The translations under genes were made by a program, and so were the position numbers. A stretch of DNA of 64,000 bases, from the NCBI RefSeq assembly GCF_026802175.1, contig NZ_CP113797.1:2767026-2831025 (forward strand), written 5' to 3'. The DNA comes from Thermocoleostomius sinensis A174 (GTDB taxonomy: Bacteria > Cyanobacteriota > Cyanobacteriia > Elainellales > Elainellaceae). The first letter of the stretch is position 1. Every line of letters starts with the position of its first letter. Of this stretch, positions 1 through 64,000 are shown piece after piece. The notes beneath the pieces are model-generated. The model made no database searches. It worked only from the letters and a program-made list of their open reading frames with translations, and had not been told where the DNA came from.

Positions 1-366
1 ACCAAGCTGAAACCGCAGTACTCGAATTTGGTTAATGTCGATTGTTTCTCGCCAAGCTGGGCGCGTTTGTCCGATCTGCCGTCCGTAGACCTCAACCTTA
101 CAAATTTCCTCTAAATGCAGTTGGCTAAACTGTTGCCGCATCCAAGTGCTCAGTAAGGATTGATCAGGAACCGTCACTGCTTCTACAACAACCCCAAGTC
201 GATCGTCTTTACGACCGCACTTCACAGTCATTTCCATTGGTTGCAATCCTTGATTCAGCAGTTTCGCAATGGCGGAGGGAATACCCTGTTGCACCTGCTG
301 ACGTTCGCCGGAACCAAGGTTGGGCAAAGACTGTTGCTGCATCCAGCCGGACTGTACCATTGCCAT
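1..366 (-). CDS. Partial conserved hypothetical protein (C-terminus beyond window)
   Basis: An open frame runs from ATG at 366 (second ATG in frame at 360) to the window edge without a stop, so the C-terminus is missing. The visible 122 residues start MAMVQSGWMQQQ and include a basic patch (KCGRKDDR) and the motif KVEVYGRQIGQ followed by PAW. This KVYGRQ-G-x-PAW pattern resembles a small domain I associate with cyanobacterial hypothetical proteins, but I cannot name a function. Upstream on this strand are short 9-bp tandem repeats (about 374-406). Product unknown; the reading frame itself looks real because of its length and codon use. Confidence 0.6.
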   Translation of the reverse strand, partial: MAMVQSGWMQQQSLPNLGSGERQQVQQGIPSAIAKLLNQGLQPMEMTVKCGRKDDRLGVVVEAVTVPDQSLLSTWMRQQFSQLHLEEICKVEVYGRQIGQTRPAWRETIDINQIRVLRFQLG

Positions 367-373
367 CGTTGTC

Positions 374-406
374 TACTATTGTTATCTACTATCGTTACTA
401 TCGTTA
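374..406. repeat. Degenerate 9-bp tandem repeat upstream of the partial gene
   Basis: The stretch repeats CTATCGTTA-like units (CTATTGTTA, CTATCGTTA, CTATCGTTA). It lies directly upstream of the start of the partial minus-strand gene, in its probable promoter or 5' leader. No function can be read from it. Confidence 0.5.
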
Positions 407-634
407 GCTGCCATCGTCCGTTCCTACAATTGTTCGCGGCAGTATTGGCTTTACAAACGCGAGGAACGATCTCATTTGCAGTATCTAGTAAACCCAAAAA
501 ACAGCCATAACTTAACAGGATCATTGACTCAACCGATTGAACTCCAACCAAAATCAACCAGTGAGACAAAATACAACACAAAAATTAATGTGGACTTGGA
601 TAAAGTTGCTCCGCTGAGGGGATAAGCAAGGATG

Positions 635-668
635 TTTGTCTAAGATATTTGTCTAAGATATTTGTCTA
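635..668. repeat. 13-bp tandem repeat at the 3' end of the HEAT-repeat gene
   Basis: TTTGTCTAAGATA occurs twice without a mismatch (635-647, 648-660), followed by an 8-base partial copy (661-668). The partial copy contains the TAG stop codon (minus strand, 666-668) of the HEAT-repeat gene, so the array begins at that stop and extends downstream of it. It looks like a slippage-prone microrepeat. Confidence 0.8.
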
Positions 669-1949
669 GTTCATCCATTCCTGTATTGCAATGGTCAACC
701 CTTGCTTGAAAGATTCATCCAGATCAAAGCGATCGGCGTATTCGTGTAATCGTTGATATGATTGTTGCCAATCAAGTTGCTTTAAAGCAGCAATCGCGTG
801 AAAACGCACACTGGCACTTGAATCGGCGAGAAGATGGATTAGGGCATCAATCGCTATGGGTTGCCCTAGTTGTCCTAAGCTGAGGGCAATGGTTTGCTTA
901 TGCTTAAGGGTGAGAACCTGACCAGAGCGATGCAGTAAATCCAGCAGAATTTGAGTTGCTTGCTCTTGCGTTTTTGGTGATTCCGTGCGCCCTAACACGG
1001 CGAGAATTTCTTGCTGAACGTCAGATGTGAGGAGGGTAGCAAGCTGGGCTGAAGCGGATACAGAGTGTTTGATTAGAAAATGCAATGATTCTAGGGCGTG
1101 TGGGGTGTCGATCCGGGATAAAGCGCGCACCGCTTCTAGTTGTAACGCTACAGGTGTATGAGGCGATTGCAACACCTCGAACAGCGCATCGGCTGCCTGA
1201 TTGGTACCAATCCGACCAAGGGCGATCGCTGCTTGACAACATACGTCAAGATTAAAATCTCGCAATCGTTCCTGCAAGTGTTGTGTGAGTTGCCCTAACT
1301 CAGGGGTATCCATATGAGCCGCTTGAATGCCCAGTCCAATCACGGCCGCTTTGCGCACACTGGTTGTCAGGTCCGCAAGGGCTGGCAGCAGCACAGTTGA
1401 AACAGCGGGTGTGTGGAAATGGCTAAGGGCTTCGATCGCGGCAGCACGGATAGCAGGATCGGGATCGGATACCAACGTCAGCAAAGGAGAAATAGCCTCA
1501 GGGTGACGAATTTGAGCTAATGCCTTAACTGCGAAAAGCCGGGTAGCTTCTTGTTGCAATAGGGTGGTGAGAGGAGCGATAGCGGTTGTGCCGTGATGGG
1601 CTAATGCAGTGGCGGCCATCCCTGCCACATCTTCATGGGTTGCTGTGGCTAACAAATTCACCAACGCGGAAACGGCAGCAGGATGCGCGATGTTGCCTAA
1701 GATCCGCGCTACAAACCACAGCAGTTCCCAATCGGAATCTTCTTCTTCAAGAATGACCAACAATGGCTCGATCGCGACCGCACCGCTTTTAGCAAGCAGT
1801 TTGCTGGCTTCCCAACGAGCTTGAAAGTCGCCCATCTTTAAGGTGTCAACGGTTACTGCTACCTTGAATTGAGCCTCAGAGAGAGACGACTCAGCGACAT
1901 GCGGGCGAACTGAACTGGATTGTGTGTTGGTCGATCGATTCTTAGTCAT
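666..1949 (-). CDS. nirB: HEAT-repeat protein, probable nitrite-reductase partner NirB
   Basis: 427 residues made largely of PBS-lyase/HEAT-like alpha repeats (recurrent patterns such as IAPLTTLL, AIRAAAIEALSHF, VRFHAIAALKQL), with no signal peptide or membrane segment. Such repeats bind proteins rather than catalyse. The gene is divergent from nirA across a 995-bp spacer. In Synechococcus PCC 7942 and Anabaena, a protein called NirB, needed for full nitrite reductase activity, is encoded next to and divergently from nirA, and a HEAT/phycobilin-lyase-like fold has been suggested for it. The assignment to NirB (not the unrelated enterobacterial NirB) rests on this position plus repeat type. 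A phycobilin-lyase-type (CpcE/NblB) role is the main alternative. The start is ATG at 1949. Confidence 0.65.
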   Translation of the reverse strand: MTKNRSTNTQSSSVRPHVAESSLSEAQFKVAVTVDTLKMGDFQARWEASKLLAKSGAVAIEPLLVILEEEDSDWELLWFVARILGNIAHPAAVSALVNLLATATHEDVAGMAATALAHHGTTAIAPLTTLLQQEATRLFAVKALAQIRHPEAISPLLTLVSDPDPAIRAAAIEALSHFHTPAVSTVLLPALADLTTSVRKAAVIGLGIQAAHMDTPELGQLTQHLQERLRDFNLDVCCQAAIALGRIGTNQAADALFEVLQSPHTPVALQLEAVRALSRIDTPHALESLHFLIKHSVSASAQLATLLTSDVQQEILAVLGRTESPKTQEQATQILLDLLHRSGQVLTLKHKQTIALSLGQLGQPIAIDALIHLLADSSASVRFHAIAALKQLDWQQSYQRLHEYADRFDLDESFKQGLTIAIQEWMN

Positions 1950-2741
1950 GATCGCAGAACAGACTTGGAGTTATGCCGAGTCTACTGTGAGTTTGATGCA
2001 GAATGCTACTAAGTTTGACTTTGTTTAGTACCATTCGCGCTCACACCATGTAAAAATCGCATCATCATAACGCAATTGATACATGTAGCCTTTTGATTTG
2101 TGTTCAAAGTTACGAAAGAGCTTTGTCTACTTGTTTAGGATGAAATCAAGCAATTGATTTAGTTAATTGATTTCTACCTTGAATCAATCTATAGGGTGAG
2201 GAATTGAAAGAAAGGTTAACCCTTGATCGGGTTCAAACTAATGTCTGTTTAGTGACCTATGACTATGACACGTTCAACCCTAGTAATGATCAAATTATGA
2301 ACAGCTTATTAATTTGCTTTCCATGCAATTCAATGATTTTTTAAAAGAGAAAAAATTGCTACAAAATCATCAAAATTTCAACGCTAGTCTATTTTTGATT
2401 TATTGAATGAGAAGGATCTAACTAAATAAGAAATGTTGATGTTGTAGCTAATGCAATTGTTGTTTTTCATAAGTTAAGCCGTGATATCAAGATCAGATAT
2501 CTACGGTAGGTATTTACGTGACACAAGTTTGATAGTTTCTCAATGTTTGACTAGATTTAATCGAAAATTTGACCGAAAAAGATGACTCAAGAATATATTG
2601 CTCATTTCTTCAGATTCATTCAATGTCTATCTAAAGTCATAGAATTACACCTTATTTTGTTAAAAACACTTGTGCTTTTTGTAACGTAATAGCCTTTGAT
2701 TTAAGTGCTCAAGGCTTAGCATCAGCCCTTGGATAGATTTA

Positions 2742-2754
2742 TGCAGAAATTGCA
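2742..2754. promoter_or_regulatory. Candidate NtcB (LysR-type) site, TGCA-N5-TGCA
   Basis: TGCAGAAATTGCA is an exact TGCA-N5-TGCA. This is the LysR-type motif described for NtcB-dependent, nitrite-responsive activation of the nirA operon in Synechococcus PCC 7942. Its centre is about 50 bp upstream of the centre of the NtcA box. No ntcB gene is visible in this window. Confidence 0.55.
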
Positions 2755-2791
2755 TGGCGTAATGCGAAAAAGACATTTGAGATGAACTTTT

Positions 2792-2833
2792 GTAACTGAG
2801 GCTACGAAATTAAGCTTGTATTTTCCTTACCTT
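2792..2833 (+). promoter_or_regulatory. NtcA-activated nirA promoter
   Basis: GTAACTGAGGCTAC (2792-2805) is a perfect GTA-N8-TAC NtcA box. Exactly 22 bases later is TACCTT (2828-2833), matching the TAN3T -10 element. The N20-24 spacing is that of class II NtcA promoters, where the box replaces the -35 region. Transcription would begin near 2840, leaving a leader of about 105 nt before nirA. It is expected to be activated by 2-oxoglutarate-bound NtcA when ammonium is scarce. Confidence 0.85.
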
Positions 2834-2944
2834 AAGCCATTAAGTTGGCTGCAACGAACGTTTTCAAAGTCTGGAAGAAATCAATAGTTTCAAGTTTCAG
2901 AATGTTACACACTCAGCCATCTAACGCAAATAGAGGATAGATCC

Positions 2945-4543
2945 GTGACTAGTGTTCTCACTAATCAAGCCAGCCAAAATAAGTTCGAGAAATTCAAAGC
3001 TGAAAAGGACGGTCTGATGGTCAAGGATGAGCTTGATCAATTTGCCCAAATCGGATGGGAGGCGATGGATGAAACCGATCGCGATCATCGATTGAAATGG
3101 GTAGGGCTGTTCTTCCGTCCAGTCACACCTGGCAAGTTTATGTTGCGGATGCGGATGCCAAGCGGAATTCTCACCAGCCATAAAATGCGTGTACTCGCAG
3201 ACATTGTTCAACGGTATGGAGAGGATGGCAATGCTGACATCACCACCCGGCAGAACCTTCAACTTCGGGGTATTCGGATTGAAGACTTTGCTGATATTTT
3301 CCGCCGCTTGCGGGAAGCTGATATGACCAGCGTTCAGTCTGGCATGGACAATGTGCGCAACATTACCGCGTCACCAGTGGCTGGATTAGATGCCGACGAG
3401 TTGATCGATGTGCGGGATCTGGTGCAGCAAGTGCAAGACATGATCACTAATGGCGGCGAAGGTAATCCTGAGTTCACCAACCTACCTCGCAAATTCAACA
3501 TTGCGATCGAGGGTGGGCGAGACAATTCGGTTCATGCCGAAATCAATGACATTGCCTTTGTGCCAGCCTTCAAACCAGAACCCAACGAAACAGTTTCCAA
3601 CCCTCAATCCCCAACCTCCCCTAGTCCCCAGCTTGGATTTAATGTCCTTGTGGGTGGTTTCTTCTCGGCCAAGCGCTGTGCCGCTGCAATTCCTTTAAAT
3701 GCATGGGTTGCCCCTGAGTCTGTGGTTGCACTCTGCCGTGCGATCTTGGAAGTTTACCGCGATCATGGATTGCGGGCGAATCGACAGAAAGCTCGGTTAA
3801 TGTGGCTGATCGATGAATGGGGACTGGAAAAGTTTCGATCGGCGGTGGAAGAAAAGATGGGTCAACCGCTGCATCCGGCGGCTGAAAGAGATGAGATTGA
3901 CTGGGAAAAACGCGATCACATCGGGGTATATCGACAAAAGCAACTGGGATTCAACTATGTCGGCTTACATGTGCCCGTGGGTCGGTTGTTCGCCCCGGAT
4001 ATGTTTGAAATTGCCCGTTTGGCGGAGGTATACGGCAATGGTGAAATTCGCCTGACCGTAGAGCAAAATCTAATTATCCCAAATGTTCCCGATTCGCGCT
4101 TAGAAGCCCTGTTGCAGGAGCCGCTGCTAGAGAAGTTCTCTGTTGAGCCGACACCACTGGTACGATCGCTGGTTTCCTGTACTGGCGCTCAGTTTTGCAA
4201 CTTTGCCCTGATCGAAACCAAGAATCGAGCATTGGCAATGATTCGGGAACTAGAAACTGAATTGGAACTCACGCAACCAATTCGGGTGCATTGGACAGGT
4301 TGCCCAAATTCCTGTGGACAGCCGCAGGTCGCTGATATTGGGTTGATGGGCACGAAAGCGAGGAAAGACGGCAAAGCAGTTGAGGGCGTGGATCTGTATA
4401 TGGGCGGCAAGGTCGGCAAAGATGCGCACCTTGGTTCCTGTGTCCAGAAAGGCATTCCCTGCGATGACTTGAAACCTGTACTACGTAATTTAATGATTGA
4501 GCAGTTTGGAGCGCGTCCAAAACTGGAGGACACTATGGCTTAA
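2945..4543 (+). CDS. nirA: Ferredoxin-nitrite reductase NirA
   Basis: Reduces nitrite to ammonium with six electrons from reduced ferredoxin, using a siroheme coupled to a [4Fe-4S] cluster. The 532-residue length fits the family. The cluster/siroheme cysteines are visible as C412-X5-C418 and C453-X3-C457 in the contexts SCTGAQFCN and TGCPNSCGQ. Start is GTG at 2945, preceded by a GAGGA-type ribosome site. It is the first gene of the nirA-nrtABCD-narB cluster and lies behind the NtcA promoter. One oddity is a Pro/Ser/Asn-rich stretch at about residues 214-229, just before the conserved FNVLVGGFFS segment, which looks like an in-frame low-complexity insertion. Confidence 0.97.
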   Translation: MTSVLTNQASQNKFEKFKAEKDGLMVKDELDQFAQIGWEAMDETDRDHRLKWVGLFFRPVTPGKFMLRMRMPSGILTSHKMRVLADIVQRYGEDGNADITTRQNLQLRGIRIEDFADIFRRLREADMTSVQSGMDNVRNITASPVAGLDADELIDVRDLVQQVQDMITNGGEGNPEFTNLPRKFNIAIEGGRDNSVHAEINDIAFVPAFKPEPNETVSNPQSPTSPSPQLGFNVLVGGFFSAKRCAAAIPLNAWVAPESVVALCRAILEVYRDHGLRANRQKARLMWLIDEWGLEKFRSAVEEKMGQPLHPAAERDEIDWEKRDHIGVYRQKQLGFNYVGLHVPVGRLFAPDMFEIARLAEVYGNGEIRLTVEQNLIIPNVPDSRLEALLQEPLLEKFSVEPTPLVRSLVSCTGAQFCNFALIETKNRALAMIRELETELELTQPIRVHWTGCPNSCGQPQVADIGLMGTKARKDGKAVEGVDLYMGGKVGKDAHLGSCVQKGIPCDDLKPVLRNLMIEQFGARPKLEDTMA

Positions 4544-4787
4544 ATTCTTACTGGATTGTTCCCGGAAGCTGGGTCTGATGACTGTTTAACCAGGAAATAT
4601 GGTTCATGCAATCACGTTGGAATGGAGTCGATCGATTCACCTCTGAATGAGATTGTATGGTCAATTTTAGATTGCCAGATTTCATCGCAATTCTAATCGC
4701 TCCACCACATTGTATTGATTTGCGTTTTGTTACACAGTTTTGTTCACTTTTAGTCCTCTAGATAGAGAAGGAAACAGTTAACTCTTT

Positions 4788-6104
4788 ATGTCCAAAATTA
4801 CTCGTCGCAACTTCTTAATTACGGCTGGAGCTACCACAGCAGCTACTCTTTTGGTGCATGGTTGCAGTTCTGGACAAAATACCAGTTCTGAATCAAATGC
4901 ATCCCCTGCTGCTAGTCCGGTTGCAGCGATCGATACCCCCGAAGTGACTACAGCTAAGCTTGGGTTTATTGCGCTAACAGATTCGGCTCCGCTGATTATT
5001 GCCAAGGAGAAGGGACTCTTCGCGAAGTACGGAATGCCCGATGTAGAAGTTGTCAAGCAAGCTTCTTGGGCAGCTACCCGTGACAATTTGGAGCTTGGGT
5101 CGCAAGGGAACGGCATTGACGGCGCGCATATCTTGACGCCAATGCCTTATTTGATGACGACTGGTAAGATTACTCAACAACCGTTGCCAATGTATATTTT
5201 GGCGCGGCTCAATACCAATGGACAAGGGATTTCAGTCGCCAATACCTATGCCGATCTGAAGGTAGGCACGGACAGCAGTCCCTTGAAGCAGGCGTTTGCT
5301 CAAGCCAAATCGCAAGGTAGAGATCTCAAAGCAGCCGTGACTTTTCCTGGTGGAACACACGATCTCTGGATGCGATACTGGCTAGCAGCCGGCGGCATCA
5401 ACCCAGACAGCGATATTTCTACGATCGTTGTTCCACCGCCACAGATGGTGGCCAATATGAAGGTGAACACGATGGAAGCGTTTTGTGTCGGAGAACCCTG
5501 GAACGCACAATTGGTAAGCCAAAACCTGGGCTACACGGCGTTGGTGACGGGCGAGTTGTGGAAAGATCATCCTGAGAAAGCCTTTGCTTTGCGTGCTGAT
5601 TGGGTCGATCAACATCCTAAAGCCGCAAAGGCGCTGACAATGGCGGTTTTAGAAGCACAACAATGGTGCGATCAAGCGGAAAACAAAGCTGAAATGTGCG
5701 ACATTATCTCCAAACGAGAGTGGCTGAAGATTGATGCTCAAGATATTTTGGGACGAGCCAAGGGCGACATTGACTATGGTACAGGGAAGACCGTTGAAAG
5801 CAGCCCGCTGTTGATGAAATTCTGGGCAGACAATGCCTCATATCCCTTCAAGAGCCATGATCTCTGGTTCCTGACAGAAGAAATTCGTTGGGGCTATTTG
5901 CCACCTGATACCGATACAACTGCCCTAGTGGAGCAAGTAAACCGCGAAGACATTTGGCGGGAAGCGGCCCAAGCTATTAACGTACCTGCTTCCGACATCC
6001 CTAGCAGCACCTCTCGCGGCGTAGAGACCTTTTTTGATGGCAAAACCTTTGATCCTGAAAACCCTGAAGCGTATCTAAATAGCCTCGATATCAAGAAAGT
6101 GTAA
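4788..6104 (+). CDS. nrtA: Nitrate/nitrite ABC transporter substrate-binding lipoprotein NrtA
   Basis: 438 residues. The N-terminus has a twin-arginine motif (TRRNFLI), a hydrophobic stretch and a lipobox ending at HGC, so the protein should be exported and lipid-anchored on the periplasmic face. The mature part shows the NrtA/CmpA-type pattern (LGFIALTDSAPLIIAKEKGLF, VVPPPQMVANMK, FCVGEPWNAQLV). It binds nitrate and nitrite for NrtBCD. It lies 244 bp downstream of nirA. The bicarbonate-binding CmpA is the close alternative, but linkage to nirA and narB supports the nitrate role. Confidence 0.95.
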   Translation: MSKITRRNFLITAGATTAATLLVHGCSSGQNTSSESNASPAASPVAAIDTPEVTTAKLGFIALTDSAPLIIAKEKGLFAKYGMPDVEVVKQASWAATRDNLELGSQGNGIDGAHILTPMPYLMTTGKITQQPLPMYILARLNTNGQGISVANTYADLKVGTDSSPLKQAFAQAKSQGRDLKAAVTFPGGTHDLWMRYWLAAGGINPDSDISTIVVPPPQMVANMKVNTMEAFCVGEPWNAQLVSQNLGYTALVTGELWKDHPEKAFALRADWVDQHPKAAKALTMAVLEAQQWCDQAENKAEMCDIISKREWLKIDAQDILGRAKGDIDYGTGKTVESSPLLMKFWADNASYPFKSHDLWFLTEEIRWGYLPPDTDTTALVEQVNREDIWREAAQAINVPASDIPSSTSRGVETFFDGKTFDPENPEAYLNSLDIKKV

Positions 6105-6236
6105 CCGACCAAGCCAGGCTGAGGATTAAATGAGGAAGTTCCAGTTTAATTACTCGGCCGTCGTCTAATTTGTCCCCCATCCCTGATTGCTTCAATTCAA
6201 CTCCATTTTATTCTCATCCATCCCTCACTTTGACTT

Positions 6237-7079
6237 ATGACTGTCACCCGTCAACGATCCACTCGATCGACTCAAACTAACTTTGCATCGCAATTGTTGT
6301 CTCGAAAGCAAACTCGAAAAATTGTTGCACCCATCATTGCGCTATTCATCTTTCTAGTTGTTTGGCAGTTGCTATGTATGTCTCCTACGGCTCCCATTCC
6401 AGCGCCAACACAAGTTCTGCAAGATACTTGGGAACTGATTGTTGATCCATTCTTCAACAATGGCGGAACGAATGTTGGTTTATTCTGGCAAATCATGGCT
6501 AGCTTAAGGCGGGTAGCGATTGGATTTACCTTGGCAGCCGTAGTTGGCATTGCGCTTGGGGTTCTGATTGGAACCAGCGGTTTAATTTACGATGCAATCG
6601 ATCCATTGTTTCAAGTGCTGCGAACGGTGCCTCCTCTGGCTTGGCTGCCGATCTCGCTAGCTGCATTTCGTGACAATGAACCCTCGGCGATTTTTGTGAT
6701 TTTTATTACTGCTATTTGGCCCATCATCATCAATACGGCTGTTGGGGTGCAGCAAGTTCCACAGGATTACAAAAATGTGTCCAGAGTGTTGCAACTTTCT
6801 CGTTGGCAGTACTTCACCAATATCTTAATTCCCGCTACCGTTCCCTATGTGTTTACCGGATTACGCATCGGCGTGGGGCTATCTTGGTTGGCGATCGTTG
6901 CAGCAGAAATGTTAATTGGTGGTGTTGGTATTGGCTTCTTTATTTGGGATGCATGGAACAGTTCGCTAATTAGCGAGATTATTTTGGCACTTGTGTACGT
7001 GGGAATTGTGGGTTTGCTGCTTGATAAACTCATGGCCTTCATCGGTAGGCTGGTTGTTCCTGGAGAAGCTGGAAGATAA
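6237..7079 (+). CDS. nrtB: Nitrate/nitrite ABC transporter permease NrtB
   Basis: 280 residues with about six hydrophobic segments, the first at residues 31-48 after a basic N-terminus. A cytoplasmic EAA-like loop lies near VSRVLQLSRWQYFTNILIP, the ATPase docking site. It forms the membrane channel for NrtA-delivered nitrate or nitrite and pairs with ATPases NrtC and NrtD. It is 132 bp after nrtA and 56 bp before nrtC. No strong Shine-Dalgarno sequence precedes the ATG, as is common in cyanobacteria. Confidence 0.95.
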   Translation: MTVTRQRSTRSTQTNFASQLLSRKQTRKIVAPIIALFIFLVVWQLLCMSPTAPIPAPTQVLQDTWELIVDPFFNNGGTNVGLFWQIMASLRRVAIGFTLAAVVGIALGVLIGTSGLIYDAIDPLFQVLRTVPPLAWLPISLAAFRDNEPSAIFVIFITAIWPIIINTAVGVQQVPQDYKNVSRVLQLSRWQYFTNILIPATVPYVFTGLRIGVGLSWLAIVAAEMLIGGVGIGFFIWDAWNSSLISEIILALVYVGIVGLLLDKLMAFIGRLVVPGEAGR

Positions 7080-7135
7080 GCATTTTCATCTTCTCACTAT
7101 CCCTTACCCTTCATCCTTCATTATTTTCCACTCCC

Positions 7136-9142
7136 ATGTCTACTTTCGTTGAAATTGACCACGTTGATAAGGTATTTTCGCTACCCAATGGCGATTACTA
7201 TGTGGCCCTAAAGAATATTGATTTAAAGATTCACCAAGGTGAGTTTGTGTCGTTAATTGGGCATTCCGGCTGCGGCAAATCGACACTACTCAATATTGTT
7301 GCCGGTCTCGATCGCACAACAACGGGCGGGGTACTGCTAGAAGGACGGCAAGTGACGCAACCGGGGCCCGATCGCATGGTGGTGTTCCAAAACTACTCGC
7401 TGTTGCCTTGGAAAACAGTTTACCAAAACATTGCCCTGGCAGTAGATTCGGCTCTAAAGCATTTGCCCAACGGCGAACGGCGCGGCATTATTGAACAGCA
7501 CATTGATCTGGTAGGGTTACGCCACGCTCGCGATAAGTTTCCCCATGAATTGTCAGGGGGCATGAAGCAGCGGGTGGCGATTGCTCGCGCCTTGGCCATT
7601 CGTCCCAAACTGCTGCTACTGGATGAACCATTTGGCGCACTCGACGCCTTGACACGCGGCAATTTGCAAGAGCAGTTGATGAAAATTTGTCAGGAAAGCC
7701 ATGTCACCTGCATCATGGTGACGCACGATGTGGATGAAGCGCTGCTGCTGTCCGATCGGGTGGTGATGCTGACAAATGGACCCGAAGCTCATATCGGTCA
7801 AATCTTGGAAGTGCCGATTCCGCGGCCTCGCCAGCGGTTGGAAGTGGTGAATCATCCCCGTTATTATTCACTGCGTAGCGAGATGATTTATTTTCTCAAT
7901 CAGCAAAAGCGGGCCAAGCGGCGGCAGTCTCAGCAAAAAGTGGCGATCGCTGGCAACGGCTTAAGCAAGGTGAATCTAGATATCGGCTTCATTCCCCTCA
8001 CTGACTGCGCTCCGCTAGTAGTGGCTAAAGAGAAGGGCTTCTTTGCCAAGCACGGACTAGAACAAGTCACGTTGTCGCGGGAACCGAGTTGGAAGGCCAT
8101 TTCAGAAGGCGTGGCATCGGGACGATTGGATGCAGCACAGATGGTGGCAGGAATGCCACTGGCAATGACCTTGGGCGTGGGTTCAAAGGCTCCTTTGCCG
8201 GTAATTACGGCGCTAGTACTCGATCGCAACGGCAATGCCATCACCTTTAGCCGCCACTTGTTCAACCGAGGCGTGCGCACCGTTGCTGATTTCAAAGCCC
8301 TGTTAGCTGACACTCCCGATCGAACGCATACGCTGGGCATGGTGCATCCGGCCTCAATGCACAACTTGCTGCTGCGCTATTGGCTGGCTTCGGGTGGCAT
8401 TGACCCCGATCACGATGTCAACCTGACGGTGATTCCTCCGGCTCAAATGGTCTCGAACTTGAAGGCGGGTAATATTGATGGCTACTGTGTTGGAGAACCC
8501 TGGAATTCGCGGGCTGTTTACGAAGGCTTGGGCGTCGTCATGGCAACTGATCTTGACATTTGGGCTGGACACCCAGAAAAAGTGTTGGGGGTGCGAGAAG
8601 ACTGGGTCAATGCGCATCCCGAAACCCACAAGGCCCTCGTGAAAGCTCTGCTGGAAGCGTGTGACTACTGTGATGATATGCGCAACCGCGAAGAGATTCT
8701 GGGCTGGTTGTGTCAGCCGCAATACGTAGGAACAGATCCCACCTATACGCGCATGGGTTTTCTCGATCCCTACGATCGGGGTACAGGAGCGGAACCGGAA
8801 TGGTTGCCGCGCTTCAATCAGTTTCATGTCGATCGAGCCAACTGTCCCGGTCGGGCTGAAGGGCTGTGGATTTTAACCCAACTCGCACGCTGGGATATGA
8901 CTCCCTTCCCCAAAAACTGGGTAGAAATTTTGGAACGGGTACGTCGGGTTGATTTGTATGGAGCCGCCGTGCGCGAATTAGGACTTCCCGATCTAGAACT
9001 CGATCGCGAACCCTTTCAGTTATTCGACAAAGTGGTATTCGATCCCGATGATCCGATCGGGTATCTCAATAAGTTCTCGATCTGTCGCGACTTCCGCATT
9101 GAAGAAATTAACATCGACGTACCTACTTCTGTTGCTGCCTGA
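7136..9142 (+). CDS. nrtC: Nitrate/nitrite ABC transporter ATPase with NrtA-like regulatory domain, NrtC
   Basis: 668-residue fusion. Residues 1 to about 255 form an ABC ATPase: Walker A GHSGCGKST, signature LSGGMKQR, Walker B LLLLDEPFG. From about residue 278 the rest is an NrtA-like domain (LDIGFIPLTDCAPLVVAKEKGFF; GYCVGEPWNSRAV) without export signal, so it is cytoplasmic. In this family that domain is the sensor that lets ammonium/nitrogen status inhibit transport. Length matches known NrtC. It is followed 29 bp later by nrtD. Confidence 0.96.
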   Translation: MSTFVEIDHVDKVFSLPNGDYYVALKNIDLKIHQGEFVSLIGHSGCGKSTLLNIVAGLDRTTTGGVLLEGRQVTQPGPDRMVVFQNYSLLPWKTVYQNIALAVDSALKHLPNGERRGIIEQHIDLVGLRHARDKFPHELSGGMKQRVAIARALAIRPKLLLLDEPFGALDALTRGNLQEQLMKICQESHVTCIMVTHDVDEALLLSDRVVMLTNGPEAHIGQILEVPIPRPRQRLEVVNHPRYYSLRSEMIYFLNQQKRAKRRQSQQKVAIAGNGLSKVNLDIGFIPLTDCAPLVVAKEKGFFAKHGLEQVTLSREPSWKAISEGVASGRLDAAQMVAGMPLAMTLGVGSKAPLPVITALVLDRNGNAITFSRHLFNRGVRTVADFKALLADTPDRTHTLGMVHPASMHNLLLRYWLASGGIDPDHDVNLTVIPPAQMVSNLKAGNIDGYCVGEPWNSRAVYEGLGVVMATDLDIWAGHPEKVLGVREDWVNAHPETHKALVKALLEACDYCDDMRNREEILGWLCQPQYVGTDPTYTRMGFLDPYDRGTGAEPEWLPRFNQFHVDRANCPGRAEGLWILTQLARWDMTPFPKNWVEILERVRRVDLYGAAVRELGLPDLELDREPFQLFDKVVFDPDDPIGYLNKFSICRDFRIEEINIDVPTSVAA

Positions 9143-9171
9143 CTTCATTCTTATTCCTCCTCCGTACCACT

Positions 9172-10002
9172 ATGCATACCCTAAACGATCTCCATCTGAC
9201 TCCCGTTGCTACTTGTTCTCCATTTCTGCGGATTGAGAATGTTTCCAAGATCTATCCCACTCCTAATGGCCCATATCCAGTGTTGCAAGGGGTTGATCTC
9301 ACGGTCAACGAGGGCGAGTTTGTTTGCTTGATTGGTCACTCTGGCTGCGGCAAAACCACTTTGTTAAACATGGTGGCGGGATTTAGCCAACCCACCACAG
9401 GCGCAGTTTATCTACAAGATCAACCAATCGCTAAACCCGGACCCGATCGCATGATGGTATTTCAAAACTACTCGCTGTTGCCCTGGAAAACGGCCTACGA
9501 GAATGTCGATTTGGCGGTCAAAGCGGTGAATCCTAACATGTCGGCGGGGCAACGACGCTCAATTGTGCATGAGCACTTAAACATGGTGGGGTTGACCGAA
9601 GCCGCCGATAAGCGCCCCGGGCAATTGTCGGGTGGTATGAAGCAACGGGTGGCGATCGCCCGTGCCCTAGCTATTCGCCCACAGGTGTTAATTCTCGATG
9701 AACCGTTTGGAGCACTTGACGCGATTACCAAAGAAGAGTTGCAGGAAGAGTTATTGACCATTTGGCGAGATCACCAAGTTACTGTGTTAATGATTACTCA
9801 TGATATCGACGAAGCTCTATTTTTAGCCGATCGACTGGTAATGATGACGAATGGCCCGGCGGCCCAAATTGGTGAAGTGTTGGATATTCCTTTTCCACGC
9901 CCTCGAAATCGTGCTCGAATTTTAGAAGACCCCAACTATTACGATCTACGCAATCATGTTTTAGATTTCCTCTATCGCCGGTTTGCACACAGCGAAGATT
10001 AA
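9172..10002 (+). CDS. nrtD: Nitrate/nitrite ABC transporter ATPase NrtD
   Basis: 276 residues forming a single ABC ATPase domain: Walker A GHSGCGKTT, signature LSGGMKQR, Walker B LILDEPFG and a switch histidine in MITHDID. It lacks the NrtA-like extension of NrtC and should form the NrtC-NrtD heterodimer that powers NrtB. The start is ATG at 9172. About 30 residues precede the first conserved strand (FLRIENVSKIY). A structured element (10041-10083) lies between this gene and narB. Confidence 0.95.
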   Translation: MHTLNDLHLTPVATCSPFLRIENVSKIYPTPNGPYPVLQGVDLTVNEGEFVCLIGHSGCGKTTLLNMVAGFSQPTTGAVYLQDQPIAKPGPDRMMVFQNYSLLPWKTAYENVDLAVKAVNPNMSAGQRRSIVHEHLNMVGLTEAADKRPGQLSGGMKQRVAIARALAIRPQVLILDEPFGALDAITKEELQEELLTIWRDHQVTVLMITHDIDEALFLADRLVMMTNGPAAQIGEVLDIPFPRPRNRARILEDPNYYDLRNHVLDFLYRRFAHSED

Positions 10003-10040
10003 ATCGAGCAAGTTTGTCAACTGTGAGTGGATGGATTTAG

Positions 10041-10083
10041 TGGGTCTTCGTTGGCAACAGGGACAGCCACGTGACCCATTTTT
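10041..10083 (+). terminator. Two-tier stem-loop with U tract between nrtD and narB
   Basis: TGGGTC (10041-10046) pairs with GACCCA (10073-10078). Inside it TGGC (10052-10055) pairs with GCCA (10066-10069), and five T follow (10079-10083). This has the form of an intrinsic terminator. Since narB begins 80 bp later on the same strand, partial termination that lowers narB expression is a reasonable reading. Confidence 0.6.
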
Positions 10084-10162
10084 CTTCCCCACTCGGTTCG
10101 CTAATCTACTGAATCTGATGTGTGGCGCTGAACGTGTGGCGTTCTAGTGTTTTGAGGCAGCT

Positions 10163-12391
10163 ATGACAGAATGCACAAAAACTCTTTGCCCTTACTGTGG
10201 TGTTGGTTGCGGTTTAGAAGTGTCGCCACCAGCGCGTCCGGGTGGTAAAGCAACGCACCGAGATAGTCAAGGTAATCCCATTTGGCAGGTGCGGGGCGAT
10301 CGAACCCATCCATCGAGCCAAGGCATGGTCTGTGTCAAAGGAGCGACGGTCAGCGAGTCGTTAGACAAAGATCGCCTCAAATATCCAATGTGGCGCGACA
10401 GCCTGAATCAGCCATTTCGCCGGATTTCGTGGGATGACGCCCTCAACCGAATTGTCGATCGGATTCAAACCATCCGTCGCCACCGTGGCCCTGATGCCAT
10501 TTGCATGTATGGGTCGGGACAGTTTCAAACTGAAGATTACTATGTGGCCCAAAAACTGATGAAGGGCTGTTTGGGAACTAACAATTTTGATGCCAATTCC
10601 CGCCTGTGTATGTCGTCAGCCGTGGCAGGCTATCTGCAAAGCTTTGGCTCTGATGGTCCACCCTGTTGCTATGACGATCTAGAATTGACTGATTGCGCTG
10701 TCTTGGTTGGTACAAACGCCGCTGAATGCCACCCGATCGCCTTTAACCGACTGCGCAAACATCACAAGCGCAACCCGCACGTCAAGATGATCGTGGTTGA
10801 TCCGCGCCGCACTGCCACCGCCGAAGCCGCCGATTTGCATCTGGCAATTCGCCCCGGTACAGATATTGATTTGTTCAACGGCATTGCTCATCTGCTGTTG
10901 CGTTGGGGCTACTTTGATACAGCGTTTATTGACGAATGCACAAACGGATTTTCCAAGTACACTAGCTTGTTGCCGCACTATTCCCCCGATCGAGTGGCGC
11001 AGCACTGTGGTATTGGCGTAGGTGATCTGGAAACAGCCGCCCGTTACTGGGGCGAGGCGAAGCGCGTGCTATCGCTGTGGTCGATGGGCATGAACCAATC
11101 CTCAGAGGGAACGGCGAAAGTCTCAACGCTAATTAACCTACACTTGATGACAGGGATGGTGGGTAAACCAGGAGCCGGACCCTTTTCTCTCACAGGTCAG
11201 CCCAACGCGATGGGTGGACGAGAAGCGGGAGGATTATCTCATCTATTGCCAGGCTATCGATCGGTGAAAAATCCGCAGCATCGAGCCGAAGTCGAACAAG
11301 CTTGGGGAGTGCCAAGGGGACAAATTTCACCGCAGCCAGGACGTGATGTGTGGCGTATGATTACTGGACTAGAGCAGGGTGAGGTAGAACTGCTGTGGAT
11401 CGCCGCTACCAATCCGGCTGTGAGTATGCCCGATTTGCAACGCACCAAGGCGGCGCTGCGCCAGTCACCGTTTACAGTGTATCAAGATGCCTACTATCCC
11501 ACGGAAACGACCGAGTATGCCCACCTGCTATTACCAGCGGCTCAATGGGGAGAAAAAACTGGCACCATGACCAATTCTGAACGAGTGGTGACGCTGTGTT
11601 CAAAGTTCCGCGATCCGCTGTGGGACGCCAGGGCCGATTGGGCTATTTTTGCTGAAGTGGGACGCAGGCTGGGATTTGTGGAGCAATTTAACTTCGCCAG
11701 CTCAGCAGAAGTTCATGCAGAATTTGTGCGGCTAACCCGCGATCGTCCTTGCGATATGTCAGGCATGAGTCACGATCGGTTGCGGCACGGCCCGATGCAG
11801 TGGCCCTATACCCAGGCGGATGCCGAAAACCCAGATGCGAAAGCTTATACAACGGGTAAACGGTTGTACACCGACTGGCGCTTTCATACGCCGGACGGGC
11901 GAGCTCACTTTGTAGCGTATCCTTCTAAAGGATTGGCCGAACCTCCCGACCCCAACTATCCGTTTGTGCTGACGATTGGACGGCTGTATGGACACTGGCA
12001 TACCCAAACTCGCACGGGACGCATTGAAAAAACCGCCAAAATGTACCCAAACCCGTTCTTGGAGATTCACCCCCGCGACGCCGAAAAGCTGGGCATTGCT
12101 GATGGTGATTGGGCAGAGGTGCGATCGCGACGAGGCAGCATTCGCGTTCCGGCCAGCGTCACTAAAAACATTGCCCCTGGAACAGTGTTCGTACCAATGC
12201 ACTGGGGTGCTCTGTGGGCCGACAACGCCGAAGCCAATGCCTTGACTCATCCAGAGGCTTGCCCCTCATCACTGCAACCAGAACTGAAAGCCTGCGCTGT
12301 GCAAATTCTTAAAGTTCCGCCGTCTACTGTGAGCGAATCAGCAGCAATCGCACAGGTCATTCCGGAAGCTAATCCCGCTATGCACGTTTAG
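10163..12391 (+). CDS. narB: Ferredoxin-nitrate reductase NarB
   Basis: 742-residue cytoplasmic molybdoenzyme reducing nitrate to nitrite with ferredoxin electrons. The N-terminus carries the [4Fe-4S] motif C9-X2-C12-X3-C16 with a fourth cysteine in GMVCVKG. C149 in the context RLCMSS is the expected molybdenum ligand, and bis-MGD-binding segments follow ([30 protein letters not shown]). It is the last gene of the cluster and acts just before NirA. Its TAG stop overlaps the TAA stop of the convergent nnr gene. The chaperone-like partner gene narM is not found in the window. Confidence 0.96.
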
Positions 12392-13965
12392 CAATAGGGC
12401 TGTAAAGCTGGGATGAGGTAGTGAATCAGTGTCGAGGCATCGACTCCTAACTCCGATCGCTCTGTTGCCGCCATGATCCCGGCTTGGGCGTGCCACCAGG
12501 CCGCACTGAATACTACCTGTTCAATTGCCGTTCCCCGTAACACCCCCTGTGCTAACAGTCCGCCCATCAGCCCAGTTAACACGTCTCCTGTACCCCCTCG
12601 CGCCAAAGCAGGGGTACTTTCAGGATTGAGCCAAGCCGTGCCGTTGGGGCTGGCGATCGTGGTTCTGGCCCCTTTCAGGAGTACCACCGCTCCGCTTTGT
12701 TGGGCGGCTTGCTGGGCTGCGGTAATCCGATCGTCGCTGGCTTCTGCCAACTCGGGAAATAGGCGCTTGAATTCGCCCCAGTGTGGCGTCAGGATTGTGG
12801 GGGCAGTCCGAGCCTTGAGCGTAGGTAAAGTTGCCAAGTTGGCCAAAATATTCAGCCCATCGGCATCTAGTACGACCGGACGATCGCGAGCCAGGACTTG
12901 CTGCACCACCGGACTCGCCGCAGGCGTTACCCCACAGCCGCAGGCGATCGCGTTGTATTTTTCCATCTCCAAGTCCTCTGGCAACTGAGCCATTGCACCC
13001 GTATCATCTTCAGAGCAACCCATCACCAGCGCATCCGGCAACTGGGCAATCAGCAGTAACCGCATTGATTCCGGTACGGCGATCGACAACATCCCCACGC
13101 CACTTGCCCTAGCCGATAATCCTGCCAACACTGCCGCTCCCATGTATTGCCGCGATCCGCACACTAACAGCAAATGTCCCTGTTTGTACTTATGCGTCGT
13201 TGCTGGGCGGGACAAAGGCAGTGATTCGATCGCCATCGCTGGAGTAATTCGTTGCAGCTTGGGCGTTTCGCCTAACACCGCTGTAATATCAGCTAGCGGC
13301 AGCCCAAAATCGATCAAGTGAGACTCACCCATATAGGCTAGGGCTTGTTCTTGCAAAAAAGCGCGTTTCCACAGCCCTAAACACAAGGTATGCGTTGCCT
13401 GAATCGCTGTTCCTAACACAGCCCCCGTATCTGTGTGCAAACCAGATGGTAAATCAATACTGACCACAGGCTGCGACCATTGATTGACTTGATCCACCGC
13501 TGCCGCGATCGCTCCCTCTAGCGATCGGGTGAGGCCAAAGCCAAACAACCCATCAATCACTAGATCGCACGAGGCCAGAGCCTCAATCTGATCCTGTACG
13601 GAAATGCCCAAACTGGCGATGTATTGAGCATGGCTAGCCGTAAGATCTTTCAATTGGCTGAACGGTTGATATAGCTTCACCTCATAGCCGCTGACATGTA
13701 ACTCCCGCGCCACCACCAGCGCATCGCCGCCATTGTGCCCCGGTCCCACTAACACCCCCACGCGAGGAAATTGGGATACCGAAAACCGCGATCGCACCCA
13801 GGCGGTAATCAACCCCGCCACTTTTTCCATCAACGCCGCCACAGGCATTCCCGCAGCAAACACGCGCCCCTCAATGTGGCTCATTTGCTCTGCTGTCACC
13901 ACAAACCGCTGAATGGATTGCGATCGGTTCAAACCTAAAAACTGTTTAGAATCGGGATGTATCAT
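12388..13965 (-). CDS. nnr: Bifunctional NAD(P)H-hydrate epimerase / ADP-dependent NAD(P)H-hydrate dehydratase
   Basis: 525 residues. The N-terminal YjeF/epimerase domain (about 20-235) shows [18 protein letters not shown] and [13 protein letters not shown]. The C-terminal ribokinase-like dehydratase (about 250-520) shows [12 protein letters not shown] and [15 protein letters not shown]. Together they repair hydrated NAD(P)H: one domain epimerises the R form to the S form, the other dehydrates it using ADP. It is convergent with narB, the stop codons overlapping by three bases, and its start is only 35 bp from the divergent VOC gene. Confidence 0.95.
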
Positions 13966-14000
13966 GACCAGTAATCAACCTTGATAAGAACGAACATCAA

Positions 14001-14393
14001 ATGAACCTCGATCGATTGGATCATTTAGTTTTAACGGTACGCGATCTGGAAGCAACGTGTGATTTTTACACGACCGTTTTAGGAATGACGATCGTGACCT
14101 TTGGGGATAACCGCAAAGCCCTACAAGTTGGACAACAAAAGATAAATCTACATCAGGCTGGACAAGAATTTGAACCGAAAGCTGCTGCGCCAACGCCCGG
14201 TTCTGCTGATGTGTGTTTCATGACCAGCACGCCATTGGAACACGTGATCATCCATCTGCAAACGCAGGGTGTCGCGATCGAGGAAGGAATCGTGCCACGC
14301 ACGGGGACATTAGGAGCGATGCGATCGATCTACATCCGCGATCCCGATGGTAACTTGATTGAACTCTCGAACTCCATCGATTGCTGTGCATGA
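14001..14393 (+). CDS. VOC-family (glyoxalase/bleomycin-resistance-like) protein
   Basis: 130 residues, one VOC domain with two beta-alpha-beta-beta-beta modules: LDHLVLTVRDLEATCDFYTT at the start and YIRDPDGNLIELSN at the end. Metal-ligand-type residues are visible (H8 in LDHLVL, E in LIELSN). The substrate cannot be deduced; relatives are generally annotated as virulence- or glyoxalase-type proteins. It is divergent from nnr with 35 bp between starts, so the two promoters must overlap. Confidence 0.88.
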   Translation: MNLDRLDHLVLTVRDLEATCDFYTTVLGMTIVTFGDNRKALQVGQQKINLHQAGQEFEPKAAAPTPGSADVCFMTSTPLEHVIIHLQTQGVAIEEGIVPRTGTLGAMRSIYIRDPDGNLIELSNSIDCCA

Positions 14394-14484
14394 AGCAACC
14401 CAGCGACCTACCCTCTATGCTTGTTCAGTGTAGAGTTAAGCATGTCGAGTCAGATGTCTACTAGGCTTACCCACACCTTTCCTT

Positions 14485-15684
14485 ATGCGTACCATTGCCG
14501 AAATCAATGAAAAGATTCGCCGTCGCCAAGCCGTTGTTTGGACGGTCGAAGAATTGAAAGCGCGGGTACAGACAATCGGAGTGGGGCAAGCGGCGAAGGA
14601 AGTCGATGTTGTGACAACGGGCACATTTGAGCCGATGGAATCGTCGGGCGCTATCCTCAATCTGGGTCACACCGATCCCCCCATCAACATTCGCCAATGC
14701 TGGTTAGATGGCGTACCAGCCTACTCCGGCTTTGGAGCCGTAGATCTCTACCTCGGTGCAACGCAAATGTCCGATTTTGGGGGCATGGCCGATGGCGGTG
14801 ATGGTGGCGAGTTGCGCGACCGGGGAGGTGGACATGTGATTGCTGATCTAGTGGCTGGCAAAACGGTACATTTGCGGGCGATCGGACAGGTGAGTGATTG
14901 CTACTCGCGAGCTTCCTTCGAAACCACCATCACCCGCAACACTATTAATCAATTTTACTTATTTAACCCTAGAAATCTATATCAGAATTTTATTGTAGGG
15001 GTGAACGGAGGCGATCGACTGCTCCATACCTACTTGGGGCCGCTACAACCCCATCTAGGCAACGCCGTGTATTCCAATCCAGGGGCGATTTCCCCGTTGC
15101 TTAACGATCCTGATTTAGAGTTAATTGGCATTGGCACACGCATTTTTCTGGGCGGCGGTGTGGGCTATGTCGCCTGGGAAGGGACACAACATTTTCCGCT
15201 ACAAAAACGATTGCCCAATCGCACCCCGATCGGCCCGGCTGCAACGCTAGCGTTAATCGGAGATGCCAAACAAATGCAGGCGCGCTGGGTGCGCGGTTGT
15301 TTTTTCAAAAGCTATGGCCCGTCATTGATGCTGGGGGTGGGAATTCCCTTACCTGTGTTGCATGAAGAGGTAGTAGCCCGCTGTGCGGTACAAGATCACG
15401 AGTTGGCCGCTCCAATTATGGATTTTTCAATTCCGCGACGAGTACGTCCTACCTTTGGATTGGTGAGCTATGCTCAACTTAAATCCGGTCGAATTACTAT
15501 TGAAGGAAAATCAGTGCGTGTAGCGCCGCTTGCTAGTATTTATTTATCTCGACAGGTGGCGCTAGAGCTAAAACAATGGATTACGTCGGGCAAATTTACA
15601 CTCACTGAAGCGGTAGCTCCGATTTCAATGGAACGATCGTTTCTGGCTCAGGAACAGTGGGGAACTCGTATTTCATTGGAATGA
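14485..15684 (+). CDS. Homocysteine biosynthesis (HcyBio/DUF39) family protein
   Basis: 399 residues matching the HcyBio pattern: an N-terminal EINEKI, the segment VVTTGTFEPMESSGAILNLG, and the glycine-rich IFLGGGVGYVAWEG. In methanogens and sulfate reducers, proteins of this family are implicated in making homocysteine from aspartate semialdehyde and sulfide. Those proteins often carry a C-terminal CBS or ferredoxin domain, which is absent here. The cyanobacterial role is inferred only. The gene stands alone, 92 bp after the VOC gene on the same strand. Confidence 0.8.
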   Translation: MRTIAEINEKIRRRQAVVWTVEELKARVQTIGVGQAAKEVDVVTTGTFEPMESSGAILNLGHTDPPINIRQCWLDGVPAYSGFGAVDLYLGATQMSDFGGMADGGDGGELRDRGGGHVIADLVAGKTVHLRAIGQVSDCYSRASFETTITRNTINQFYLFNPRNLYQNFIVGVNGGDRLLHTYLGPLQPHLGNAVYSNPGAISPLLNDPDLELIGIGTRIFLGGGVGYVAWEGTQHFPLQKRLPNRTPIGPAATLALIGDAKQMQARWVRGCFFKSYGPSLMLGVGIPLPVLHEEVVARCAVQDHELAAPIMDFSIPRRVRPTFGLVSYAQLKSGRITIEGKSVRVAPLASIYLSRQVALELKQWITSGKFTLTEAVAPISMERSFLAQEQWGTRISLE

Positions 15685-15732
15685 AAAGTTTTGAAATTTT
15701 TAGCCGCCCGATGATTGCTACCGATACTTCTC

Positions 15733-15762
15733 AAAACAAAACCTGCCCGTACAGAGGGCAGG
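15733..15762 (-). terminator. Intrinsic terminator of the acidic RG-tail protein gene
   Basis: Read on the minus strand, CCTGCCC pairs with GGGCAGG (15742-15748 with 15756-15762) around a 7-base loop and is followed by TTTTGTTTTG. It lies 28 bp beyond the stop at 15790. Confidence 0.85.
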
Positions 15763-15789
15763 GGCTGTGCTCAACTGAAGCAATTGCCG

Positions 15790-17379
15790 TTAACTCTCAG
15801 GATTATCTAAGTTGCGGCGCTTAATGGGACGAGGGCTGGGCGGGCGATTTTCTCGATTTTGCGGAGGAGTCGGACGATCGCTACCACCACTGCGAGTTGG
15901 ACGCTGTTGACCATCGCGATTCTGCCAGCGCTTCCGAGGGGGGCCGCCCTGCGGTCTTCTGCCACCGCCGCCCCGACGCTGATTGAACGGAGGTCGCTTG
16001 CTGCGTTTTTGGGGCGGCACTGCCCCGATCATGGTGCCTTCTTGAACCACCAGCATGTTACCTTCTCGCTGAACATGCAAATCCCAAAAATAGCCGACAG
16101 CCTTGCCTTCTAGTGCCCCCACCAGCATGACCTTAAACGCTTTATTCTCGGTTGTACCCGGACGAGGCGCTCGCCGAATTTTCACTAGCAAGCGCTTATC
16201 TTCGATTGATTGATAAATTACCTCACCCCGCACTGAGAAATACCGATCGTCGAGATCATCAGCAGTCGCCTGGGCTGGAGTGCTCTCGGTGGCGACGCGG
16301 TTAGATTCTGACCCTGTTTCCGACGGTGTTATAGCAGCGGTATCGCTCGGAGCCAATTCTGTCTCAGTCTCTACCTGTACATCAGATTCTGCGGCCTTTT
16401 CCTCGGTCGTTGTACCGAGCGCTGTGTCTGTTGTTGCGGCTTCAGATGACTCATCCACAGCCTCTAATTCTGATTCGGTTGCCTCTGCCTCTACCAGCCC
16501 TGTTTCCTCGTTAATGGCATCGATAGCTGGCTCTTCGGTGTTGTCGCCGAATCGCTCGTCATCTGCGTCATCTTCTGCGTCATCTAATGTCTCTAATGTC
16601 TCGTCTGTTTCATCCTCAACCATCGCTTCGTCCACTAGATCGTCCGATAGATCGAGATCATCCTCCTCAGATTCATCTTCGGACAGGCTTAATGCTGAGT
16701 CAGCCATTTCCCGATTGAGATTTTCGGGTTCCCAAACGCCCACAATTTGCACATGCAAATTGCCATCGCCCTTCTCTCGGGTGCGAGGATAGACGACCCA
16801 GAGGTGAGACTGCTCCAAGTCTAGATGCTTTTTCACCAAGCTCATCACCCGTCCCAGCAAAACGGCTCCGATCTCAACGCCATCATCTGTGATAATTTCA
16901 CCGCGTGTAAACTGTTCTCCAGACGGGACATACTTTCCGCGAATTAAGCCGATCGCCCGATATTGCATGGGTTCGCTGGCTGGCGGAATCGGTTGCTGTC
17001 GTAGAACAGATTGTTTGGCTGATTCGCCTTCCGACGCCGGGATTTCCGACGAAGTGCCTGCTGATGCAGTTGAAACAGCGCCAGATGGAGAAGATTCAGC
17101 AGCTTGAGGGGGCGTTGTAGACTCGGTGGAAGCAGTGGAAGCGGACTCTGTAGATGAGGACTCTGTAGATGAAGATGAGGGATCTGTAGATGACATGGTC
17201 TCTGACGGAGTGGGAGGAGCGGGAGGAACTGCAATTAAAGGTGAATCGAGAGGCTGATCCATTGCGTTTTCTGCGGAAGACGGAGGTTGCGGGACGACTT
17301 TGGCTGGATCATCAGCCGATGGCTTTGAGGACGAAGCCAACTTAGATGACTGATGAGACTTGTTCTGGGCAGAACTCAT
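15790..17379 (-). CDS. Conserved cyanobacterial protein: acidic low-complexity linkers, two folded segments, RG-rich tail
   Basis: 529 residues with an unusual layout. Residues 1-135 are Ser/Thr/Pro/Ala rich. Residues 138-210 form a folded segment (YRAIGLIRGKYVPSGEQF ... HLWVVYPRTREKGDG). Residues 230-370 are extremely acidic (many D/E). Residues 375-450 are a second folded segment (RYFSVRGEVIYQSIEDKR ... YFWDLHVQREG). The tail (455-529) is rich in Arg, Gly and Pro, including RRGGGGRRPQGG, as in RNA-binding proteins. No catalytic motif is seen. A perfect AAGGAGGT ribosome site sits 4 bases before the ATG, suggesting strong translation. An RNA- or ribosome-related role is only an inference. 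Confidence 0.85.
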   Translation of the reverse strand: MSSAQNKSHQSSKLASSSKPSADDPAKVVPQPPSSAENAMDQPLDSPLIAVPPAPPTPSETMSSTDPSSSSTESSSTESASTASTESTTPPQAAESSPSGAVSTASAGTSSEIPASEGESAKQSVLRQQPIPPASEPMQYRAIGLIRGKYVPSGEQFTRGEIITDDGVEIGAVLLGRVMSLVKKHLDLEQSHLWVVYPRTREKGDGNLHVQIVGVWEPENLNREMADSALSLSEDESEEDDLDLSDDLVDEAMVEDETDETLETLDDAEDDADDERFGDNTEEPAIDAINEETGLVEAEATESELEAVDESSEAATTDTALGTTTEEKAAESDVQVETETELAPSDTAAITPSETGSESNRVATESTPAQATADDLDDRYFSVRGEVIYQSIEDKRLLVKIRRAPRPGTTENKAFKVMLVGALEGKAVGYFWDLHVQREGNMLVVQEGTMIGAVPPQKRSKRPPFNQRRGGGGRRPQGGPPRKRWQNRDGQQRPTRSGGSDRPTPPQNRENRPPSPRPIKRRNLDNPES

Positions 17380-17819
17380 AGAACCTCCTTGATAGCGGGA
17401 ACTCGCCGTTCACCGTTAGCTAGAACAGCAGCACATAACCTGAACACTAAATTCTAGTGTGGAATTAAACACTAGGTTAGCATTCAGCTTGAAAGTACTC
17501 TGCATATAGGTTAGGTCTTTAGGCAGTGAACTGAGACAATTTGGACGATGTATTCCAACAGGACTAAAATTCTAGCCTTAAGCTGGGAACAATACGTCTT
17601 AACTTCACAGTTTTCTGTCTAAGTTTCCAATTTCAGAGTTCCCAACTTTCAACGAAGTTATGAGAACGACCCTGTTTGATTTATCCATTTTGTTTATACA
17701 ATTGCGATCGCCGAGATCAGGGATTTCTGCTGTAAATTCTCTGCAAAGAGTTGATTTTGGCTTAGTTTAGGACACTTGGCAGAGATCGCTAAGATGGCTG
17801 TAGAGTTTGGAAACAAAGT
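17380..17819. other. 440-bp divergent spacer with an ACACTA inverted repeat
   Basis: No gene seen. The spacer holds divergent promoters for the RG-tail protein (minus) and the TPR protein (plus). At 17444-17460 ACACTA-N5-TAGTGT forms a small perfect inverted repeat, and a further ACACTAG follows at about 17469, so it could be an operator. A HIP1-type sequence (GCGATCGC) is at about 17705. Confidence 0.5.
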
Positions 17820-18662
17820 GTGCTTAAAAAGCAAAATCGCTGGATTATTACAACCGTGATGGCATTAGTGGCGCTAGCGTTTGCCGGACTGTCCATTGCC
17901 CCCTTGTTAGGAGCGTTTCAAAATACTCCCCAGGTTGCGGCTAGTCCTAGTTCCCCACAAGAGCGATTAGAAACCGAGGCTAAGGGCTATGAGTTAGTGC
18001 TTCAGCGCGAACCAGACAACCAAGCGGCACTGCGAGGTTTGATTGAAGTACGGGTTCAACAGGGAAATATTGAAGCGATCGTGCCCGTTCTGGAAAAATT
18101 GGCAGAACAAAACCCAGACCAAGCCGACTATCAGGTGTTGTTGGCACAAACCAAGCAGCGCACAGGAGATTTAGAAGGTGCGGCCCAAGCCTATCGCACG
18201 GTGTTAGAAACTCGTCCAGGCGATATCAATGCGCTCAAAGGGTTGTCAGATCTGTTGATTCAGCAGGAACGCCCGCAGGCGGCGATCGGGCTATTGGAAG
18301 AGACGTTAAACACAGCCGATGCGGTTAACCAAGCTCAGCCTGGCACGATTGATCCAACTTCAGTTCGGGTGTTGTTAGGAGAAGTATACTTCAAACAACA
18401 ACGGTATGAGGACGCGATCGCCACGTATGACCAGGCTGCTCAAATCAATCCTGAAGATTTTCGCCCAATTTTAGGAAAAGCCCTCGTTCTGCAAGCCCAA
18501 GGCAAAACCGAGGAAGCAGCCCCCCTCTTTGCTTCGGCTGAATCGCTGGCTCCGGCTCAATTTAAAGATCAGGTGAAACAACTGGCTGCTGCCCCCAGTC
18601 CGTCCCCGGTTCCAACGACAGAGGTGACTCCTGAAGAGCCAGCAGTTGAGAGTGGGGAGTAG
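17820..18662 (+). CDS. Membrane-anchored TPR-repeat protein
   Basis: 280 residues beginning at GTG 17820. A single hydrophobic segment (about residues 9-31, WIITTVMALVALAFAGLSIA) anchors it or acts as a signal. It is followed by four or five TPR motifs (residues 50-245, e.g. YELVLQREPDNQAALRGL, AIATYDQAAQINPEDFRP) and a Pro/Glu-rich tail. TPRs mediate protein-protein contacts; no enzyme motif is present. It probably faces the periplasm or thylakoid lumen. The convergent binding-protein gene ends 56 bp away. Confidence 0.88.
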   Translation: MLKKQNRWIITTVMALVALAFAGLSIAPLLGAFQNTPQVAASPSSPQERLETEAKGYELVLQREPDNQAALRGLIEVRVQQGNIEAIVPVLEKLAEQNPDQADYQVLLAQTKQRTGDLEGAAQAYRTVLETRPGDINALKGLSDLLIQQERPQAAIGLLEETLNTADAVNQAQPGTIDPTSVRVLLGEVYFKQQRYEDAIATYDQAAQINPEDFRPILGKALVLQAQGKTEEAAPLFASAESLAPAQFKDQVKQLAAAPSPSPVPTTEVTPEEPAVESGE

Positions 18663-18718
18663 GGAATGGAGAATGGAGAGCTGCTCTTCGGTGGTTGATT
18701 CGATGGTTGATTCGGTAT

Positions 18719-20068
18719 TCAATCGAGGGTGATTTGCTCTAGCACTTTGATTTCTCCTTCGTCGTTGACTGTCCAAACGTCGTAGTTGCCAACCACGTCG
18801 CCGTGTTCGTCTAAATTCAAGTTGCTGCCAGCCCCTTGATAGTCAATGTCTTGTCCTGATTTCAATAGCTTGAGACCTGTACAGATGTTGGTGACTTCAA
18901 CTCCAGGTGGATTGGCGACCATCGCCAGTTGCTCCTTGATTAAAGCTCCGTCATTGGAGCTAGCCGCCTGAGCCGCTAGCATTAGTAGGGCCACTGCATC
19001 CCACGTATGGGCTACATAGGCTCCCGGTGTTTCCCCTAAACGCTCTTTCCACAACTCTATAAAGTTATCCAAGGCAGGACCCGATGCCCGGGGAACGGCT
19101 CCAAAGGCTCCTTTCAGAACCTCTTTGCCATCGTAGAATTTGTTGATTTCTTCGAGTAGTGACTGGGGTTGGATGTTGCCCGCAATTAAAACGGGTGTTC
19201 CTTGAGATAGTCCAGCTTCGTAAGCCGCTGTCAGCAATAGCGCTCCCCCTTGATCATCTAAGGCGGCTACAACTGCGTCGGGTTCTCCAGCATAGGGTGA
19301 AAAGGCTTCAAAAGCTTCAAAGGTTAAACTGCTGGCTTCGGGAGGATAGCGAGTGGGGTAATCTTTGTTGAGGACAGTTCCACCTAAGGCTTCAAAGGCT
19401 TCAATAAAAGCTTGTTCAAAACTGATCCCGTCATCTGTGTTGGCCACGACGATCGACACCCTGCGATAGCGGCGTTTGATAGCTAGCTTAGCAAGAGCAC
19501 GAGCTTGATACATATCCGAGGGAACCGTGCGGGCCCAATATCCTTCAAATTCTCCGTTTGCGGCTCGTTCAGAGAAAACTGGGCTGGTGGTAGCAGGCGA
19601 TACGATCGGAATTTTGTTTTGCACTGCAATATCCAGCGCTTGGCGGGCGTCACTATCGACAAAGCCGATCGCGACAACGTTAACTTTCTCAACCGAAATG
19701 AGCTTTGTCATAGCCGATGCAGCTACCTCTGACCGTGACTGATCATCCTCTACAACTAAACTCACGCTGTGATCGTTGACACCCCCACAAGCATTCACTT
19801 GGTCAATAAGCAGCGGCAAGGTTTCAATCATAGGTTGTCCAACGCTAGCCAATTCGCCTGTATATGGCAGGATGGCCCCAACTTTGAGTCCTTCTGGCTC
19901 TTCTACCAGCGGATCATCCGGTGTGACTGGCGGAGTGCTGCCTAAGGATTGACACGCAGCTAATGGGGCAATTGCGAAGCAGCCGATCACCAAGGACAAC
20001 AGTTGTTTGTGCAATCGACATGTTTTGCGATTGAGGTTTTCACTCGTTAATGTTTTGCGATTTATCAT
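18719..20068 (-). CDS. Amino-acid-type ABC transporter substrate-binding lipoprotein
   Basis: About 449 residues from ATG 20068; an upstream in-frame start at 20092 adds MLMVWLIK and is less likely. A basic N-terminus and hydrophobic core end in the lipobox LAAC, so it is a lipoprotein. The mature part is a type-I periplasmic binding fold of the LivJ/UrtA kind (LKVGAILPYTGELASVGQPM ... AYVAHTWDAVALLMLA). The substrate is unknown; branched-chain amino acids, urea or amides are typical. No permease or ATPase genes lie nearby. The signal region contains two copies of a 12-bp DNA repeat that give the peptide NRKT twice. Confidence 0.88.
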   Translation of the reverse strand: MINRKTLTSENLNRKTCRLHKQLLSLVIGCFAIAPLAACQSLGSTPPVTPDDPLVEEPEGLKVGAILPYTGELASVGQPMIETLPLLIDQVNACGGVNDHSVSLVVEDDQSRSEVAASAMTKLISVEKVNVVAIGFVDSDARQALDIAVQNKIPIVSPATTSPVFSERAANGEFEGYWARTVPSDMYQARALAKLAIKRRYRRVSIVVANTDDGISFEQAFIEAFEALGGTVLNKDYPTRYPPEASSLTFEAFEAFSPYAGEPDAVVAALDDQGGALLLTAAYEAGLSQGTPVLIAGNIQPQSLLEEINKFYDGKEVLKGAFGAVPRASGPALDNFIELWKERLGETPGAYVAHTWDAVALLMLAAQAASSNDGALIKEQLAMVANPPGVEVTNICTGLKLLKSGQDIDYQGAGSNLNLDEHGDVVGNYDVWTVNDEGEIKVLEQITLD

Positions 20069-20434
20069 TTTTATCAACCACACCATCAGCACCTATGCAG
20101 CCAACCACGCGATGCCCCTTCTTGATATCCCTGTCGTAACGACCTCGGCATCAAGGCGATGCTTTTAGTCATAATCCTCGCTAAACTTTTGCGCAAAGGA
20201 CAGGTTTCTTAACTGCAATCGTTACAATCTGTCTGCAATCCGGAAGATGTTTCGGGAGTTGCCGTTATGATGAGTAGACCGTTGGATTAACCAGCGTCCA
20301 ACATTCAACAATCTAATCCAAAACCTAATCCAACCATCTAATCCTAGGGGACTTTTCAGGGAACGCCTTGAATGTTTTGTCTCCCTTAAAACTAATTCAA
20401 TCTGCTCAGGTGACTTCACGTTTTAACGTCGCAT
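20069..20434. other. 366-bp divergent spacer with CTAATCC repeats
   Basis: No gene seen. CTAATCC occurs three times at 20313, 20325 and 20338, about 12-13 bp apart and so roughly on one face of the helix. A GGATTAA lies at about 20284. It must hold the promoters of the binding-lipoprotein gene (minus) and ftsE (plus). Confidence 0.45.
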
Positions 20435-21232
20435 ATGCCTTCAGCTTCAACGCAATCACGATCGGCATTAGGCAGCACCCCTACGGCTGCGTCCACAGGT
20501 GTGCCCTTTCCTCGCTCGGAACCCGGAGAAACCAAGTTTACTAACGCTGACTCTGTCGGTATGAGCCAGGTGATTGTTAGCTTTAACCAGGTTAGCAAGG
20601 TTTATCGCAATGGTTGTCAAGCCCTGGAGGCGATTAACCTCCAAATTCGTCGGGGAGACTTTTTATTTATTACAGGTGCATCGGGGTCGGGCAAGTCAAC
20701 GCTATTAAAGCTGATGTATGGTGAAGAACGTCCAACACAGGGCGAGGTGATGATCAATGATGCCAACCTAGCGGGACTGCGTGGCGATCGGCTGTCAAAG
20801 CTCCGGCGTCAGATTGGCGTTGTTTTTCAAGACTATAAGCTCATTCCCCGGCGCACGGTCTTTGAAAACGTGGCGTTTGTGTTGTGGGCCCAGGGTTTTA
20901 CCCGCAAGGAAATCCATCGGCGCTTGTTGCCAACCCTAAAACTCGTGGGATTGCACACCAAAGCCGATTGCTTTCCAGAGGAATTATCTGGGGGTGAACA
21001 ACAGCGCGTCAGCATTGCCCGAGCGATCGTTAGCACTCCTCCGCTACTGCTAGCCGATGAACCAACGGGCAATCTTGATCCAGATAATTCGCTTCAGGTG
21101 CTCAAAATCCTCAAAAAGCTGAATGCGATCGGTATCACAATTGTCCTCACTACCCACGATGAGCAGCTTGTTCGAGCCACTCGCGATCCGGTGATGCAGC
21201 TACGCAACGGGCATCTGTTTCAGGCTCGATGA
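20435..21232 (+). CDS. ftsE: Cell-division ABC ATPase FtsE
   Basis: 265 residues; an internal ATG at 20561 (MSQVIVSF) is an equally plausible start because the first 42 residues are Ser/Thr/Pro rich and not conserved-looking. The ATPase domain shows Walker [27 protein letters not shown] (Q-loop region typical of FtsE), signature LSGGEQQR and Walker [14 protein letters not shown]. FtsE normally works with the membrane protein FtsX to activate peptidoglycan hydrolases at the septum. No ftsX follows here; the next gene is on the opposite strand. Confidence 0.9.
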
Positions 21233-21266
21233 AGAGTATCGCTACTCGGATCTACCTTGTGACGTT

Positions 21267-21725
21267 TTATTCAGCTTTTCGAGGGGTTGCCGGAGACGGC
21301 ACAGGCGATGTTGCCCGTTTCAGCAGCCGATCGCGAATCTGATTCAGTTGAGCTTGGCTGTCAATTGGCGATCGAGGCTGCGGTAATTCGTTATTGGGCC
21401 AGGTGTTTAAATCATTGCAAGGGCAATCTAGGGTTTGTGCCCCTAGGCTCACCATTGGCACAGGCATCGCACAGCGAGCGCACGATTCGATCTCCCACTG
21501 CGAGGATAGCAACTCATGGATACTTTGTGACGTGCCTTCTAGATAGCAACGATGACCATCAAACTCAAGCACCCGGTTCCAGCAGGCTTCAAATTCAGGG
21601 CTATAGTGGTTGTTCTGAAGCACAGGTTGAGGCAGCAGGGTTTCTTGCCCATCATTCAGCACAAGAGGCTTGCCAAGCTGGAACCAGTAAGCGAGATACC
21701 GTTTGACCTGATCAGAAGACGCCAT
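21267..21725 (-). CDS. Conserved hypothetical protein with a CxxC...CPC motif
   Basis: 152 residues from ATG 21725 (an in-frame upstream ATG at 21758 is less likely). Visible features are an aromatic N-terminus (RYLAYWFQLGKPLVL), the cysteine motif ESCARCAMPVPM followed by CPC, which could bind a metal, and a basic C-terminus rich in Pro and Arg. No catalytic motif and no signal peptide. It seems to belong to a cyanobacterium-restricted family (inference). Its stop is 34 bp from the end of the convergent ftsE gene. Confidence 0.75.
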   Translation of the reverse strand: MASSDQVKRYLAYWFQLGKPLVLNDGQETLLPQPVLQNNHYSPEFEACWNRVLEFDGHRCYLEGTSQSIHELLSSQWEIESCARCAMPVPMVSLGAQTLDCPCNDLNTWPNNELPQPRSPIDSQAQLNQIRDRLLKRATSPVPSPATPRKAE

Positions 21726-21905
21726 AATTCCTTTGCACGCTGCTGTTATAACAAACAAGAACCAAAACTGTTAAACCAAAACACCAAAACTTTTACAAAA
21801 ATAGAAGATTGCTAAATTGCTGACTCAAATGTACACAAGTCACTATTTCTGATCACTCTATCCAAAGAACGGCTCTGTAAAGTGTGATAAAGCTAGGATC
21901 TTTCT

Positions 21906-21923
21906 CTATCCTAACGAGGATAG
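21906..21923. other. Perfect 7-bp hairpin downstream of cobU
   Basis: CTATCCT and AGGATAG flank the loop AACG. It lies 35 bp past the cobU stop on the minus strand. There is no T run after it, so it may stabilise an mRNA end or be a weak terminator. Confidence 0.4.
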
Positions 21924-21957
21924 GGCCCCTTCTCCAGCTTAAAATCCGTAACAATCA

Positions 21958-22548
21958 TTAAAGTTCTATAGAGAATTGATCACGAGTTGAAGCATTGTTT
22001 GAGAAACACTTGACCAAGGGGACTCCTAATTGACTGAGATTTAAGGCATATCCGCCTGTGACGAGGTAAACCGGATCAGCCAATCCTCCAATATGTCGAG
22101 TTAATTTCCCCAATCGATCGCGAAACTGACGCCCGCTTGGATAAGCCGGTACAACGCCCCAACCTGCTTCTTCGCTGACCAGAATCACCAACCGATCGGT
22201 TGTCGCTAAACACTGCAATAAATCTTCAGCCGTGTGTTCCCAAGCGGTGTCATCTTGGTCAAGAAAGTTTGCCAGCCAGGTTCCTAGTGAATCAATTAGT
22301 AAGCAAGCACTTGCTGGACTCCTACGAATAGTAGCCGCTAGCTCGATAGGGGCTTCGATCGTTTGCCAAGAAGCTGGACGACGGCGCTGATGTTCAGCGA
22401 TTCGGGCCTGCCAATCTGGGTCATTCGGGTCAAGGTGGGCTGTGGCGACATAAATCACAGGCTGACCTGACTGCACGGCCAACATCTCTGCCCATTCACT
22501 TTTGCCCGACCGGGCTGGGCCTGTCACCAAAATCGGAGGCTGACTCAT
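21958..22548 (-). CDS. cobU: Adenosylcobinamide kinase / adenosylcobinamide-phosphate guanylyltransferase
   Basis: 196 residues with P-loop GPARSGKSEWAE, the conserved EHQRRRPASW segment carrying the guanylylated-histidine region, LLIDSLGTWLAN and VSEEAGWGVVP. The enzyme phosphorylates adenosylcobinamide and then forms AdoCbi-GDP in nucleotide-loop assembly of cobalamin (or cyanobacterial pseudocobalamin). Length is normal. The neighbours are unrelated; cobD, another late gene of the pathway, is about 36 kb away in this window. Confidence 0.95.
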   Translation of the reverse strand: MSQPPILVTGPARSGKSEWAEMLAVQSGQPVIYVATAHLDPNDPDWQARIAEHQRRRPASWQTIEAPIELAATIRRSPASACLLIDSLGTWLANFLDQDDTAWEHTAEDLLQCLATTDRLVILVSEEAGWGVVPAYPSGRQFRDRLGKLTRHIGGLADPVYLVTGGYALNLSQLGVPLVKCFSNNASTRDQFSIEL

Positions 22549-22827
22549 AGGCGTCTACTTAGGAAAATAAAAAACATATATCTGACCAGAAAAAAATCGT
22601 TAGAATGATCGTTGTATTCGGATTATTCAACTACAGGTAGTGTGTTGAGGCTGTGGCAACGGTTTTTTAAGCAATGGGCATTGGAGCCACTGTGTTGGGG
22701 GATGATCTAATCCACCAGCAATCCTGTTTCTGTCTGGTATTGATTCAGGACGATCGAGGAGATTAGATTCGGGACTTTGTCAGAGTAGTAGCTCAGCACT
22801 TCGACACTAGCTTGGGGAAACTGCGCT

Positions 22828-23775
22828 ATGAAACTTAGCTTAAAGCGGATTGCAGCCACGTTAGATCAGCTTGGTGCTTACATCAGCGCCGCGAATATAT
22901 GCCCGATTGATTACAGTGATTACGCCACTAGTCATGTTGGTCTTTCTCGTTTAGGTTTAAGGAGCGCGATGTCTTCCACTCAGCCAGCCAAGATGAAATC
23001 CTCATCGATTGAACCGTTTCCCTTACCTAACCCATTGGGCGGGGCGCTGTCAACGACTCCTGGAACCTCTGGAATGTCTCCAAAGCCGTCAAAGAAGCAG
23101 TCTCAGGACCAATCAGCTAGTCAGCGTCATCAAGCGCAACGGATAGCGCCAACAGATGCTATGGCTTCGGGTGGGGCGTCTCTGACGGGACAACCTGGCA
23201 CGATGATGTCACCGGGTAAGCCAGGCAAAGGCCACCCCACCCCAGATCCATCACAGCGGGCGGGTCTCGAAATGGGGGAACCTCGGTATGCTGCCAATCC
23301 AAACTTGGCGATCGGGCTGTTGAAGCAGGTGGAGACGCTTGTCCAAGGGTGGCAGGCTGAACTTGAACAGATTGCTCAGCAAATTCGAGCTATTTATGAC
23401 GATGGTCCAATTGTAGATGGTTGGCTAGAATCCTACCCTGCTGATGCACAGCCTGCTCAAGCAGCCAGCGTATCGGTGTTGCGCTATGCCGAAATTGATC
23501 ACTTGATGAAGCTAGTTGAACAGATCTGTGCTACCCAGCCTACCTCTATGAGTGAGGACATGTGCCGTACGCAGTATCGCCTCTGTGGCCTCGATCCAGA
23601 TGGTAAGCTGTGGTCGCGTCCCTGCCCTTCCCAGCAAGTTCCCTACGTTAGTTTGGCGATCGCCCGATATCAAAAACTGCGAACCTTGTTTGCCAAAAAG
23701 CAATCAATCGACGCTCGCCTTATGAACTTGGTTGAGTCTCTCACTCGGCTACATGGGCAAATCGGGCATCATTAA
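22828..23775 (+). CDS. Conserved cyanobacterial hypothetical protein with disordered middle
   Basis: 315 residues; ATG 22969 (MSSTQPAK) is an alternative start. Residues about 48-155 are Ser/Pro/Gly/Gln rich and probably disordered. Residues 160-315 look folded and helical: LLKQVETLVQGWQAELEQIA, then CRTQYRLCGLDPDGKLW and PYVSLAIARYQKLRTLF. This C-terminal part resembles a family I have only seen in cyanobacteria, with no known function. There is no membrane segment. It is convergent with the 84-residue gene, 35 bp apart. Confidence 0.8.
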   Translation: MKLSLKRIAATLDQLGAYISAANICPIDYSDYATSHVGLSRLGLRSAMSSTQPAKMKSSSIEPFPLPNPLGGALSTTPGTSGMSPKPSKKQSQDQSASQRHQAQRIAPTDAMASGGASLTGQPGTMMSPGKPGKGHPTPDPSQRAGLEMGEPRYAANPNLAIGLLKQVETLVQGWQAELEQIAQQIRAIYDDGPIVDGWLESYPADAQPAQAASVSVLRYAEIDHLMKLVEQICATQPTSMSEDMCRTQYRLCGLDPDGKLWSRPCPSQQVPYVSLAIARYQKLRTLFAKKQSIDARLMNLVESLTRLHGQIGHH

Positions 23776-23810
23776 AGTCTTTCTCGAGAAAATCTTACTC
23801 GAGGTAGCCC

Positions 23811-24065
23811 TTATCCTTGCGATTGTCCTTCATCTGCCAGCACTTTCTCCCTAGAATCTCCCCAGTAAGCGCTATACGTCCACACCTCATTGTTACCACG
23901 TGTCTCCATTGACCAGCGATAGATGGCGGATTTAGGATCGACGCCAACTTCGATCAGCTTAGCGCCCATGTAATATTCCATCTGCATTTTGGTTCGCTCT
24001 TTTAACGCGGGTGGTTTGTTTTTTTCGATCGTGCGAGACAAATGTGCTTGGGTATGTTTAGCCAT
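23811..24065 (-). CDS. Small conserved hypothetical protein
   Basis: 84 residues from ATG 24065. A longer in-frame version would run back into the RodZ-like gene and is rejected. Visible features are a charged N-terminus (MAKHTQAHLSRTIEKNKPP), then KMQMEYYMGAKLIEVGVDPK and a Trp/Tyr-rich C-terminus. No known domain recognised and no signal peptide. It lies 55 bp after the RodZ-like gene on the same strand and may be cotranscribed with it. Confidence 0.65.
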   Translation of the reverse strand: MAKHTQAHLSRTIEKNKPPALKERTKMQMEYYMGAKLIEVGVDPKSAIYRWSMETRGNNEVWTYSAYWGDSREKVLADEGQSQG

Positions 24066-24120
24066 AGAACGAAATCGGAACGTCGAAAGCGTTGCGTTGA
24101 TTAATCTTCTAATTATCTGA

Positions 24121-25071
24121 TTAAGGAGAATTGGTCGTGGAATTGCTAGTGGGTGAATTCGTAGCGGCGCTAGCGGTAAATGTGCGTTCTTCAACGGCTC
24201 CGAGTTCTCCCATCCGTTCAGCTCTAGCGTTGTTAAAGGCGACTTGAACGGCTCCAGCATTGCCCGCCACAATCGTTACAGCTTCCCGACCGTTCCAACG
24301 ACGTCGAGTGCCTCTTGGTAATGTTTCCTCTAGAGCGACCTGCCCATCGACGATTACTTGAATCCAAGAATCACCCGTTAGATTTACGTCTACGGTGACA
24401 GGAGCGGCTGGCGATTGAGCCGGACTGGGCTGTAGCGTGGGCGAAGGAGACGCCACGGGAGACGAAGCGCTAGCTGGCTGGTTAGGTGAGGGAGACGGCG
24501 AAGGGGGTGTTACCGTTGCGGTAGTGGGAGTAGGTGCGGTCGCGGTTGCAGGCGGTTCTGCGTCGGCTGGGGCAGGCGATGGATCGGCAACGACAGTCGG
24601 TTGCGCGTCAGAGCGGCTGAGTAACCAATACAGTCCTCCTGCTAACAATGCTAGTCCTAGCCCAAGCCCCCAAATCGGCAAGCCCGATCGGCGAGAGCGC
24701 CGCATTGAAAATCGTTTAGGCAGTGGGGCATCTACAACAATCGGTTCGGAGGTGGAGTGAGCGAGGGATTCATCAATGTAATCAGGTTTCGCATCGAGAT
24801 GAGTTGCTGCATTGTTGACGGGAAATTGCTGGGCAATCTCCCAACCGTCTAGCCCCAAAGCATCGGCATAGCGACGAATGAACCCTTGCACAAACACTGG
24901 CTCTGGTAATATTTGCGATTGCCCCGCCTCGATCGCTCGCAGCAACCGTAGCGGAATGTAGGTTCTTGCCGCAATTTCCTCCAAGGTACGCGCTTGGCCT
25001 TGGCGAATTTCACCAAGGTAAGCCCCGATGGCTTGCAATTGCTCTGACTGTGTTGAGTCCAGTTTATTCAC
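24121..25071 (-). CDS. rodZ: RodZ-like cytoskeletal/cell-shape protein
   Basis: 316 residues starting at GTG 25071. An N-terminal helix-turn-helix of the RodZ type (LGEIRQGQARTLEEIAARTY ... LPEPVFVQGFIRRYADALGL) is followed by a basic juxtamembrane stretch, one membrane helix at about 132-152 (LPIWGLGLGLALLAGGLYWL), a Pro/Ser/Thr/Ala-rich linker (155-225) and a C-terminal DUF4115 domain (SWIQVIVDGQVALEETLPRG). RodZ links MreB filaments to the membrane and cell wall. It is followed by an 84-residue gene and preceded by yidD, all on the minus strand. Confidence 0.88.
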   Translation of the reverse strand: MNKLDSTQSEQLQAIGAYLGEIRQGQARTLEEIAARTYIPLRLLRAIEAGQSQILPEPVFVQGFIRRYADALGLDGWEIAQQFPVNNAATHLDAKPDYIDESLAHSTSEPIVVDAPLPKRFSMRRSRRSGLPIWGLGLGLALLAGGLYWLLSRSDAQPTVVADPSPAPADAEPPATATAPTPTTATVTPPSPSPSPNQPASASSPVASPSPTLQPSPAQSPAAPVTVDVNLTGDSWIQVIVDGQVALEETLPRGTRRRWNGREAVTIVAGNAGAVQVAFNNARAERMGELGAVEERTFTASAATNSPTSNSTTNSP

Positions 25072-25152
25072 CCTTTTTCCCCAACTGTTCTACAAACGGT
25101 CTACAAACGCCTATAGGTCGTAAATCCACAAAACTTAATAGTGACTATTAAG

Positions 25153-25392
25153 TTAATCCTTTGAGCGGTCATTTTCAAGCGGCACCGGCACCGGATCATA
25201 TCCGCCGGGATGAAATGGATGGCAGCGCAACAGGCGGCGCACGCTGAGCCACCCTCCCTGAATTGGGCCAAAGCGATCGATGGCTTCTATAGCGTACTGC
25301 GAACAAGTCGGTTGAAACCGACAGGTAGGCGGAAATAGAGGCGAGATGCCCACGCGATACAGTCGAATCAATCCAATCAGCAAAAATTTCAT
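25153..25392 (-). CDS. yidD: Membrane protein insertion efficiency factor YidD
   Basis: 79 residues with the family signature: an amphipathic N-terminal helix ([19 protein letters not shown]), [16 protein letters not shown] with its three cysteines, and [15 protein letters not shown]. YidD assists the YidC insertase at the inner face of the membrane. It is usually found near rnpA and yidC; here it sits between a histidine kinase and rodZ, 81 bp before the latter. Length is normal. Confidence 0.96.
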
Positions 25393-25486
25393 GATTCTTA
25401 TTCTAGAAAATGCTTCTAGGCAGAACGATCGTTAAACTCTTGGTTGCCATACGCCCACAGGCTGGCAAACCCTGCCCTTAGAGCTT

Positions 25487-27667
25487 CTACCAGTCCAGCG
25501 ATCGAGTTTGCTCAACGGATGGTATCGATGGCTCAAGCGGCAACGTCAGGGTAAAGGTGACTTGATTATTGCTGCTGTTTACCCAGATCTTAGCGCCTAG
25601 ATGCTCAGCCAATCGCTTTACTAGGGCTAATCCCAGTCCTGTGCCTCCATACTGCCAGAGATCGGGACTGGGAATTCGATAAAATTTATCAAAAATTCGT
25701 GGAAGGTCAGCCGCAGGAATTTCAATTCCGGAGTTGCAAACCTGGAGCTTCAATTGTGAAGTTGTTACTAGCGGAGAAGCGGTGCGTAGCAGGAGAAAGT
25801 CAGTAGCGTTGGGTCGATCGGCTCGTGAGTGAGCATTGGCTTGACCAGAAACGTAATCTACCATAACTCTAATATTTTCTCCGGCTGGAGTATATTTACA
25901 GGCGTTGTGCACCAGTTCCGTGAGAATTCGCTCTAAGCTACGCAGATCAGTGGATACTAACGGTACAGTGTCTGAAATCTCGACTTGTAGCCGTTGAGCT
26001 TGGCAGCGGGCCCGTTCTAGAAACGGTTCAAGCACATGGGGAATCCAGACTTGTAAGTTAATCGGGGTTAGAACGATCGGCTCTGTGCCAGCTTCTAACC
26101 GAGACAGATCTAATAAATCATTGATGAGCTTGGTTTCCCGAATACACTCATCTTGTAACATACGAAAGTAGCGAATAGATTGCTGAAACGAGGCAGGATG
26201 TGGCAATGCATGGACAAAATAACGGGCTGGCAAGCGATCCGTTGAATGGTAGGTAGAATCACAAACAGACGATGGGCAACGATCTGAGTGGTGAAGATCT
26301 GAAGAACAGCAGTCTGGTATGGCTGGCTGATGGCAAACTGAATCACCCTTAACGTCAGTTTCTTGCTCTGGAAACAGCAACAGTTCGAGCATTTGAATCG
26401 CCATTTCAATGTTTGCCATTGGCGATCGCAGTTCATGGGAGACGGTATTCAAAAATTCATCTTTGAGAGCGTTGAGTTGTTCTAATTTGCGAACTTGGGC
26501 TTGGGCTGCTTGATAGAGACGAGCTTGCGGAATGGCGATCGCACACTGGTGTGCAACTTGTTCAATTAACCATATTACTTCTGGGTCAAAATAGGTATCT
26601 GCTTGGTTATACAGCCAGATTTCGCCAATTGCTGTGCCGTTGTGCATGATGGGGCAACACAGCACTGCCACGGGTTGGTTAAGCGAACGGAGATGAACAG
26701 GTAACACAATCCAACAGAATTGAAGACAGTGCCCTCGCAAAAGCTCGGAGTAAAGGTCGAGATGTTCGGACATCTCCAAGACCAGTCCTTGTACAGTCGG
26801 CATCTTACCCGCTGGAGTAAACTCATAGGCAATGGTTGACGTGCCCTGCGTCCAATCCAGTTGCCCCACTTGGCAGCTATAGGTGTTTAGACCGATCGCT
26901 AGTTCTTGTGCAGTTGCTTGTAGGATTTGGGCTTCGTCTAGACTAGCGCGTACCCGATCGGTGATTTGTCGCAGCAACGCTTCCAACTTCAGCCGCTTTT
27001 CCCAGCGTTGCGCCGGGGACGAGAGGGCTGATTCCAGTTCGAAGGGAGGCAATAGAGCCTGGACAGAACCATTCATCGATGATGTACTCTGCAATTGCTC
27101 TAACTTGGCTGCCAAAATCAGGGCTACACCTTGCCATATGTCCAGTTCGCTGGTTTCCCACCTATGGGGATGACGATGAATCAAGACGATCGCCCCTTGC
27201 ACCTGCTGATGTACCATCAACGGCACTATCAGAACCGCACCGATACCATAAGAGTCCAATACTTGCTGCTCGGTTGCTGAACCCTCGATATGGGTCTGCT
27301 GAATCACATCTCCTTGCTGTAACCGCATAAACCAATGGGACAACTCTGGTTCTGCTAGCAGCATTGCTCCATCGATCGCCGCAACCGTTATATCTGTGTC
27401 TGATACTTTTGTGTCTGACCAAGTGGCCACCAACTGTACAGATTGGATAGATGGTTGAGCGTTTGTTTGTAGGCTTGGAACGAATACCGCCGCCGATGCA
27501 TCAGTGACAGCAAAATTTAACTCAACCAAACAGGCATGAGCCGCACCAGAAGCCACTCCAACTCGCTCGATGACCGCTGTATAGCAAGCATGAGCACTCT
27601 GACAGAACAACAACCGCCGTTCAATTTCAATTAAGGCATTGAGATAGGGGTTGCGGATCGGTACCAT
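25487..27667 (-). CDS. Soluble GAF-domain sensor histidine kinase with Cys/His-rich insert
   Basis: 726 residues, no membrane segments. Two GAF-like domains (about 25-195 and 225-390) precede a HisKA domain with phosphoacceptor H411 (TVSHELRSPMANIE) and a HATPase (N box LVHNACKYTPAG, G boxes GTGLGLALVKRLAEHLGAKI). Between the two dimerisation helices, at about residues 430-485, is an insertion rich in Cys and His (CHQPAIPDCC, SDLHHSDRCPSSVC) not expected in HisKA domains. The ligand is unknown and no response regulator is nearby. It begins 39 bp after the sugar-type permease gene, possibly in one transcript. Confidence 0.93.
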   Translation of the reverse strand: MVPIRNPYLNALIEIERRLLFCQSAHACYTAVIERVGVASGAAHACLVELNFAVTDASAAVFVPSLQTNAQPSIQSVQLVATWSDTKVSDTDITVAAIDGAMLLAEPELSHWFMRLQQGDVIQQTHIEGSATEQQVLDSYGIGAVLIVPLMVHQQVQGAIVLIHRHPHRWETSELDIWQGVALILAAKLEQLQSTSSMNGSVQALLPPFELESALSSPAQRWEKRLKLEALLRQITDRVRASLDEAQILQATAQELAIGLNTYSCQVGQLDWTQGTSTIAYEFTPAGKMPTVQGLVLEMSEHLDLYSELLRGHCLQFCWIVLPVHLRSLNQPVAVLCCPIMHNGTAIGEIWLYNQADTYFDPEVIWLIEQVAHQCAIAIPQARLYQAAQAQVRKLEQLNALKDEFLNTVSHELRSPMANIEMAIQMLELLLFPEQETDVKGDSVCHQPAIPDCCSSDLHHSDRCPSSVCDSTYHSTDRLPARYFVHALPHPASFQQSIRYFRMLQDECIRETKLINDLLDLSRLEAGTEPIVLTPINLQVWIPHVLEPFLERARCQAQRLQVEISDTVPLVSTDLRSLERILTELVHNACKYTPAGENIRVMVDYVSGQANAHSRADRPNATDFLLLRTASPLVTTSQLKLQVCNSGIEIPAADLPRIFDKFYRIPSPDLWQYGGTGLGLALVKRLAEHLGAKIWVNSSNNQVTFTLTLPLEPSIPSVEQTRSLDW

Positions 27668-27706
27668 TTGGTGGGGATGCTGTTATTTTGCTTATGTCAC
27701 GTGACA

Positions 27707-28603
27707 CTAACCTTTAACTCCACTGCCTGTTTCGGTTGGCACGATGTAACGTTGCATCAGTCCAAAAAATAGCAAAATTGGCGCGATCGAAATCACCGAT
27801 CCGGCGGCAATCAATCGCCAATCCAAGGAGAAAGCCCCGGCTAATTTGGCAACTCCAAGCGGCAGGGTGTAATAGTCTGGCTGATCCAACACAAGCAGTG
27901 GCCAGAGAAAATCACTCCAAGAACCAATAAACACGAAAATTGCAAGTGTCACCAAGGCTGGGCGAATAGAGGGCAGCATCACAAACCACCAAATGCCCAA
28001 TTCCGAGCAACCATCCATGCGGGCTGCCTCCTCTAGTTCTTTGGGAACTCCTTGAAATGCTTGGCGCAGTAGAAAAATGCCAAACGCAGACGCAATCGCC
28101 GGAAAAATTAACCCTAAATAGGTGTTTCGCAATCCCAACTGCACGGTGAGGATATACAGCGGAATCATGACAATCTGAAACGGAATCAGAATGGTGGAAA
28201 CAATCAGCGAAAAGATTAGCTCGCGTCCCCGAAATTGCAGCCGCGCCAACGGATACGCCGCCAGTGAACAGAGAAGCAGATTCAGCCCCACCGTTAGCAC
28301 TGCTACCACACTGCTGTTAAACAAATAGCGCCCAAACGGATTCGTTTGCCAAACTTTGACAAAATTCTGTACCGTTGGCTGCTGGGGAATAAACTGCGGC
28401 GGGAATTGAAAGATATTCTCTGTGGGTGATTTGAACGCTGTGCTGGTTAACCAAATCAACGGCAGCAGCATCACCAAGGCGATCGCGCTCAACAGCAAAT
28501 AGGTCCAAACCGGACGCAGCGAGGAAGCTAGGAGCCGAAAAGAGTTCTGAGCAGGACGTGAAAACGGACGCTCCATACCTTCTATGCCAACCTGCTCCTT
28601 CAT
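27707..28603 (-). CDS. Carbohydrate-type ABC transporter permease (MalG family)
   Basis: 298 residues, about six membrane helices (first at 33-55), with the EAA loop EELEEAARMDGCSELGIWWFVMLP that docks the ATPase. MalG/UgpE-type permeases import sugars or glycerol derivatives together with a MalF-type partner. Neither partner permease, binding protein nor ATPase is in the window, so this is an orphan component, as is common in cyanobacteria. It lies between leuA (57 bp upstream) and the histidine kinase. Confidence 0.92.
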   Translation of the reverse strand: MKEQVGIEGMERPFSRPAQNSFRLLASSLRPVWTYLLLSAIALVMLLPLIWLTSTAFKSPTENIFQFPPQFIPQQPTVQNFVKVWQTNPFGRYLFNSSVVAVLTVGLNLLLCSLAAYPLARLQFRGRELIFSLIVSTILIPFQIVMIPLYILTVQLGLRNTYLGLIFPAIASAFGIFLLRQAFQGVPKELEEAARMDGCSELGIWWFVMLPSIRPALVTLAIFVFIGSWSDFLWPLLVLDQPDYYTLPLGVAKLAGAFSLDWRLIAAGSVISIAPILLFFGLMQRYIVPTETGSGVKG

Positions 28604-28659
28604 GCATCCTCCGCTTCCCTATCACCTATTACCCACTACCTACTACCTTTTACCACCTA

Positions 28660-30279
28660 TCAGACTAACTGCGTCATCTCATCATGTTGAGGGTGTAACG
28701 ATTTACCCGCTTGCAGTGCCCCATAGAGACGGTTTAAGGCGTTCATGTAAGCTTGGGCCGAAGCGACAATAATGTCAGTGTGAGCACCGTGACCAGAAAA
28801 GATCCGATCGTCATGCTTCAAGCGAATCGTGACTTCACCGATCGCGTCAATGCCAGCTGTAACGGATTGCACCGAGAATTCAATTAGTTGGTTGGGAATA
28901 TCAACCACACGATTGATGGCTTTGTAAACCGCATCGACAGGCCCTGTACCGATCGCTGCATCCGTCAATTCTTCACCGGTGGGAGTGTGTAAAGTGACGG
29001 TAGCCGTAGCGCGGGCATGATCGCCACACGAGACTTGTACGTGCTCTAGCCGAAATAGTTCTGGTACTTGCTGCACTTCATCGTTGGCGATCGCTTCCAG
29101 ATCCCAATCAGTGATTTCTTTCTTCTTATCGGCCAGTTCCTTAAAGCGCAGAAAGGCCCGGTTTAGCTCTTGATCGCTCAGTTCAAAGCCCAGTTCTTTC
29201 AGACGTGTGCGGAAGGCATTGCGGCCTGAATGCTTGCCCAGCACAATCTGATTATCGTTGAGTCCGATCGACTGCGCATCCATAATTTCGTAGGTAAGCT
29301 TGTGCTTCAGCACGCCATCCTGGTGAATCCCCGATTCATGGGCAAAGGCGTTGGCCCCCACGATCGCTTTATTGGGCTGTACCAGCATTCCGGTGAGGTT
29401 AGAAACCAATCGCGAGGTTTTGTAGAGTTGGCGCGTGTCAATGTTGGTCAACGGCGCTTCCGATTCTGGAGGACGCCCCAAAAAGGGATTGAAATACTGC
29501 CGGCGCACATGCAATGCCATCACCAGTTCTTCTAGTGCTGCGTTGCCCGCCCGTTCGCCAATGCCATTGATGGTACATTCCAACTGCCGCGCCCCATTCT
29601 TGACCGCTTCCAGGAAGTTGGCCACCGCTAGCCCCAAATCGTTGTGTCCATGCACCGAAATGATGGCTTGATCGATATTGGGCACATTGTCTTTGATGCC
29701 GCGAATCAGTGCACCGAACTCTGAAGGCGTCGTGTAGCCCACGGTATCGGGAATATTGATGGTGGTGGCTCCAGCGGCGATCGCCCGTTCCAGCACTTGA
29801 TACAAAAATTCGGGGTCTGATCGTCCAGCATCTTCCGGCGAAAACTCGACATCCTCGACAAACGATTTGGCATAAGCCACCATTTCTGGTGCAATGTCCA
29901 ACACCTCTTGGCGCGTTTTTTTCAGCTTATATTCCAAGTGAATGTCGGAGGTGGCAATAAAGGTGTGAATGCGGGGTTTGGCAGCAGGGGCCAACGCTTT
30001 AGCCGCCGTTTCAATATCTTGACGAGTTGCTCGGGCCAGACCACAAATGGTGGGGCCATGCTCTACTCCTACCTGCTGGGCAATTTTCTGCACAGCTTCA
30101 AAGTCCCCCGGACTGGCAAAGGGAAATCCTGCCTCAATGACATCTACACCCAACCGCGCCAGTTGTCGGGCAATCGATAGCTTTTCTTCAACGTTGAGCG
30201 TAGCACCAGGTGATTGTTCACCATCACGAAGCGTGGTATCGAAGATGATAATGCGATCGGGCTGCAACGGATTATTCAT
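28660..30279 (-). CDS. leuA: 2-isopropylmalate synthase
   Basis: 539 residues. The catalytic TIM barrel (1 to about 275) shows [28 protein letters not shown] with the metal-binding histidines, and [14 protein letters not shown]. The linker ([22 protein letters not shown]) leads to the C-terminal LeuA regulatory domain (about 405-520) that binds leucine. It condenses acetyl-CoA with 2-oxoisovalerate, the first committed step of leucine synthesis. Full length; start ATG 30279. I find no obvious leucine leader peptide upstream. Confidence 0.97.
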
Positions 30280-30484
30280 AGCAGGATTAACCGAAAGTAG
30301 AGGGAATTAAGGAAATTAACTGAATCAATAACTGATCAATACGCCTAGGCAGCTTTTTAAAGCAACAGCAATTAGCGCTACCGATCGTAGCATTGACAAT
30401 CATAGCGATTCTACAAGTCTCTTTTTAAGAGAATTACGGTGCTGCCTAATGAATAATGTCGAATTCTGTCCATCACTCTCCTAG

Positions 30485-33055
30485 TTAGAAGGAGTCAGAA
30501 GGAGCAGCTTCAGGAACGATGGAGGGCGGCTCTGATGAAAATGAACCTGGAGCGGTGTCAATGGAAGGCAGATCTTCTGCAAAGGGGGCTGGGGCCGCAT
30601 AGGGGGCAGGTGGATCTTGCACAAAGGAATCCGTGGGCGGCGCTTCAAAGTTGTAGTCGTAGGTAGGTGCTTCTTGTACAAAGGAATCGGTGGGGGCTGG
30701 AGCGACCTCAGGGATGGGAGGAGCCTGGCCAAAACTGCCCGGCGATGGTATTTGAAAAACAGGGGCAGGCGGATCTTGGGCTACAGGTGCTGTTGTGGTG
30801 CTATCGCTAATGCCAGAACCAGCCTCGGTTGGGCGCTCGATCGGGCCAAGGGTACCTGCCTCTGGGGTTCCTTCTGGAGTTATAGCGATTCCGGTTTCCG
30901 CCGATGAGCTTGAAGATTGAGTGGCTTGTGCTGCTTCCTGAATGCGGCGGATTTGATACAGTGCATCCTCTACCCGATCGGCTCGTCCCTGCTGGGAAAA
31001 CAGGTCGGCAGACTGCTGCAAATCAGCGATTGCGGCGTCAATGTTTCCCAAAACGGCTTGCCGGATACCGCGTCCGTAAAAAGCAGCAGCAAAACTAGGA
31101 TCGATTTCTGTGGCTTTGGTGTAAGCCTCGATCGCTCCTTGATGATTGCCCTGAGTTGTCAGCACATTACCCAAATTGTGATATGCGACCGCATCATTAG
31201 GATCGCGTTGAATTGCCTGTTGATAGTCATTCAGGGCTGACTCGTAATTGCCGAGCCGTTCCCACACCAGCCCTCGGTTGTTGTAGCCATAGGAATCATT
31301 GGGATTCAGTTGCAATGCCCGAGTACAGGCGTCGATCGCTGCGTCGTATTGTCCTAAATTGCTGAGATTGTTGCACAAGCTAACAAACGCCGTGTAGTTA
31401 TTGGGATTCAGTTCGGTGGCTTTGGTGCAGTCTTCCACCGCTTTTTGGTGTTCGCTCATCTGTCCCTGTGCTTGACAGCGGGCAATGTAGGCTTCGACGT
31501 ACTCTGGATCAAGTTCGATCGCCTTGGTGACATCTTCAATGGCGCCACGCCGATCGGCCAAGCGAAATCGAGCGGCTCCACGATGGTAATAGGCATCCGC
31601 ATTCGTGGGATTCAGTTGAATTTCTCGCGAACTTAAAACTACCGCTTGGGTGTAATAAGTATTGGCTTCTTCCCGGTTGCGTTGCTCGGTGTAAAAGTTA
31701 CCCCAATTGAGGTGAGCGATCGCATTATCTGGATCAAGATCAAGTGCCCGTTGGCAGTCGGCTTCGGCGCGATCGTTATCTTCCAAGCGCAGATGCATTC
31801 CACACCGACGCGCATAGGCATCTGCATAGGCTGGATTAATCCGAATTGCAAGGTTATAGCGATCCAGAGCGGCTTTGATGTCACCAAACCTGGCTTTTTG
31901 TCGTCCTTGATCGTGAAAATAAGTTGCGACTCGATTTTTTTGACTATAGCCAATGCCTGCAAAACTGCCGAGGGTCACTAGGGCAATCGCCGTTGCGGCT
32001 AGAAACCGTTTCAGTCCAGACGGCACAGACGACCTAGCTGGAACCGTCCCCGCTGTTCCAGAGTTAGCGCTCGCATTCGAGGCAACAGCATTGACTTCAC
32101 TCGATGTAGACGTTGCCTGCTCAGTCCTGGTTGCAGGCGATGCGGTAGCCAAAATGGTTGGAACCGCTGGGGGCATCGCCTGAATTTCTGGTAACACCGT
32201 TGTGGCTAGTCTATTCGGGACAAGTTCATCTAAATGAGTCAGATCGGCAAGAACCAAGGCAGCTGTGGCATATCGCTGTCGGTAATCCAGCCGTACCATG
32301 TTATCGATGACAGTGGCTAACGCTGGACTGACCGATCGTCGATGGCGCCATCTGACTTCACCGGGTGGATGGCTACTGGAATCTTTAAGCAACGAGATTT
32401 CATCGGCGGCCAAACCTAACAGGGCTTGAATGGCAATCATTCCCAGCGCATAAATATCGCTGTTGAACTGGGGTTGCCCGTTGAACTGCTCGATTGCCAT
32501 ATATCCAGGCGTGCCAATGGCGATCGTGGGGGTATGTTGCCCCAGCGCAATTTGCGTTCCCAGTTCTTTGACGGCTCCAAAGTCTATTAGCACCAGCTTA
32601 TCGTCAGGTTGGCGACGCATCAGGTTGGCAGGCTTAATGTCGCGGTGAATGACGCCTTGTCCATGCACGAACACCAAAATTTCCAAGGCTTCTTTGAGAA
32701 ACCGCACCACCTGATCTTCAGACCAGGGCACACCCGGAATCATTTCCTGCGTGAGCGGATGCCCCGGAATAAATTGTTCCACTAGAAAAAATTCTTGCCC
32801 TTCTTCGATATCAGCCAGCAATGTCGGAATCTGGTCATGATGTCCCAATTTTTCGAGAATTTCTGCTTCTTTTTTGAACAAGCGGCGAGCATGTTGCAAA
32901 GCTTGCGGGTTGCTGTGAGAGTAGCGCAGTTGCTTGATGACACAATAGGGATGCCCCGGACGCTTAGTATCCTTTGACAAAAACGTTTGCCCAAACGCCC
33001 CTCCGCCTAAGATTTTAATGACCTCATAGCGTCCGTCTACGATCACACCATTCAT
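30485..33055 (-). CDS. Ser/Thr protein kinase with TPR repeats and Pro-rich tail
   Basis: 856 residues. The Hanks-type kinase (about 8-275) keeps the active residues: glycine loop GGGAFG, K41, HRD at 137-139 (HRDIKPANL) and DFG (LIDFGAVKEL). A hydrophobic segment near 345-365 (FLAATAIALVTLGSFAGIGY) suggests membrane anchoring, so the following eight or so TPRs (about 370-700) would be outside the cytoplasm. The last 130 residues are Pro/Ala/acid rich with several DSFVQ repeats. Such PknB-like kinases phosphorylate Ser/Thr; the target is unknown. The gene lies between rhomboid and leuA, all minus strand. Confidence 0.95.
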   Translation of the reverse strand: MNGVIVDGRYEVIKILGGGAFGQTFLSKDTKRPGHPYCVIKQLRYSHSNPQALQHARRLFKKEAEILEKLGHHDQIPTLLADIEEGQEFFLVEQFIPGHPLTQEMIPGVPWSEDQVVRFLKEALEILVFVHGQGVIHRDIKPANLMRRQPDDKLVLIDFGAVKELGTQIALGQHTPTIAIGTPGYMAIEQFNGQPQFNSDIYALGMIAIQALLGLAADEISLLKDSSSHPPGEVRWRHRRSVSPALATVIDNMVRLDYRQRYATAALVLADLTHLDELVPNRLATTVLPEIQAMPPAVPTILATASPATRTEQATSTSSEVNAVASNASANSGTAGTVPARSSVPSGLKRFLAATAIALVTLGSFAGIGYSQKNRVATYFHDQGRQKARFGDIKAALDRYNLAIRINPAYADAYARRCGMHLRLEDNDRAEADCQRALDLDPDNAIAHLNWGNFYTEQRNREEANTYYTQAVVLSSREIQLNPTNADAYYHRGAARFRLADRRGAIEDVTKAIELDPEYVEAYIARCQAQGQMSEHQKAVEDCTKATELNPNNYTAFVSLCNNLSNLGQYDAAIDACTRALQLNPNDSYGYNNRGLVWERLGNYESALNDYQQAIQRDPNDAVAYHNLGNVLTTQGNHQGAIEAYTKATEIDPSFAAAFYGRGIRQAVLGNIDAAIADLQQSADLFSQQGRADRVEDALYQIRRIQEAAQATQSSSSSAETGIAITPEGTPEAGTLGPIERPTEAGSGISDSTTTAPVAQDPPAPVFQIPSPGSFGQAPPIPEVAPAPTDSFVQEAPTYDYNFEAPPTDSFVQDPPAPYAAPAPFAEDLPSIDTAPGSFSSEPPSIVPEAAPSDSF

Positions 33056-33255
33056 ACGGCCACCTCAGCCCTTTTCAGTCAATACAACCTGCAAATTGGG
33101 TACACACAAGCCAACACAACGATCGTTTCAATATTGATTATGAGGAGAAATTTCACGCTATGCTTTGCAAATTCACTCCCACGTGTATTGACTTCCGACT
33201 GTTTTTCCAATATTCCGGATCGATTCAATAGACGGTAACACGTGCCAAGCCGTAA

Positions 33256-34839
33256 CTAATGCAGCGGTGTTCCCGACTCGACTACCCGATCGCCAGGACT
33301 GACCTGAAATAAACAGCTACCTGCGAAAAACCCTAATATCAAACCAGAAGCGTGACCCACCAGGCTGACTTGGGGCGTAAACACATCAAAAACGACTTGC
33401 AGCACTACAATTAGCAAAACTAGCCGCAGCCGCCTTGCTGCAATTCTAGCTTTTTCCTGCCGCCAGCCTTTTAACAGGATGGCAGCCATGACGCCTAGTA
33501 GACCCATAATGGCTCCAGAGGCCCCGACGGCAAGCAGATCGGAAACCTGCGTCAGCATGGCCAAGGCAGCGATCGCTAACATAGAACCGATGCCACTAAA
33601 GAAATAGACCAGCAAAAACTTGAAATGGCCTAGGGTTGCCTCCACGAACCCACCGATTGCCAACAGCGCTATCATGTTTGCCAGCAAATGCACTGCACCA
33701 TAGTGCAGAAACAGCGCACTGATCAGCCGCCACCAGTCGCTTGGCAAATTTTCGGGAACCAATGCCCCCATCCGATATAAGGTGGCCAGGTTTTCGCTAC
33801 CGCCCCACCACATTTCTAATGCAAAGATCAAGCTATTCAACCCAATCAACCCATAAGTAACATACGGTTTGCTGCTTGTGCCATTGGCTCGGCCGCCATA
33901 GCGCGCTTCCTGTCGAATAGTTTGGGTAAGCTGAGTCAAGGTGTCTCGCGATTCGGCTGTGAGTTGCTGCAATGGGATCAGGGAATGCGACAGTCGCCAG
34001 GTGATGGCGTTGTACATAGATGGATCGCAGTGCTGTTGTAAAGTCAGCAAGGCCTCGCGGGACGATCGCTCATACCCTGCGGCCCAATCGGCTGTAGCCA
34101 GCCAAAACTGCCGCATCTCTGGGGAATAAATTTTTAAAGGCCCAGTTAGCAACTGCTGCACTAGTTGGGATTGCCCGCAAAAAGCCAGAACTAATAGCCG
34201 AGCCACATTGAGAGTAATCGCGTCGCTGCTTTTCTCAAACTGCTGTTCAAAAAGAGCCAGCGATCGTACCAATTCATTCACCTCTCCGGTTTCCCCCAGC
34301 GCCCGCAGGTAATGAAGAGCGATCGTCGAGTCGCGAAAAATTTTCTCCTCTGACCAGTTACAACGAATCCAGGTCAGCAGTTCGTCCCACTGTGCCCCCA
34401 TCCGATAGAGAAACGCCGTTGCAATTCGCCCTGTAGAATTGGTGACCCTGCTATGGCGTTGAAACACCTGTTTAGCGGCTTCCAATTGATCTTGCTGCGC
34501 CAGTTCCAGCCCCAACAGCACATCTGGATACTCTAGCCAGCCATCAGCCGGATGCAGCCACCGCAACCGGGAGGCCAGTTTCCGAGCTTGACGATAGCGT
34601 TCTTGATAAAACAAGCGGTTTACCCTGGCAAATCCTATTAACGGCGTCGCCACAAACAGCGCCCAAAACCCGCCACTGATCCAACCCGCTCGATCGGGAA
34701 CTACGACATACGCTACAACCAGAATGATCAAAATCACGCTGGAAACGATCAGCCAACCCCGAGGCAGCCGGGGCGATCGCAACAGCGAGAATAAGCAAGA
34801 GAAGAAAACAATTTGCAGCAGCAGAATGTTGAAACTCAT
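33256..34839 (-). CDS. Rhomboid-family intramembrane serine protease with long N-terminal extension
   Basis: 527 residues. Two or three N-terminal hydrophobic segments (1-75) are followed by about 230 soluble, helical, TPR-like residues (75-305), then the rhomboid core: HLLANMIALLAIGGFVE, the nucleophile motif GASGAIMG (serine near residue 437) and the catalytic histidine in GHASG (near 496). Rhomboids cut transmembrane helices of other proteins. The substrate is unknown. The large helical insert between membrane segments is unusual compared with minimal bacterial rhomboids of 200-300 residues. The kinase-TPR gene lies 200 bp downstream. Confidence 0.9.
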   Translation of the reverse strand: MSFNILLLQIVFFSCLFSLLRSPRLPRGWLIVSSVILIILVVAYVVVPDRAGWISGGFWALFVATPLIGFARVNRLFYQERYRQARKLASRLRWLHPADGWLEYPDVLLGLELAQQDQLEAAKQVFQRHSRVTNSTGRIATAFLYRMGAQWDELLTWIRCNWSEEKIFRDSTIALHYLRALGETGEVNELVRSLALFEQQFEKSSDAITLNVARLLVLAFCGQSQLVQQLLTGPLKIYSPEMRQFWLATADWAAGYERSSREALLTLQQHCDPSMYNAITWRLSHSLIPLQQLTAESRDTLTQLTQTIRQEARYGGRANGTSSKPYVTYGLIGLNSLIFALEMWWGGSENLATLYRMGALVPENLPSDWWRLISALFLHYGAVHLLANMIALLAIGGFVEATLGHFKFLLVYFFSGIGSMLAIAALAMLTQVSDLLAVGASGAIMGLLGVMAAILLKGWRQEKARIAARRLRLVLLIVVLQVVFDVFTPQVSLVGHASGLILGFFAGSCLFQVSPGDRVVESGTPLH

Positions 34840-35023
34840 GGGGTAGGGTGAAGATTGGGGGAAGGAAGGCTAAAGTATACAGGCTACAGGCTAAACGGAG
34901 AGTTGCACTACATCATTTATCCTTTCTTTCCTGATATCCCTTCCCATTATTCCTTACTCTCCACTGCCCTATCCCCCCATCCTTTATGATCAAAGGCAAC
35001 CGTCTCAATTAGCATGACAAGCT

Positions 35024-35896
35024 ATGGCTATAGTTTGGGAGTTGGATTTCTACTCGCGCCCAGTGCTGGATGAAAATCAAAAAAAGCTCTGGGAACTACT
35101 GGTGTGCGAAAGTCCGACGGATATTCGTACCAATCCTGACTCTTTGTTTCGCTACTCAGAGTTTTGTGCCAGTACCGAGGTCAACTCTGTACGACTGCGG
35201 CAAGCTTTGGAGCAGGCGATCGCCCAAGCGCCCAAGCCACCCGATCGCATTCGGTTCTTTCGCCGCCAAATGAACAATATGATCACCAAAGCCTGTGAAG
35301 ACGCAGGCATTTCGGTCTATCCGAGTCGCCGTACGTTAGCGCTGAACCGTTGGATTCAACAACGACTGCGGGACGTTTATCCCACTCTGCCCAACTACCA
35401 AGCCAGCAGTAACCCGTCGGTGAACTTACCTGCTTCTCCACCACAACCGCTACCCGATGCGCTGCGCGGCGAAAAATGGATGTTAGTTACCTTACCTGCC
35501 TCTGCACTTGCAGAAATGCCAGAATGGGATATTTCGTTTGGTGAAGCATTTCCTCTAGAATTGGCAGAGGTGCCACCCGATACAGCCATTCCGGGGCTGA
35601 TTATTTTCTCGTCGCGGGCCATGCCTCTAGCGGCTTGGATGTCGGGATTGGAATTGGCGTTTTTGAAGCTGAACCCTGAGCCGCCAGCCAAGTTAGTGTT
35701 GGAAACCGGAGCTAACGATGCCTGGATTTTAGCTAATGTGGCGTCCGCACCCTTGCAAATCGAAGCCCAAAATTTTGAACAAGCCAAGGAAAAAGCAAAT
35801 TGGGTGCATTTCGTGGCGGTGCAATCAGACCCAAATGCCGAGTCGTTTGCCGGGTTTTGGTTGCTCCAGGAATTGAATCTACTCCATAGTGCATAA
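35024..35896 (+). CDS. Tab2/Atab2-family RNA-binding protein
   Basis: 290 residues beginning MAIVWELDFYSRPVLDENQK, a clear Tab2/Atab2 (DUF1092) start, with further family segments FRRQMNNMITKACEDAGI and AFLKLNPEPPAKLVLETG. In algae and plants these proteins bind the psaB leader and help translate photosystem I (and II) proteins; the cyanobacterial homologue is assumed to have a related role. Soluble and full length. The ycf34 gene follows on the same strand after 192 bp. Confidence 0.93.
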   Translation: MAIVWELDFYSRPVLDENQKKLWELLVCESPTDIRTNPDSLFRYSEFCASTEVNSVRLRQALEQAIAQAPKPPDRIRFFRRQMNNMITKACEDAGISVYPSRRTLALNRWIQQRLRDVYPTLPNYQASSNPSVNLPASPPQPLPDALRGEKWMLVTLPASALAEMPEWDISFGEAFPLELAEVPPDTAIPGLIIFSSRAMPLAAWMSGLELAFLKLNPEPPAKLVLETGANDAWILANVASAPLQIEAQNFEQAKEKANWVHFVAVQSDPNAESFAGFWLLQELNLLHSA

Positions 35897-36088
35897 ATTT
35901 CTACAAATGCCCTTGTCGCAGGGTGCAGGTGTGATGGTGAATTTATGATGGTGAATTGCCTAAAGTTGAGCTAGAGTAGCAGAAAAGGCGGCGTAACATC
36001 TAGACCTTTTCAGTTTCCTTGGAGGGTTATCTCCGAATTCGTTTTCTGATGTCTAGTGTAGCTGCGGAGTCTGCGGAGGAAAGTCAAA

Positions 36089-36337
36089 ATGTGCATTTGT
36101 GTGAACTGCCATTATGTCGATCGCTGTACTACCTATCACGCCGTAGAACATCAGCATCAACAGCCCCATCTTACGGACTCTCCCACTTTTGAAGCAGTTG
36201 AACCCACCATCAATGTCAATATTCGTCAGAGGGATGACTTTATTGAAATGGAGTGGGATGTAGTGGGATGTTTGAGCTTTGAAGAAGAAGTGGGCAAGTG
36301 GTCGAGGTTGCGCCCAGGTGAGCTAGTGCCGACCTGA
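36089..36337 (+). CDS. ycf34: Ycf34 family protein
   Basis: 82 residues starting MCICVNCHYVDRCTTYHAVE, with the conserved cysteines typical of Ycf34, and ending with GCLSFEEEVGKW. Ycf34 in Synechocystis binds an iron-sulfur cluster and influences photosynthetic electron flow; the family is encoded in red-lineage plastids and cyanobacteria. A GGAGGA ribosome site lies about 10 bases before the ATG. Confidence 0.95.
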   Translation: MCICVNCHYVDRCTTYHAVEHQHQQPHLTDSPTFEAVEPTINVNIRQRDDFIEMEWDVVGCLSFEEEVGKWSRLRPGELVPT

Positions 36338-36389
36338 CCTTGACGAGGGTAGGAGAGGTAGTCCGGCTGACCTTGCCTCTGAAACACCG

Positions 36390-38309
36390 TCATCCTAATA
36401 GTCGCAGTCCGGCCGATCGCACCACCTCGTAGGTTTGATTCATATTGGCATCAGGTGGGATGAAGACAATAAAGCCATCACGACCACGAGTGAGTAGCAC
36501 CCGATAGCTGTTGAGTCGTAGCCGCAAGGGGTCGCGCACCTGTCGCTGCCGGGAAGTTGTTACCCAGGTGGACTCTTGCCAACGCAAATCATTCCCCCAG
36601 CCTATGATTGGCAAATCGAGTTCCAATCCCTGACAACCAAATTCGGTCACAACATCTGCGAAGGCGCAACAGGAAAGCGGCGAATCAGGCGGGTCGATAT
36701 ACCAAGGGCCAACTTTCACCCGCTGCGTTGCTTTGTAGTCGTTGGCGATGCCGTATTGGCTAAGGTTGTGGGCGCGAGACGAAGCCAGCAGTCCATAGCG
36801 TTTATTGGACTGTGTGACATAGCGATCGCGACAGTAGGTTTTAGCCGCCTCCAGATCGCGAGTCAGGTAGGCATCAAATCCGCTAGAAATGAGCGATGGC
36901 ATCAATTGCGTTGCTGCCTCAAAGTTTCCCGACAGTAGATGAGCTACCCACGTTTGCACATCGCTAGCGAGATGGCTGCGCAGTGACGTTGTTAGATTAA
37001 ACATCGGCTCGGCGTGGAGGCGATCAGGTGACACGGCTGTAAAGTGATGGGCTGGTTCAGGTGGACAATGCACATGCCACTCTGATTGAACTTGCATTAA
37101 CCCCTGATTCCACTGTTCAATGCCATCTTCTTCGCCCACATGGATCTGTTGTCCTTCGCCAATTAGCCCAACCACTACTCCCCAATTGGGCGATCGTTCC
37201 GCAATGCTTAAGACTGTCCCGGCAGCAGCACTCTGGATACCATACTTCTCCGCCATTCGTTCCGCATCCCAGGCTCGTTGCGCTTCATCAAACACAATCA
37301 AATGTTCACGAGGAGCTTTCCGCTGACGCACTTCATGGTCGATGTAAAAATTTCGAGCTGCTTGCACGAATACTCGACTTTTAAGGGCATATTGCAACAC
37401 CGCTACCAAGGGCGCATTCCCCGATAGAAATACAGCTTGCCGATCGCCTGATTGCAGATGCGCTTGGTAAACAAACTGAAGCCCCACCAACGTTTTGCCT
37501 GCCCCCGGCACCCCCGTGATCAATACTAGATGTCGTTCGTGGTGCTGTGCCGCTGTTTCAACTAATCGATTCAGATAGGCAATGAGATCAGGAATACCAG
37601 CGCTGCGGGCCCGTTTGATGTCAGGCAACGGCTCATGCTGAAAAATATGGCGGGCTGCCTGCACAATCGTCGGTAGGGGCTGATACTCTGCACTGAGCCA
37701 CGCATCAGGATTGATGGGCGCGATCGATGCTGTGTTTGCGGCCAGTTGGCTGAGGTAATTGGCAATGTCATTGGGATTAAGAATCAATACCTCGTCTTGC
37801 CATCGGCTGCTTGCAGTGCACTGGGTTGGAATTAGAATTGCGCTGATGTGGTGATGGGCAGATGCACTGTGATATTCAGCCAAATCACGGGCATAGGCCG
37901 CCACTTGGTCTAGATCCGCTGTGGAAGGCGATCGTTTTTGCTTAAACTCAATCACCAAAATCTGATCAACCGCGAGGAGAATTAAATCAGGTCGGCGTCC
38001 CCCTTCGCGCGGCAATTCATACTCAAAGATCAACGTCCAATTGGCCGCGGCCGATCGAGTCTCAACAAATTGAGTGAGTTGGGACTGTAAAATCTCAGCA
38101 CTATCTAGCCACGCTTGCCGCTGGGTTGCGGTGGGGCGCTGCCGGTAAAGCCGTTGGTAGGCGCTGCTGATCTTGTCCAACCAATCTGTAGGCAAAAGTT
38201 GGAGAAATTGGACGATCGAGCCTTGCCAACCATAGGGGGCAAACTCAGCAACAGAGGTAGGTTGCTGAGGATCAGGTTGAAAAAAAGAGAGTTGATTGAC
38301 TGGTGGCAT
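36390..38309 (-). CDS. PD-(D/E)XK nuclease-DUF2075 (Schlafen-type) helicase fusion
   Basis: About 639 residues from ATG 38309; a TTG at 38381 would add 24 residues. The N-terminal region carries a restriction-like nuclease core (EYELPREGGRRPDLILL ... ILVIEFKQKRS; PD, then E-x-K). It is followed by a superfamily 1 helicase-type ATPase of the DUF2075 kind: Walker A ITGVPGAGKTLVG, Walker B LIVFDEAQRAW, motif V-like CQGLELDLPIIGWG and motif VI-like RVLLTRGRDGF. It should act on DNA or RNA. Homologous nuclease-helicase fusions are often found in phage-defence contexts, but no other defence gene is beside it here. Confidence 0.85.
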   Translation of the reverse strand: MPPVNQLSFFQPDPQQPTSVAEFAPYGWQGSIVQFLQLLPTDWLDKISSAYQRLYRQRPTATQRQAWLDSAEILQSQLTQFVETRSAAANWTLIFEYELPREGGRRPDLILLAVDQILVIEFKQKRSPSTADLDQVAAYARDLAEYHSASAHHHISAILIPTQCTASSRWQDEVLILNPNDIANYLSQLAANTASIAPINPDAWLSAEYQPLPTIVQAARHIFQHEPLPDIKRARSAGIPDLIAYLNRLVETAAQHHERHLVLITGVPGAGKTLVGLQFVYQAHLQSGDRQAVFLSGNAPLVAVLQYALKSRVFVQAARNFYIDHEVRQRKAPREHLIVFDEAQRAWDAERMAEKYGIQSAAAGTVLSIAERSPNWGVVVGLIGEGQQIHVGEEDGIEQWNQGLMQVQSEWHVHCPPEPAHHFTAVSPDRLHAEPMFNLTTSLRSHLASDVQTWVAHLLSGNFEAATQLMPSLISSGFDAYLTRDLEAAKTYCRDRYVTQSNKRYGLLASSRAHNLSQYGIANDYKATQRVKVGPWYIDPPDSPLSCCAFADVVTEFGCQGLELDLPIIGWGNDLRWQESTWVTTSRQRQVRDPLRLRLNSYRVLLTRGRDGFIVFIPPDANMNQTYEVVRSAGLRLLG

Positions 38310-38453
38310 CGTTGATGAATGGGTTGCGATCAGAAGAGTTGGGCAGTAGAGGCAAATCTTTAGCAGCTCAAACGAGTCCAATTGATTAATTGTTGCAGAA
38401 TATTAAGTTTTTCAAAGCTCTATGCAGTGAATTCAGAAATTTAGATTCGGTGA

Positions 38454-39197
38454 TCACGTCAAACGATCGGCTAGCCACCACAGCACCGGAGACAGCAACA
38501 GGGCTGGCAAAAAAGAAGCAACGCGAATTTGAGCAATTTGCAGCAAACCAAGCCCTAATCCCAGAATCATTAGCCCGCCTACCCCCGTCAACAGCAAGAC
38601 TGGAGGAGCCGTCGCCGGATCGGGCAAGGTTTGCGCTAAACTACCTGCCAGCAACGACAAGCCTCCTTGATATACCAAGATGACGAGAATTGAGAAACCG
38701 ACGCCAATCCCATAGCTACTGGTGAGAGCGATCGCTGCCAGCCCATCCATAGCCGCTTTCAGCGTCAGCAAAGTATTGTCGCCTGTAAGACCGTTATTGA
38801 GGCTGCCAATCAACGTTAAGGGGCCAATGCAAAACAACAGACTAGCTGCCACAAAGCCTTCTGTGAAACTGCCCTTCCCCTTGAATCGTCGCTTCAACCA
38901 ATTGCCAATTTTGGTCAGCCCTTCTTCCAATCGCCACCATTCGCCCAGTAGCCCGCCGACTACGATCGCCAATAACCCCACGATGACTCCATCGATTTGC
39001 CCCGCCTGCGCTTGTGTAAGGCTATTGGCCATCGTCAAACCGATAAATAGCGTTATCAACCCCAATCCTTGAGTAATAATTTGCTGCATTTGCGCTGGCA
39101 ACCGACCACTCAGCGCTAATCCCAGTGCTGTTCCTAGTAATACTGTGATGGCATTGATCCACGTACCGCTGGTCTTTGCCCAAAAGTCGATCGACAT
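38454..39197 (-). CDS. DUF554 family membrane protein
   Basis: 247 residues with six to seven hydrophobic segments and the DUF554 pattern (GTWINAITVLLGTALGLALSG, SFTEGFVAASLLFCIGPLTL). It resembles the YdfK/YqgA family of integral membrane proteins with unknown transport function. Start ATG 39197. It lies downstream of psaC on the same strand but is separated from it by a terminator (39266-39290). Confidence 0.92.
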   Translation of the reverse strand: MSIDFWAKTSGTWINAITVLLGTALGLALSGRLPAQMQQIITQGLGLITLFIGLTMANSLTQAQAGQIDGVIVGLLAIVVGGLLGEWWRLEEGLTKIGNWLKRRFKGKGSFTEGFVAASLLFCIGPLTLIGSLNNGLTGDNTLLTLKAAMDGLAAIALTSSYGIGVGFSILVILVYQGGLSLLAGSLAQTLPDPATAPPVLLLTGVGGLMILGLGLGLLQIAQIRVASFLPALLLSPVLWWLADRLT

Positions 39198-39265
39198 AAT
39201 GAAATGTCTAAAGGCTAAACTCTAAAGGCTCTCCTCTGCAACCTGGCACTTTCTTATTAGCCCTT

Positions 39266-39290
39266 AAAAAAAGGGAGCACCGTTGCCCCC
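39266..39290 (-). terminator. Intrinsic terminator downstream of psaC
   Basis: On the minus strand GGGGGCA (39290-39284) pairs with TGCTCCC (39279-39273), with one G-T wobble and a 4-base loop, followed by seven T (39272-39266). It ends transcription from psaC before the DUF554 gene. Confidence 0.8.
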
Positions 39291-39438
39291 TCTCCAAACC
39301 TAGATGTATTCAAAAATGCAGAAAAAACCGGATGGCGTTCCAGATATGTGGTCTCTATTCCCCCGGCTGTCGCCGTCCCCCTGATTCAGGAAGATTGTAG
39401 GGGATGCCAAGAGATGTCACCAGGCTTGAAACACCATT

Positions 39439-39460
39439 AAAAAACCGCACCGAAATCGGT
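39439..39460 (-). terminator. Small hairpin immediately after psaC stop
   Basis: ACCG-ATTT-CGGT read on the minus strand, then GCGG and six T, starting just past the psaC stop. The stem is only four pairs, so it is a weak or 3'-end-processing signal rather than a sure terminator. Confidence 0.35.
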
Positions 39461-39461
39461 C

Positions 39462-40052
<591 letters not shown>

Positions 40053-40607
40053 ATGGCACTCTTTGATCAAATTTTGGGCGCACTTAACAACCCAAATCAG
40101 CAAGCCAGCCCCGATCAACTCAGCAGCATTTTGGGAACGATGCAGCAGACATCTAACCAGCAGGGGATTGATCCAAACACTACACAAGCCGCTATGTCGG
40201 TCTTAGGGGGATTTGTGCGTTCGGCGTTACAGCAACAACGCCAAACACAAGGGCGAGCAAGAGCCGAGGCGATCGTGAATCAGTTTGCTGGAACGACCCC
40301 TAGTATGGCAGCCGTTCAAGCCCTATTTGGTATGAATGGGCAAAATCAAGTCGTTCAGGCGATTTCGCAACGAACAGGTATCCCACCGCAAACAATTCAA
40401 ATCTTGCTGCCGATCTTAGTACCACTCGTATTAAATTTGTTGAAAACTGGAGCAAGTAATTCTAGTGCCTCTGCTACAACAACAACAACATCTCGTTCAA
40501 GTTCTAATTCTGTACTAGATTCATTTTTAGATTCAGATGGAGATGGTCAAGTGGATGTCGGAGACGCACTACGTTTAGCTGGGCAATTCCTCAATCAACG
40601 CCGATAA
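40053..40607 (+). CDS. DUF937-type protein with EF-hand-like C-terminus
   Basis: 184 residues. The N-terminal part (about 1-135) is rich in Gln and Ala and resembles DUF937 (MALFDQILGALNNPNQQ, LPILVPLVLNLLKTG). A Ser/Thr linker (SSASATTTTTSRSSSNS) leads to DSDGDGQVDVGDALRLA, which fits a DxDxDG calcium-binding loop of EF-hand or dockerin type. No signal peptide. The function is unknown; calcium binding is inferred from the loop only. Confidence 0.82.
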   Translation: MALFDQILGALNNPNQQASPDQLSSILGTMQQTSNQQGIDPNTTQAAMSVLGGFVRSALQQQRQTQGRARAEAIVNQFAGTTPSMAAVQALFGMNGQNQVVQAISQRTGIPPQTIQILLPILVPLVLNLLKTGASNSSASATTTTTSRSSSNSVLDSFLDSDGDGQVDVGDALRLAGQFLNQRR

Positions 40608-41280
40608 ATTTCGTGAATTTAATGTTAATTCATTAGCAAATTTATTGAGTACCATTCATTGAGTTGATACCAGTCTTCTCATTTAATTCATTGCATCGAT
40701 CGCAAGTCACTGTCTATTTGTACAGTGGCTTTCTTGTTTTGATTTTGGAGAAATTGTTTACTTTATCGTTGTCACAATTCTAGGTTTATTTCAAGCTAAA
40801 AACACCCCTTAAAATAGTTTTTTTTGCACCTATACAAAGCAATAAGTTTTTGCTCATTCGTATTCTAACTATCGGCATAGAAAAAGATAAACATTATAAC
40901 TAGAAAGCGAAAGTTGAAGAAAAACAGCGATATGGCGTGTGGGCAATCATTTAAGCTATCTGACTGGATTAATTTCTGATTTTTAGCTCAATTCTTGTAA
41001 AATTCCCACTTTTACCTTCATGTTTGTAGAAAAAATTGATTAATTTACGAGCGCCAAAAAATGACACTATAAGACGAGTCACCCTGAAACAACGAGAAAT
41101 TTCTTAACAACTGGAGTAGTTTAGGGTTGAAGGGAACAAAGTGTTATGTAGTTAACCAAGTAACGCAATAAAGATATCTCTCTTCAGATTTGGTGGATGA
41201 GTCAATTGAGCGATGAGCGAGGCAAATCAATTCTTTACTATGAAAACTAACAACTGATTTGAAGTTTTAGAGGATACAAA
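40608..41280. other. 673-bp AT-rich spacer upstream of the PRC-barrel/DUF2382 gene
   Basis: Apart from the terminator at 40704-40745 I see no gene. The remaining 530 bp are A/T rich and probably hold a long promoter/leader for the PRC-barrel gene. No recognised factor site was found. Confidence 0.5.
40704..40745 (+). terminator. Intrinsic terminator of the DUF937 gene
   Basis: AAGTCACTGT (40704-40713) pairs with ACAGTGGCTT (40722-40731), ten pairs with one G-T wobble around an 8-base loop, followed by the T-rich TCTTGTTTTGATTTT. It is about 100 nt after the stop codon. Confidence 0.65.
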
Positions 41281-42261
41281 ATGGCACTCTACAAGATCAG
41301 AGATTTCTATCCTGACTATCGCGATCTGTTTGGTGATCATGACATTCTAGGGTACGACCTTTATTCAGGAGACGAAAAGGTTGGTTCGGTTGATAATTTG
41401 TTAGTAGATGAAGATGGTAAATTCCGTTATCTAGTAATTGGAACAGGCGTTTGGATCTTTGGGAAGAAAGTGTTACTTCCCATTGGTCGGGCGCGTATGG
41501 ATTACAACAACCGTCGGGTTTATGCTGATACCTTAACCCGCGAGCAGGTAGAAAATTTGCCTGAGTTCAATGAGGATGATGTCATCGATTACGACCAAGA
41601 GGAGCGTGTACGGGGCGTTTATCGTCCTTCAGCAGGCACAACGATGGCATCAGGGATGACTTCTGGTGCAGTGATGCCACCAGGAGACGTTCCAGTGGAT
41701 ACTGGTGCACCAATGGGAATGTCTGCACCTTTGACTGGAAACACAACCGATCGAGTAGACGATCGTCCCCTAGGTACCACTCCAACCTACGATCGTGACA
41801 GCTACCGCTATGACTACGATCCAGATTTGTACACCATGAACGAGCAAAATCATCAGCAATTGCGGCTGTATGAAGAGCGCTTGGTGGCAGACAAGACTCG
41901 GCATCGCACAGGTGAAGTTCGCGTTGGCAAGCGTGTTGAAACTGAAAACGCCCATGTATCTGTACCCGTTGAGCGGGAACGGGTTGTCATTGAGCGTAAT
42001 GCACCAACGGATGCCAGAGCGACTACAAATCTAGGGGCGGACGCCTTTAATGAAGGTGAAGTTGCGCGTGTAGAGGTCTACGAAGAAACGCCGGATATCC
42101 GCAAGGAAACGTTTGTGCGGGAAGAAGTGAGTATACGTAAAGAAGTCGATCGCGAAACTGTGGAAGCCGATGAGCAACTCCGTAAAGAGCGCCTCGATAT
42201 CGACAGTGAGGGCAATCCGGTTGTGCGAGATACTAACAACCCCTTAGATCCTCGTCGATAG
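41281..42261 (+). CDS. PRC-barrel and DUF2382 (YsnF/AvaK) stress-type protein
   Basis: 326 residues. An N-terminal PRC-barrel (about 1-105; YDLYSGDEKVGSVDNLLVDE, FGKKVLLPIGRARMDY) is followed by a Met/Gly/Thr-rich linker and a C-terminal charged DUF2382 domain (about 195-310; LRLYEERLVADKTRHRTGEV, VREEVSIRKEVDRETVEADE). Relatives include the akinete-associated AvaK of Anabaena and general-stress proteins. The biochemical role is unknown. A second DUF2382 gene follows 213 bp downstream on the same strand. Confidence 0.92.
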   Translation: MALYKIRDFYPDYRDLFGDHDILGYDLYSGDEKVGSVDNLLVDEDGKFRYLVIGTGVWIFGKKVLLPIGRARMDYNNRRVYADTLTREQVENLPEFNEDDVIDYDQEERVRGVYRPSAGTTMASGMTSGAVMPPGDVPVDTGAPMGMSAPLTGNTTDRVDDRPLGTTPTYDRDSYRYDYDPDLYTMNEQNHQQLRLYEERLVADKTRHRTGEVRVGKRVETENAHVSVPVERERVVIERNAPTDARATTNLGADAFNEGEVARVEVYEETPDIRKETFVREEVSIRKEVDRETVEADEQLRKERLDIDSEGNPVVRDTNNPLDPRR

Positions 42262-42397
42262 AGCTTAGCTAATCGTTCCCTGTTGCGGATGCCTCTAGAT
42301 CAGCTTTCTTGGCTTGATTGGTGCAACTTGGCTGGTAAAGGGCTAGTTCTATGAATCGACCTTGAATCTGATTTGATAGTGGGATAGTTCGAGACAA

Positions 42398-42437
42398 AAG
42401 CCATGTAGATAGATCTAAATCTCTGTCTGCATGGCTT
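42398..42437 (+). other. 8-bp stem-loop in the leader of the second DUF2382 gene
   Basis: AAGCCATG (42398-42405) and CATGGCTT (42430-42437) are a perfect inverted repeat 24 bases apart, ending 37 bases before the GTG start. No T run follows. It may be an mRNA leader structure or a 3' end of the preceding transcript. Confidence 0.45.
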
Positions 42438-42474
42438 CTAGTGCAAGCTTTACTCACGCAAACTCAAGTAACCA

Positions 42475-42972
42475 GTGTTAAAACGACCCATGCACGACCG
42501 TCATCCAGACCCGATCGCTCCGGTTAATTCTGCTTCCACGTCTATAGAGCCTCTTTCTCACAAACAAATTCAGCTATTAGAAGAGCGGCTGCGTGTAAAC
42601 TTGCGTAAGCGCAAAGTGGGGGAAATTGTCCTTCGCAAAGAAATTGAAACGCAAATTGTTGAAATTCCAATTCGTCGCGAAAGACTAATTGTTGAACAAG
42701 TCGGCTCAGACCACAGACAACTTGCTTCGATCGATATTGGTAAAACTGAATTTACAGAGGCAGAAATTGCCGCTCTCATTCATCAATCCGATGAGGAGTT
42801 GAACTCGCTACCGTCAACCCCTGCCATTTCTGTGCAAGTGGCACATCAATTGCTCACTGATGTGCTCAGCAGACCAGGATATGAACAAACAAACATTCGA
42901 CTTAGCTTTGAAGATCCGGAACTGCAATCAATTTATCAGCAATGGTTAGAGCGTCATTTGAGACCCATTTAA
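42475..42972 (+). CDS. DUF2382 domain protein
   Basis: 165 residues from GTG 42475; ATG 42490 (MHDRHPDP) is an alternative start. Residues about 25-85 form a DUF2382-like charged helix/strand segment (LLEERLRVNLRKRKVGEI, LRKEIETQIVEIPIRRERL), paralogous to the C-terminus of the preceding gene but without a PRC-barrel. The rest (AEIAALIHQSDEEL, SIYQQWLERHLRP) is unrecognised. Probably stress-related like its neighbour (inference from family and linkage). Confidence 0.85.
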   Translation: MLKRPMHDRHPDPIAPVNSASTSIEPLSHKQIQLLEERLRVNLRKRKVGEIVLRKEIETQIVEIPIRRERLIVEQVGSDHRQLASIDIGKTEFTEAEIAALIHQSDEELNSLPSTPAISVQVAHQLLTDVLSRPGYEQTNIRLSFEDPELQSIYQQWLERHLRPI

Positions 42973-42997
42973 GCGATCGGTCGGATAGTTATCAATT

Positions 42998-43026
42998 AAA
43001 AAACCGCCCAGGCTGAAGCTTGGCGG
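42998..43026 (-). terminator. Intrinsic terminator of acnB
   Basis: On the minus strand CCGCC (43026-43022) pairs with GGCGG (43008-43004) across a 13-base loop and is followed by six T (43003-42998). It lies about 75 nt after the acnB stop. Confidence 0.8.
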
Positions 43027-43099
43027 CTCTAGTTAGACTTAAATAAATAAAGTAAAACAAAAGTAAAACAGTGGACGTTGCATTCCACTCGCCCTTCGG

Positions 43100-45712
43100 T
43101 TAACGGTTTGCTATGGCTGGCATTCCAAGCACGTCCTCAATTCGGGGCATTGCTTCGAGAGGAATGACACGACCTTCCTCTTCAAAGCCAGGAATTTGAT
43201 CGAAGTTGAGGTATCGATACAGATCGGCGGCAAACGGATCGAGTTTATTGGTTATGATCTCCATATACTCCTCGATCGTAGGAATGCGTCCCAGAAGGGC
43301 ACACACAGCCGCCAGTTCTGCCGAACCTAAATACACTTGTGCACCTTTGCCCATGCGGTTATTAAAGTTGCGCGTCGAGGTCGAAAACACCGTTACACCA
43401 TCGGCCACTCGCGCCTGATTGCCCATGCAGAGGGAACAGCCGGGCATTTCGGTTCTGGCCCCAGCGGCAGCAAAAATGCCGTAATAGCCTTCTTCGCGTA
43501 GTTGCTTTTCATCCATGCGCGTAGGGGGACAAATCCATAGGCGTCCTTTCACAGGGCCCGCTCCTTCCAAGACTTTGGCCGCTGCGCGATAGTGACCAAT
43601 GTTAGTCATGCAGGAGCCAATGAAGACTTCATGGATAGGATCGCCTGCACATTCCGACATCAGCTTTATGTTATCGGGATCATTGGGGGCCGCTACCAAG
43701 GGTTCTGTGATTTGATTGAGATCGACTTCAATTACATCAGCATAGTCAGCATCGACATCGGCTTCCATCAACACCGGATTCGCGAGCCATTGCTCCATCT
43801 TGGACACTCGCCGCAAAATGGTTCGAGCATCACCATAGCCCCGTGCCACCATGTTTTTCAGCAACGCCACGTTCGATCGCAGATATTCCGCCACGGTTTC
43901 AGGGCTAAGTTTGATAGTACAACCCGCAGCCGATCGCTCTGCGGTTGCATCAGTGAGTTCAAAGGCTTGCTCTAGTTTCAGATCAGGTAAGCCTTCCATC
44001 TCAATAATTTTTCCCGAATAGATATTTTGTTTATTTTCTTTAGCAACAGTGAGTTTACCTTGCTGAATCGCGACATAGGGAATGGCATTGACAATATCGC
44101 GCAGCGTTACACCGGGTTGCAGCGTCCCCTTAAACCGTACTAGTACTGATTCCGGCATATCTAACGGCATCACGCCCAAGGCTGCTGCAAACGCCACTAG
44201 TCCCGATCCCGCCGGAAAAGAAATCCCCAACGGAAAGCGCGTATGGGAATCGCCCCCCGTGCCCACCGTATCTGGCAGCAGCATCCGATTCAGCCAAGAG
44301 TGAATAATGCCATCCCCCGGTCGCAGAGAAACTCCACCACGAGAGGTAATAAAATCGGGCAATTCATGATGGGTTTTGACATCCACGGGTTTAGGATAGG
44401 CTGCTGTGTGGCAGAAGCTTTGCATGACTAGATCTGCCCCAAAGCCCAAGCAGGCCAATTCTTTCAACTCGTCGCGAGTCATAGGGCCAGTGGTGTCTTG
44501 AGAACCCACCGTTGTCATCATTGGTTCGCAGTAGGTGCCCGGACGCACGCCCGGCAATCCACAGGCTTTTCCTACCATCTTTTGCGCGAGGGTGAAGCCC
44601 TTTCCAGAATCGGGGGGCATCTGGGGACGAGTGAAGACGGTGCTTGGTTCCAATCCCAAGGCGGCGCGAGTTTTGTCGGTCAGCGTTCGACCAATTAAGA
44701 GAGGAATGCGACCACCTGCGCGCACTTCATCCAGAATGGTATCGGGTTTGAGGGTGAAGGTGGAAATTACCTCTCCCGCGTCGTTGGTGATTTCGCCCTT
44801 ATAGGGATAGATCGTGATCACATCCCCTGTTTCCATCTTTGTCACATCGCATTCGATCGGCAGCCCGCCTGAATCTTCTACAGTGTTGAAGAAAATTGGG
44901 GCAATTTTGCCACCCAGTACATAGCCACCTGTGCGCTTATTGGGCACAAACGGAATATCCTCGCCGATGTGCCATTGCACTGAGTTCGTGGCCGATTTAC
45001 GCGAGGAACCAGTCCCTACAACATCCCCCACATAGGCCACTGGATAGCCCTTCTGTTTCAGTTGAGCGATCGTTTCTAGCGCACCTGGCATGCGGCTTTC
45101 TAGCATTACAGTCGCATGTAGGGGAATGTCGGGGCGGGTGGTAGCGTGAGGAGCCGGGGAAAGATCGTCGGTGTTGGTTTCACCAGGAACTTTGAATACG
45201 GTGACAGTAATCGATTCAGGCAGTTGGGGGCGACAGGTAAACCACTCGGCATTAGCCCATGCATCGACGACTTGTTTAGCATAGACATTGCCGCTCTCGG
45301 CTAGCTCCAGGACATCGTGAAAGGCATCATACACCAACAGCGTTTTGCTAAGGGCAGCTACAGCGGCTGTCGCCAAGTCTGCATCGTCAGATTGCAGCAA
45401 ATCTACTAGAGATTGGACGTTGTAACCACCCATCATCGTGCCCAATAGCTCTACAGCTTGCTTAGGTGACACTAGGGGACTGGTGGCTTCACCCTTGGCA
45501 AGGGCTGTCAAAAATCCGGCTTTCACATACGCCGCCTGATCGACCCCTGGAGGAATCCGATCGCGCAGCAGGGACAGAAGGGCTTCTTCCTCGCCTACTG
45601 GAGGATCTTTCAAAAGCTCACATAGAGCTGACGTTTGCTCAGCAGAGAGTGGCAAAGGCGGAATGTGTAGGGACGATCGCTCTGCAACATGATTCCGATA
45701 GGATTCCAACAT
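43100..45712 (-). CDS. acnB: Bifunctional aconitate hydratase 2 / 2-methylisocitrate dehydratase
   Basis: 870 residues, normal for AcnB. An N-terminal HEAT-like region (1-155) precedes the swivelling domain (residues 165-380, with [19 protein letters not shown]) and the catalytic domains with cluster cysteines in [13 protein letters not shown] and [10 protein letters not shown] and the substrate loop [11 protein letters not shown]. It isomerises citrate to isocitrate through cis-aconitate with a [4Fe-4S] cluster, feeding 2-oxoglutarate synthesis, the nitrogen-status signal of cyanobacteria. Start ATG 45712; terminator at 42998-43026. Confidence 0.97.
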
Positions 45713-46154
45713 TTCTTATACCTCTTCAGGCAGCAAAACTTTGTAGCCAGCCAATTTCAGCCTCTAGATTTTAAATCTTGGGTGGACGGAAATAAACGAT
45801 AACCATCTGAGAGATCAGGAGATTCAGTCATTCCACGATCGCCCCAGTGCATTGCCAAACCGTCAAATGAGTATGACGATTGGAAACTTTACCCCAAATT
45901 CTTGGTCTAGCTGATTAGGCTAACTAGGTGTTACTTGACCACACTCTATAGATAGATCTACATTTCTACGGTAGCTTGCTGCACAGTTCGTTGAGTTAAT
46001 TCTTCCATTGCTTTGTTGACCTGCTATTAAAGACTGAGAACTTGACAGCCATGCTGGAACCGTCTTTACCATAGGGCAGACTAAAGATGCAGATTCAAGA
46101 TATGAGTCAGTAGAGTGGACACACTCCTACCAAAATCTATCAAAAATCTATCAA
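45713..46154. other. 442-bp divergent spacer between acnB and the L,D-transpeptidase gene
   Basis: No gene seen. Just before the transpeptidase start is the direct repeat AAAATCTATC/AAAAATCTATC (about 46132-46152). Promoters for both divergent genes must lie here; no recognised factor site was found. Confidence 0.45.
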
Positions 46155-46895
46155 ATGCGCTCCAGTTGTGGTGTTGAGGTAAAAGTAGTGAACGTTCGCG
46201 AATGGTTATGTTCAGCAATTCAGGGTGTTGTCCCCCATAGTCTTGCTAGCCGACGGGGGCAAACCCAGTTATTGCTATATTTTTGGGGCGCGATCGCGCT
46301 TTGGCTCTCGATCCATTCTGTCCCTAGAGTGGCTCAAGCAACAGATACTCAAGCAACGGATACTCTGGCGGGGATCGCTGAAGAACCAGACGCAACTCCG
46401 GTAGCTCCCTCTCAAGGGGCACGATCGTCTCAATTAAGCCTACGCCTCCATCCCGGCTTCTCTATTCCAGAGTTGCCTGACATTCAGCCGATTTTGCCCG
46501 AAGCCCAAACCATGCGCTTGGTGCTGAATTTAGGTGAGCGGCGCGTGTTTGTTTATGAAGGAGACGAGGTGAAGGCAAGTTATCCTGTGGCCGTTGGAAA
46601 ACCCGGTTGGGAGACGCCGCCCGGAAGCTATCAAGTGATTTCGATGCTGCAAGATCCTGGTTGGATCAGCCCCTTCACCGGAGAAGAAATTCCGCCAGGG
46701 CCAGATAACCCCTTGGGCGATCGCTGGATCGGCTTCTGGACAGACGGGCGAAATTACATTGGATTTCACGGCACACCTAACCGCGAGTCTGTGGGGCAAG
46801 CGGCTTCCCACGGCTGCGTGCGCATGTTTAATGAACACATTCGACAGTTGTACGAGATGGTAGATATGGGAACACCCGTGATTGTGGAAAATTAG
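46155..46895 (+). CDS. L,D-transpeptidase (YkuD family)
   Basis: 246 residues. A hydrophobic segment at about 35-58 (LLLYFWGAIALWLSIHSV) is followed by AQA, a plausible signal-peptidase site, so it is exported. The YkuD domain (about 120-245) begins RLVLNLGERRVFVYEGDEV and holds the catalytic motif SHGCVRMFN with cysteine near residue 222 and HGTPNRES. These enzymes crosslink peptidoglycan (3-3 links) or attach proteins to it. GTG 46188 is an alternative start. The giant kinase/WD40 gene follows 177 bp later on the same strand. Confidence 0.92.
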   Translation: MRSSCGVEVKVVNVREWLCSAIQGVVPHSLASRRGQTQLLLYFWGAIALWLSIHSVPRVAQATDTQATDTLAGIAEEPDATPVAPSQGARSSQLSLRLHPGFSIPELPDIQPILPEAQTMRLVLNLGERRVFVYEGDEVKASYPVAVGKPGWETPPGSYQVISMLQDPGWISPFTGEEIPPGPDNPLGDRWIGFWTDGRNYIGFHGTPNRESVGQAASHGCVRMFNEHIRQLYEMVDMGTPVIVEN

Positions 46896-47072
46896 GGAAT
46901 GGGAAGTCGGAAGTTGGGAGTCGGTAATTGTCTCACTCCTCATCCTTATCTTCCCAAAGCCTTGATCAACGCAGTTTCGGTACTTTCCGGGATTTCTCTG
47001 TATTCTTTGTACAAGTGTTAGAGTAGAGAGCAACGAGTATACCTAGATGCAACGGTAGGAAAGTTCCTAGCT

Positions 47073-50000
47073 ATGCTAAATCGGATTGGCGGGCAATGGC
47101 AGGCTGGCGATGTCATCTTAGACTTGTACAAAGTAATCAGCATTCTGAGTCAAGGTGAATTTGGCGAAGCGTACAAGATCCGACATTTGGGCTGGGATAT
47201 CGATCTGGTTGTTAAAAGCCCAAAACCAGCAATTGTAGAAGCGTTAGGGGTTGATCAGTTTGAGCAAGATATCGACGCCTGGGTTCAATTAGGGACGCAC
47301 CCCCACATTGTTAGTTGCTACTATGTGCGACGGGTGAATAATAGTCCTCTAGTGTTTTCTGAGTATGTCGCCGGGGGCAGTTTGCATGATTGGATTCAAA
47401 GTCGGCAGTTGTATGCTGATGGCACCACTCGATCGCTGCATCGCCTTCTGGACATTGCTATTCAGTTGGCTTGGGGGTTGCACTATGCCCACGATCGCGG
47501 GGTGATTCATCAAGATGTCAAACCCGAAAATGTATTGATTGGCTCTACGGGTGTGGCTAAGATCACAGACTTTGGCTTGGTCAATGCTAACGCAATCGCC
47601 AGTAGCCTCAGCGTCAGACAAAACTTGGGGGGTGCCAATACCCTGCTGACGGAAAATCGGGGCGTGGTGACGGCCGCCTATTGCTCACCCGAACAAGCCA
47701 GTCAAACGGTGTTGAGCCGGCGCTCGGATCTATGGAGTTGGGGCTTGACAGTCCTGGAAATGTTTGCTGGAAAGCGCACCTGGACATCGGGGGTGGTGGC
47801 CGCACAAACCCTCGATCGCTATCTTCAATCCAACCACGAGTGGCATTTGCCGCGAATGCCCGCTCCTGTGGTGGCGCTATTGCAGCAGTGTTTTCGCGAA
47901 AATGCGGATGAGCGGCCTCACACGATGTTGGATGTGGCCCAGTCGCTTCAGCAGGTCTATCAACAGGTGACAGGCGAAAGCTATGGTCGGCAACTGCCGG
48001 ATGAATCGCATGGGGCAGATGGGCTAAATAATCGAGCGGTGGCCTTGTGGGATTTGGGCCATCATGAGGAAGCAGTGCAGCTTTGGGAACAAGCTCTTGC
48101 AACTCAACCGCAGCATCAAGAAGCACTGTATAACCGTGGGCTGGTGCTGTGGCGATCGGGGCAACTGAAAGATGACACGGCGCTCTTGACGCAACTGCAA
48201 GCCAGTCGAACTCAGCCAGCCGATTGGAATGTTGATTACTTGTCAAGCTTGATTTACCTTGAGCAAGGCGATTACCAAACAGCATTGTCTATCTTGGAAA
48301 CTCTCCGCACGGCTGGTGTCCGATCGGAACGGGTAGATGCGACGTTTGCGGCCGCCCGGGAGCGATCGCGACTAGCAGCCCGCCATCTACCAGACTCGGA
48401 GCAGTTGCAGCAGTACGCCCACCGGGATGTCACCTCTGTGGCGTTGAGTCCCGATAACCGCTATGCCATTACGGGCAGCGACGACAAAACCGTGCGACTG
48501 TGGGATGTCGCCTCCGGCCGCTGTATTTGCACCTTCCGGGGCCACAAAGCTGGAGTATCTTCGGTGGCCTTTAGTCCTAACGGCAACTACATTCTTTCAG
48601 CTAGCTGGGATAAAACTATCAAGCTATGTGAAATCGTCACTACGAGCTATGTCCGCACGTTTAAAGGACATTGGGGGGCGGTACAGTCGATCGCCTTTAG
48701 CCCCGATGGCTATTACTTTTTATCGGGTAGTGATGACAAAACTCTAAAACTCTGGGAATTGACGACCGGGAAATGCCTGCGTACATTCCGAGGTCATCGC
48801 AGTCGTGTGTCTTCGGTTTCCTTTAGCCCCGATGGACGCTATGCCTTGTCTGCCAGCGATGACAAAACCCTGAAACTTTGGGAAATTGCTTCGGGTCGCT
48901 GTGTTCGCACCTTTGAAGGGCATACCGCCTATGCCACCTCGACGCTCTATAACTTCGATCGCTACTGCATTTTGTTTGGTAGCCCTATGCAGATGTTGGA
49001 AGTGTCGAGCGATCGAATTATTCGCACCTTCGATGGACACCAACTGTGGGTGAGAACGGCCGTGTTTGAGCGAGACGGCCGCTACATCCTCTCTGGCAGT
49101 GACGATACGACGGTTAAACTCTGGGAAGTGTCCACAGGTCGCTGTTTACGCACGATGACAGGCTATACACAGCCAATCCGCTCGGTTGTCCTTAGTGTAG
49201 ATGGGGCCTATGCCCTAGCGGCAGATTCTGAACAGGTGAGGTTATGGGCAGTCAACTGCAACACGTTACCATACCAGGCTCCATTGCGCTTATCGCAGTC
49301 AAAAACCCAGGAGATGGTGGTATCCAGCAATCAGTCCTATGGGCAAGAATTGGCACAGGCTCAAATGGCCCGTGAGCAAGGCGATATGATCAGTGCGGCA
49401 CAACACCTGCGCAAAGCTCGATCGCAGCCTGGCTATAATCGCAGTTCCGATGCGCTGGATGCTTGGCTCAGTCTCTATCGCTACTTACCGCGCCGCGATC
49501 TGACAAATGGCTGGGAACTGTCCAGTTTCGATCGCCATGCTGATGCAGTCTATGGAGTGGTGTTCAGTCCCGATAGTTCCTATGCCCTGTCTGCTAGCGG
49601 TGACGGCACTATTAAGCTGTGGGAAGTTTCCACGGGGCGAGCACTGCGCAGTTTTGAAGACCATCGCGATCGGGTCAATGCCATTACCCTCAGCCCCGAT
49701 GGCAACTATGCTTTGTCCGGCAGCAGCGATACCACCCTGAAGCTGTGGCAGGTGATGACTGGCAGTTGTTTGCGCACCTTACGCGAACATACCGATGCTG
49801 TCTATGCGGTGGCCTTTAGCCCTGATGGTAGCTATGCGCTATCAGGGAGTGCCGACTGTACATTGAAACTGTGGGATGTCACCAGCGGACGCTGTTTGCG
49901 CACCTGGGATGGGCATCGGGACAGCATCAATGCCGTCGCCTTTAGCCCTGATGGTAGCTATGCGCTATCAGGGAGTGCCGATTACACCTTAAAGCTGTGG

Positions 50001-52220
50001 GATGTGGCGCATGGCACATTTGTGTGCAACTACGAAGGGCATCATGACGCGGTGCGCTCGGTCGTATTCAGCCCGGATGGGCATTATGCATTGTCAGCCA
50101 GCGATGATGCTACGTTGAAACTATGGGAAGTGTCGTCGGGACAATGTGTGCGTACACTCGAAGGTCATACCGGAGCGGTGCGATCGGTGGTGTTTAGTCC
50201 CGATGGGCACTTTGCCTTATCAAGTAGCCACGACAAAACCCTGAAGATTTGGGATATTTCTACCGGGCAATGTTTACAAACCCTCGAAGGTCACACTGGA
50301 GCTATCCGATCGGCAGTCTTTAGCCCCGACGCTCGTTATGCGCTCTCGGGTGGAATGGATCGAAGCTGCAAACTGTGGCTTTTGGACTGGGATTTGACCA
50401 ATCAACCACCCGCAAAGTGGGATGAGAAAGCCCGCCCCTATTTACAAACTTTTCTTACCTTGCACACCCCCACCGTCGGCAGCTTGCCCCAGACCCGCGA
50501 AGCTAGTCAGCAAGAAATTACGGATGCTCTCACCCGTCAAGGATTGCCCGCTTGGACAGAGGCGGACTTTGGAGCGTTGATGTATCAGCTAAGCTGTGCT
50601 GGGTTTGGCTGGCTGCAACCGGATGGAGTGCGACAACAGTTGGCTCAGATGGCGGTGACAGCAAACTCGCTGGCTCCTGCTCGATCGGAGGAACCAGACA
50701 AAGTAGACCGCACGGCCTTCGCTACCGACTATGACACGGCCTTCGCCACGGCTGTTGTGGAACCAGGGCAAACCATAAAAGTGGTGCTGGCTGTCACCGA
50801 GGGCAGCCTTAAAGGACAAGAGTATGAATTTGGCGATCGCACTACCTGCGTCATTGGTCGAGCGAAAGACTGTAACCTACAACTGCCCAATGACGAATAT
50901 CATAAAACAATTTCGCGCTATCACTGCCTGCTAGACATTAATCCTCCTGCCATCCGTATTCGCGATTTAGGTAGCCTGCACGGAACCTATGTTAACGGTC
51001 AAATGATTGGCCGGCGATTGCCCAATCAAACGCCCGAAGAAGTGGCACAAATGAATTTTCCAGAGCATGATCTGAGCACTGGTGATGAAATTAAACTGGG
51101 CAAGACAGTCTTTCGAGTTCGAGTGGACGGCGCGATTGATGAAGCGAATATGCCCACCTCGATCGCACCACCCCTAGACCAAATGGATCAAACCGTGCTG
51201 GGTAATCCAGTCGCTAAGTCGCCAAATGTCTCGATTCCGCAAGCACTGTCCGATCGTCTTGCGGCTGAATCGCTCTCGGCAAACCATTATGCCGTACATG
51301 CATCTGCGATGGAGCAGATCAATGCATCCGATGCCATTGAGGCTCAGGACACTCCCTTGCCCTTAGTCGAGGGTTACACCATTCTCAGGCAAATTGGAGC
51401 CGGAACTACAGGGGTGGTGTACTTAGCGCTAAGCCACCAACTGGAAGAACGAGTGGCGCTGAAGATCCTGACTCCTAAAACCGTCGTACGATCGACAGTC
51501 ATCGATTTGTTCTTGCAAGAAGTGGAAAACACGAAGGTTTTACAGCACCAAAACATCGTAAAACTGCTAGAGTCTGGCTATGTGGATGGCAAGTTTTTCT
51601 TCGCGCTGGAATATTGCGATGGTGGCAGTGTTGCCGATCTGATGCAGCAACGTGGCGGGCGCTTGTCAATCGATGAAGCCATGCCAATCATCCTGCAAGT
51701 CCTAGAGGGGCTGGAATATGCTCACAATATTGAGGTTCCTAATACGAACCACAATGGCGCCAAAACGCTGCCTTTAGTCCATCGGGCACTCAAACCAGCA
51801 AACTTGTTACTGACCTATGCTCCCGGAGCACGCATCGCCAAAATTGCCGAGTATGGGTTGGCTAAGGCATTTGATCAAGCTGGGCTGGGGGGGCTATCCA
51901 CTAGTGGCAGTACGGTAGACATGACACGGTTTATGCCGCGACAACAGGCGGTTAATTTTAGGTACGCCAGCCCTGAAGTCGATGTTTGGGCCTGTGCTGC
52001 CTGTCTCTATTACATGCTGACCGGTAACTATCCCCGTGACTTTACAGGAAAAGATCCCTATCTGGCCGTTCTGCAAAACCAACCTGTGCCGATCAATCAG
52101 CGCCATGTTGCCATTCCTCCAGCCCTGTCTGAGGTGATTGATTATGCGTTGGTTGATAATCCAGAGATTCAGTTTAAAACCGCTAGGGCGTTTAAAGAAG
52201 CTTTGAAGCGGGTGGTGTAG
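47073..52220 (+). CDS. Giant multidomain signalling protein: kinase - TPR - WD40x7 - linker - WD40x7 - FHA - pseudokinase
   Basis: 1715 residues, no membrane segment. The N-terminal Hanks kinase (about 15-300) keeps K48, D148 (as HQD, not HRD) and DFG 166-168. TPR-like helices follow (about 310-430). Two sets of seven WD40 repeats (about 450-730 and 815-1106) each fit one seven-bladed propeller, separated by a helical linker (755-810). An FHA domain (about 1245-1350) has R1263, SRYH 1281-1284 and GTYVNG. The C-terminal kinase-like domain (about 1434-1715) keeps K1464 and N1577, but the catalytic Asp is A1572 (HRALKPAN) and DFG is EYG (1593-1595), so it is probably a pseudokinase. FHA domains bind phosphothreonine. 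This may be a self-contained scaffold and switch; its targets are unknown. Confidence 0.95.
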   Translation: MLNRIGGQWQAGDVILDLYKVISILSQGEFGEAYKIRHLGWDIDLVVKSPKPAIVEALGVDQFEQDIDAWVQLGTHPHIVSCYYVRRVNNSPLVFSEYVAGGSLHDWIQSRQLYADGTTRSLHRLLDIAIQLAWGLHYAHDRGVIHQDVKPENVLIGSTGVAKITDFGLVNANAIASSLSVRQNLGGANTLLTENRGVVTAAYCSPEQASQTVLSRRSDLWSWGLTVLEMFAGKRTWTSGVVAAQTLDRYLQSNHEWHLPRMPAPVVALLQQCFRENADERPHTMLDVAQSLQQVYQQVTGESYGRQLPDESHGADGLNNRAVALWDLGHHEEAVQLWEQALATQPQHQEALYNRGLVLWRSGQLKDDTALLTQLQASRTQPADWNVDYLSSLIYLEQGDYQTALSILETLRTAGVRSERVDATFAAARERSRLAARHLPDSEQLQQYAHRDVTSVALSPDNRYAITGSDDKTVRLWDVASGRCICTFRGHKAGVSSVAFSPNGNYILSASWDKTIKLCEIVTTSYVRTFKGHWGAVQSIAFSPDGYYFLSGSDDKTLKLWELTTGKCLRTFRGHRSRVSSVSFSPDGRYALSASDDKTLKLWEIASGRCVRTFEGHTAYATSTLYNFDRYCILFGSPMQMLEVSSDRIIRTFDGHQLWVRTAVFERDGRYILSGSDDTTVKLWEVSTGRCLRTMTGYTQPIRSVVLSVDGAYALAADSEQVRLWAVNCNTLPYQAPLRLSQSKTQEMVVSSNQSYGQELAQAQMAREQGDMISAAQHLRKARSQPGYNRSSDALDAWLSLYRYLPRRDLTNGWELSSFDRHADAVYGVVFSPDSSYALSASGDGTIKLWEVSTGRALRSFEDHRDRVNAITLSPDGNYALSGSSDTTLKLWQVMTGSCLRTLREHTDAVYAVAFSPDGSYALSGSADCTLKLWDVTSGRCLRTWDGHRDSINAVAFSPDGSYALSGSADYTLKLWDVAHGTFVCNYEGHHDAVRSVVFSPDGHYALSASDDATLKLWEVSSGQCVRTLEGHTGAVRSVVFSPDGHFALSSSHDKTLKIWDISTGQCLQTLEGHTGAIRSAVFSPDARYALSGGMDRSCKLWLLDWDLTNQPPAKWDEKARPYLQTFLTLHTPTVGSLPQTREASQQEITDALTRQGLPAWTEADFGALMYQLSCAGFGWLQPDGVRQQLAQMAVTANSLAPARSEEPDKVDRTAFATDYDTAFATAVVEPGQTIKVVLAVTEGSLKGQEYEFGDRTTCVIGRAKDCNLQLPNDEYHKTISRYHCLLDINPPAIRIRDLGSLHGTYVNGQMIGRRLPNQTPEEVAQMNFPEHDLSTGDEIKLGKTVFRVRVDGAIDEANMPTSIAPPLDQMDQTVLGNPVAKSPNVSIPQALSDRLAAESLSANHYAVHASAMEQINASDAIEAQDTPLPLVEGYTILRQIGAGTTGVVYLALSHQLEERVALKILTPKTVVRSTVIDLFLQEVENTKVLQHQNIVKLLESGYVDGKFFFALEYCDGGSVADLMQQRGGRLSIDEAMPIILQVLEGLEYAHNIEVPNTNHNGAKTLPLVHRALKPANLLLTYAPGARIAKIAEYGLAKAFDQAGLGGLSTSGSTVDMTRFMPRQQAVNFRYASPEVDVWACAACLYYMLTGNYPRDFTGKDPYLAVLQNQPVPINQRHVAIPPALSEVIDYALVDNPEIQFKTARAFKEALKRVV
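49812..49981. repeat. Two identical 44-bp WD40 coding segments
   Basis: Bases 49812-49855 and 49938-49981 are identical and 126 bp apart, exactly one 42-codon WD40 repeat. Other blades differ at synonymous sites, so this indicates recent duplication or gene conversion within the second propeller. Confidence 0.85.
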
Positions 52221-53112
52221 CCACTGGACACCAGACTGCTTTCGCAACATCGAGAAACGCGAAGGTAGCACTGGGTAATAGGCTGTTGGCTAAAATGGCG
52301 ACTCCAATCACCCGCTCTAAGGGAACGGGTAAGTGTTTTACCTGAATTTCGTCAGGAATCGGCTCTGCCACAAGACGGGCTATGATAGCGGCTCCTAGTC
52401 CTTGCTGAATCATGCTGGAAATGGTGGAGTCTTCCCGAACCCTGTAGGCAATCTGTCGCGTTTGACCAAACTGAGCTAGATGCTCATCTACTACCCGATT
52501 GTGATGAACACTACGCTGATTGATGATCATGGGTAATTGAGCGAGTTGTTCCCAGGTTAGCGGTCGATCGTCTTTGTCAGTGGTAGGCGGCAAAAGCACC
52601 ACAAACTCATCGTAAAACAAGATCCAGGTATCAAATTCCGGGGCTGTGGGCAACACTGTGAAGCCAATATCGGCTTGTCCATCGCGCAGCGCTTGTTCCA
52701 CTTCCAAGTAACGATCGTATTCCACCAGCACCACCTGAACCATAGGAAACTTGCGGCAAAACTGAGCAATGACTTTGGGCAAAATATGAGTGGCAATGCT
52801 GCGTACAGCGGCCACCCGCACCTGTCCACTTTGTAGCCCTCGATCGAGATTGGCTTTCGTTGCAATTGATTCCAATAACCCTAAGATCTGCCGCGCATCC
52901 GAAAGAATCTCTTGTCCGATCGGCGTTAACGTCGCTCCGTGCCGTCCTCGCATCAGTAACAGCACCCCCAGTTCTTCCTCCAACGTAGCAATGGCATGAC
53001 TGACAGTAGATTGAGAAACCCCTAGGTCTAGCGCAGCCGCACTAAAGTTTTGGCAAGTTGCCACAGCGACAAAAGCTCGAAGCTGAGAGATTTTGAGGTT
53101 AATTTCGCTCAT
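52192..53112 (-). CDS. LysR-family transcriptional regulator
   Basis: 306 residues from ATG 53112; ATG 53124 adds four. The N-terminal winged helix-turn-helix is clear (LRAFVAVATCQNFSAAALDLGVSQSTVSHAIATLEEELGVLLL), followed by a LysR co-inducer-binding domain (about 90-290). The 3' end overlaps the end of the giant kinase gene by 29 bp, tail to tail. It is divergent from a GNAT acetyltransferase gene, with a 25-bp inverted repeat between them that is probably its operator. The sequence does not suggest NtcB or the CO2 regulators. The effector is unknown. Confidence 0.94.
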   Translation of the reverse strand: MSEINLKISQLRAFVAVATCQNFSAAALDLGVSQSTVSHAIATLEEELGVLLLMRGRHGATLTPIGQEILSDARQILGLLESIATKANLDRGLQSGQVRVAAVRSIATHILPKVIAQFCRKFPMVQVVLVEYDRYLEVEQALRDGQADIGFTVLPTAPEFDTWILFYDEFVVLLPPTTDKDDRPLTWEQLAQLPMIINQRSVHHNRVVDEHLAQFGQTRQIAYRVREDSTISSMIQQGLGAAIIARLVAEPIPDEIQVKHLPVPLERVIGVAILANSLLPSATFAFLDVAKAVWCPVATPPASKLL

Positions 53113-53155
53113 ACACCATCCCATTCTTCCTCTTCATTCATACAAATCCTGTTTC

Positions 53156-53180
53156 TATCGATCTATCGATGAGATCGATA
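53156..53180. promoter_or_regulatory. 25-bp inverted repeat, candidate LysR operator
   Basis: TATCGATCT (53156-53164) and AGATCGATA (53172-53180) are perfect 9-bp arms around ATCGATG. It contains ATC-N9-GAT-type spacings typical of LysR sites. It is 44 bp upstream of the LysR start and 130 bp upstream of the GNAT gene. Confidence 0.6.
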
Positions 53181-53309
53181 CAACCCATCTAAACCATCCG
53201 TTGTTTAACGATTGCATTGATTTTAGGGTGAATAAGGATTGTAAGAACGATTTATGAATTACCCAGTTCTTTGTCAATTGACCAATAATAACTAACAGAG
53301 GAGGCAGAC

Positions 53310-53882
53310 ATGACAGTTAATCATGATTGTAATCAAGATAATTTTTTGACTAAATTCGGTACCAGTTTTAATAAATATACCGATAAACGCATTGTCATTC
53401 GTTGTGCAGCAGTCGATGATGTACCAGTAATTCTGAAGCTAATTCACCAAAAAGCCGAATATGATGGCTGTCCTGACTTGGTAACAGCCACCGCCGAGCA
53501 CCTGCACGCTGATCTATTTGGAGCTAAAAGATCAGAGATTGTTTTGTTAGTTGAAATTGAGGATACGATTGCTGGATTTGCTACCTATTATTTCACCTAT
53601 TCCTCATTTCTATCCAAGCCAGGAATCTGGTTGGACGATCTCTATTTAAGACCCGAATTTCGTGGGCAAGGAATTGGGCAAACACTCATGCAGCAGCTTT
53701 GTTACATCGCTCAGCAAAGTGGCTGCGAACGAATGGACTGGACAGTTGCAACACGTAACGATCGCGGCATAAAGTTTTACCAAAAAATGGGCGCTACGAT
53801 AATAGAGACTGTACGGTTGTGTCGTCTAGACAAACAGGCGATCGCTCGACAGGCGAAGGAAACCCCAGGCGTACATTCATGA
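53310..53882 (+). CDS. GNAT-family N-acetyltransferase
   Basis: 190 residues. The GNAT core (about 25-180) shows IRCAAVDDVPVILKLIHQKA, the strand LVEIEDTIAGFATYYF and the acetyl-CoA loop LRPEFRGQGIGQTLMQQL, then ATRNDRGIKFYQKMGA. The spacing resembles the spermidine/diamine acetyltransferase branch (SSAT-like), but the substrate cannot be fixed from sequence. A GAGGAGG ribosome site lies close to the ATG. It is divergent from the LysR gene, its probable regulator. Confidence 0.9.
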   Translation: MTVNHDCNQDNFLTKFGTSFNKYTDKRIVIRCAAVDDVPVILKLIHQKAEYDGCPDLVTATAEHLHADLFGAKRSEIVLLVEIEDTIAGFATYYFTYSSFLSKPGIWLDDLYLRPEFRGQGIGQTLMQQLCYIAQQSGCERMDWTVATRNDRGIKFYQKMGATIIETVRLCRLDKQAIARQAKETPGVHS

Positions 53883-53973
53883 ATTGCTAGCGCATTGATT
53901 GAAACCCTATTTATTTTGCTGCCCTATTACGATTGTTGTTATTGATTGTTGTTATCGCTGTAACACTTTGATA

Positions 53974-53992
53974 GGGTAGGCAAGACCTACCC
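53974..53992. terminator. Hairpin between convergent GNAT and small gene
   Basis: GGGTAGG and CCTACCC form a perfect 7-bp stem with a 5-base loop. It lies 92 bp after the GNAT stop and 26 bp after the stop of the 55-residue gene on the other strand. There is no long T run, so its termination strength is uncertain; it could serve both directions. Confidence 0.5.
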
Positions 53993-54017
53993 CAGAAAGT
54001 GTGTTGCTTCTCCCGCC

Positions 54018-54185
54018 TTAATCCCAAGCACTCCGCATTCTTTCTCGTCGTTTTAAGGCAGCTAACATTTGCTGCTTAACGGCACCTGCCCACTGATCAA
54101 AGTTGAAGGTGGGATCAGTAGCTCCAACGGTGGTTCGTTCAACAGAGGATGCGGTTGTTTTTTCCGATCGGGAGGTATTGCTCAT
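54018..54185 (-). CDS. Small hypothetical protein (55 residues)
   Basis: 55 residues from ATG 54185 (an in-frame start at 54215 is possible). Polar Ser/Thr-rich N-terminus, then FNFDQWAGAVKQQMLAALKR and a basic end RRERMRSAWD, which would form an amphipathic basic helix. No known domain. A hairpin follows its stop. Judged real from the ordered helix and codon use, but function unknown. Confidence 0.55.
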   Translation of the reverse strand: MSNTSRSEKTTASSVERTTVGATDPTFNFDQWAGAVKQQMLAALKRRERMRSAWD

Positions 54186-54334
54186 CGTAAACCTGCTTTT
54201 CATAAAACAAGACATATAAGACTAGTCTGCCCTAATCTACCCCCCTAAAGTCCAGTGTTTTTAGCACAATTTTGCTTCAGCTATGCATAGGCTGCATGAG
54301 ATTTCTGCATTTTCTGCATAAGAAAAGCTCACAT

Positions 54335-54398
54335 AAAAAATAAGTCCTCCTAATGGCATAGATTCTGTGCTATGTGGGCTAACCCAAAAGAAGGACTT
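54335..54398 (-). terminator. Terminator of the exbB-exbD pair
   Basis: On the minus strand AAGTCCT (54398-54392) pairs with AGGACTT (54348-54342), with an inner CATAG/CTATG stem, followed by A and six T (54340-54335). It lies about 75-140 nt after the exbD stop. The long interior makes it less typical. Confidence 0.55.
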
Positions 54399-54472
54399 GA
54401 GTAGGATGAGGGTAGTTTGAGCCATCATTGAGCCTGTTCAAACAGTCTAAGAGATTGTTTGTTCAGGGTCGC

Positions 54473-55048
54473 TTAATTGGTCGAGTCACTCGTACCTGAA
54501 TCGGAATTCGGCGATGGTATAGTCGGAGTCGTGAGATCAGGTAGCTCCAGAGGGCTGGGATTGACTGGGTCAAATTCGGGTAAGGAGGGAGTTGCCTCGC
54601 TTCCTGGCGTTAACTCGGGTAATTGAAATGGCTGTCCATCAGCACTGGCGGGCAACGTTGCCAACGCGACTCGGCTTCCCCCCACCGATCGCAGCAAATC
54701 TAGTACCTGAACCACATCGTTGTAACTGGCAGCCCGTGAAGCATACAGCACAATTAGCCCATCGGCACTGGTTTGACGAAAATTCAATAAAGCATCGTAA
54801 AGTTGCTGGCGTGAGACAGGTTGCTTTTCGATGTAAGTCTGACCGATCGGATCAACACTAACAATCAACAGTTCTCGCAGTTGAGTTGCTCCAGTGTTAG
54901 CGCGAGGAAGATCGACATTGATGGCGGTTTGCCGGGTGAGGGTGACAGCCGCCAAGATAAAAAATGTCAGGATACAGAAGATGACATCGATGAGCGGAAC
55001 TAGCTCAATTCGGACTTCTTCTTCAGGATTTTCGTAATTCCACTTCAT
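54473..55048 (-). CDS. exbD: ExbD/TolR-family biopolymer transport protein
   Basis: 191 residues. A short cytoplasmic start leads to one membrane helix at about 16-37 (LVPLIDVIFCILTFFILAAV) that carries the essential aspartate of the family (PLIDVIF). A periplasmic ExbD domain runs to about 135 (LIVSVDPIGQTYIEKQPVSR), followed by a Pro/Ser/Asp-rich tail longer than usual. With ExbB it forms a proton-driven motor that energises TonB- or Tol-type outer-membrane processes. It starts 11 bp after exbB. No tonB is adjacent. Confidence 0.92.
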   Translation of the reverse strand: MKWNYENPEEEVRIELVPLIDVIFCILTFFILAAVTLTRQTAINVDLPRANTGATQLRELLIVSVDPIGQTYIEKQPVSRQQLYDALLNFRQTSADGLIVLYASRAASYNDVVQVLDLLRSVGGSRVALATLPASADGQPFQLPELTPGSEATPSLPEFDPVNPSPLELPDLTTPTIPSPNSDSGTSDSTN

Positions 55049-55059
55049 AGCTTCAGTAA

Positions 55060-55743
55060 TTACCCGTTCCCCTCAAGGACAGTTCGATTGGGGGGGTCTT
55101 GAATAGCAGGGCGATCGGGGCGCGGCATCCAAGATTTGCGGTAGATTAATTCCAAATCATTTCCCGACTGGCGAAAGATTTTGACTTGACCGGAAATCAA
55201 TCCATTAAATAGGCGATAGAAAGCCAGGGTTGTAATAGCCACGATCAAGCCAAAGGCTGTACTGATCAACGCTTCTGAAATTCCTAGCGTTACTCCAGTA
55301 GTGGCATCAGTTCCCAGATCGCCGAGTCGAATGGAGCTAAGGGAACTAATTAACCCCAGTACGGTTCCCAACAATCCTAACAGGGGCGAAATAGCAATGA
55401 TGGCTTCCAAGAGCTTATCTCCCCGCCGCATGGCAGCCAATTCCTCATCAGCAGAAGCTTGCAGCGCTAATTGGAATACTTCTGGATCAGGATACTCTAA
55501 CCCGAGTGCTGAATAAAGAAACCGTCCGATCGGCTGATCATTCGATTTCCGAGCAATTTCTGCGGCAGCCCCCCAATCTCGACGAGCCGCTTCCAACACC
55601 CGGCCTGCGACTTCCCGTTCACGGGTGAGAATTTTTGACCAGAACCACACCCGCTCAATAATAGTACTTAGGGATAAAAATGAGAGGAGGAGCAACGGCC
55701 ACATTGCTGGTCCGCCTCTGGCAAATAACTCAAACACATTCAC
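55060..55743 (-). CDS. exbB: ExbB/TolQ/MotA-family proton channel protein
   Basis: 227 residues from GTG 55743, chosen because AAGGAGGG lies 11 bases upstream; an ATG at 55830 would add a non-conserved stretch. Three membrane helices are seen: [21 protein letters not shown] near the start, then [20 protein letters not shown] and [20 protein letters not shown], the last two typical of MotA/ExbB. It forms the channel with ExbD, whose gene follows at once on the same strand. Confidence 0.92.
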
Positions 55744-55983
55744 TGCTTTATCTTCCCTCCTTGATGTGGTGATGCCAGATTTTTGATGCCACCAGGTGTG
55801 AATGCAACACAGAAACTCAGAGCATTTCAATTCTAAGAGCTTTCTTGAAGCATGAATGGCTCGTCTTTGTGATTCTAGTCAATTGCAATCTTGGTTTGAT
55901 TTCTCTTTCATCCTGCTTTAGCATTTAGCATTTTTCATATCCACGCCTTACAGGCTTTCCGGGAAAAGGTCAGGACACTCAGC

Positions 55984-56023
55984 AAAAAATGACCCCCTGT
56001 TCGCCGGAGGGCAAAACAAGGGG
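55984..56023 (-). terminator. Intrinsic terminator of the 48-residue gene
   Basis: On the minus strand CCCCTTGTT (56023-56015) pairs with AACAGGGGG (56001-55993), nine pairs with one G-T wobble, followed closely by six T (55989-55984). It is 37 nt past the stop of the small gene, which supports that gene being a real, separately transcribed unit. Confidence 0.8.
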
Positions 56024-56059
56024 CTGGGTATTCAATGGGTGCCCGATCAAATACGGGTT

Positions 56060-56206
56060 CTAGCCAGTGGTCCGGCGAACATGATCAAGGATCTGTTGCT
56101 TGCGCTCCTGTTTCGCTGCCGATGAGCTAGAGGGTTTGATAAAGTCACCTGTGCTGCGAGCCAAGTGTTCCATAATTCGTTTCTTGCGATCGTCCATGGT
56201 TGCCAT
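56060..56206 (-). CDS. Small two-motif protein (48 residues)
   Basis: 48 residues from ATG 56206; ATG 56197 (MDDRKKRI) is also possible. The sequence holds two related motifs: DRKKRIMEHLARSTG and ERKQQILDHVRRTTG, about 26 residues apart, each a basic helix ending in an S/T-T-G turn, joined by a Ser-rich linker. This internal symmetry and the strong terminator 37 nt downstream argue that it is real. A 10-bp repeat array lies 8 bp upstream of its start. The function is unknown; binding of nucleic acid or of an acidic partner is a guess. Confidence 0.7.
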   Translation of the reverse strand: MATMDDRKKRIMEHLARSTGDFIKPSSSSAAKQERKQQILDHVRRTTG

Positions 56207-56214
56207 TCTTTAAA

Positions 56215-56244
56215 TTCCGTGAGTTTCCGTGAGTTTCCGTGAGT
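56215..56244. repeat. Three tandem copies of a 10-bp unit
   Basis: TTCCGTGAGT occurs three times without a mismatch (56215-56224, 56225-56234, 56235-56244), one helical turn per copy, directly before the start of the 48-residue gene (its leader or promoter on the minus strand). Confidence 0.9.
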
Positions 56245-56428
56245 TCAATATTCCCCTACTAGAGGAGGCTCTTTAATTGTAAAAAAATGTTTCGATAATT
56301 GGAAACAGGCATCTTTAGCGATCGTAACGTTTTATGTCTACAGTCAGAAGCCGTTCGGATCGCCTCCAGAAATCCGGGAACGCTACTGAAGAAGGCTGGC
56401 GATTGTTGGTGAGGCATACTTACAGCGC

Positions 56429-57433
56429 ATGGATATCGAGTATCTATTAAAACACTATGAACTGGGCGAACGAAATTTTAGAGGGCTAAATCTTACAGGG
56501 GCCCGCCTACACAAAGTAAACCTGACAGCGGCCGATTTTACCGGAGCGGGGTTAGGGGCAGCGCAATTGAATCGAGCGATTTTAGTGCAAGCCAGTTTGT
56601 CTCACACGTTTTTGCACATGGCCGATCTGAGTTTTGCTACCCTAAGTGGTGCCAACTTAACCCATGCCGATTTGACCAAAGCCAATCTAACGGGAGCGTG
56701 GCTGGTCAAGGCGAATCTTGAGGGAGTAAAGTTAAGCGGCGCTACCCTCAACGGCGTCAATTTGAGGGGAGCCAATCTCCAAGGCGTCAATCTAGCGGGT
56801 GTCAATTTACGAGGGGTGAACTTGCGATCGGCCAATTTGCAAGGAGCCAACTTACGCGAAACAGATTTAACGGGTGCCCGCTTGAGTGGGGCTTGTTTAA
56901 CTGGGGCACAGCTACAGGGAGCCAAGTTAACTCGCGCTTATCTAAATGGCATTGATTTCTATGGGTTGGACTTAGCTCACGTCGATTTGAACGGAGCGAA
57001 GATGAATGGAGCAAATTTAGCAGGCGCAAATCTGGCAATGGCTGATCTGCAGAACACCCATTTGCGAGTGGCCAACTTAATTCACGCTAACCTGCGAGCC
57101 ACTCACTTCACCCACGTCGATTTGCGTTATGCCGATCTGCGAGAAGCCAATTTGAACCACAGCAACCTTACCAAAGCCAACCTCAACCATGCTGACTTGA
57201 CCGGGGCATTTCTCAACGACGCCACCCTTAATCACGCTAACTTCACTGCTGCTAGCCTTAAGGGTGCTCATCTGCGCCGCGCTAAGTTGATTGCAACGAA
57301 CCTCATGCACGCCAACCTCACCAAAGCCAACCTACGTGGGGCCATGGCGATCGATCTAAACCAACGCGGAACGATTTGGTTCGAGGTGACGTTACCAGAC
57401 GGAACGATATTTGGGGAAGAGTCACAAGGCTAA
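56429..57433 (+). CDS. Pentapeptide-repeat protein
   Basis: 334 residues, almost all A(D/N)LXX pentapeptides (ANLTHADLTKANLTGAWL and so on) from about residue 17 to 310, expected to fold as a right-handed quadrilateral beta-helix. A short helical cap (MDIEYLLKHYELGER) precedes it and a LPDGTIF-type ending follows, as in many cyanobacterial members. No export signal. The role is unknown; such proteins act as binding scaffolds, some mimicking DNA. Confidence 0.95.
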   Translation: MDIEYLLKHYELGERNFRGLNLTGARLHKVNLTAADFTGAGLGAAQLNRAILVQASLSHTFLHMADLSFATLSGANLTHADLTKANLTGAWLVKANLEGVKLSGATLNGVNLRGANLQGVNLAGVNLRGVNLRSANLQGANLRETDLTGARLSGACLTGAQLQGAKLTRAYLNGIDFYGLDLAHVDLNGAKMNGANLAGANLAMADLQNTHLRVANLIHANLRATHFTHVDLRYADLREANLNHSNLTKANLNHADLTGAFLNDATLNHANFTAASLKGAHLRRAKLIATNLMHANLTKANLRGAMAIDLNQRGTIWFEVTLPDGTIFGEESQG

Positions 57434-57847
57434 TGGCGACAAACCAAAGAACCAGGAAACCATCAATCTAAAGTGGTAGAGACAACTCTAACTGCATACG
57501 AACCAGCTTCGTGCCATCACTCCAGGTTGGGCGGAGCGTTTGCGTTACCCTCTCGACTTCATCCTTCAGCTAAGGACAAGATATCAACTGAATTTGACGT
57601 TTTAAGCGTGTTATCTTGCTGCGATTGTTACCGAACTATATAAACTTTTCTCAAAAAGCGCTGAAATCCACATAAATTAAAGGTTTCAACGATCCATATT
57701 GGAAAGAGACCCCTTAGAATAAATCATTGAAAACTTGAGAGCATGGGAGTTTCAGCGATTTTCGCTGGGCTTCCCTCACAGTTCACGCCTCGACTCTATT
57801 GTCATTTCATTGTTAGTTCGCTGAAATCATGTTTGAAGGAGATACCC
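57434..57847. other. 414-bp spacer upstream of the HU gene
   Basis: No gene seen; an in-frame extension of the HU frame to 57743 is not conserved-looking. An AAGGAG ribosome site directly precedes the HU ATG. The HU promoter is expected here, but no specific element was recognised. Confidence 0.5.
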
Positions 57848-58126
57848 ATGAACAAAGGTGAATTGGTGGATAAAGTTGCAGAGAAGGCAAACGTCACCAA
57901 GAAGCAAGCCGATGCCGTGTTAACGGCTGCGATCGATTCCATCATGGAAGCCGTTTCCCAGGGTGACAAAGTAACATTGGTTGGCTTTGGGTCATTTGAG
58001 CCACGAGAGCGCAAGGCTCGCGAAGGTCGCAATCCCAAAACTGGAGAAGCAATGGAAATTCCGGCAACTAAAGTTCCTGCTTTTTCTGCCGGTAAACTTT
58101 TTAAAGAGATGGTTGCTCCCAAGTAA
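57848..58126 (+). CDS. hup: HU-type histone-like DNA-binding protein
   Basis: 92 residues, the normal HU length, from ATG 57848 with AAGGAGATACCC in front. The sequence MNKGELVDKVAEKANVTKKQ, the signature GFGSFEPRERKAREGRNPKT and the beta-arm proline (EIPATKVPAFSAGK) are diagnostic. HU dimers bend and compact DNA. A single-copy essential HU is usual in cyanobacteria. Confidence 0.97.
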   Translation: MNKGELVDKVAEKANVTKKQADAVLTAAIDSIMEAVSQGDKVTLVGFGSFEPRERKAREGRNPKTGEAMEIPATKVPAFSAGKLFKEMVAPK

Positions 58127-58176
58127 TGGCAGCCAGTCTTCAAGCATATTGGTAGGACTGACGATAGGACGGTTCG

Positions 58177-59280
58177 GTGCACGATTTATCTGGAAGTCCA
58201 GCCCATGGGGGGAACTTGACCTGGGCAGCCTCGCTTGCAGGGTGTTCCCCTTTTGCCATTTTGGACTTTTCTGCTAGCATTAACCCTTTGGGCCCACCCA
58301 AGTCTGCGATCGCCGCGATCCACTCCGCTCTCAAGGCTCTGCCCCATTATCCCGATCCTAGTTACCAAACACTGCGACAGGCAATTGCGGCGGAGCACAA
58401 TTTTGCTGACCTGGGACTAGACGCTGATTGGATTTTGCCGGGTAATGGCTGTGCAGAACTGCTGACTTGGGCTGGACGAGATTTGGCGGACCTGTCAGCT
58501 ACTTACCTGCTCACGCCTGCATTCGGCGATTATCAACGTGCCCTCAACGCATTTGGAGCAACGATCGTTAACTGTCCGCTGTCGTTAGCTTCCCCTGATC
58601 TGTCCCTCTCCCCGTTTTTCCACCGTCCTGTCCCTGCTGCCGGGCTGCTGCTCAACAATCCCCATAACCCCAGCGGTTGCCTATTCTCAGTAGAAACGAT
58701 CGGGCAACTGCTTGACCACTTTAAGCTAGTGGTGATTGACGAAGCGTTCATGGATTTTTTGTGGCCTCAGCAACAGCAATCATTGCTGGGCATAATTCAG
58801 GACTATCCCAATGTGGTGATCCTGCGATCGCTCACCAAATTCTATAGCTTGCCAGGGTTACGCTTGGGGTTTGCAGTGGCTCATCCCGATCGGTTACGGC
58901 AGTGGCAGCAGTGGCGTGATCCGTGGGCAGTGAATGTGCTGGCAGAAGCGGCCGCCATCGCGGTATTATCCGATCGCCCCTTTCAGCAGCAAACCTGGGA
59001 GTGGTTAGAGGAAGCTCGATCGCAGCTTTTTCAAGGATTGGCTGCGTTACCCGGGCTGCACCCGTTACCCAGCACAGGTAATTTTCTGCTAGTGCGATCT
59101 AGCTATTCGGTGGTTTCCCTGCAACAACAACTGCTGCAACAGCACCAAATTCTGATTCGAGACTGCCATAGTTTCCCGGAATTAGGCGATCAATATTTCC
59201 GCGTTGCGGTTCGTACACATCCAGACAATCAACGACTGCTGCATGGCTTGGCCGATATCGTGAGTTCTTATGTCCTTTGA
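58177..59280 (+). CDS. cobD: Threonine-phosphate decarboxylase-like aminotransferase (CobD/CobC)
   Basis: 367 residues from GTG 58177. A fold-type I PLP enzyme with CobD features: DLSGSPAHGG and DFSASINPLGPP at the start, LLNNPHNPSG, and the PLP lysine K221 in SLTKFYSLPGLRLG. CobD decarboxylates threonine phosphate to the aminopropanol phosphate arm of cobalamin. Histidinol-phosphate aminotransferase is the close alternative, but the N-terminus favours CobD. Its end overlaps the next gene by 11 bp, suggesting coupled translation. Confidence 0.88.
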   Translation: MHDLSGSPAHGGNLTWAASLAGCSPFAILDFSASINPLGPPKSAIAAIHSALKALPHYPDPSYQTLRQAIAAEHNFADLGLDADWILPGNGCAELLTWAGRDLADLSATYLLTPAFGDYQRALNAFGATIVNCPLSLASPDLSLSPFFHRPVPAAGLLLNNPHNPSGCLFSVETIGQLLDHFKLVVIDEAFMDFLWPQQQQSLLGIIQDYPNVVILRSLTKFYSLPGLRLGFAVAHPDRLRQWQQWRDPWAVNVLAEAAAIAVLSDRPFQQQTWEWLEEARSQLFQGLAALPGLHPLPSTGNFLLVRSSYSVVSLQQQLLQQHQILIRDCHSFPELGDQYFRVAVRTHPDNQRLLHGLADIVSSYVL

Positions 59281-60769
59281 CTACAACCTTGTCATCCTGG
59301 GTGGCAGCCTCACCGCTCGTCATGCCGCCGTTAAAGCCAGTCGATGGGGAGCACGGGTGGCTCTGGTTGAACCCGATCGCCTGCCTGCCGTTGAAGCAAG
59401 CGCACAGCACCAAGCAGCAGTTGACCTATTGAGGTATTTGGAATACCAAGTCGGGAACCAGTCCGGTGGTTTCGCTGATGCCCATAGCGCGACCGATCAA
59501 ACCTGGGCGGCTTTGTTAAATGAGATGGATCGAATTCGATCGATTGAGATTACTGAAGCGATCGATGAAGGACGGGGGCAGCTAGCGGCCGCAGGCGTGG
59601 ATGTCATCATCGGCGAAGGCTACTTTGTGCCAGCGACCCGTTCCAAACGCACTACTTCCTCTGCATCCACTATCAATCAACCGCAACACACTTCAAACGC
59701 GGCTCCAACATTTCTAGTGAATGGGCAATTGCTTCGATCGCCCAATTATTTGCTAGCTTCAGCAGCTTCCCAGCTTTCACCTTCGTTTGGATCATTGAAT
59801 GCTGCTCACTGCCGAACACTGGAGACACTATGGCAGCAACCCTGTCCCACCCGACCATCGAGCTTGCTGATAGTGGGTGATGATCTGCGCGGAATTGAAC
59901 TCGCACAACTGTTCAATCGGTTGGATTGCCAAGTCACGCTTCTAATACATCAGCCACGGCTATTGGCTGCTGAAGATCCAGAAGTGGTGGCTTGGTTGCA
60001 AGCACAGCTAGAGGCAGAAGGTGTTGCTATTATCACGCACGCTTCTATTACTCAATCTCAACAATTGGGAAACCAAATTTGGCTACAGGTAGGCGATCGT
60101 GCCCTTGAAGCCGATGCCTTGCTGCTCGCGCAGTCCCAACGACTCGATTTCAGTTCTTTGCACCTGGAGGCGATCGGGGTTGACTGGCAGCCCAGCGGTG
60201 TTTCTGTGAATCAAACGTTGCAAACCACTCATCCCCGTGTCTATGCCTGTGGCGATGCCTTGGGGGGCTATTCCCTGCCGCATCTCGCAGATTATGAGGC
60301 AACAATCGCCTTGAAAAACATCTTGTTTGGACACCAAACCACAGTAGATTATCGCTCTATTCCCTGGCGTTTACGCACTAGCCCTTCTCTAGTGCGGGTG
60401 GGTTTAACCGAACCGCAGGCGCATCGCCATTGCCAAGCTAACGGCGAGGAGCTTGTGGTGTTACGATCGCCACTTCCAGGCACCGGGTATTTCTCCAGGC
60501 AACCAGACACGGGGGTAAGTAAGCTGATTTTGCGAACCAACGGCGAAATTCTTGGTGCACACATTCTAGCTGCTAATGCCACCGACTGGATGAGTCCCTT
60601 AGCACTGGCGATGAAGCACCACCTTCCCCTCCATGCCATCGATCGATCCATCGCCAGTTCGATCGAGTTTTCGGACTGGTTGGACGCCTTGCTTGACCAA
60701 TGGCAAGCCCAACGTCAACCCCGATGGCAGCAAGAACTTTGGGAAAATTGGTTTGCTTGGCGACGTTAA
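59270..60769 (+). CDS. FAD/NAD(P)-dependent oxidoreductase of the disulfide reductase family, lacking the redox disulfide
   Basis: 499 residues. The FAD-binding start is YNLVILGGSLTARHAAVKAS; an NAD(P)-binding segment lies near LLIVGDDLRGIELAQLFNRL; and the FAD-contact VYACGDALGGYSLPHL and C-terminal dimerisation domain (about 365-480) follow. The usual CxxxxC active-site disulfide after the first glycine motif is absent (VEPDRLPAVEAS there), so it cannot work as a classical dihydrolipoamide or mercuric reductase. The start overlaps the cobD end. Its substrate is unknown; the tail is Trp/Gln rich. Confidence 0.88.
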   Translation: MSFDYNLVILGGSLTARHAAVKASRWGARVALVEPDRLPAVEASAQHQAAVDLLRYLEYQVGNQSGGFADAHSATDQTWAALLNEMDRIRSIEITEAIDEGRGQLAAAGVDVIIGEGYFVPATRSKRTTSSASTINQPQHTSNAAPTFLVNGQLLRSPNYLLASAASQLSPSFGSLNAAHCRTLETLWQQPCPTRPSSLLIVGDDLRGIELAQLFNRLDCQVTLLIHQPRLLAAEDPEVVAWLQAQLEAEGVAIITHASITQSQQLGNQIWLQVGDRALEADALLLAQSQRLDFSSLHLEAIGVDWQPSGVSVNQTLQTTHPRVYACGDALGGYSLPHLADYEATIALKNILFGHQTTVDYRSIPWRLRTSPSLVRVGLTEPQAHRHCQANGEELVVLRSPLPGTGYFSRQPDTGVSKLILRTNGEILGAHILAANATDWMSPLALAMKHHLPLHAIDRSIASSIEFSDWLDALLDQWQAQRQPRWQQELWENWFAWRR

Positions 60770-60814
60770 CAGGGCTGAACGAACCAGTTGTTAGATCACT
60801 GTTAGACAACCCGT

Positions 60815-61168
60815 TTAGAAAAATGTTTCTTCATCCGACTGCGGATCTGAAGCATTCGACATGCCTTTCGATCGGCTCATTTGTTTTAACCAACAACGCT
60901 CTAAATAGTGCACAAATTCTCTGTTCAAACGCGGATCGGTTCGCCAATCTGCATCTGCCCAACAAGCATCTAAAAATTCTAGTAAACTATTGACCTCCTC
61001 CGGGTTTGGCTCCGGGCTATTGACCCACGCTATTTCTAACCGTTCTAGACTATAAAGATACCAAAACCGTCTTGGACGAAAGGATTTAAACGCTGCGCCA
61101 AAAATCGGTTGAGTTAAGTATGCCCAAAGTGGAAACCGGAGTGTCATTTTGTTGTATGCGGTGCTCAT
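60815..61168 (-). CDS. Conserved hypothetical protein
   Basis: 117 residues from ATG 61168 (second ATG at 61147). Aromatic and basic N-terminal part (LRFPLWAYLTQPIFGAAF, PRRFWYLYSLERLEIAW), then an acidic helical part (EEVNSLLEFLDACWADADWR, REFVHYLERCW) and a polar tail. No known motif and no signal peptide. It looks like a cyanobacterium-specific family (inference) and is convergent with the oxidoreductase gene, 45 bp apart. Confidence 0.7.
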   Translation of the reverse strand: MSTAYNKMTLRFPLWAYLTQPIFGAAFKSFRPRRFWYLYSLERLEIAWVNSPEPNPEEVNSLLEFLDACWADADWRTDPRLNREFVHYLERCWLKQMSRSKGMSNASDPQSDEETFF

Positions 61169-61295
61169 AAGCAGGGTCAGCTTCTAGCAGATGGAAAAGC
61201 AAACAATAACCAATACTGGAATATGAGCAAAACGTCAGGGTAATTTAACGATCGCTACTAAACCTATACATAGCAAGATCGACCCGCAGGCAATT

Positions 61296-61373
61296 GTGAC
61301 GACGATCATCGCCGCAATTGCCTTTTGGATTTATTGCCGGTTTGAATCGGGCTTTTCTGATGGCATGGAATGA
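61296..61373 (+). CDS. Possible tiny membrane peptide (25 residues)
   Basis: From GTG 61296 an open frame gives a hydrophobic helix (VTTIIAAIAFWIYCRF) and a polar end (ESGFSDGME). The frame is open further upstream but without a standard start. It has the look of the single-helix peptides common in thylakoid complexes, but I do not recognise it, and no clear ribosome site is present. It ends 5 bp from the thioredoxin stop on the other strand. Confidence 0.25.
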   Translation: MTTIIAAIAFWIYCRFESGFSDGME

Positions 61374-61378
61374 GCCGC

Positions 61379-61699
61379 TTAAGAGGCTAAAATTTGCAAG
61401 CGCTCAATGAGCTTTTGGGCTGGCACAACTCCCTCAATGCGATCGATCGGTTGCCCCTGTTTAAACAACACCAGCGTTGGCAGCGATTGAATTCGATATT
61501 GAGACGCCAAATCCGGGTAATTTTCGGTGTTGATCTTAACAATTTGCACCGACTGGCTCATCCGCGCATTCACTTCTTCCAAAATTTTGGCCATCATTTG
61601 GCATGGCCCACACCACGGAGCATAAAAATCAACTAACACCGGCTTACTAGAGCTAGCAATTAGCTCCCGAAAACTGCCAAATTTCTTTTTGGTTGCCAT
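61379..61699 (-). CDS. trxA: Thioredoxin
   Basis: 106 residues, one thioredoxin domain with the redox site WCGPC (C30, C33) and the cis-proline segment IQSLPTLVLFKQG. It reduces protein disulfides in the cytoplasm. The m/x/y/A subtype cannot be fixed with certainty from sequence alone; the symbol denotes the family. It is divergent from fabG, 240 bp apart. Confidence 0.95.
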   Translation of the reverse strand: MATKKKFGSFRELIASSSKPVLVDFYAPWCGPCQMMAKILEEVNARMSQSVQIVKINTENYPDLASQYRIQSLPTLVLFKQGQPIDRIEGVVPAQKLIERLQILAS

Positions 61700-61912
61700 T
61701 TTAATTTTTCAGTAGGTCTAATGGACGTGACAGATTATTAGAACAGAATTAACCGTTGCCAACCTCGTTAGAACGATCGCTAGAACGAACCTGGCTACGC
61801 CTGACAGCCCAGTCGGAGTTGGCATCACTCGATCGCCAAACCAGCGTTCGTCTCTAATCCTAGTGAAAAACTTTCTAGACAGTAGAGAGACACGCAAATG
61901 TCTTAACATTAA

Positions 61913-62704
<792 letters not shown>

Positions 62705-62784
62705 GTGAGTGACCCTTGCGCGAGTAAGTAGCACAAGCAATGAATATGGAAGGCGTGTGGTGATGCTTGAAGTCATGGTTGCGC

Positions 62785-63966
62785 TCATCCGAGCGATGCC
62801 TCGTCGTTTAAACTGGTTTGCTTCTCAAAAATCCTTTCAACTCGCTTATAAAACGGGCGTTTGACGACGGTGGCTGGATAGACCTTACCGCGAATTTCTA
62901 CATCGACTAACTGATTCAGCTTCGACAAGGCAGCCGGTACATAAGCCAGGGCGATCGGATAGCCTAACGTTGGAGACAAGGTGCCGCTGGTGATCGTGCC
63001 TACAAGCTCGCCACAGTGTCGCACTGGGTAATGATGACGGGCAATATTGCGTCCTGCAAGCTGCAAGCCCACCAACCGCCGCGTCACCCCTGCTTGTTTC
63101 TGTTGTTCTAGCACTGATCGCCCAATAAACTCGCCTTTACGATCGAGATGCACCAACCAACCCATCCCCGCTTCTAACGGAGTCGTGGTTTCGTCAATAT
63201 CCTGACCATACAGCGCCATTGCCGCCTCCAAGCGCAAGGTATCGCGAGCACCCAATCCGCAGGGAACCACACCTGCCAGCAATAGCGATCGCCACAGCGC
63301 AATCCCCGTTTCTACATCGACCATGACCTCAAATCCATCTTCACCCGTGTAGCCAGTCCGAGCCAGAAAACCGGGTTGCTCCAGCACCGTTCCTTGGATA
63401 TGCCCAAAGCGCTTCACCTTCGATAGATCCTCTTGCACACAGGTTTGCAGCGCTGCCACTGCTGCCGGCCCTTGCACCGCCAACAGCACTCGATCGACTG
63501 ATAAATCTGTCAACGTCAACTGCCCCGCGTCTAGGTGGGTTAGGAACCAGTTGCGATCTTTCTCCGTAGTGGCGGCGTTGACGATCGTCGTTATCTGGGG
63601 TTCGCCTGCCGCATTGATGCCTTGGTAATACAAAATTAAATCATCGACAATCCCCCCCTGGTGATTCAGCAACACCGTATATTGCGCATCTCCTGGTTGC
63701 AGTTGGCTTAAATCGGACGGAACCAATCGTTGCAGTTGCTCGATCAATGTGTTGCCACTCAGGACAAATTTACCCATATGGGAAATGTCGAACATGCCTG
63801 CCTGTTGGCGCACGGCTTGGTGTTCTTTACCAATGCCGCTATATTGCACGGGCATCTCCCACCCAGAAAACGGAACCAGCTTAGCTCCAAGCGCCCCATG
63901 CAGTGGATAGAGCGGTGTGCGACGAAGAATTGGAACCAATGGGTCTGATGGAGAAATGTGAGCCAT
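62785..63966 (-). CDS. gcvT: Aminomethyltransferase, glycine cleavage system T protein
   Basis: 393 residues. Folate- and substrate-binding segments are clear: LVPFSGWEMPVQYSGIGKEH, FDISHMGKFVLSG, RTGYTGEDGFEV and GLGARDTLRLEAAMALYGQD. The T protein moves the aminomethyl group from lipoylated H protein to tetrahydrofolate, releasing ammonia, and takes part in photorespiratory glycine breakdown. Slightly longer than usual because of a C-terminal polar tail. The upstream region is cut off by the window end. Confidence 0.97.
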   Translation of the reverse strand: MAHISPSDPLVPILRRTPLYPLHGALGAKLVPFSGWEMPVQYSGIGKEHQAVRQQAGMFDISHMGKFVLSGNTLIEQLQRLVPSDLSQLQPGDAQYTVLLNHQGGIVDDLILYYQGINAAGEPQITTIVNAATTEKDRNWFLTHLDAGQLTLTDLSVDRVLLAVQGPAAVAALQTCVQEDLSKVKRFGHIQGTVLEQPGFLARTGYTGEDGFEVMVDVETGIALWRSLLLAGVVPCGLGARDTLRLEAAMALYGQDIDETTTPLEAGMGWLVHLDRKGEFIGRSVLEQQKQAGVTRRLVGLQLAGRNIARHHYPVRHCGELVGTITSGTLSPTLGYPIALAYVPAALSKLNQLVDVEIRGKVYPATVVKRPFYKRVERIFEKQTSLNDEASLG

Positions 63967-64000
63967 AGAGATTTAGCAAGCGTATTGCTTTGGATTTTAC

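Follow-up and report, generated by a model that had tools for sequence, protein, structure and literature searches.

The window analyzed here, 64,000 nucleotides of the genome of Thermocoleostomius sinensis A174 (a single contig of 5,809,202 bp), carries a nitrate assimilation operon, nirA-nrtABCD-narB, together with a divergent HEAT-repeat gene and a small uncharacterized ORF. The product of nirA was identified by its NCBIfam match; the narB family matches are to related molybdopterin reductases and every one of them falls below the cut-off. The features that matter for the following analysis are:

666-1949, minus strand: nirB-like HEAT-repeat gene, 427 aa (HEAT_2, 5e-45)
1984-1979, minus strand: possible -10 element TAGACT of the nirB-like gene, read by eye
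2048-2084, minus strand: second NtcB-type pair, 22 bp period, 2 mismatches, preceding the divergent nirB-like HEAT gene
2741-2755, plus strand: distal NtcB-type site ATGCAGAAATTGCAT, a 15-bp perfect dyad (T-N11-A), conserved at offset 51 or 50 in relatives
2762-2776, plus strand: proximal NtcB-type site ATGCGAAAAAGACAT, 21 bp from the distal site, 1 mismatch to the proximal form ATGCA-N5-NNCAT
2792-2805, plus strand: NtcA box GTAACTGAGGCTAC (GTAN8TAC)
2828-2833, plus strand: -10 element TACCTT (TAN3T), 22 bp after the NtcA box
2838 (range 2837-2841), plus strand: predicted transcription start, by analogy with the Anabaena nirA promoter (accessible part of PMC3898017)
2945-4543, plus strand: nirA, ferredoxin-nitrite reductase, GTG start (NCBIfam NF007125, 919 bits against a cut-off of 594)
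4788-12391, plus strand: nrtA, nrtB, nrtC, nrtD and narB, the remainder of the operon, ORFs named from recognized sequence and order
54018-54185, minus strand: uncharacterized small ORF, 55 aa, MSNTSRSEK...FNFDQWAGAVKQQMLAALKRRERMRSAWD, candidate NtcB target
54283-54319, minus strand: third NtcB-type pair, ATGCAGAAAATGCAG and ATGCAGCCTATGCAT, 22 bp apart, 1 mismatch

A preliminary description of this DNA had reported three elements upstream of the operon, namely an exact TGCA-N5-TGCA (TGCAGAAATTGCA, 2742-2754), an exact GTA-N8-TAC and TACCTT at a distance of 22 bp, and all three are present where it placed them. The box and the -10 hexamer conform to the class II NtcA consensus (GTAN8TAC, 22 bp, TAN3T; accessible part of PMC3898017). 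The TGCAN5TGCA motif (T-N11-A) upstream of the box is the mark of an NtcB-dependent nirA promoter, and between this distal dyad and the box lies a weaker second site, ATGCGAAAAAGACAT, the offset of which (29 bp) is conserved in relatives. In class II NtcA promoters, the start of transcription is expected some 41.5 nt beyond the centre of the box; from the Anabaena nirA promoter, the nirA start would be predicted near 2838. An Rfam search of positions 1-14000 at the gathering threshold and a comparison of 2000-2944 with plasmid records each gave 0 matches. In the accessible part of PMC10410155, the best growth of T. sinensis A174 is reported at 1.5 g/L nitrate and no growth on 1.218 g/L nitrite; the latter may reflect toxicity.

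We abandoned the assessment of the NtcA and NtcB sites one at a time because neither is significant alone: GTAN8TAC occurs 4 times in the window against a shuffle mean of 5.3, and TGCAN5TGCA 5 times against a mean of 2.3, with 7 of 100 shuffles reaching 5. An NtcA box followed at 22 bp by TAN3T is found once, compared with 0.127 per shuffled window on both strands. The full composite (TGCAN5TGCA, a short gap, GTAN8TAC, 22 bp, TAN3T) is also found once in the window and in none of 300 dinucleotide shuffles, and the product estimate is 1.9e-4 per 64 kb. A chance origin of the composite is further argued against by the conservation of its fixed spacing in relatives.

This conservation was assessed in 57 nirA upstream regions from 60 genomes, three of which gave two copies and six of which had no close nirA. 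An exact NtcA box is present within 500 bp in 46 of the 57 regions, and TAN3T follows at exactly 22 bp in 40. For footprinting, we aligned 55 regions on the box without gaps, allowing one box mismatch and leaving out G044 and G048, which have no NtcA-like box. The NtcB operator in these relatives is a pair of dyads, ATGCA-N5-YGCAT-N7-ATGCA-N5-NNCAT, at a set place upstream of the NtcA box. A dyad with at most one mismatch starts 51 bp before the box in 33 of the 55 promoters (9 exact) and 29 bp before it in 21 (3 exact), against a mean of 0.16 and a maximum of 4 over 93 other offsets; six further promoters, that of the window among them, have the dyad at offset 50. Scored as one 37-nt element at the fixed place, the pair stays within 4 mismatches in 40 of the 55 promoters, compared with 0 of 3,795 other upstream positions, and has between 5 and 18 mismatches in the remaining 15. 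The dyad period is 22 bp in relatives, about two helical turns, and 21 bp in the window, where the distal dyad is one base nearer the NtcA box than usual (50 instead of 51). The second nirA copies (L064 of G055, L065 of G017 and L067 of G021), which are included in the 55, keep an NtcA-like box, exact in G017 and with one mismatch in G021 and G055, and have no NtcB pair.

Both regulator genes are present in the T. sinensis genome. There is one match over the family cut-off for ntcA (TIGR03697, 388 bits against 244.95), and ntcB, at C1:3679692-3680618, 0.9 Mb from the window, encodes a 309-aa LysR protein that, of all solved structures, is best matched by NtcB (8h3v, E 1.1e-130; the entry holds four NtcB chains). 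The preliminary description had proposed looking for ntcB elsewhere in the genome and had made its case depend on the gene being there; with ntcB found, that objection falls away. The next gene encodes TrpD-type Glycos_trans_3 domains, which we take to fit the expectation for cnaT. NtcB is one of 10 LysR-type HTH matches in the genome. Another is encoded in the window itself (52192-53124, minus strand), divergently from what we recognized as a small gene for a GNAT-like acetyltransferase (53310-53882, plus strand); as the NtcB match lies 0.9 Mb away, this LysR-type gene was ruled out as ntcB. Among the 60 genomes, the window's own included, 55 encode an NtcB that is 55% or more identical, and the protein of G048 has 44% identity. 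Only distant LysR proteins were found in G002, G014, G036 and G056; G002, G036 and G056 have no close nirA either; in G014, a draft that is 91% complete, nirA is present, as is an operator that has 2 mismatches. In the drafts G009, G028 and G031, ntcB was found and no close nirA.

The operator can be connected to NtcB through its recognition helix, VTQ[S/P]TISRQ, which includes residue 30. A scan of NtcB columns against operator bases, made on the 51 genomes with usable data and without the second nirA copies, singled out Pro30, which is present in 6 genomes; of their 24 half-sites, 13 have A/T at base 3 of the operator, compared with 5 of the 180 in the other 45 genomes (Fisher 1.4e-10 with kinship ignored, the strongest among 208 column states). 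The exceptions are G017, with Pro30 and a normal operator, and five of the 45 non-Pro genomes, each with one variant half-site. An out-of-sample test was obtained by searching 388 genomes of the class for the A/T-type operator with an NtcA box: 13 matched, against 2 for the reversed control, and 9 of the 13 were new. As these nine were picked by the operator alone, the test bears on residue 30 alone, and all 9 have Pro30, with the operator upstream of nirA. In a contrast set of 20 genomes, three had no NtcB match at E 1e-40; the other 17 NtcBs comprise 13 with Ser30 and 4 with Pro30. The operator was readable in 8 of the 17, those in which nirA was located, and is A/T-type in both of the Pro30 genomes and variant in none of the six with Ser30. 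In the combined table of 66 genomes, where an operator counts as variant if at least 2 of its 4 half-sites are, there are 49 Ser/normal, 0 Ser/variant, 1 Pro/normal and 16 Pro/variant. Thus Ser30 appears to pair with ATGCA/TGCAT and Pro30 with ATACA/TGTAT in 65 of 66 genomes, through few independent events: on an NtcB tree computed without residue 30, there are 5 residue changes and 4 operator changes. The supported branches give 3 independent pairs (a mean of 2.8 agree over 200 pairings, 0 oppose), too few for the sign test to reach significance.

An outside case fits this rule. The Acinetobacter LysR proteins BenM and CatM have Pro30 in their PDB chains, and their Site 1 consensus, ATAC-N7-GTAT, with several sites per promoter (accessible part of PMC6628147), is the same dyad as that of the Pro30-type NtcB operator. 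BenM and CatM differ from NtcB in serving another pathway, with another inducer and no NtcA partner.

The pair is not confined to nirA. A search of the 60 genomes that allows at most one mismatch recovers it at 41 places, against 0 for the control, which was the reversed pattern and so is not matched in base composition in every respect. By hand assignment of neighbours, 40 of the 41 precede nirA (18), the nirB-like HEAT gene (7), cobA (4) or the small ORF (11), and one, in G047, is unassigned. Relaxing the search to two mismatches gives places in 48 of the 60 genomes (control 1), several of them at unrelated genes. In T. sinensis, three places are then recovered, 2048-2084, 54283-54319 and one inside a large ORF at 2.27 Mb that is probably due to chance; with its 21-bp period, the nirA pair is not caught by this pattern.

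The first of these places precedes the gene at 666-1949, which has the position of NirB, a HEAT gene divergent from nirA. Its product matches the HEAT protein encoded divergently from nirA in G046 with 30% identity over 148 aa (E 1.6e-6 in a small local set); because repeat proteins may match by their repeats alone, the proposed orthology rests on position as well. A stretch downstream of the 2048-2084 pair, AGTAGACTC, is common to several relatives. Among the cobA promoters, all read by eye, those of G004 and G013 reproduce the whole arrangement, GTAN8TAC and a TAN3T 22 bp later included (the G013 pair lies 0.5 kb ahead of the gene), that of G023 has one box mismatch and that of G012 departs further. 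In G044 (L036), the composite promoter is followed first by cobA and then by nirA, so that the genes for siroheme synthesis and for nitrite reductase may be transcribed together as an operon there. No pair with at most 2 mismatches was detected at T. sinensis cobA in a 3.2 kb region that includes 1.5 kb upstream.

The second of the three places in T. sinensis lies upstream of the 55-aa ORF. This ORF has no family match in Pfam, NCBIfam or PHROGs, and its profile found no match in the PDB up to E 1. At a threshold of E 1e-3, homologs turn up in 30 of the 60 genomes, and an alignment of 17 sequences reveals the core FDxWAxxVRxQMxxxLKKR with invariant F29, W32, V36, Q39, M40 and R47; some of the 17 have stray weak Pfam matches, none of them to DUF1830. 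We considered two small cyanobacterial proteins that, like the product of this ORF, are tied to nitrate or nitrite use. In the accessible parts of PMC10907346 and PMC13205821, NirP1 homologs are described as mostly 76-86 aa long with three conserved Trp and one Cys, and PirN homologs as having DUF1830. Both identities were rejected: unlike NirP1, the ORF is 55 aa long with one conserved Trp, and unlike PirN, it has neither DUF1830 nor any other Pfam match.

Homologs of the small ORF occur in many filamentous cyanobacteria. In the window it adjoins exbB/exbD-like genes, named by recognition, and the exbD-like gene has a homolog in 11 of 16 regions around the small ORF. At the best 80 of 85 named loci, which overlap with the earlier genomes, a pair with at most 3 mismatches is found near the start (from 300 bp upstream) in 30, against 0 of 340 control windows. 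At most 2 mismatches are found at 26 of these best 80, of which 9 repeat earlier places and 17 are new, mostly from one Microcoleus-type clade; the pair-bearing set includes Microcoleus, Tychonema, Kamptonema and Symplocastrum. At the other 50 of the best 80 loci, including Nodosilinea types, the pair is absent, as it is in G002, which lacks ntcB. By eye, the pair-bearing promoters have no canonical NtcA box at the place it occupies in nirA promoters. Many promoters share a stretch between operator and ORF, GGCANACTA (54223-54231, minus strand, in the window; also L238 and L247), in which we recognized no known element. Several homologs without the pair (L175 of G007, L169 of G024, L187 of G012, L185 of G008 and L178 of G015) have an NtcA-like box just downstream of a TATGAT-like stretch, a placement that would be compatible with NtcA acting as a repressor; G007, G008 and G015 each encode homologs with the pair as well as homologs without it. 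The paired operator upstream of the small ORF predicts that its expression would be stimulated by nitrite, and the presence of the same operator at the nirB-like gene and at the small ORF suggests a single nitrite-responsive regulon.

The nirA promoter of Synechococcus elongatus PCC 7942 combines an NtcA site with an NtcB motif. We count G046 as S. elongatus-like on the basis of its gene order (ntcB/HEAT/nirA) and its three GTAN8TAC boxes, presumably as in PCC 7942. Compared through G046, the T. sinensis promoter is similar in its NtcA box with a -10 element at 22 bp, its upstream TGCAN5TGCA and its divergent HEAT-type gene; however, ntcB, which adjoins the HEAT gene in G046, is remote in T. 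sinensis. The perfect NtcB site lies 29 bp before the NtcA box in G046 and 50 bp before it in the window, where the site at 29 bp is the weak one. The preliminary description called the arrangement ideal by the standard of PCC 7942, which is too strong: since only the proximal site is perfect in G046 and it is the distal one in the window, the two promoters match in logic and not in exact geometry, that of the window using the more frequent distal position. Anabaena/Nostoc PCC 7120 offers a second parallel, as NtcB has its top match in 8h3v, which we take to be an Anabaena transcription complex with looped DNA; the Anabaena nir promoter is said, in the title of Frias et al. 2000, to require both factors. 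The Anabaena nirA promoter has, as in T. sinensis, GTAN8TAC followed at 22 bp by a -10 element, in this case TAACCT (accessible part of PMC3898017).

Taken as a whole, the locus is very probably a nitrate assimilation promoter activated by NtcA from a class II site and boosted in response to nitrite by NtcB on a two-site operator. NtcA, together with 2-oxoglutarate when fixed nitrogen is scarce, would bind 2792-2805 and, as a class II activator, would recruit RNA polymerase to the -10 element at 2828-2833. NtcB, as a LysR-type tetramer, would occupy the operator at 2741-2776 just upstream of the NtcA box, its recognition-type and activation-type sites facing roughly the same side of the helix, and would raise nirA transcription in the presence of nitrite. 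The two signals, the tetramer on the pair and the expected repression by ammonium are carried over by analogy, as would be any bending or looping of the DNA at the operator. Against this reading stand the weak proximal site and 21-bp period of the window, the 15 promoters that exceed 4 mismatches, the failure to find an NtcB alongside nirA in the G014 draft, the exceptions to the residue-30 pattern and its few independent events, and the reported absence of growth on nitrite. The two-factor reading in the preliminary description is upheld by the presence of both genes, the conserved sites and spacing and the co-variation with the NtcB recognition helix, and, besides the geometry, has to be amended in a second respect: the NtcB operator is a pair and not one site.

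A plain class II promoter served by NtcA alone, with the TGCA repeats as incidental AT-rich sequence, would accommodate the lack of significance of TGCAN5TGCA by itself in the window as well as the second nirA copies of G017, G021 and G055, with their NtcA-like boxes and no pair; given that the position of the pair is fixed in most relatives and that the pair co-varies with NtcB, we regard this as extremely improbable. It is very improbable, too, that the pair is bound by one of the nine other LysR-type regulators, including the product of 52192-53124, perhaps as a repressor. LysR dyads do resemble each other and the genome is not short of such proteins, but residue 30 of NtcB tracks the operator base, out of sample too, and the pair sites cluster at nitrite-reduction genes. 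A subtler alternative accepts NtcB and assumes one working site per lineage, the distal one here and the proximal one in S. elongatus-like genomes, with the other being a relic instead of half of a tetramer-bound pair. The perfect distal and weak proximal sites of the window, and the perfect proximal site of G046 with no clear distal one, are what it would lead one to expect. However, many genomes have both sites, at a spacing of 22 bp, the pair is found at further genes as well and 8h3v holds four NtcB chains, so that we consider this alternative unlikely and prefer NtcA with NtcB on the two-site operator.

Judged from sequence comparison, little about the promoter itself is unexpected beyond its occurrence in a new host, and the new leads, all of them computational, are the paired operator, the residue-30 rule and the small ORF. 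In the literature searched, which included few subscription papers and some sources only in part, we found no description of the NtcB pair, of the residue-30 rule or of the small ORF as an NtcB target. We lean towards a general scheme in which NtcB uses a two-site operator in register with the NtcA box, residue 30 sets the operator base and the regulon extends past transport and reduction to cobA in some genomes and to a so far undescribed protein of about 50 residues. If this is true, a single signal, nitrite, would induce its own reductase together with the siroheme supply for that enzyme, the helper NirB and a small protein acting as regulator or partner. One NtcB residue and one operator base pair seem to change together, which would allow the specificity of a well-studied activator to be swapped by a single change, and in many filamentous cyanobacteria the operator points to the small gene as probably belonging to the nitrite response.
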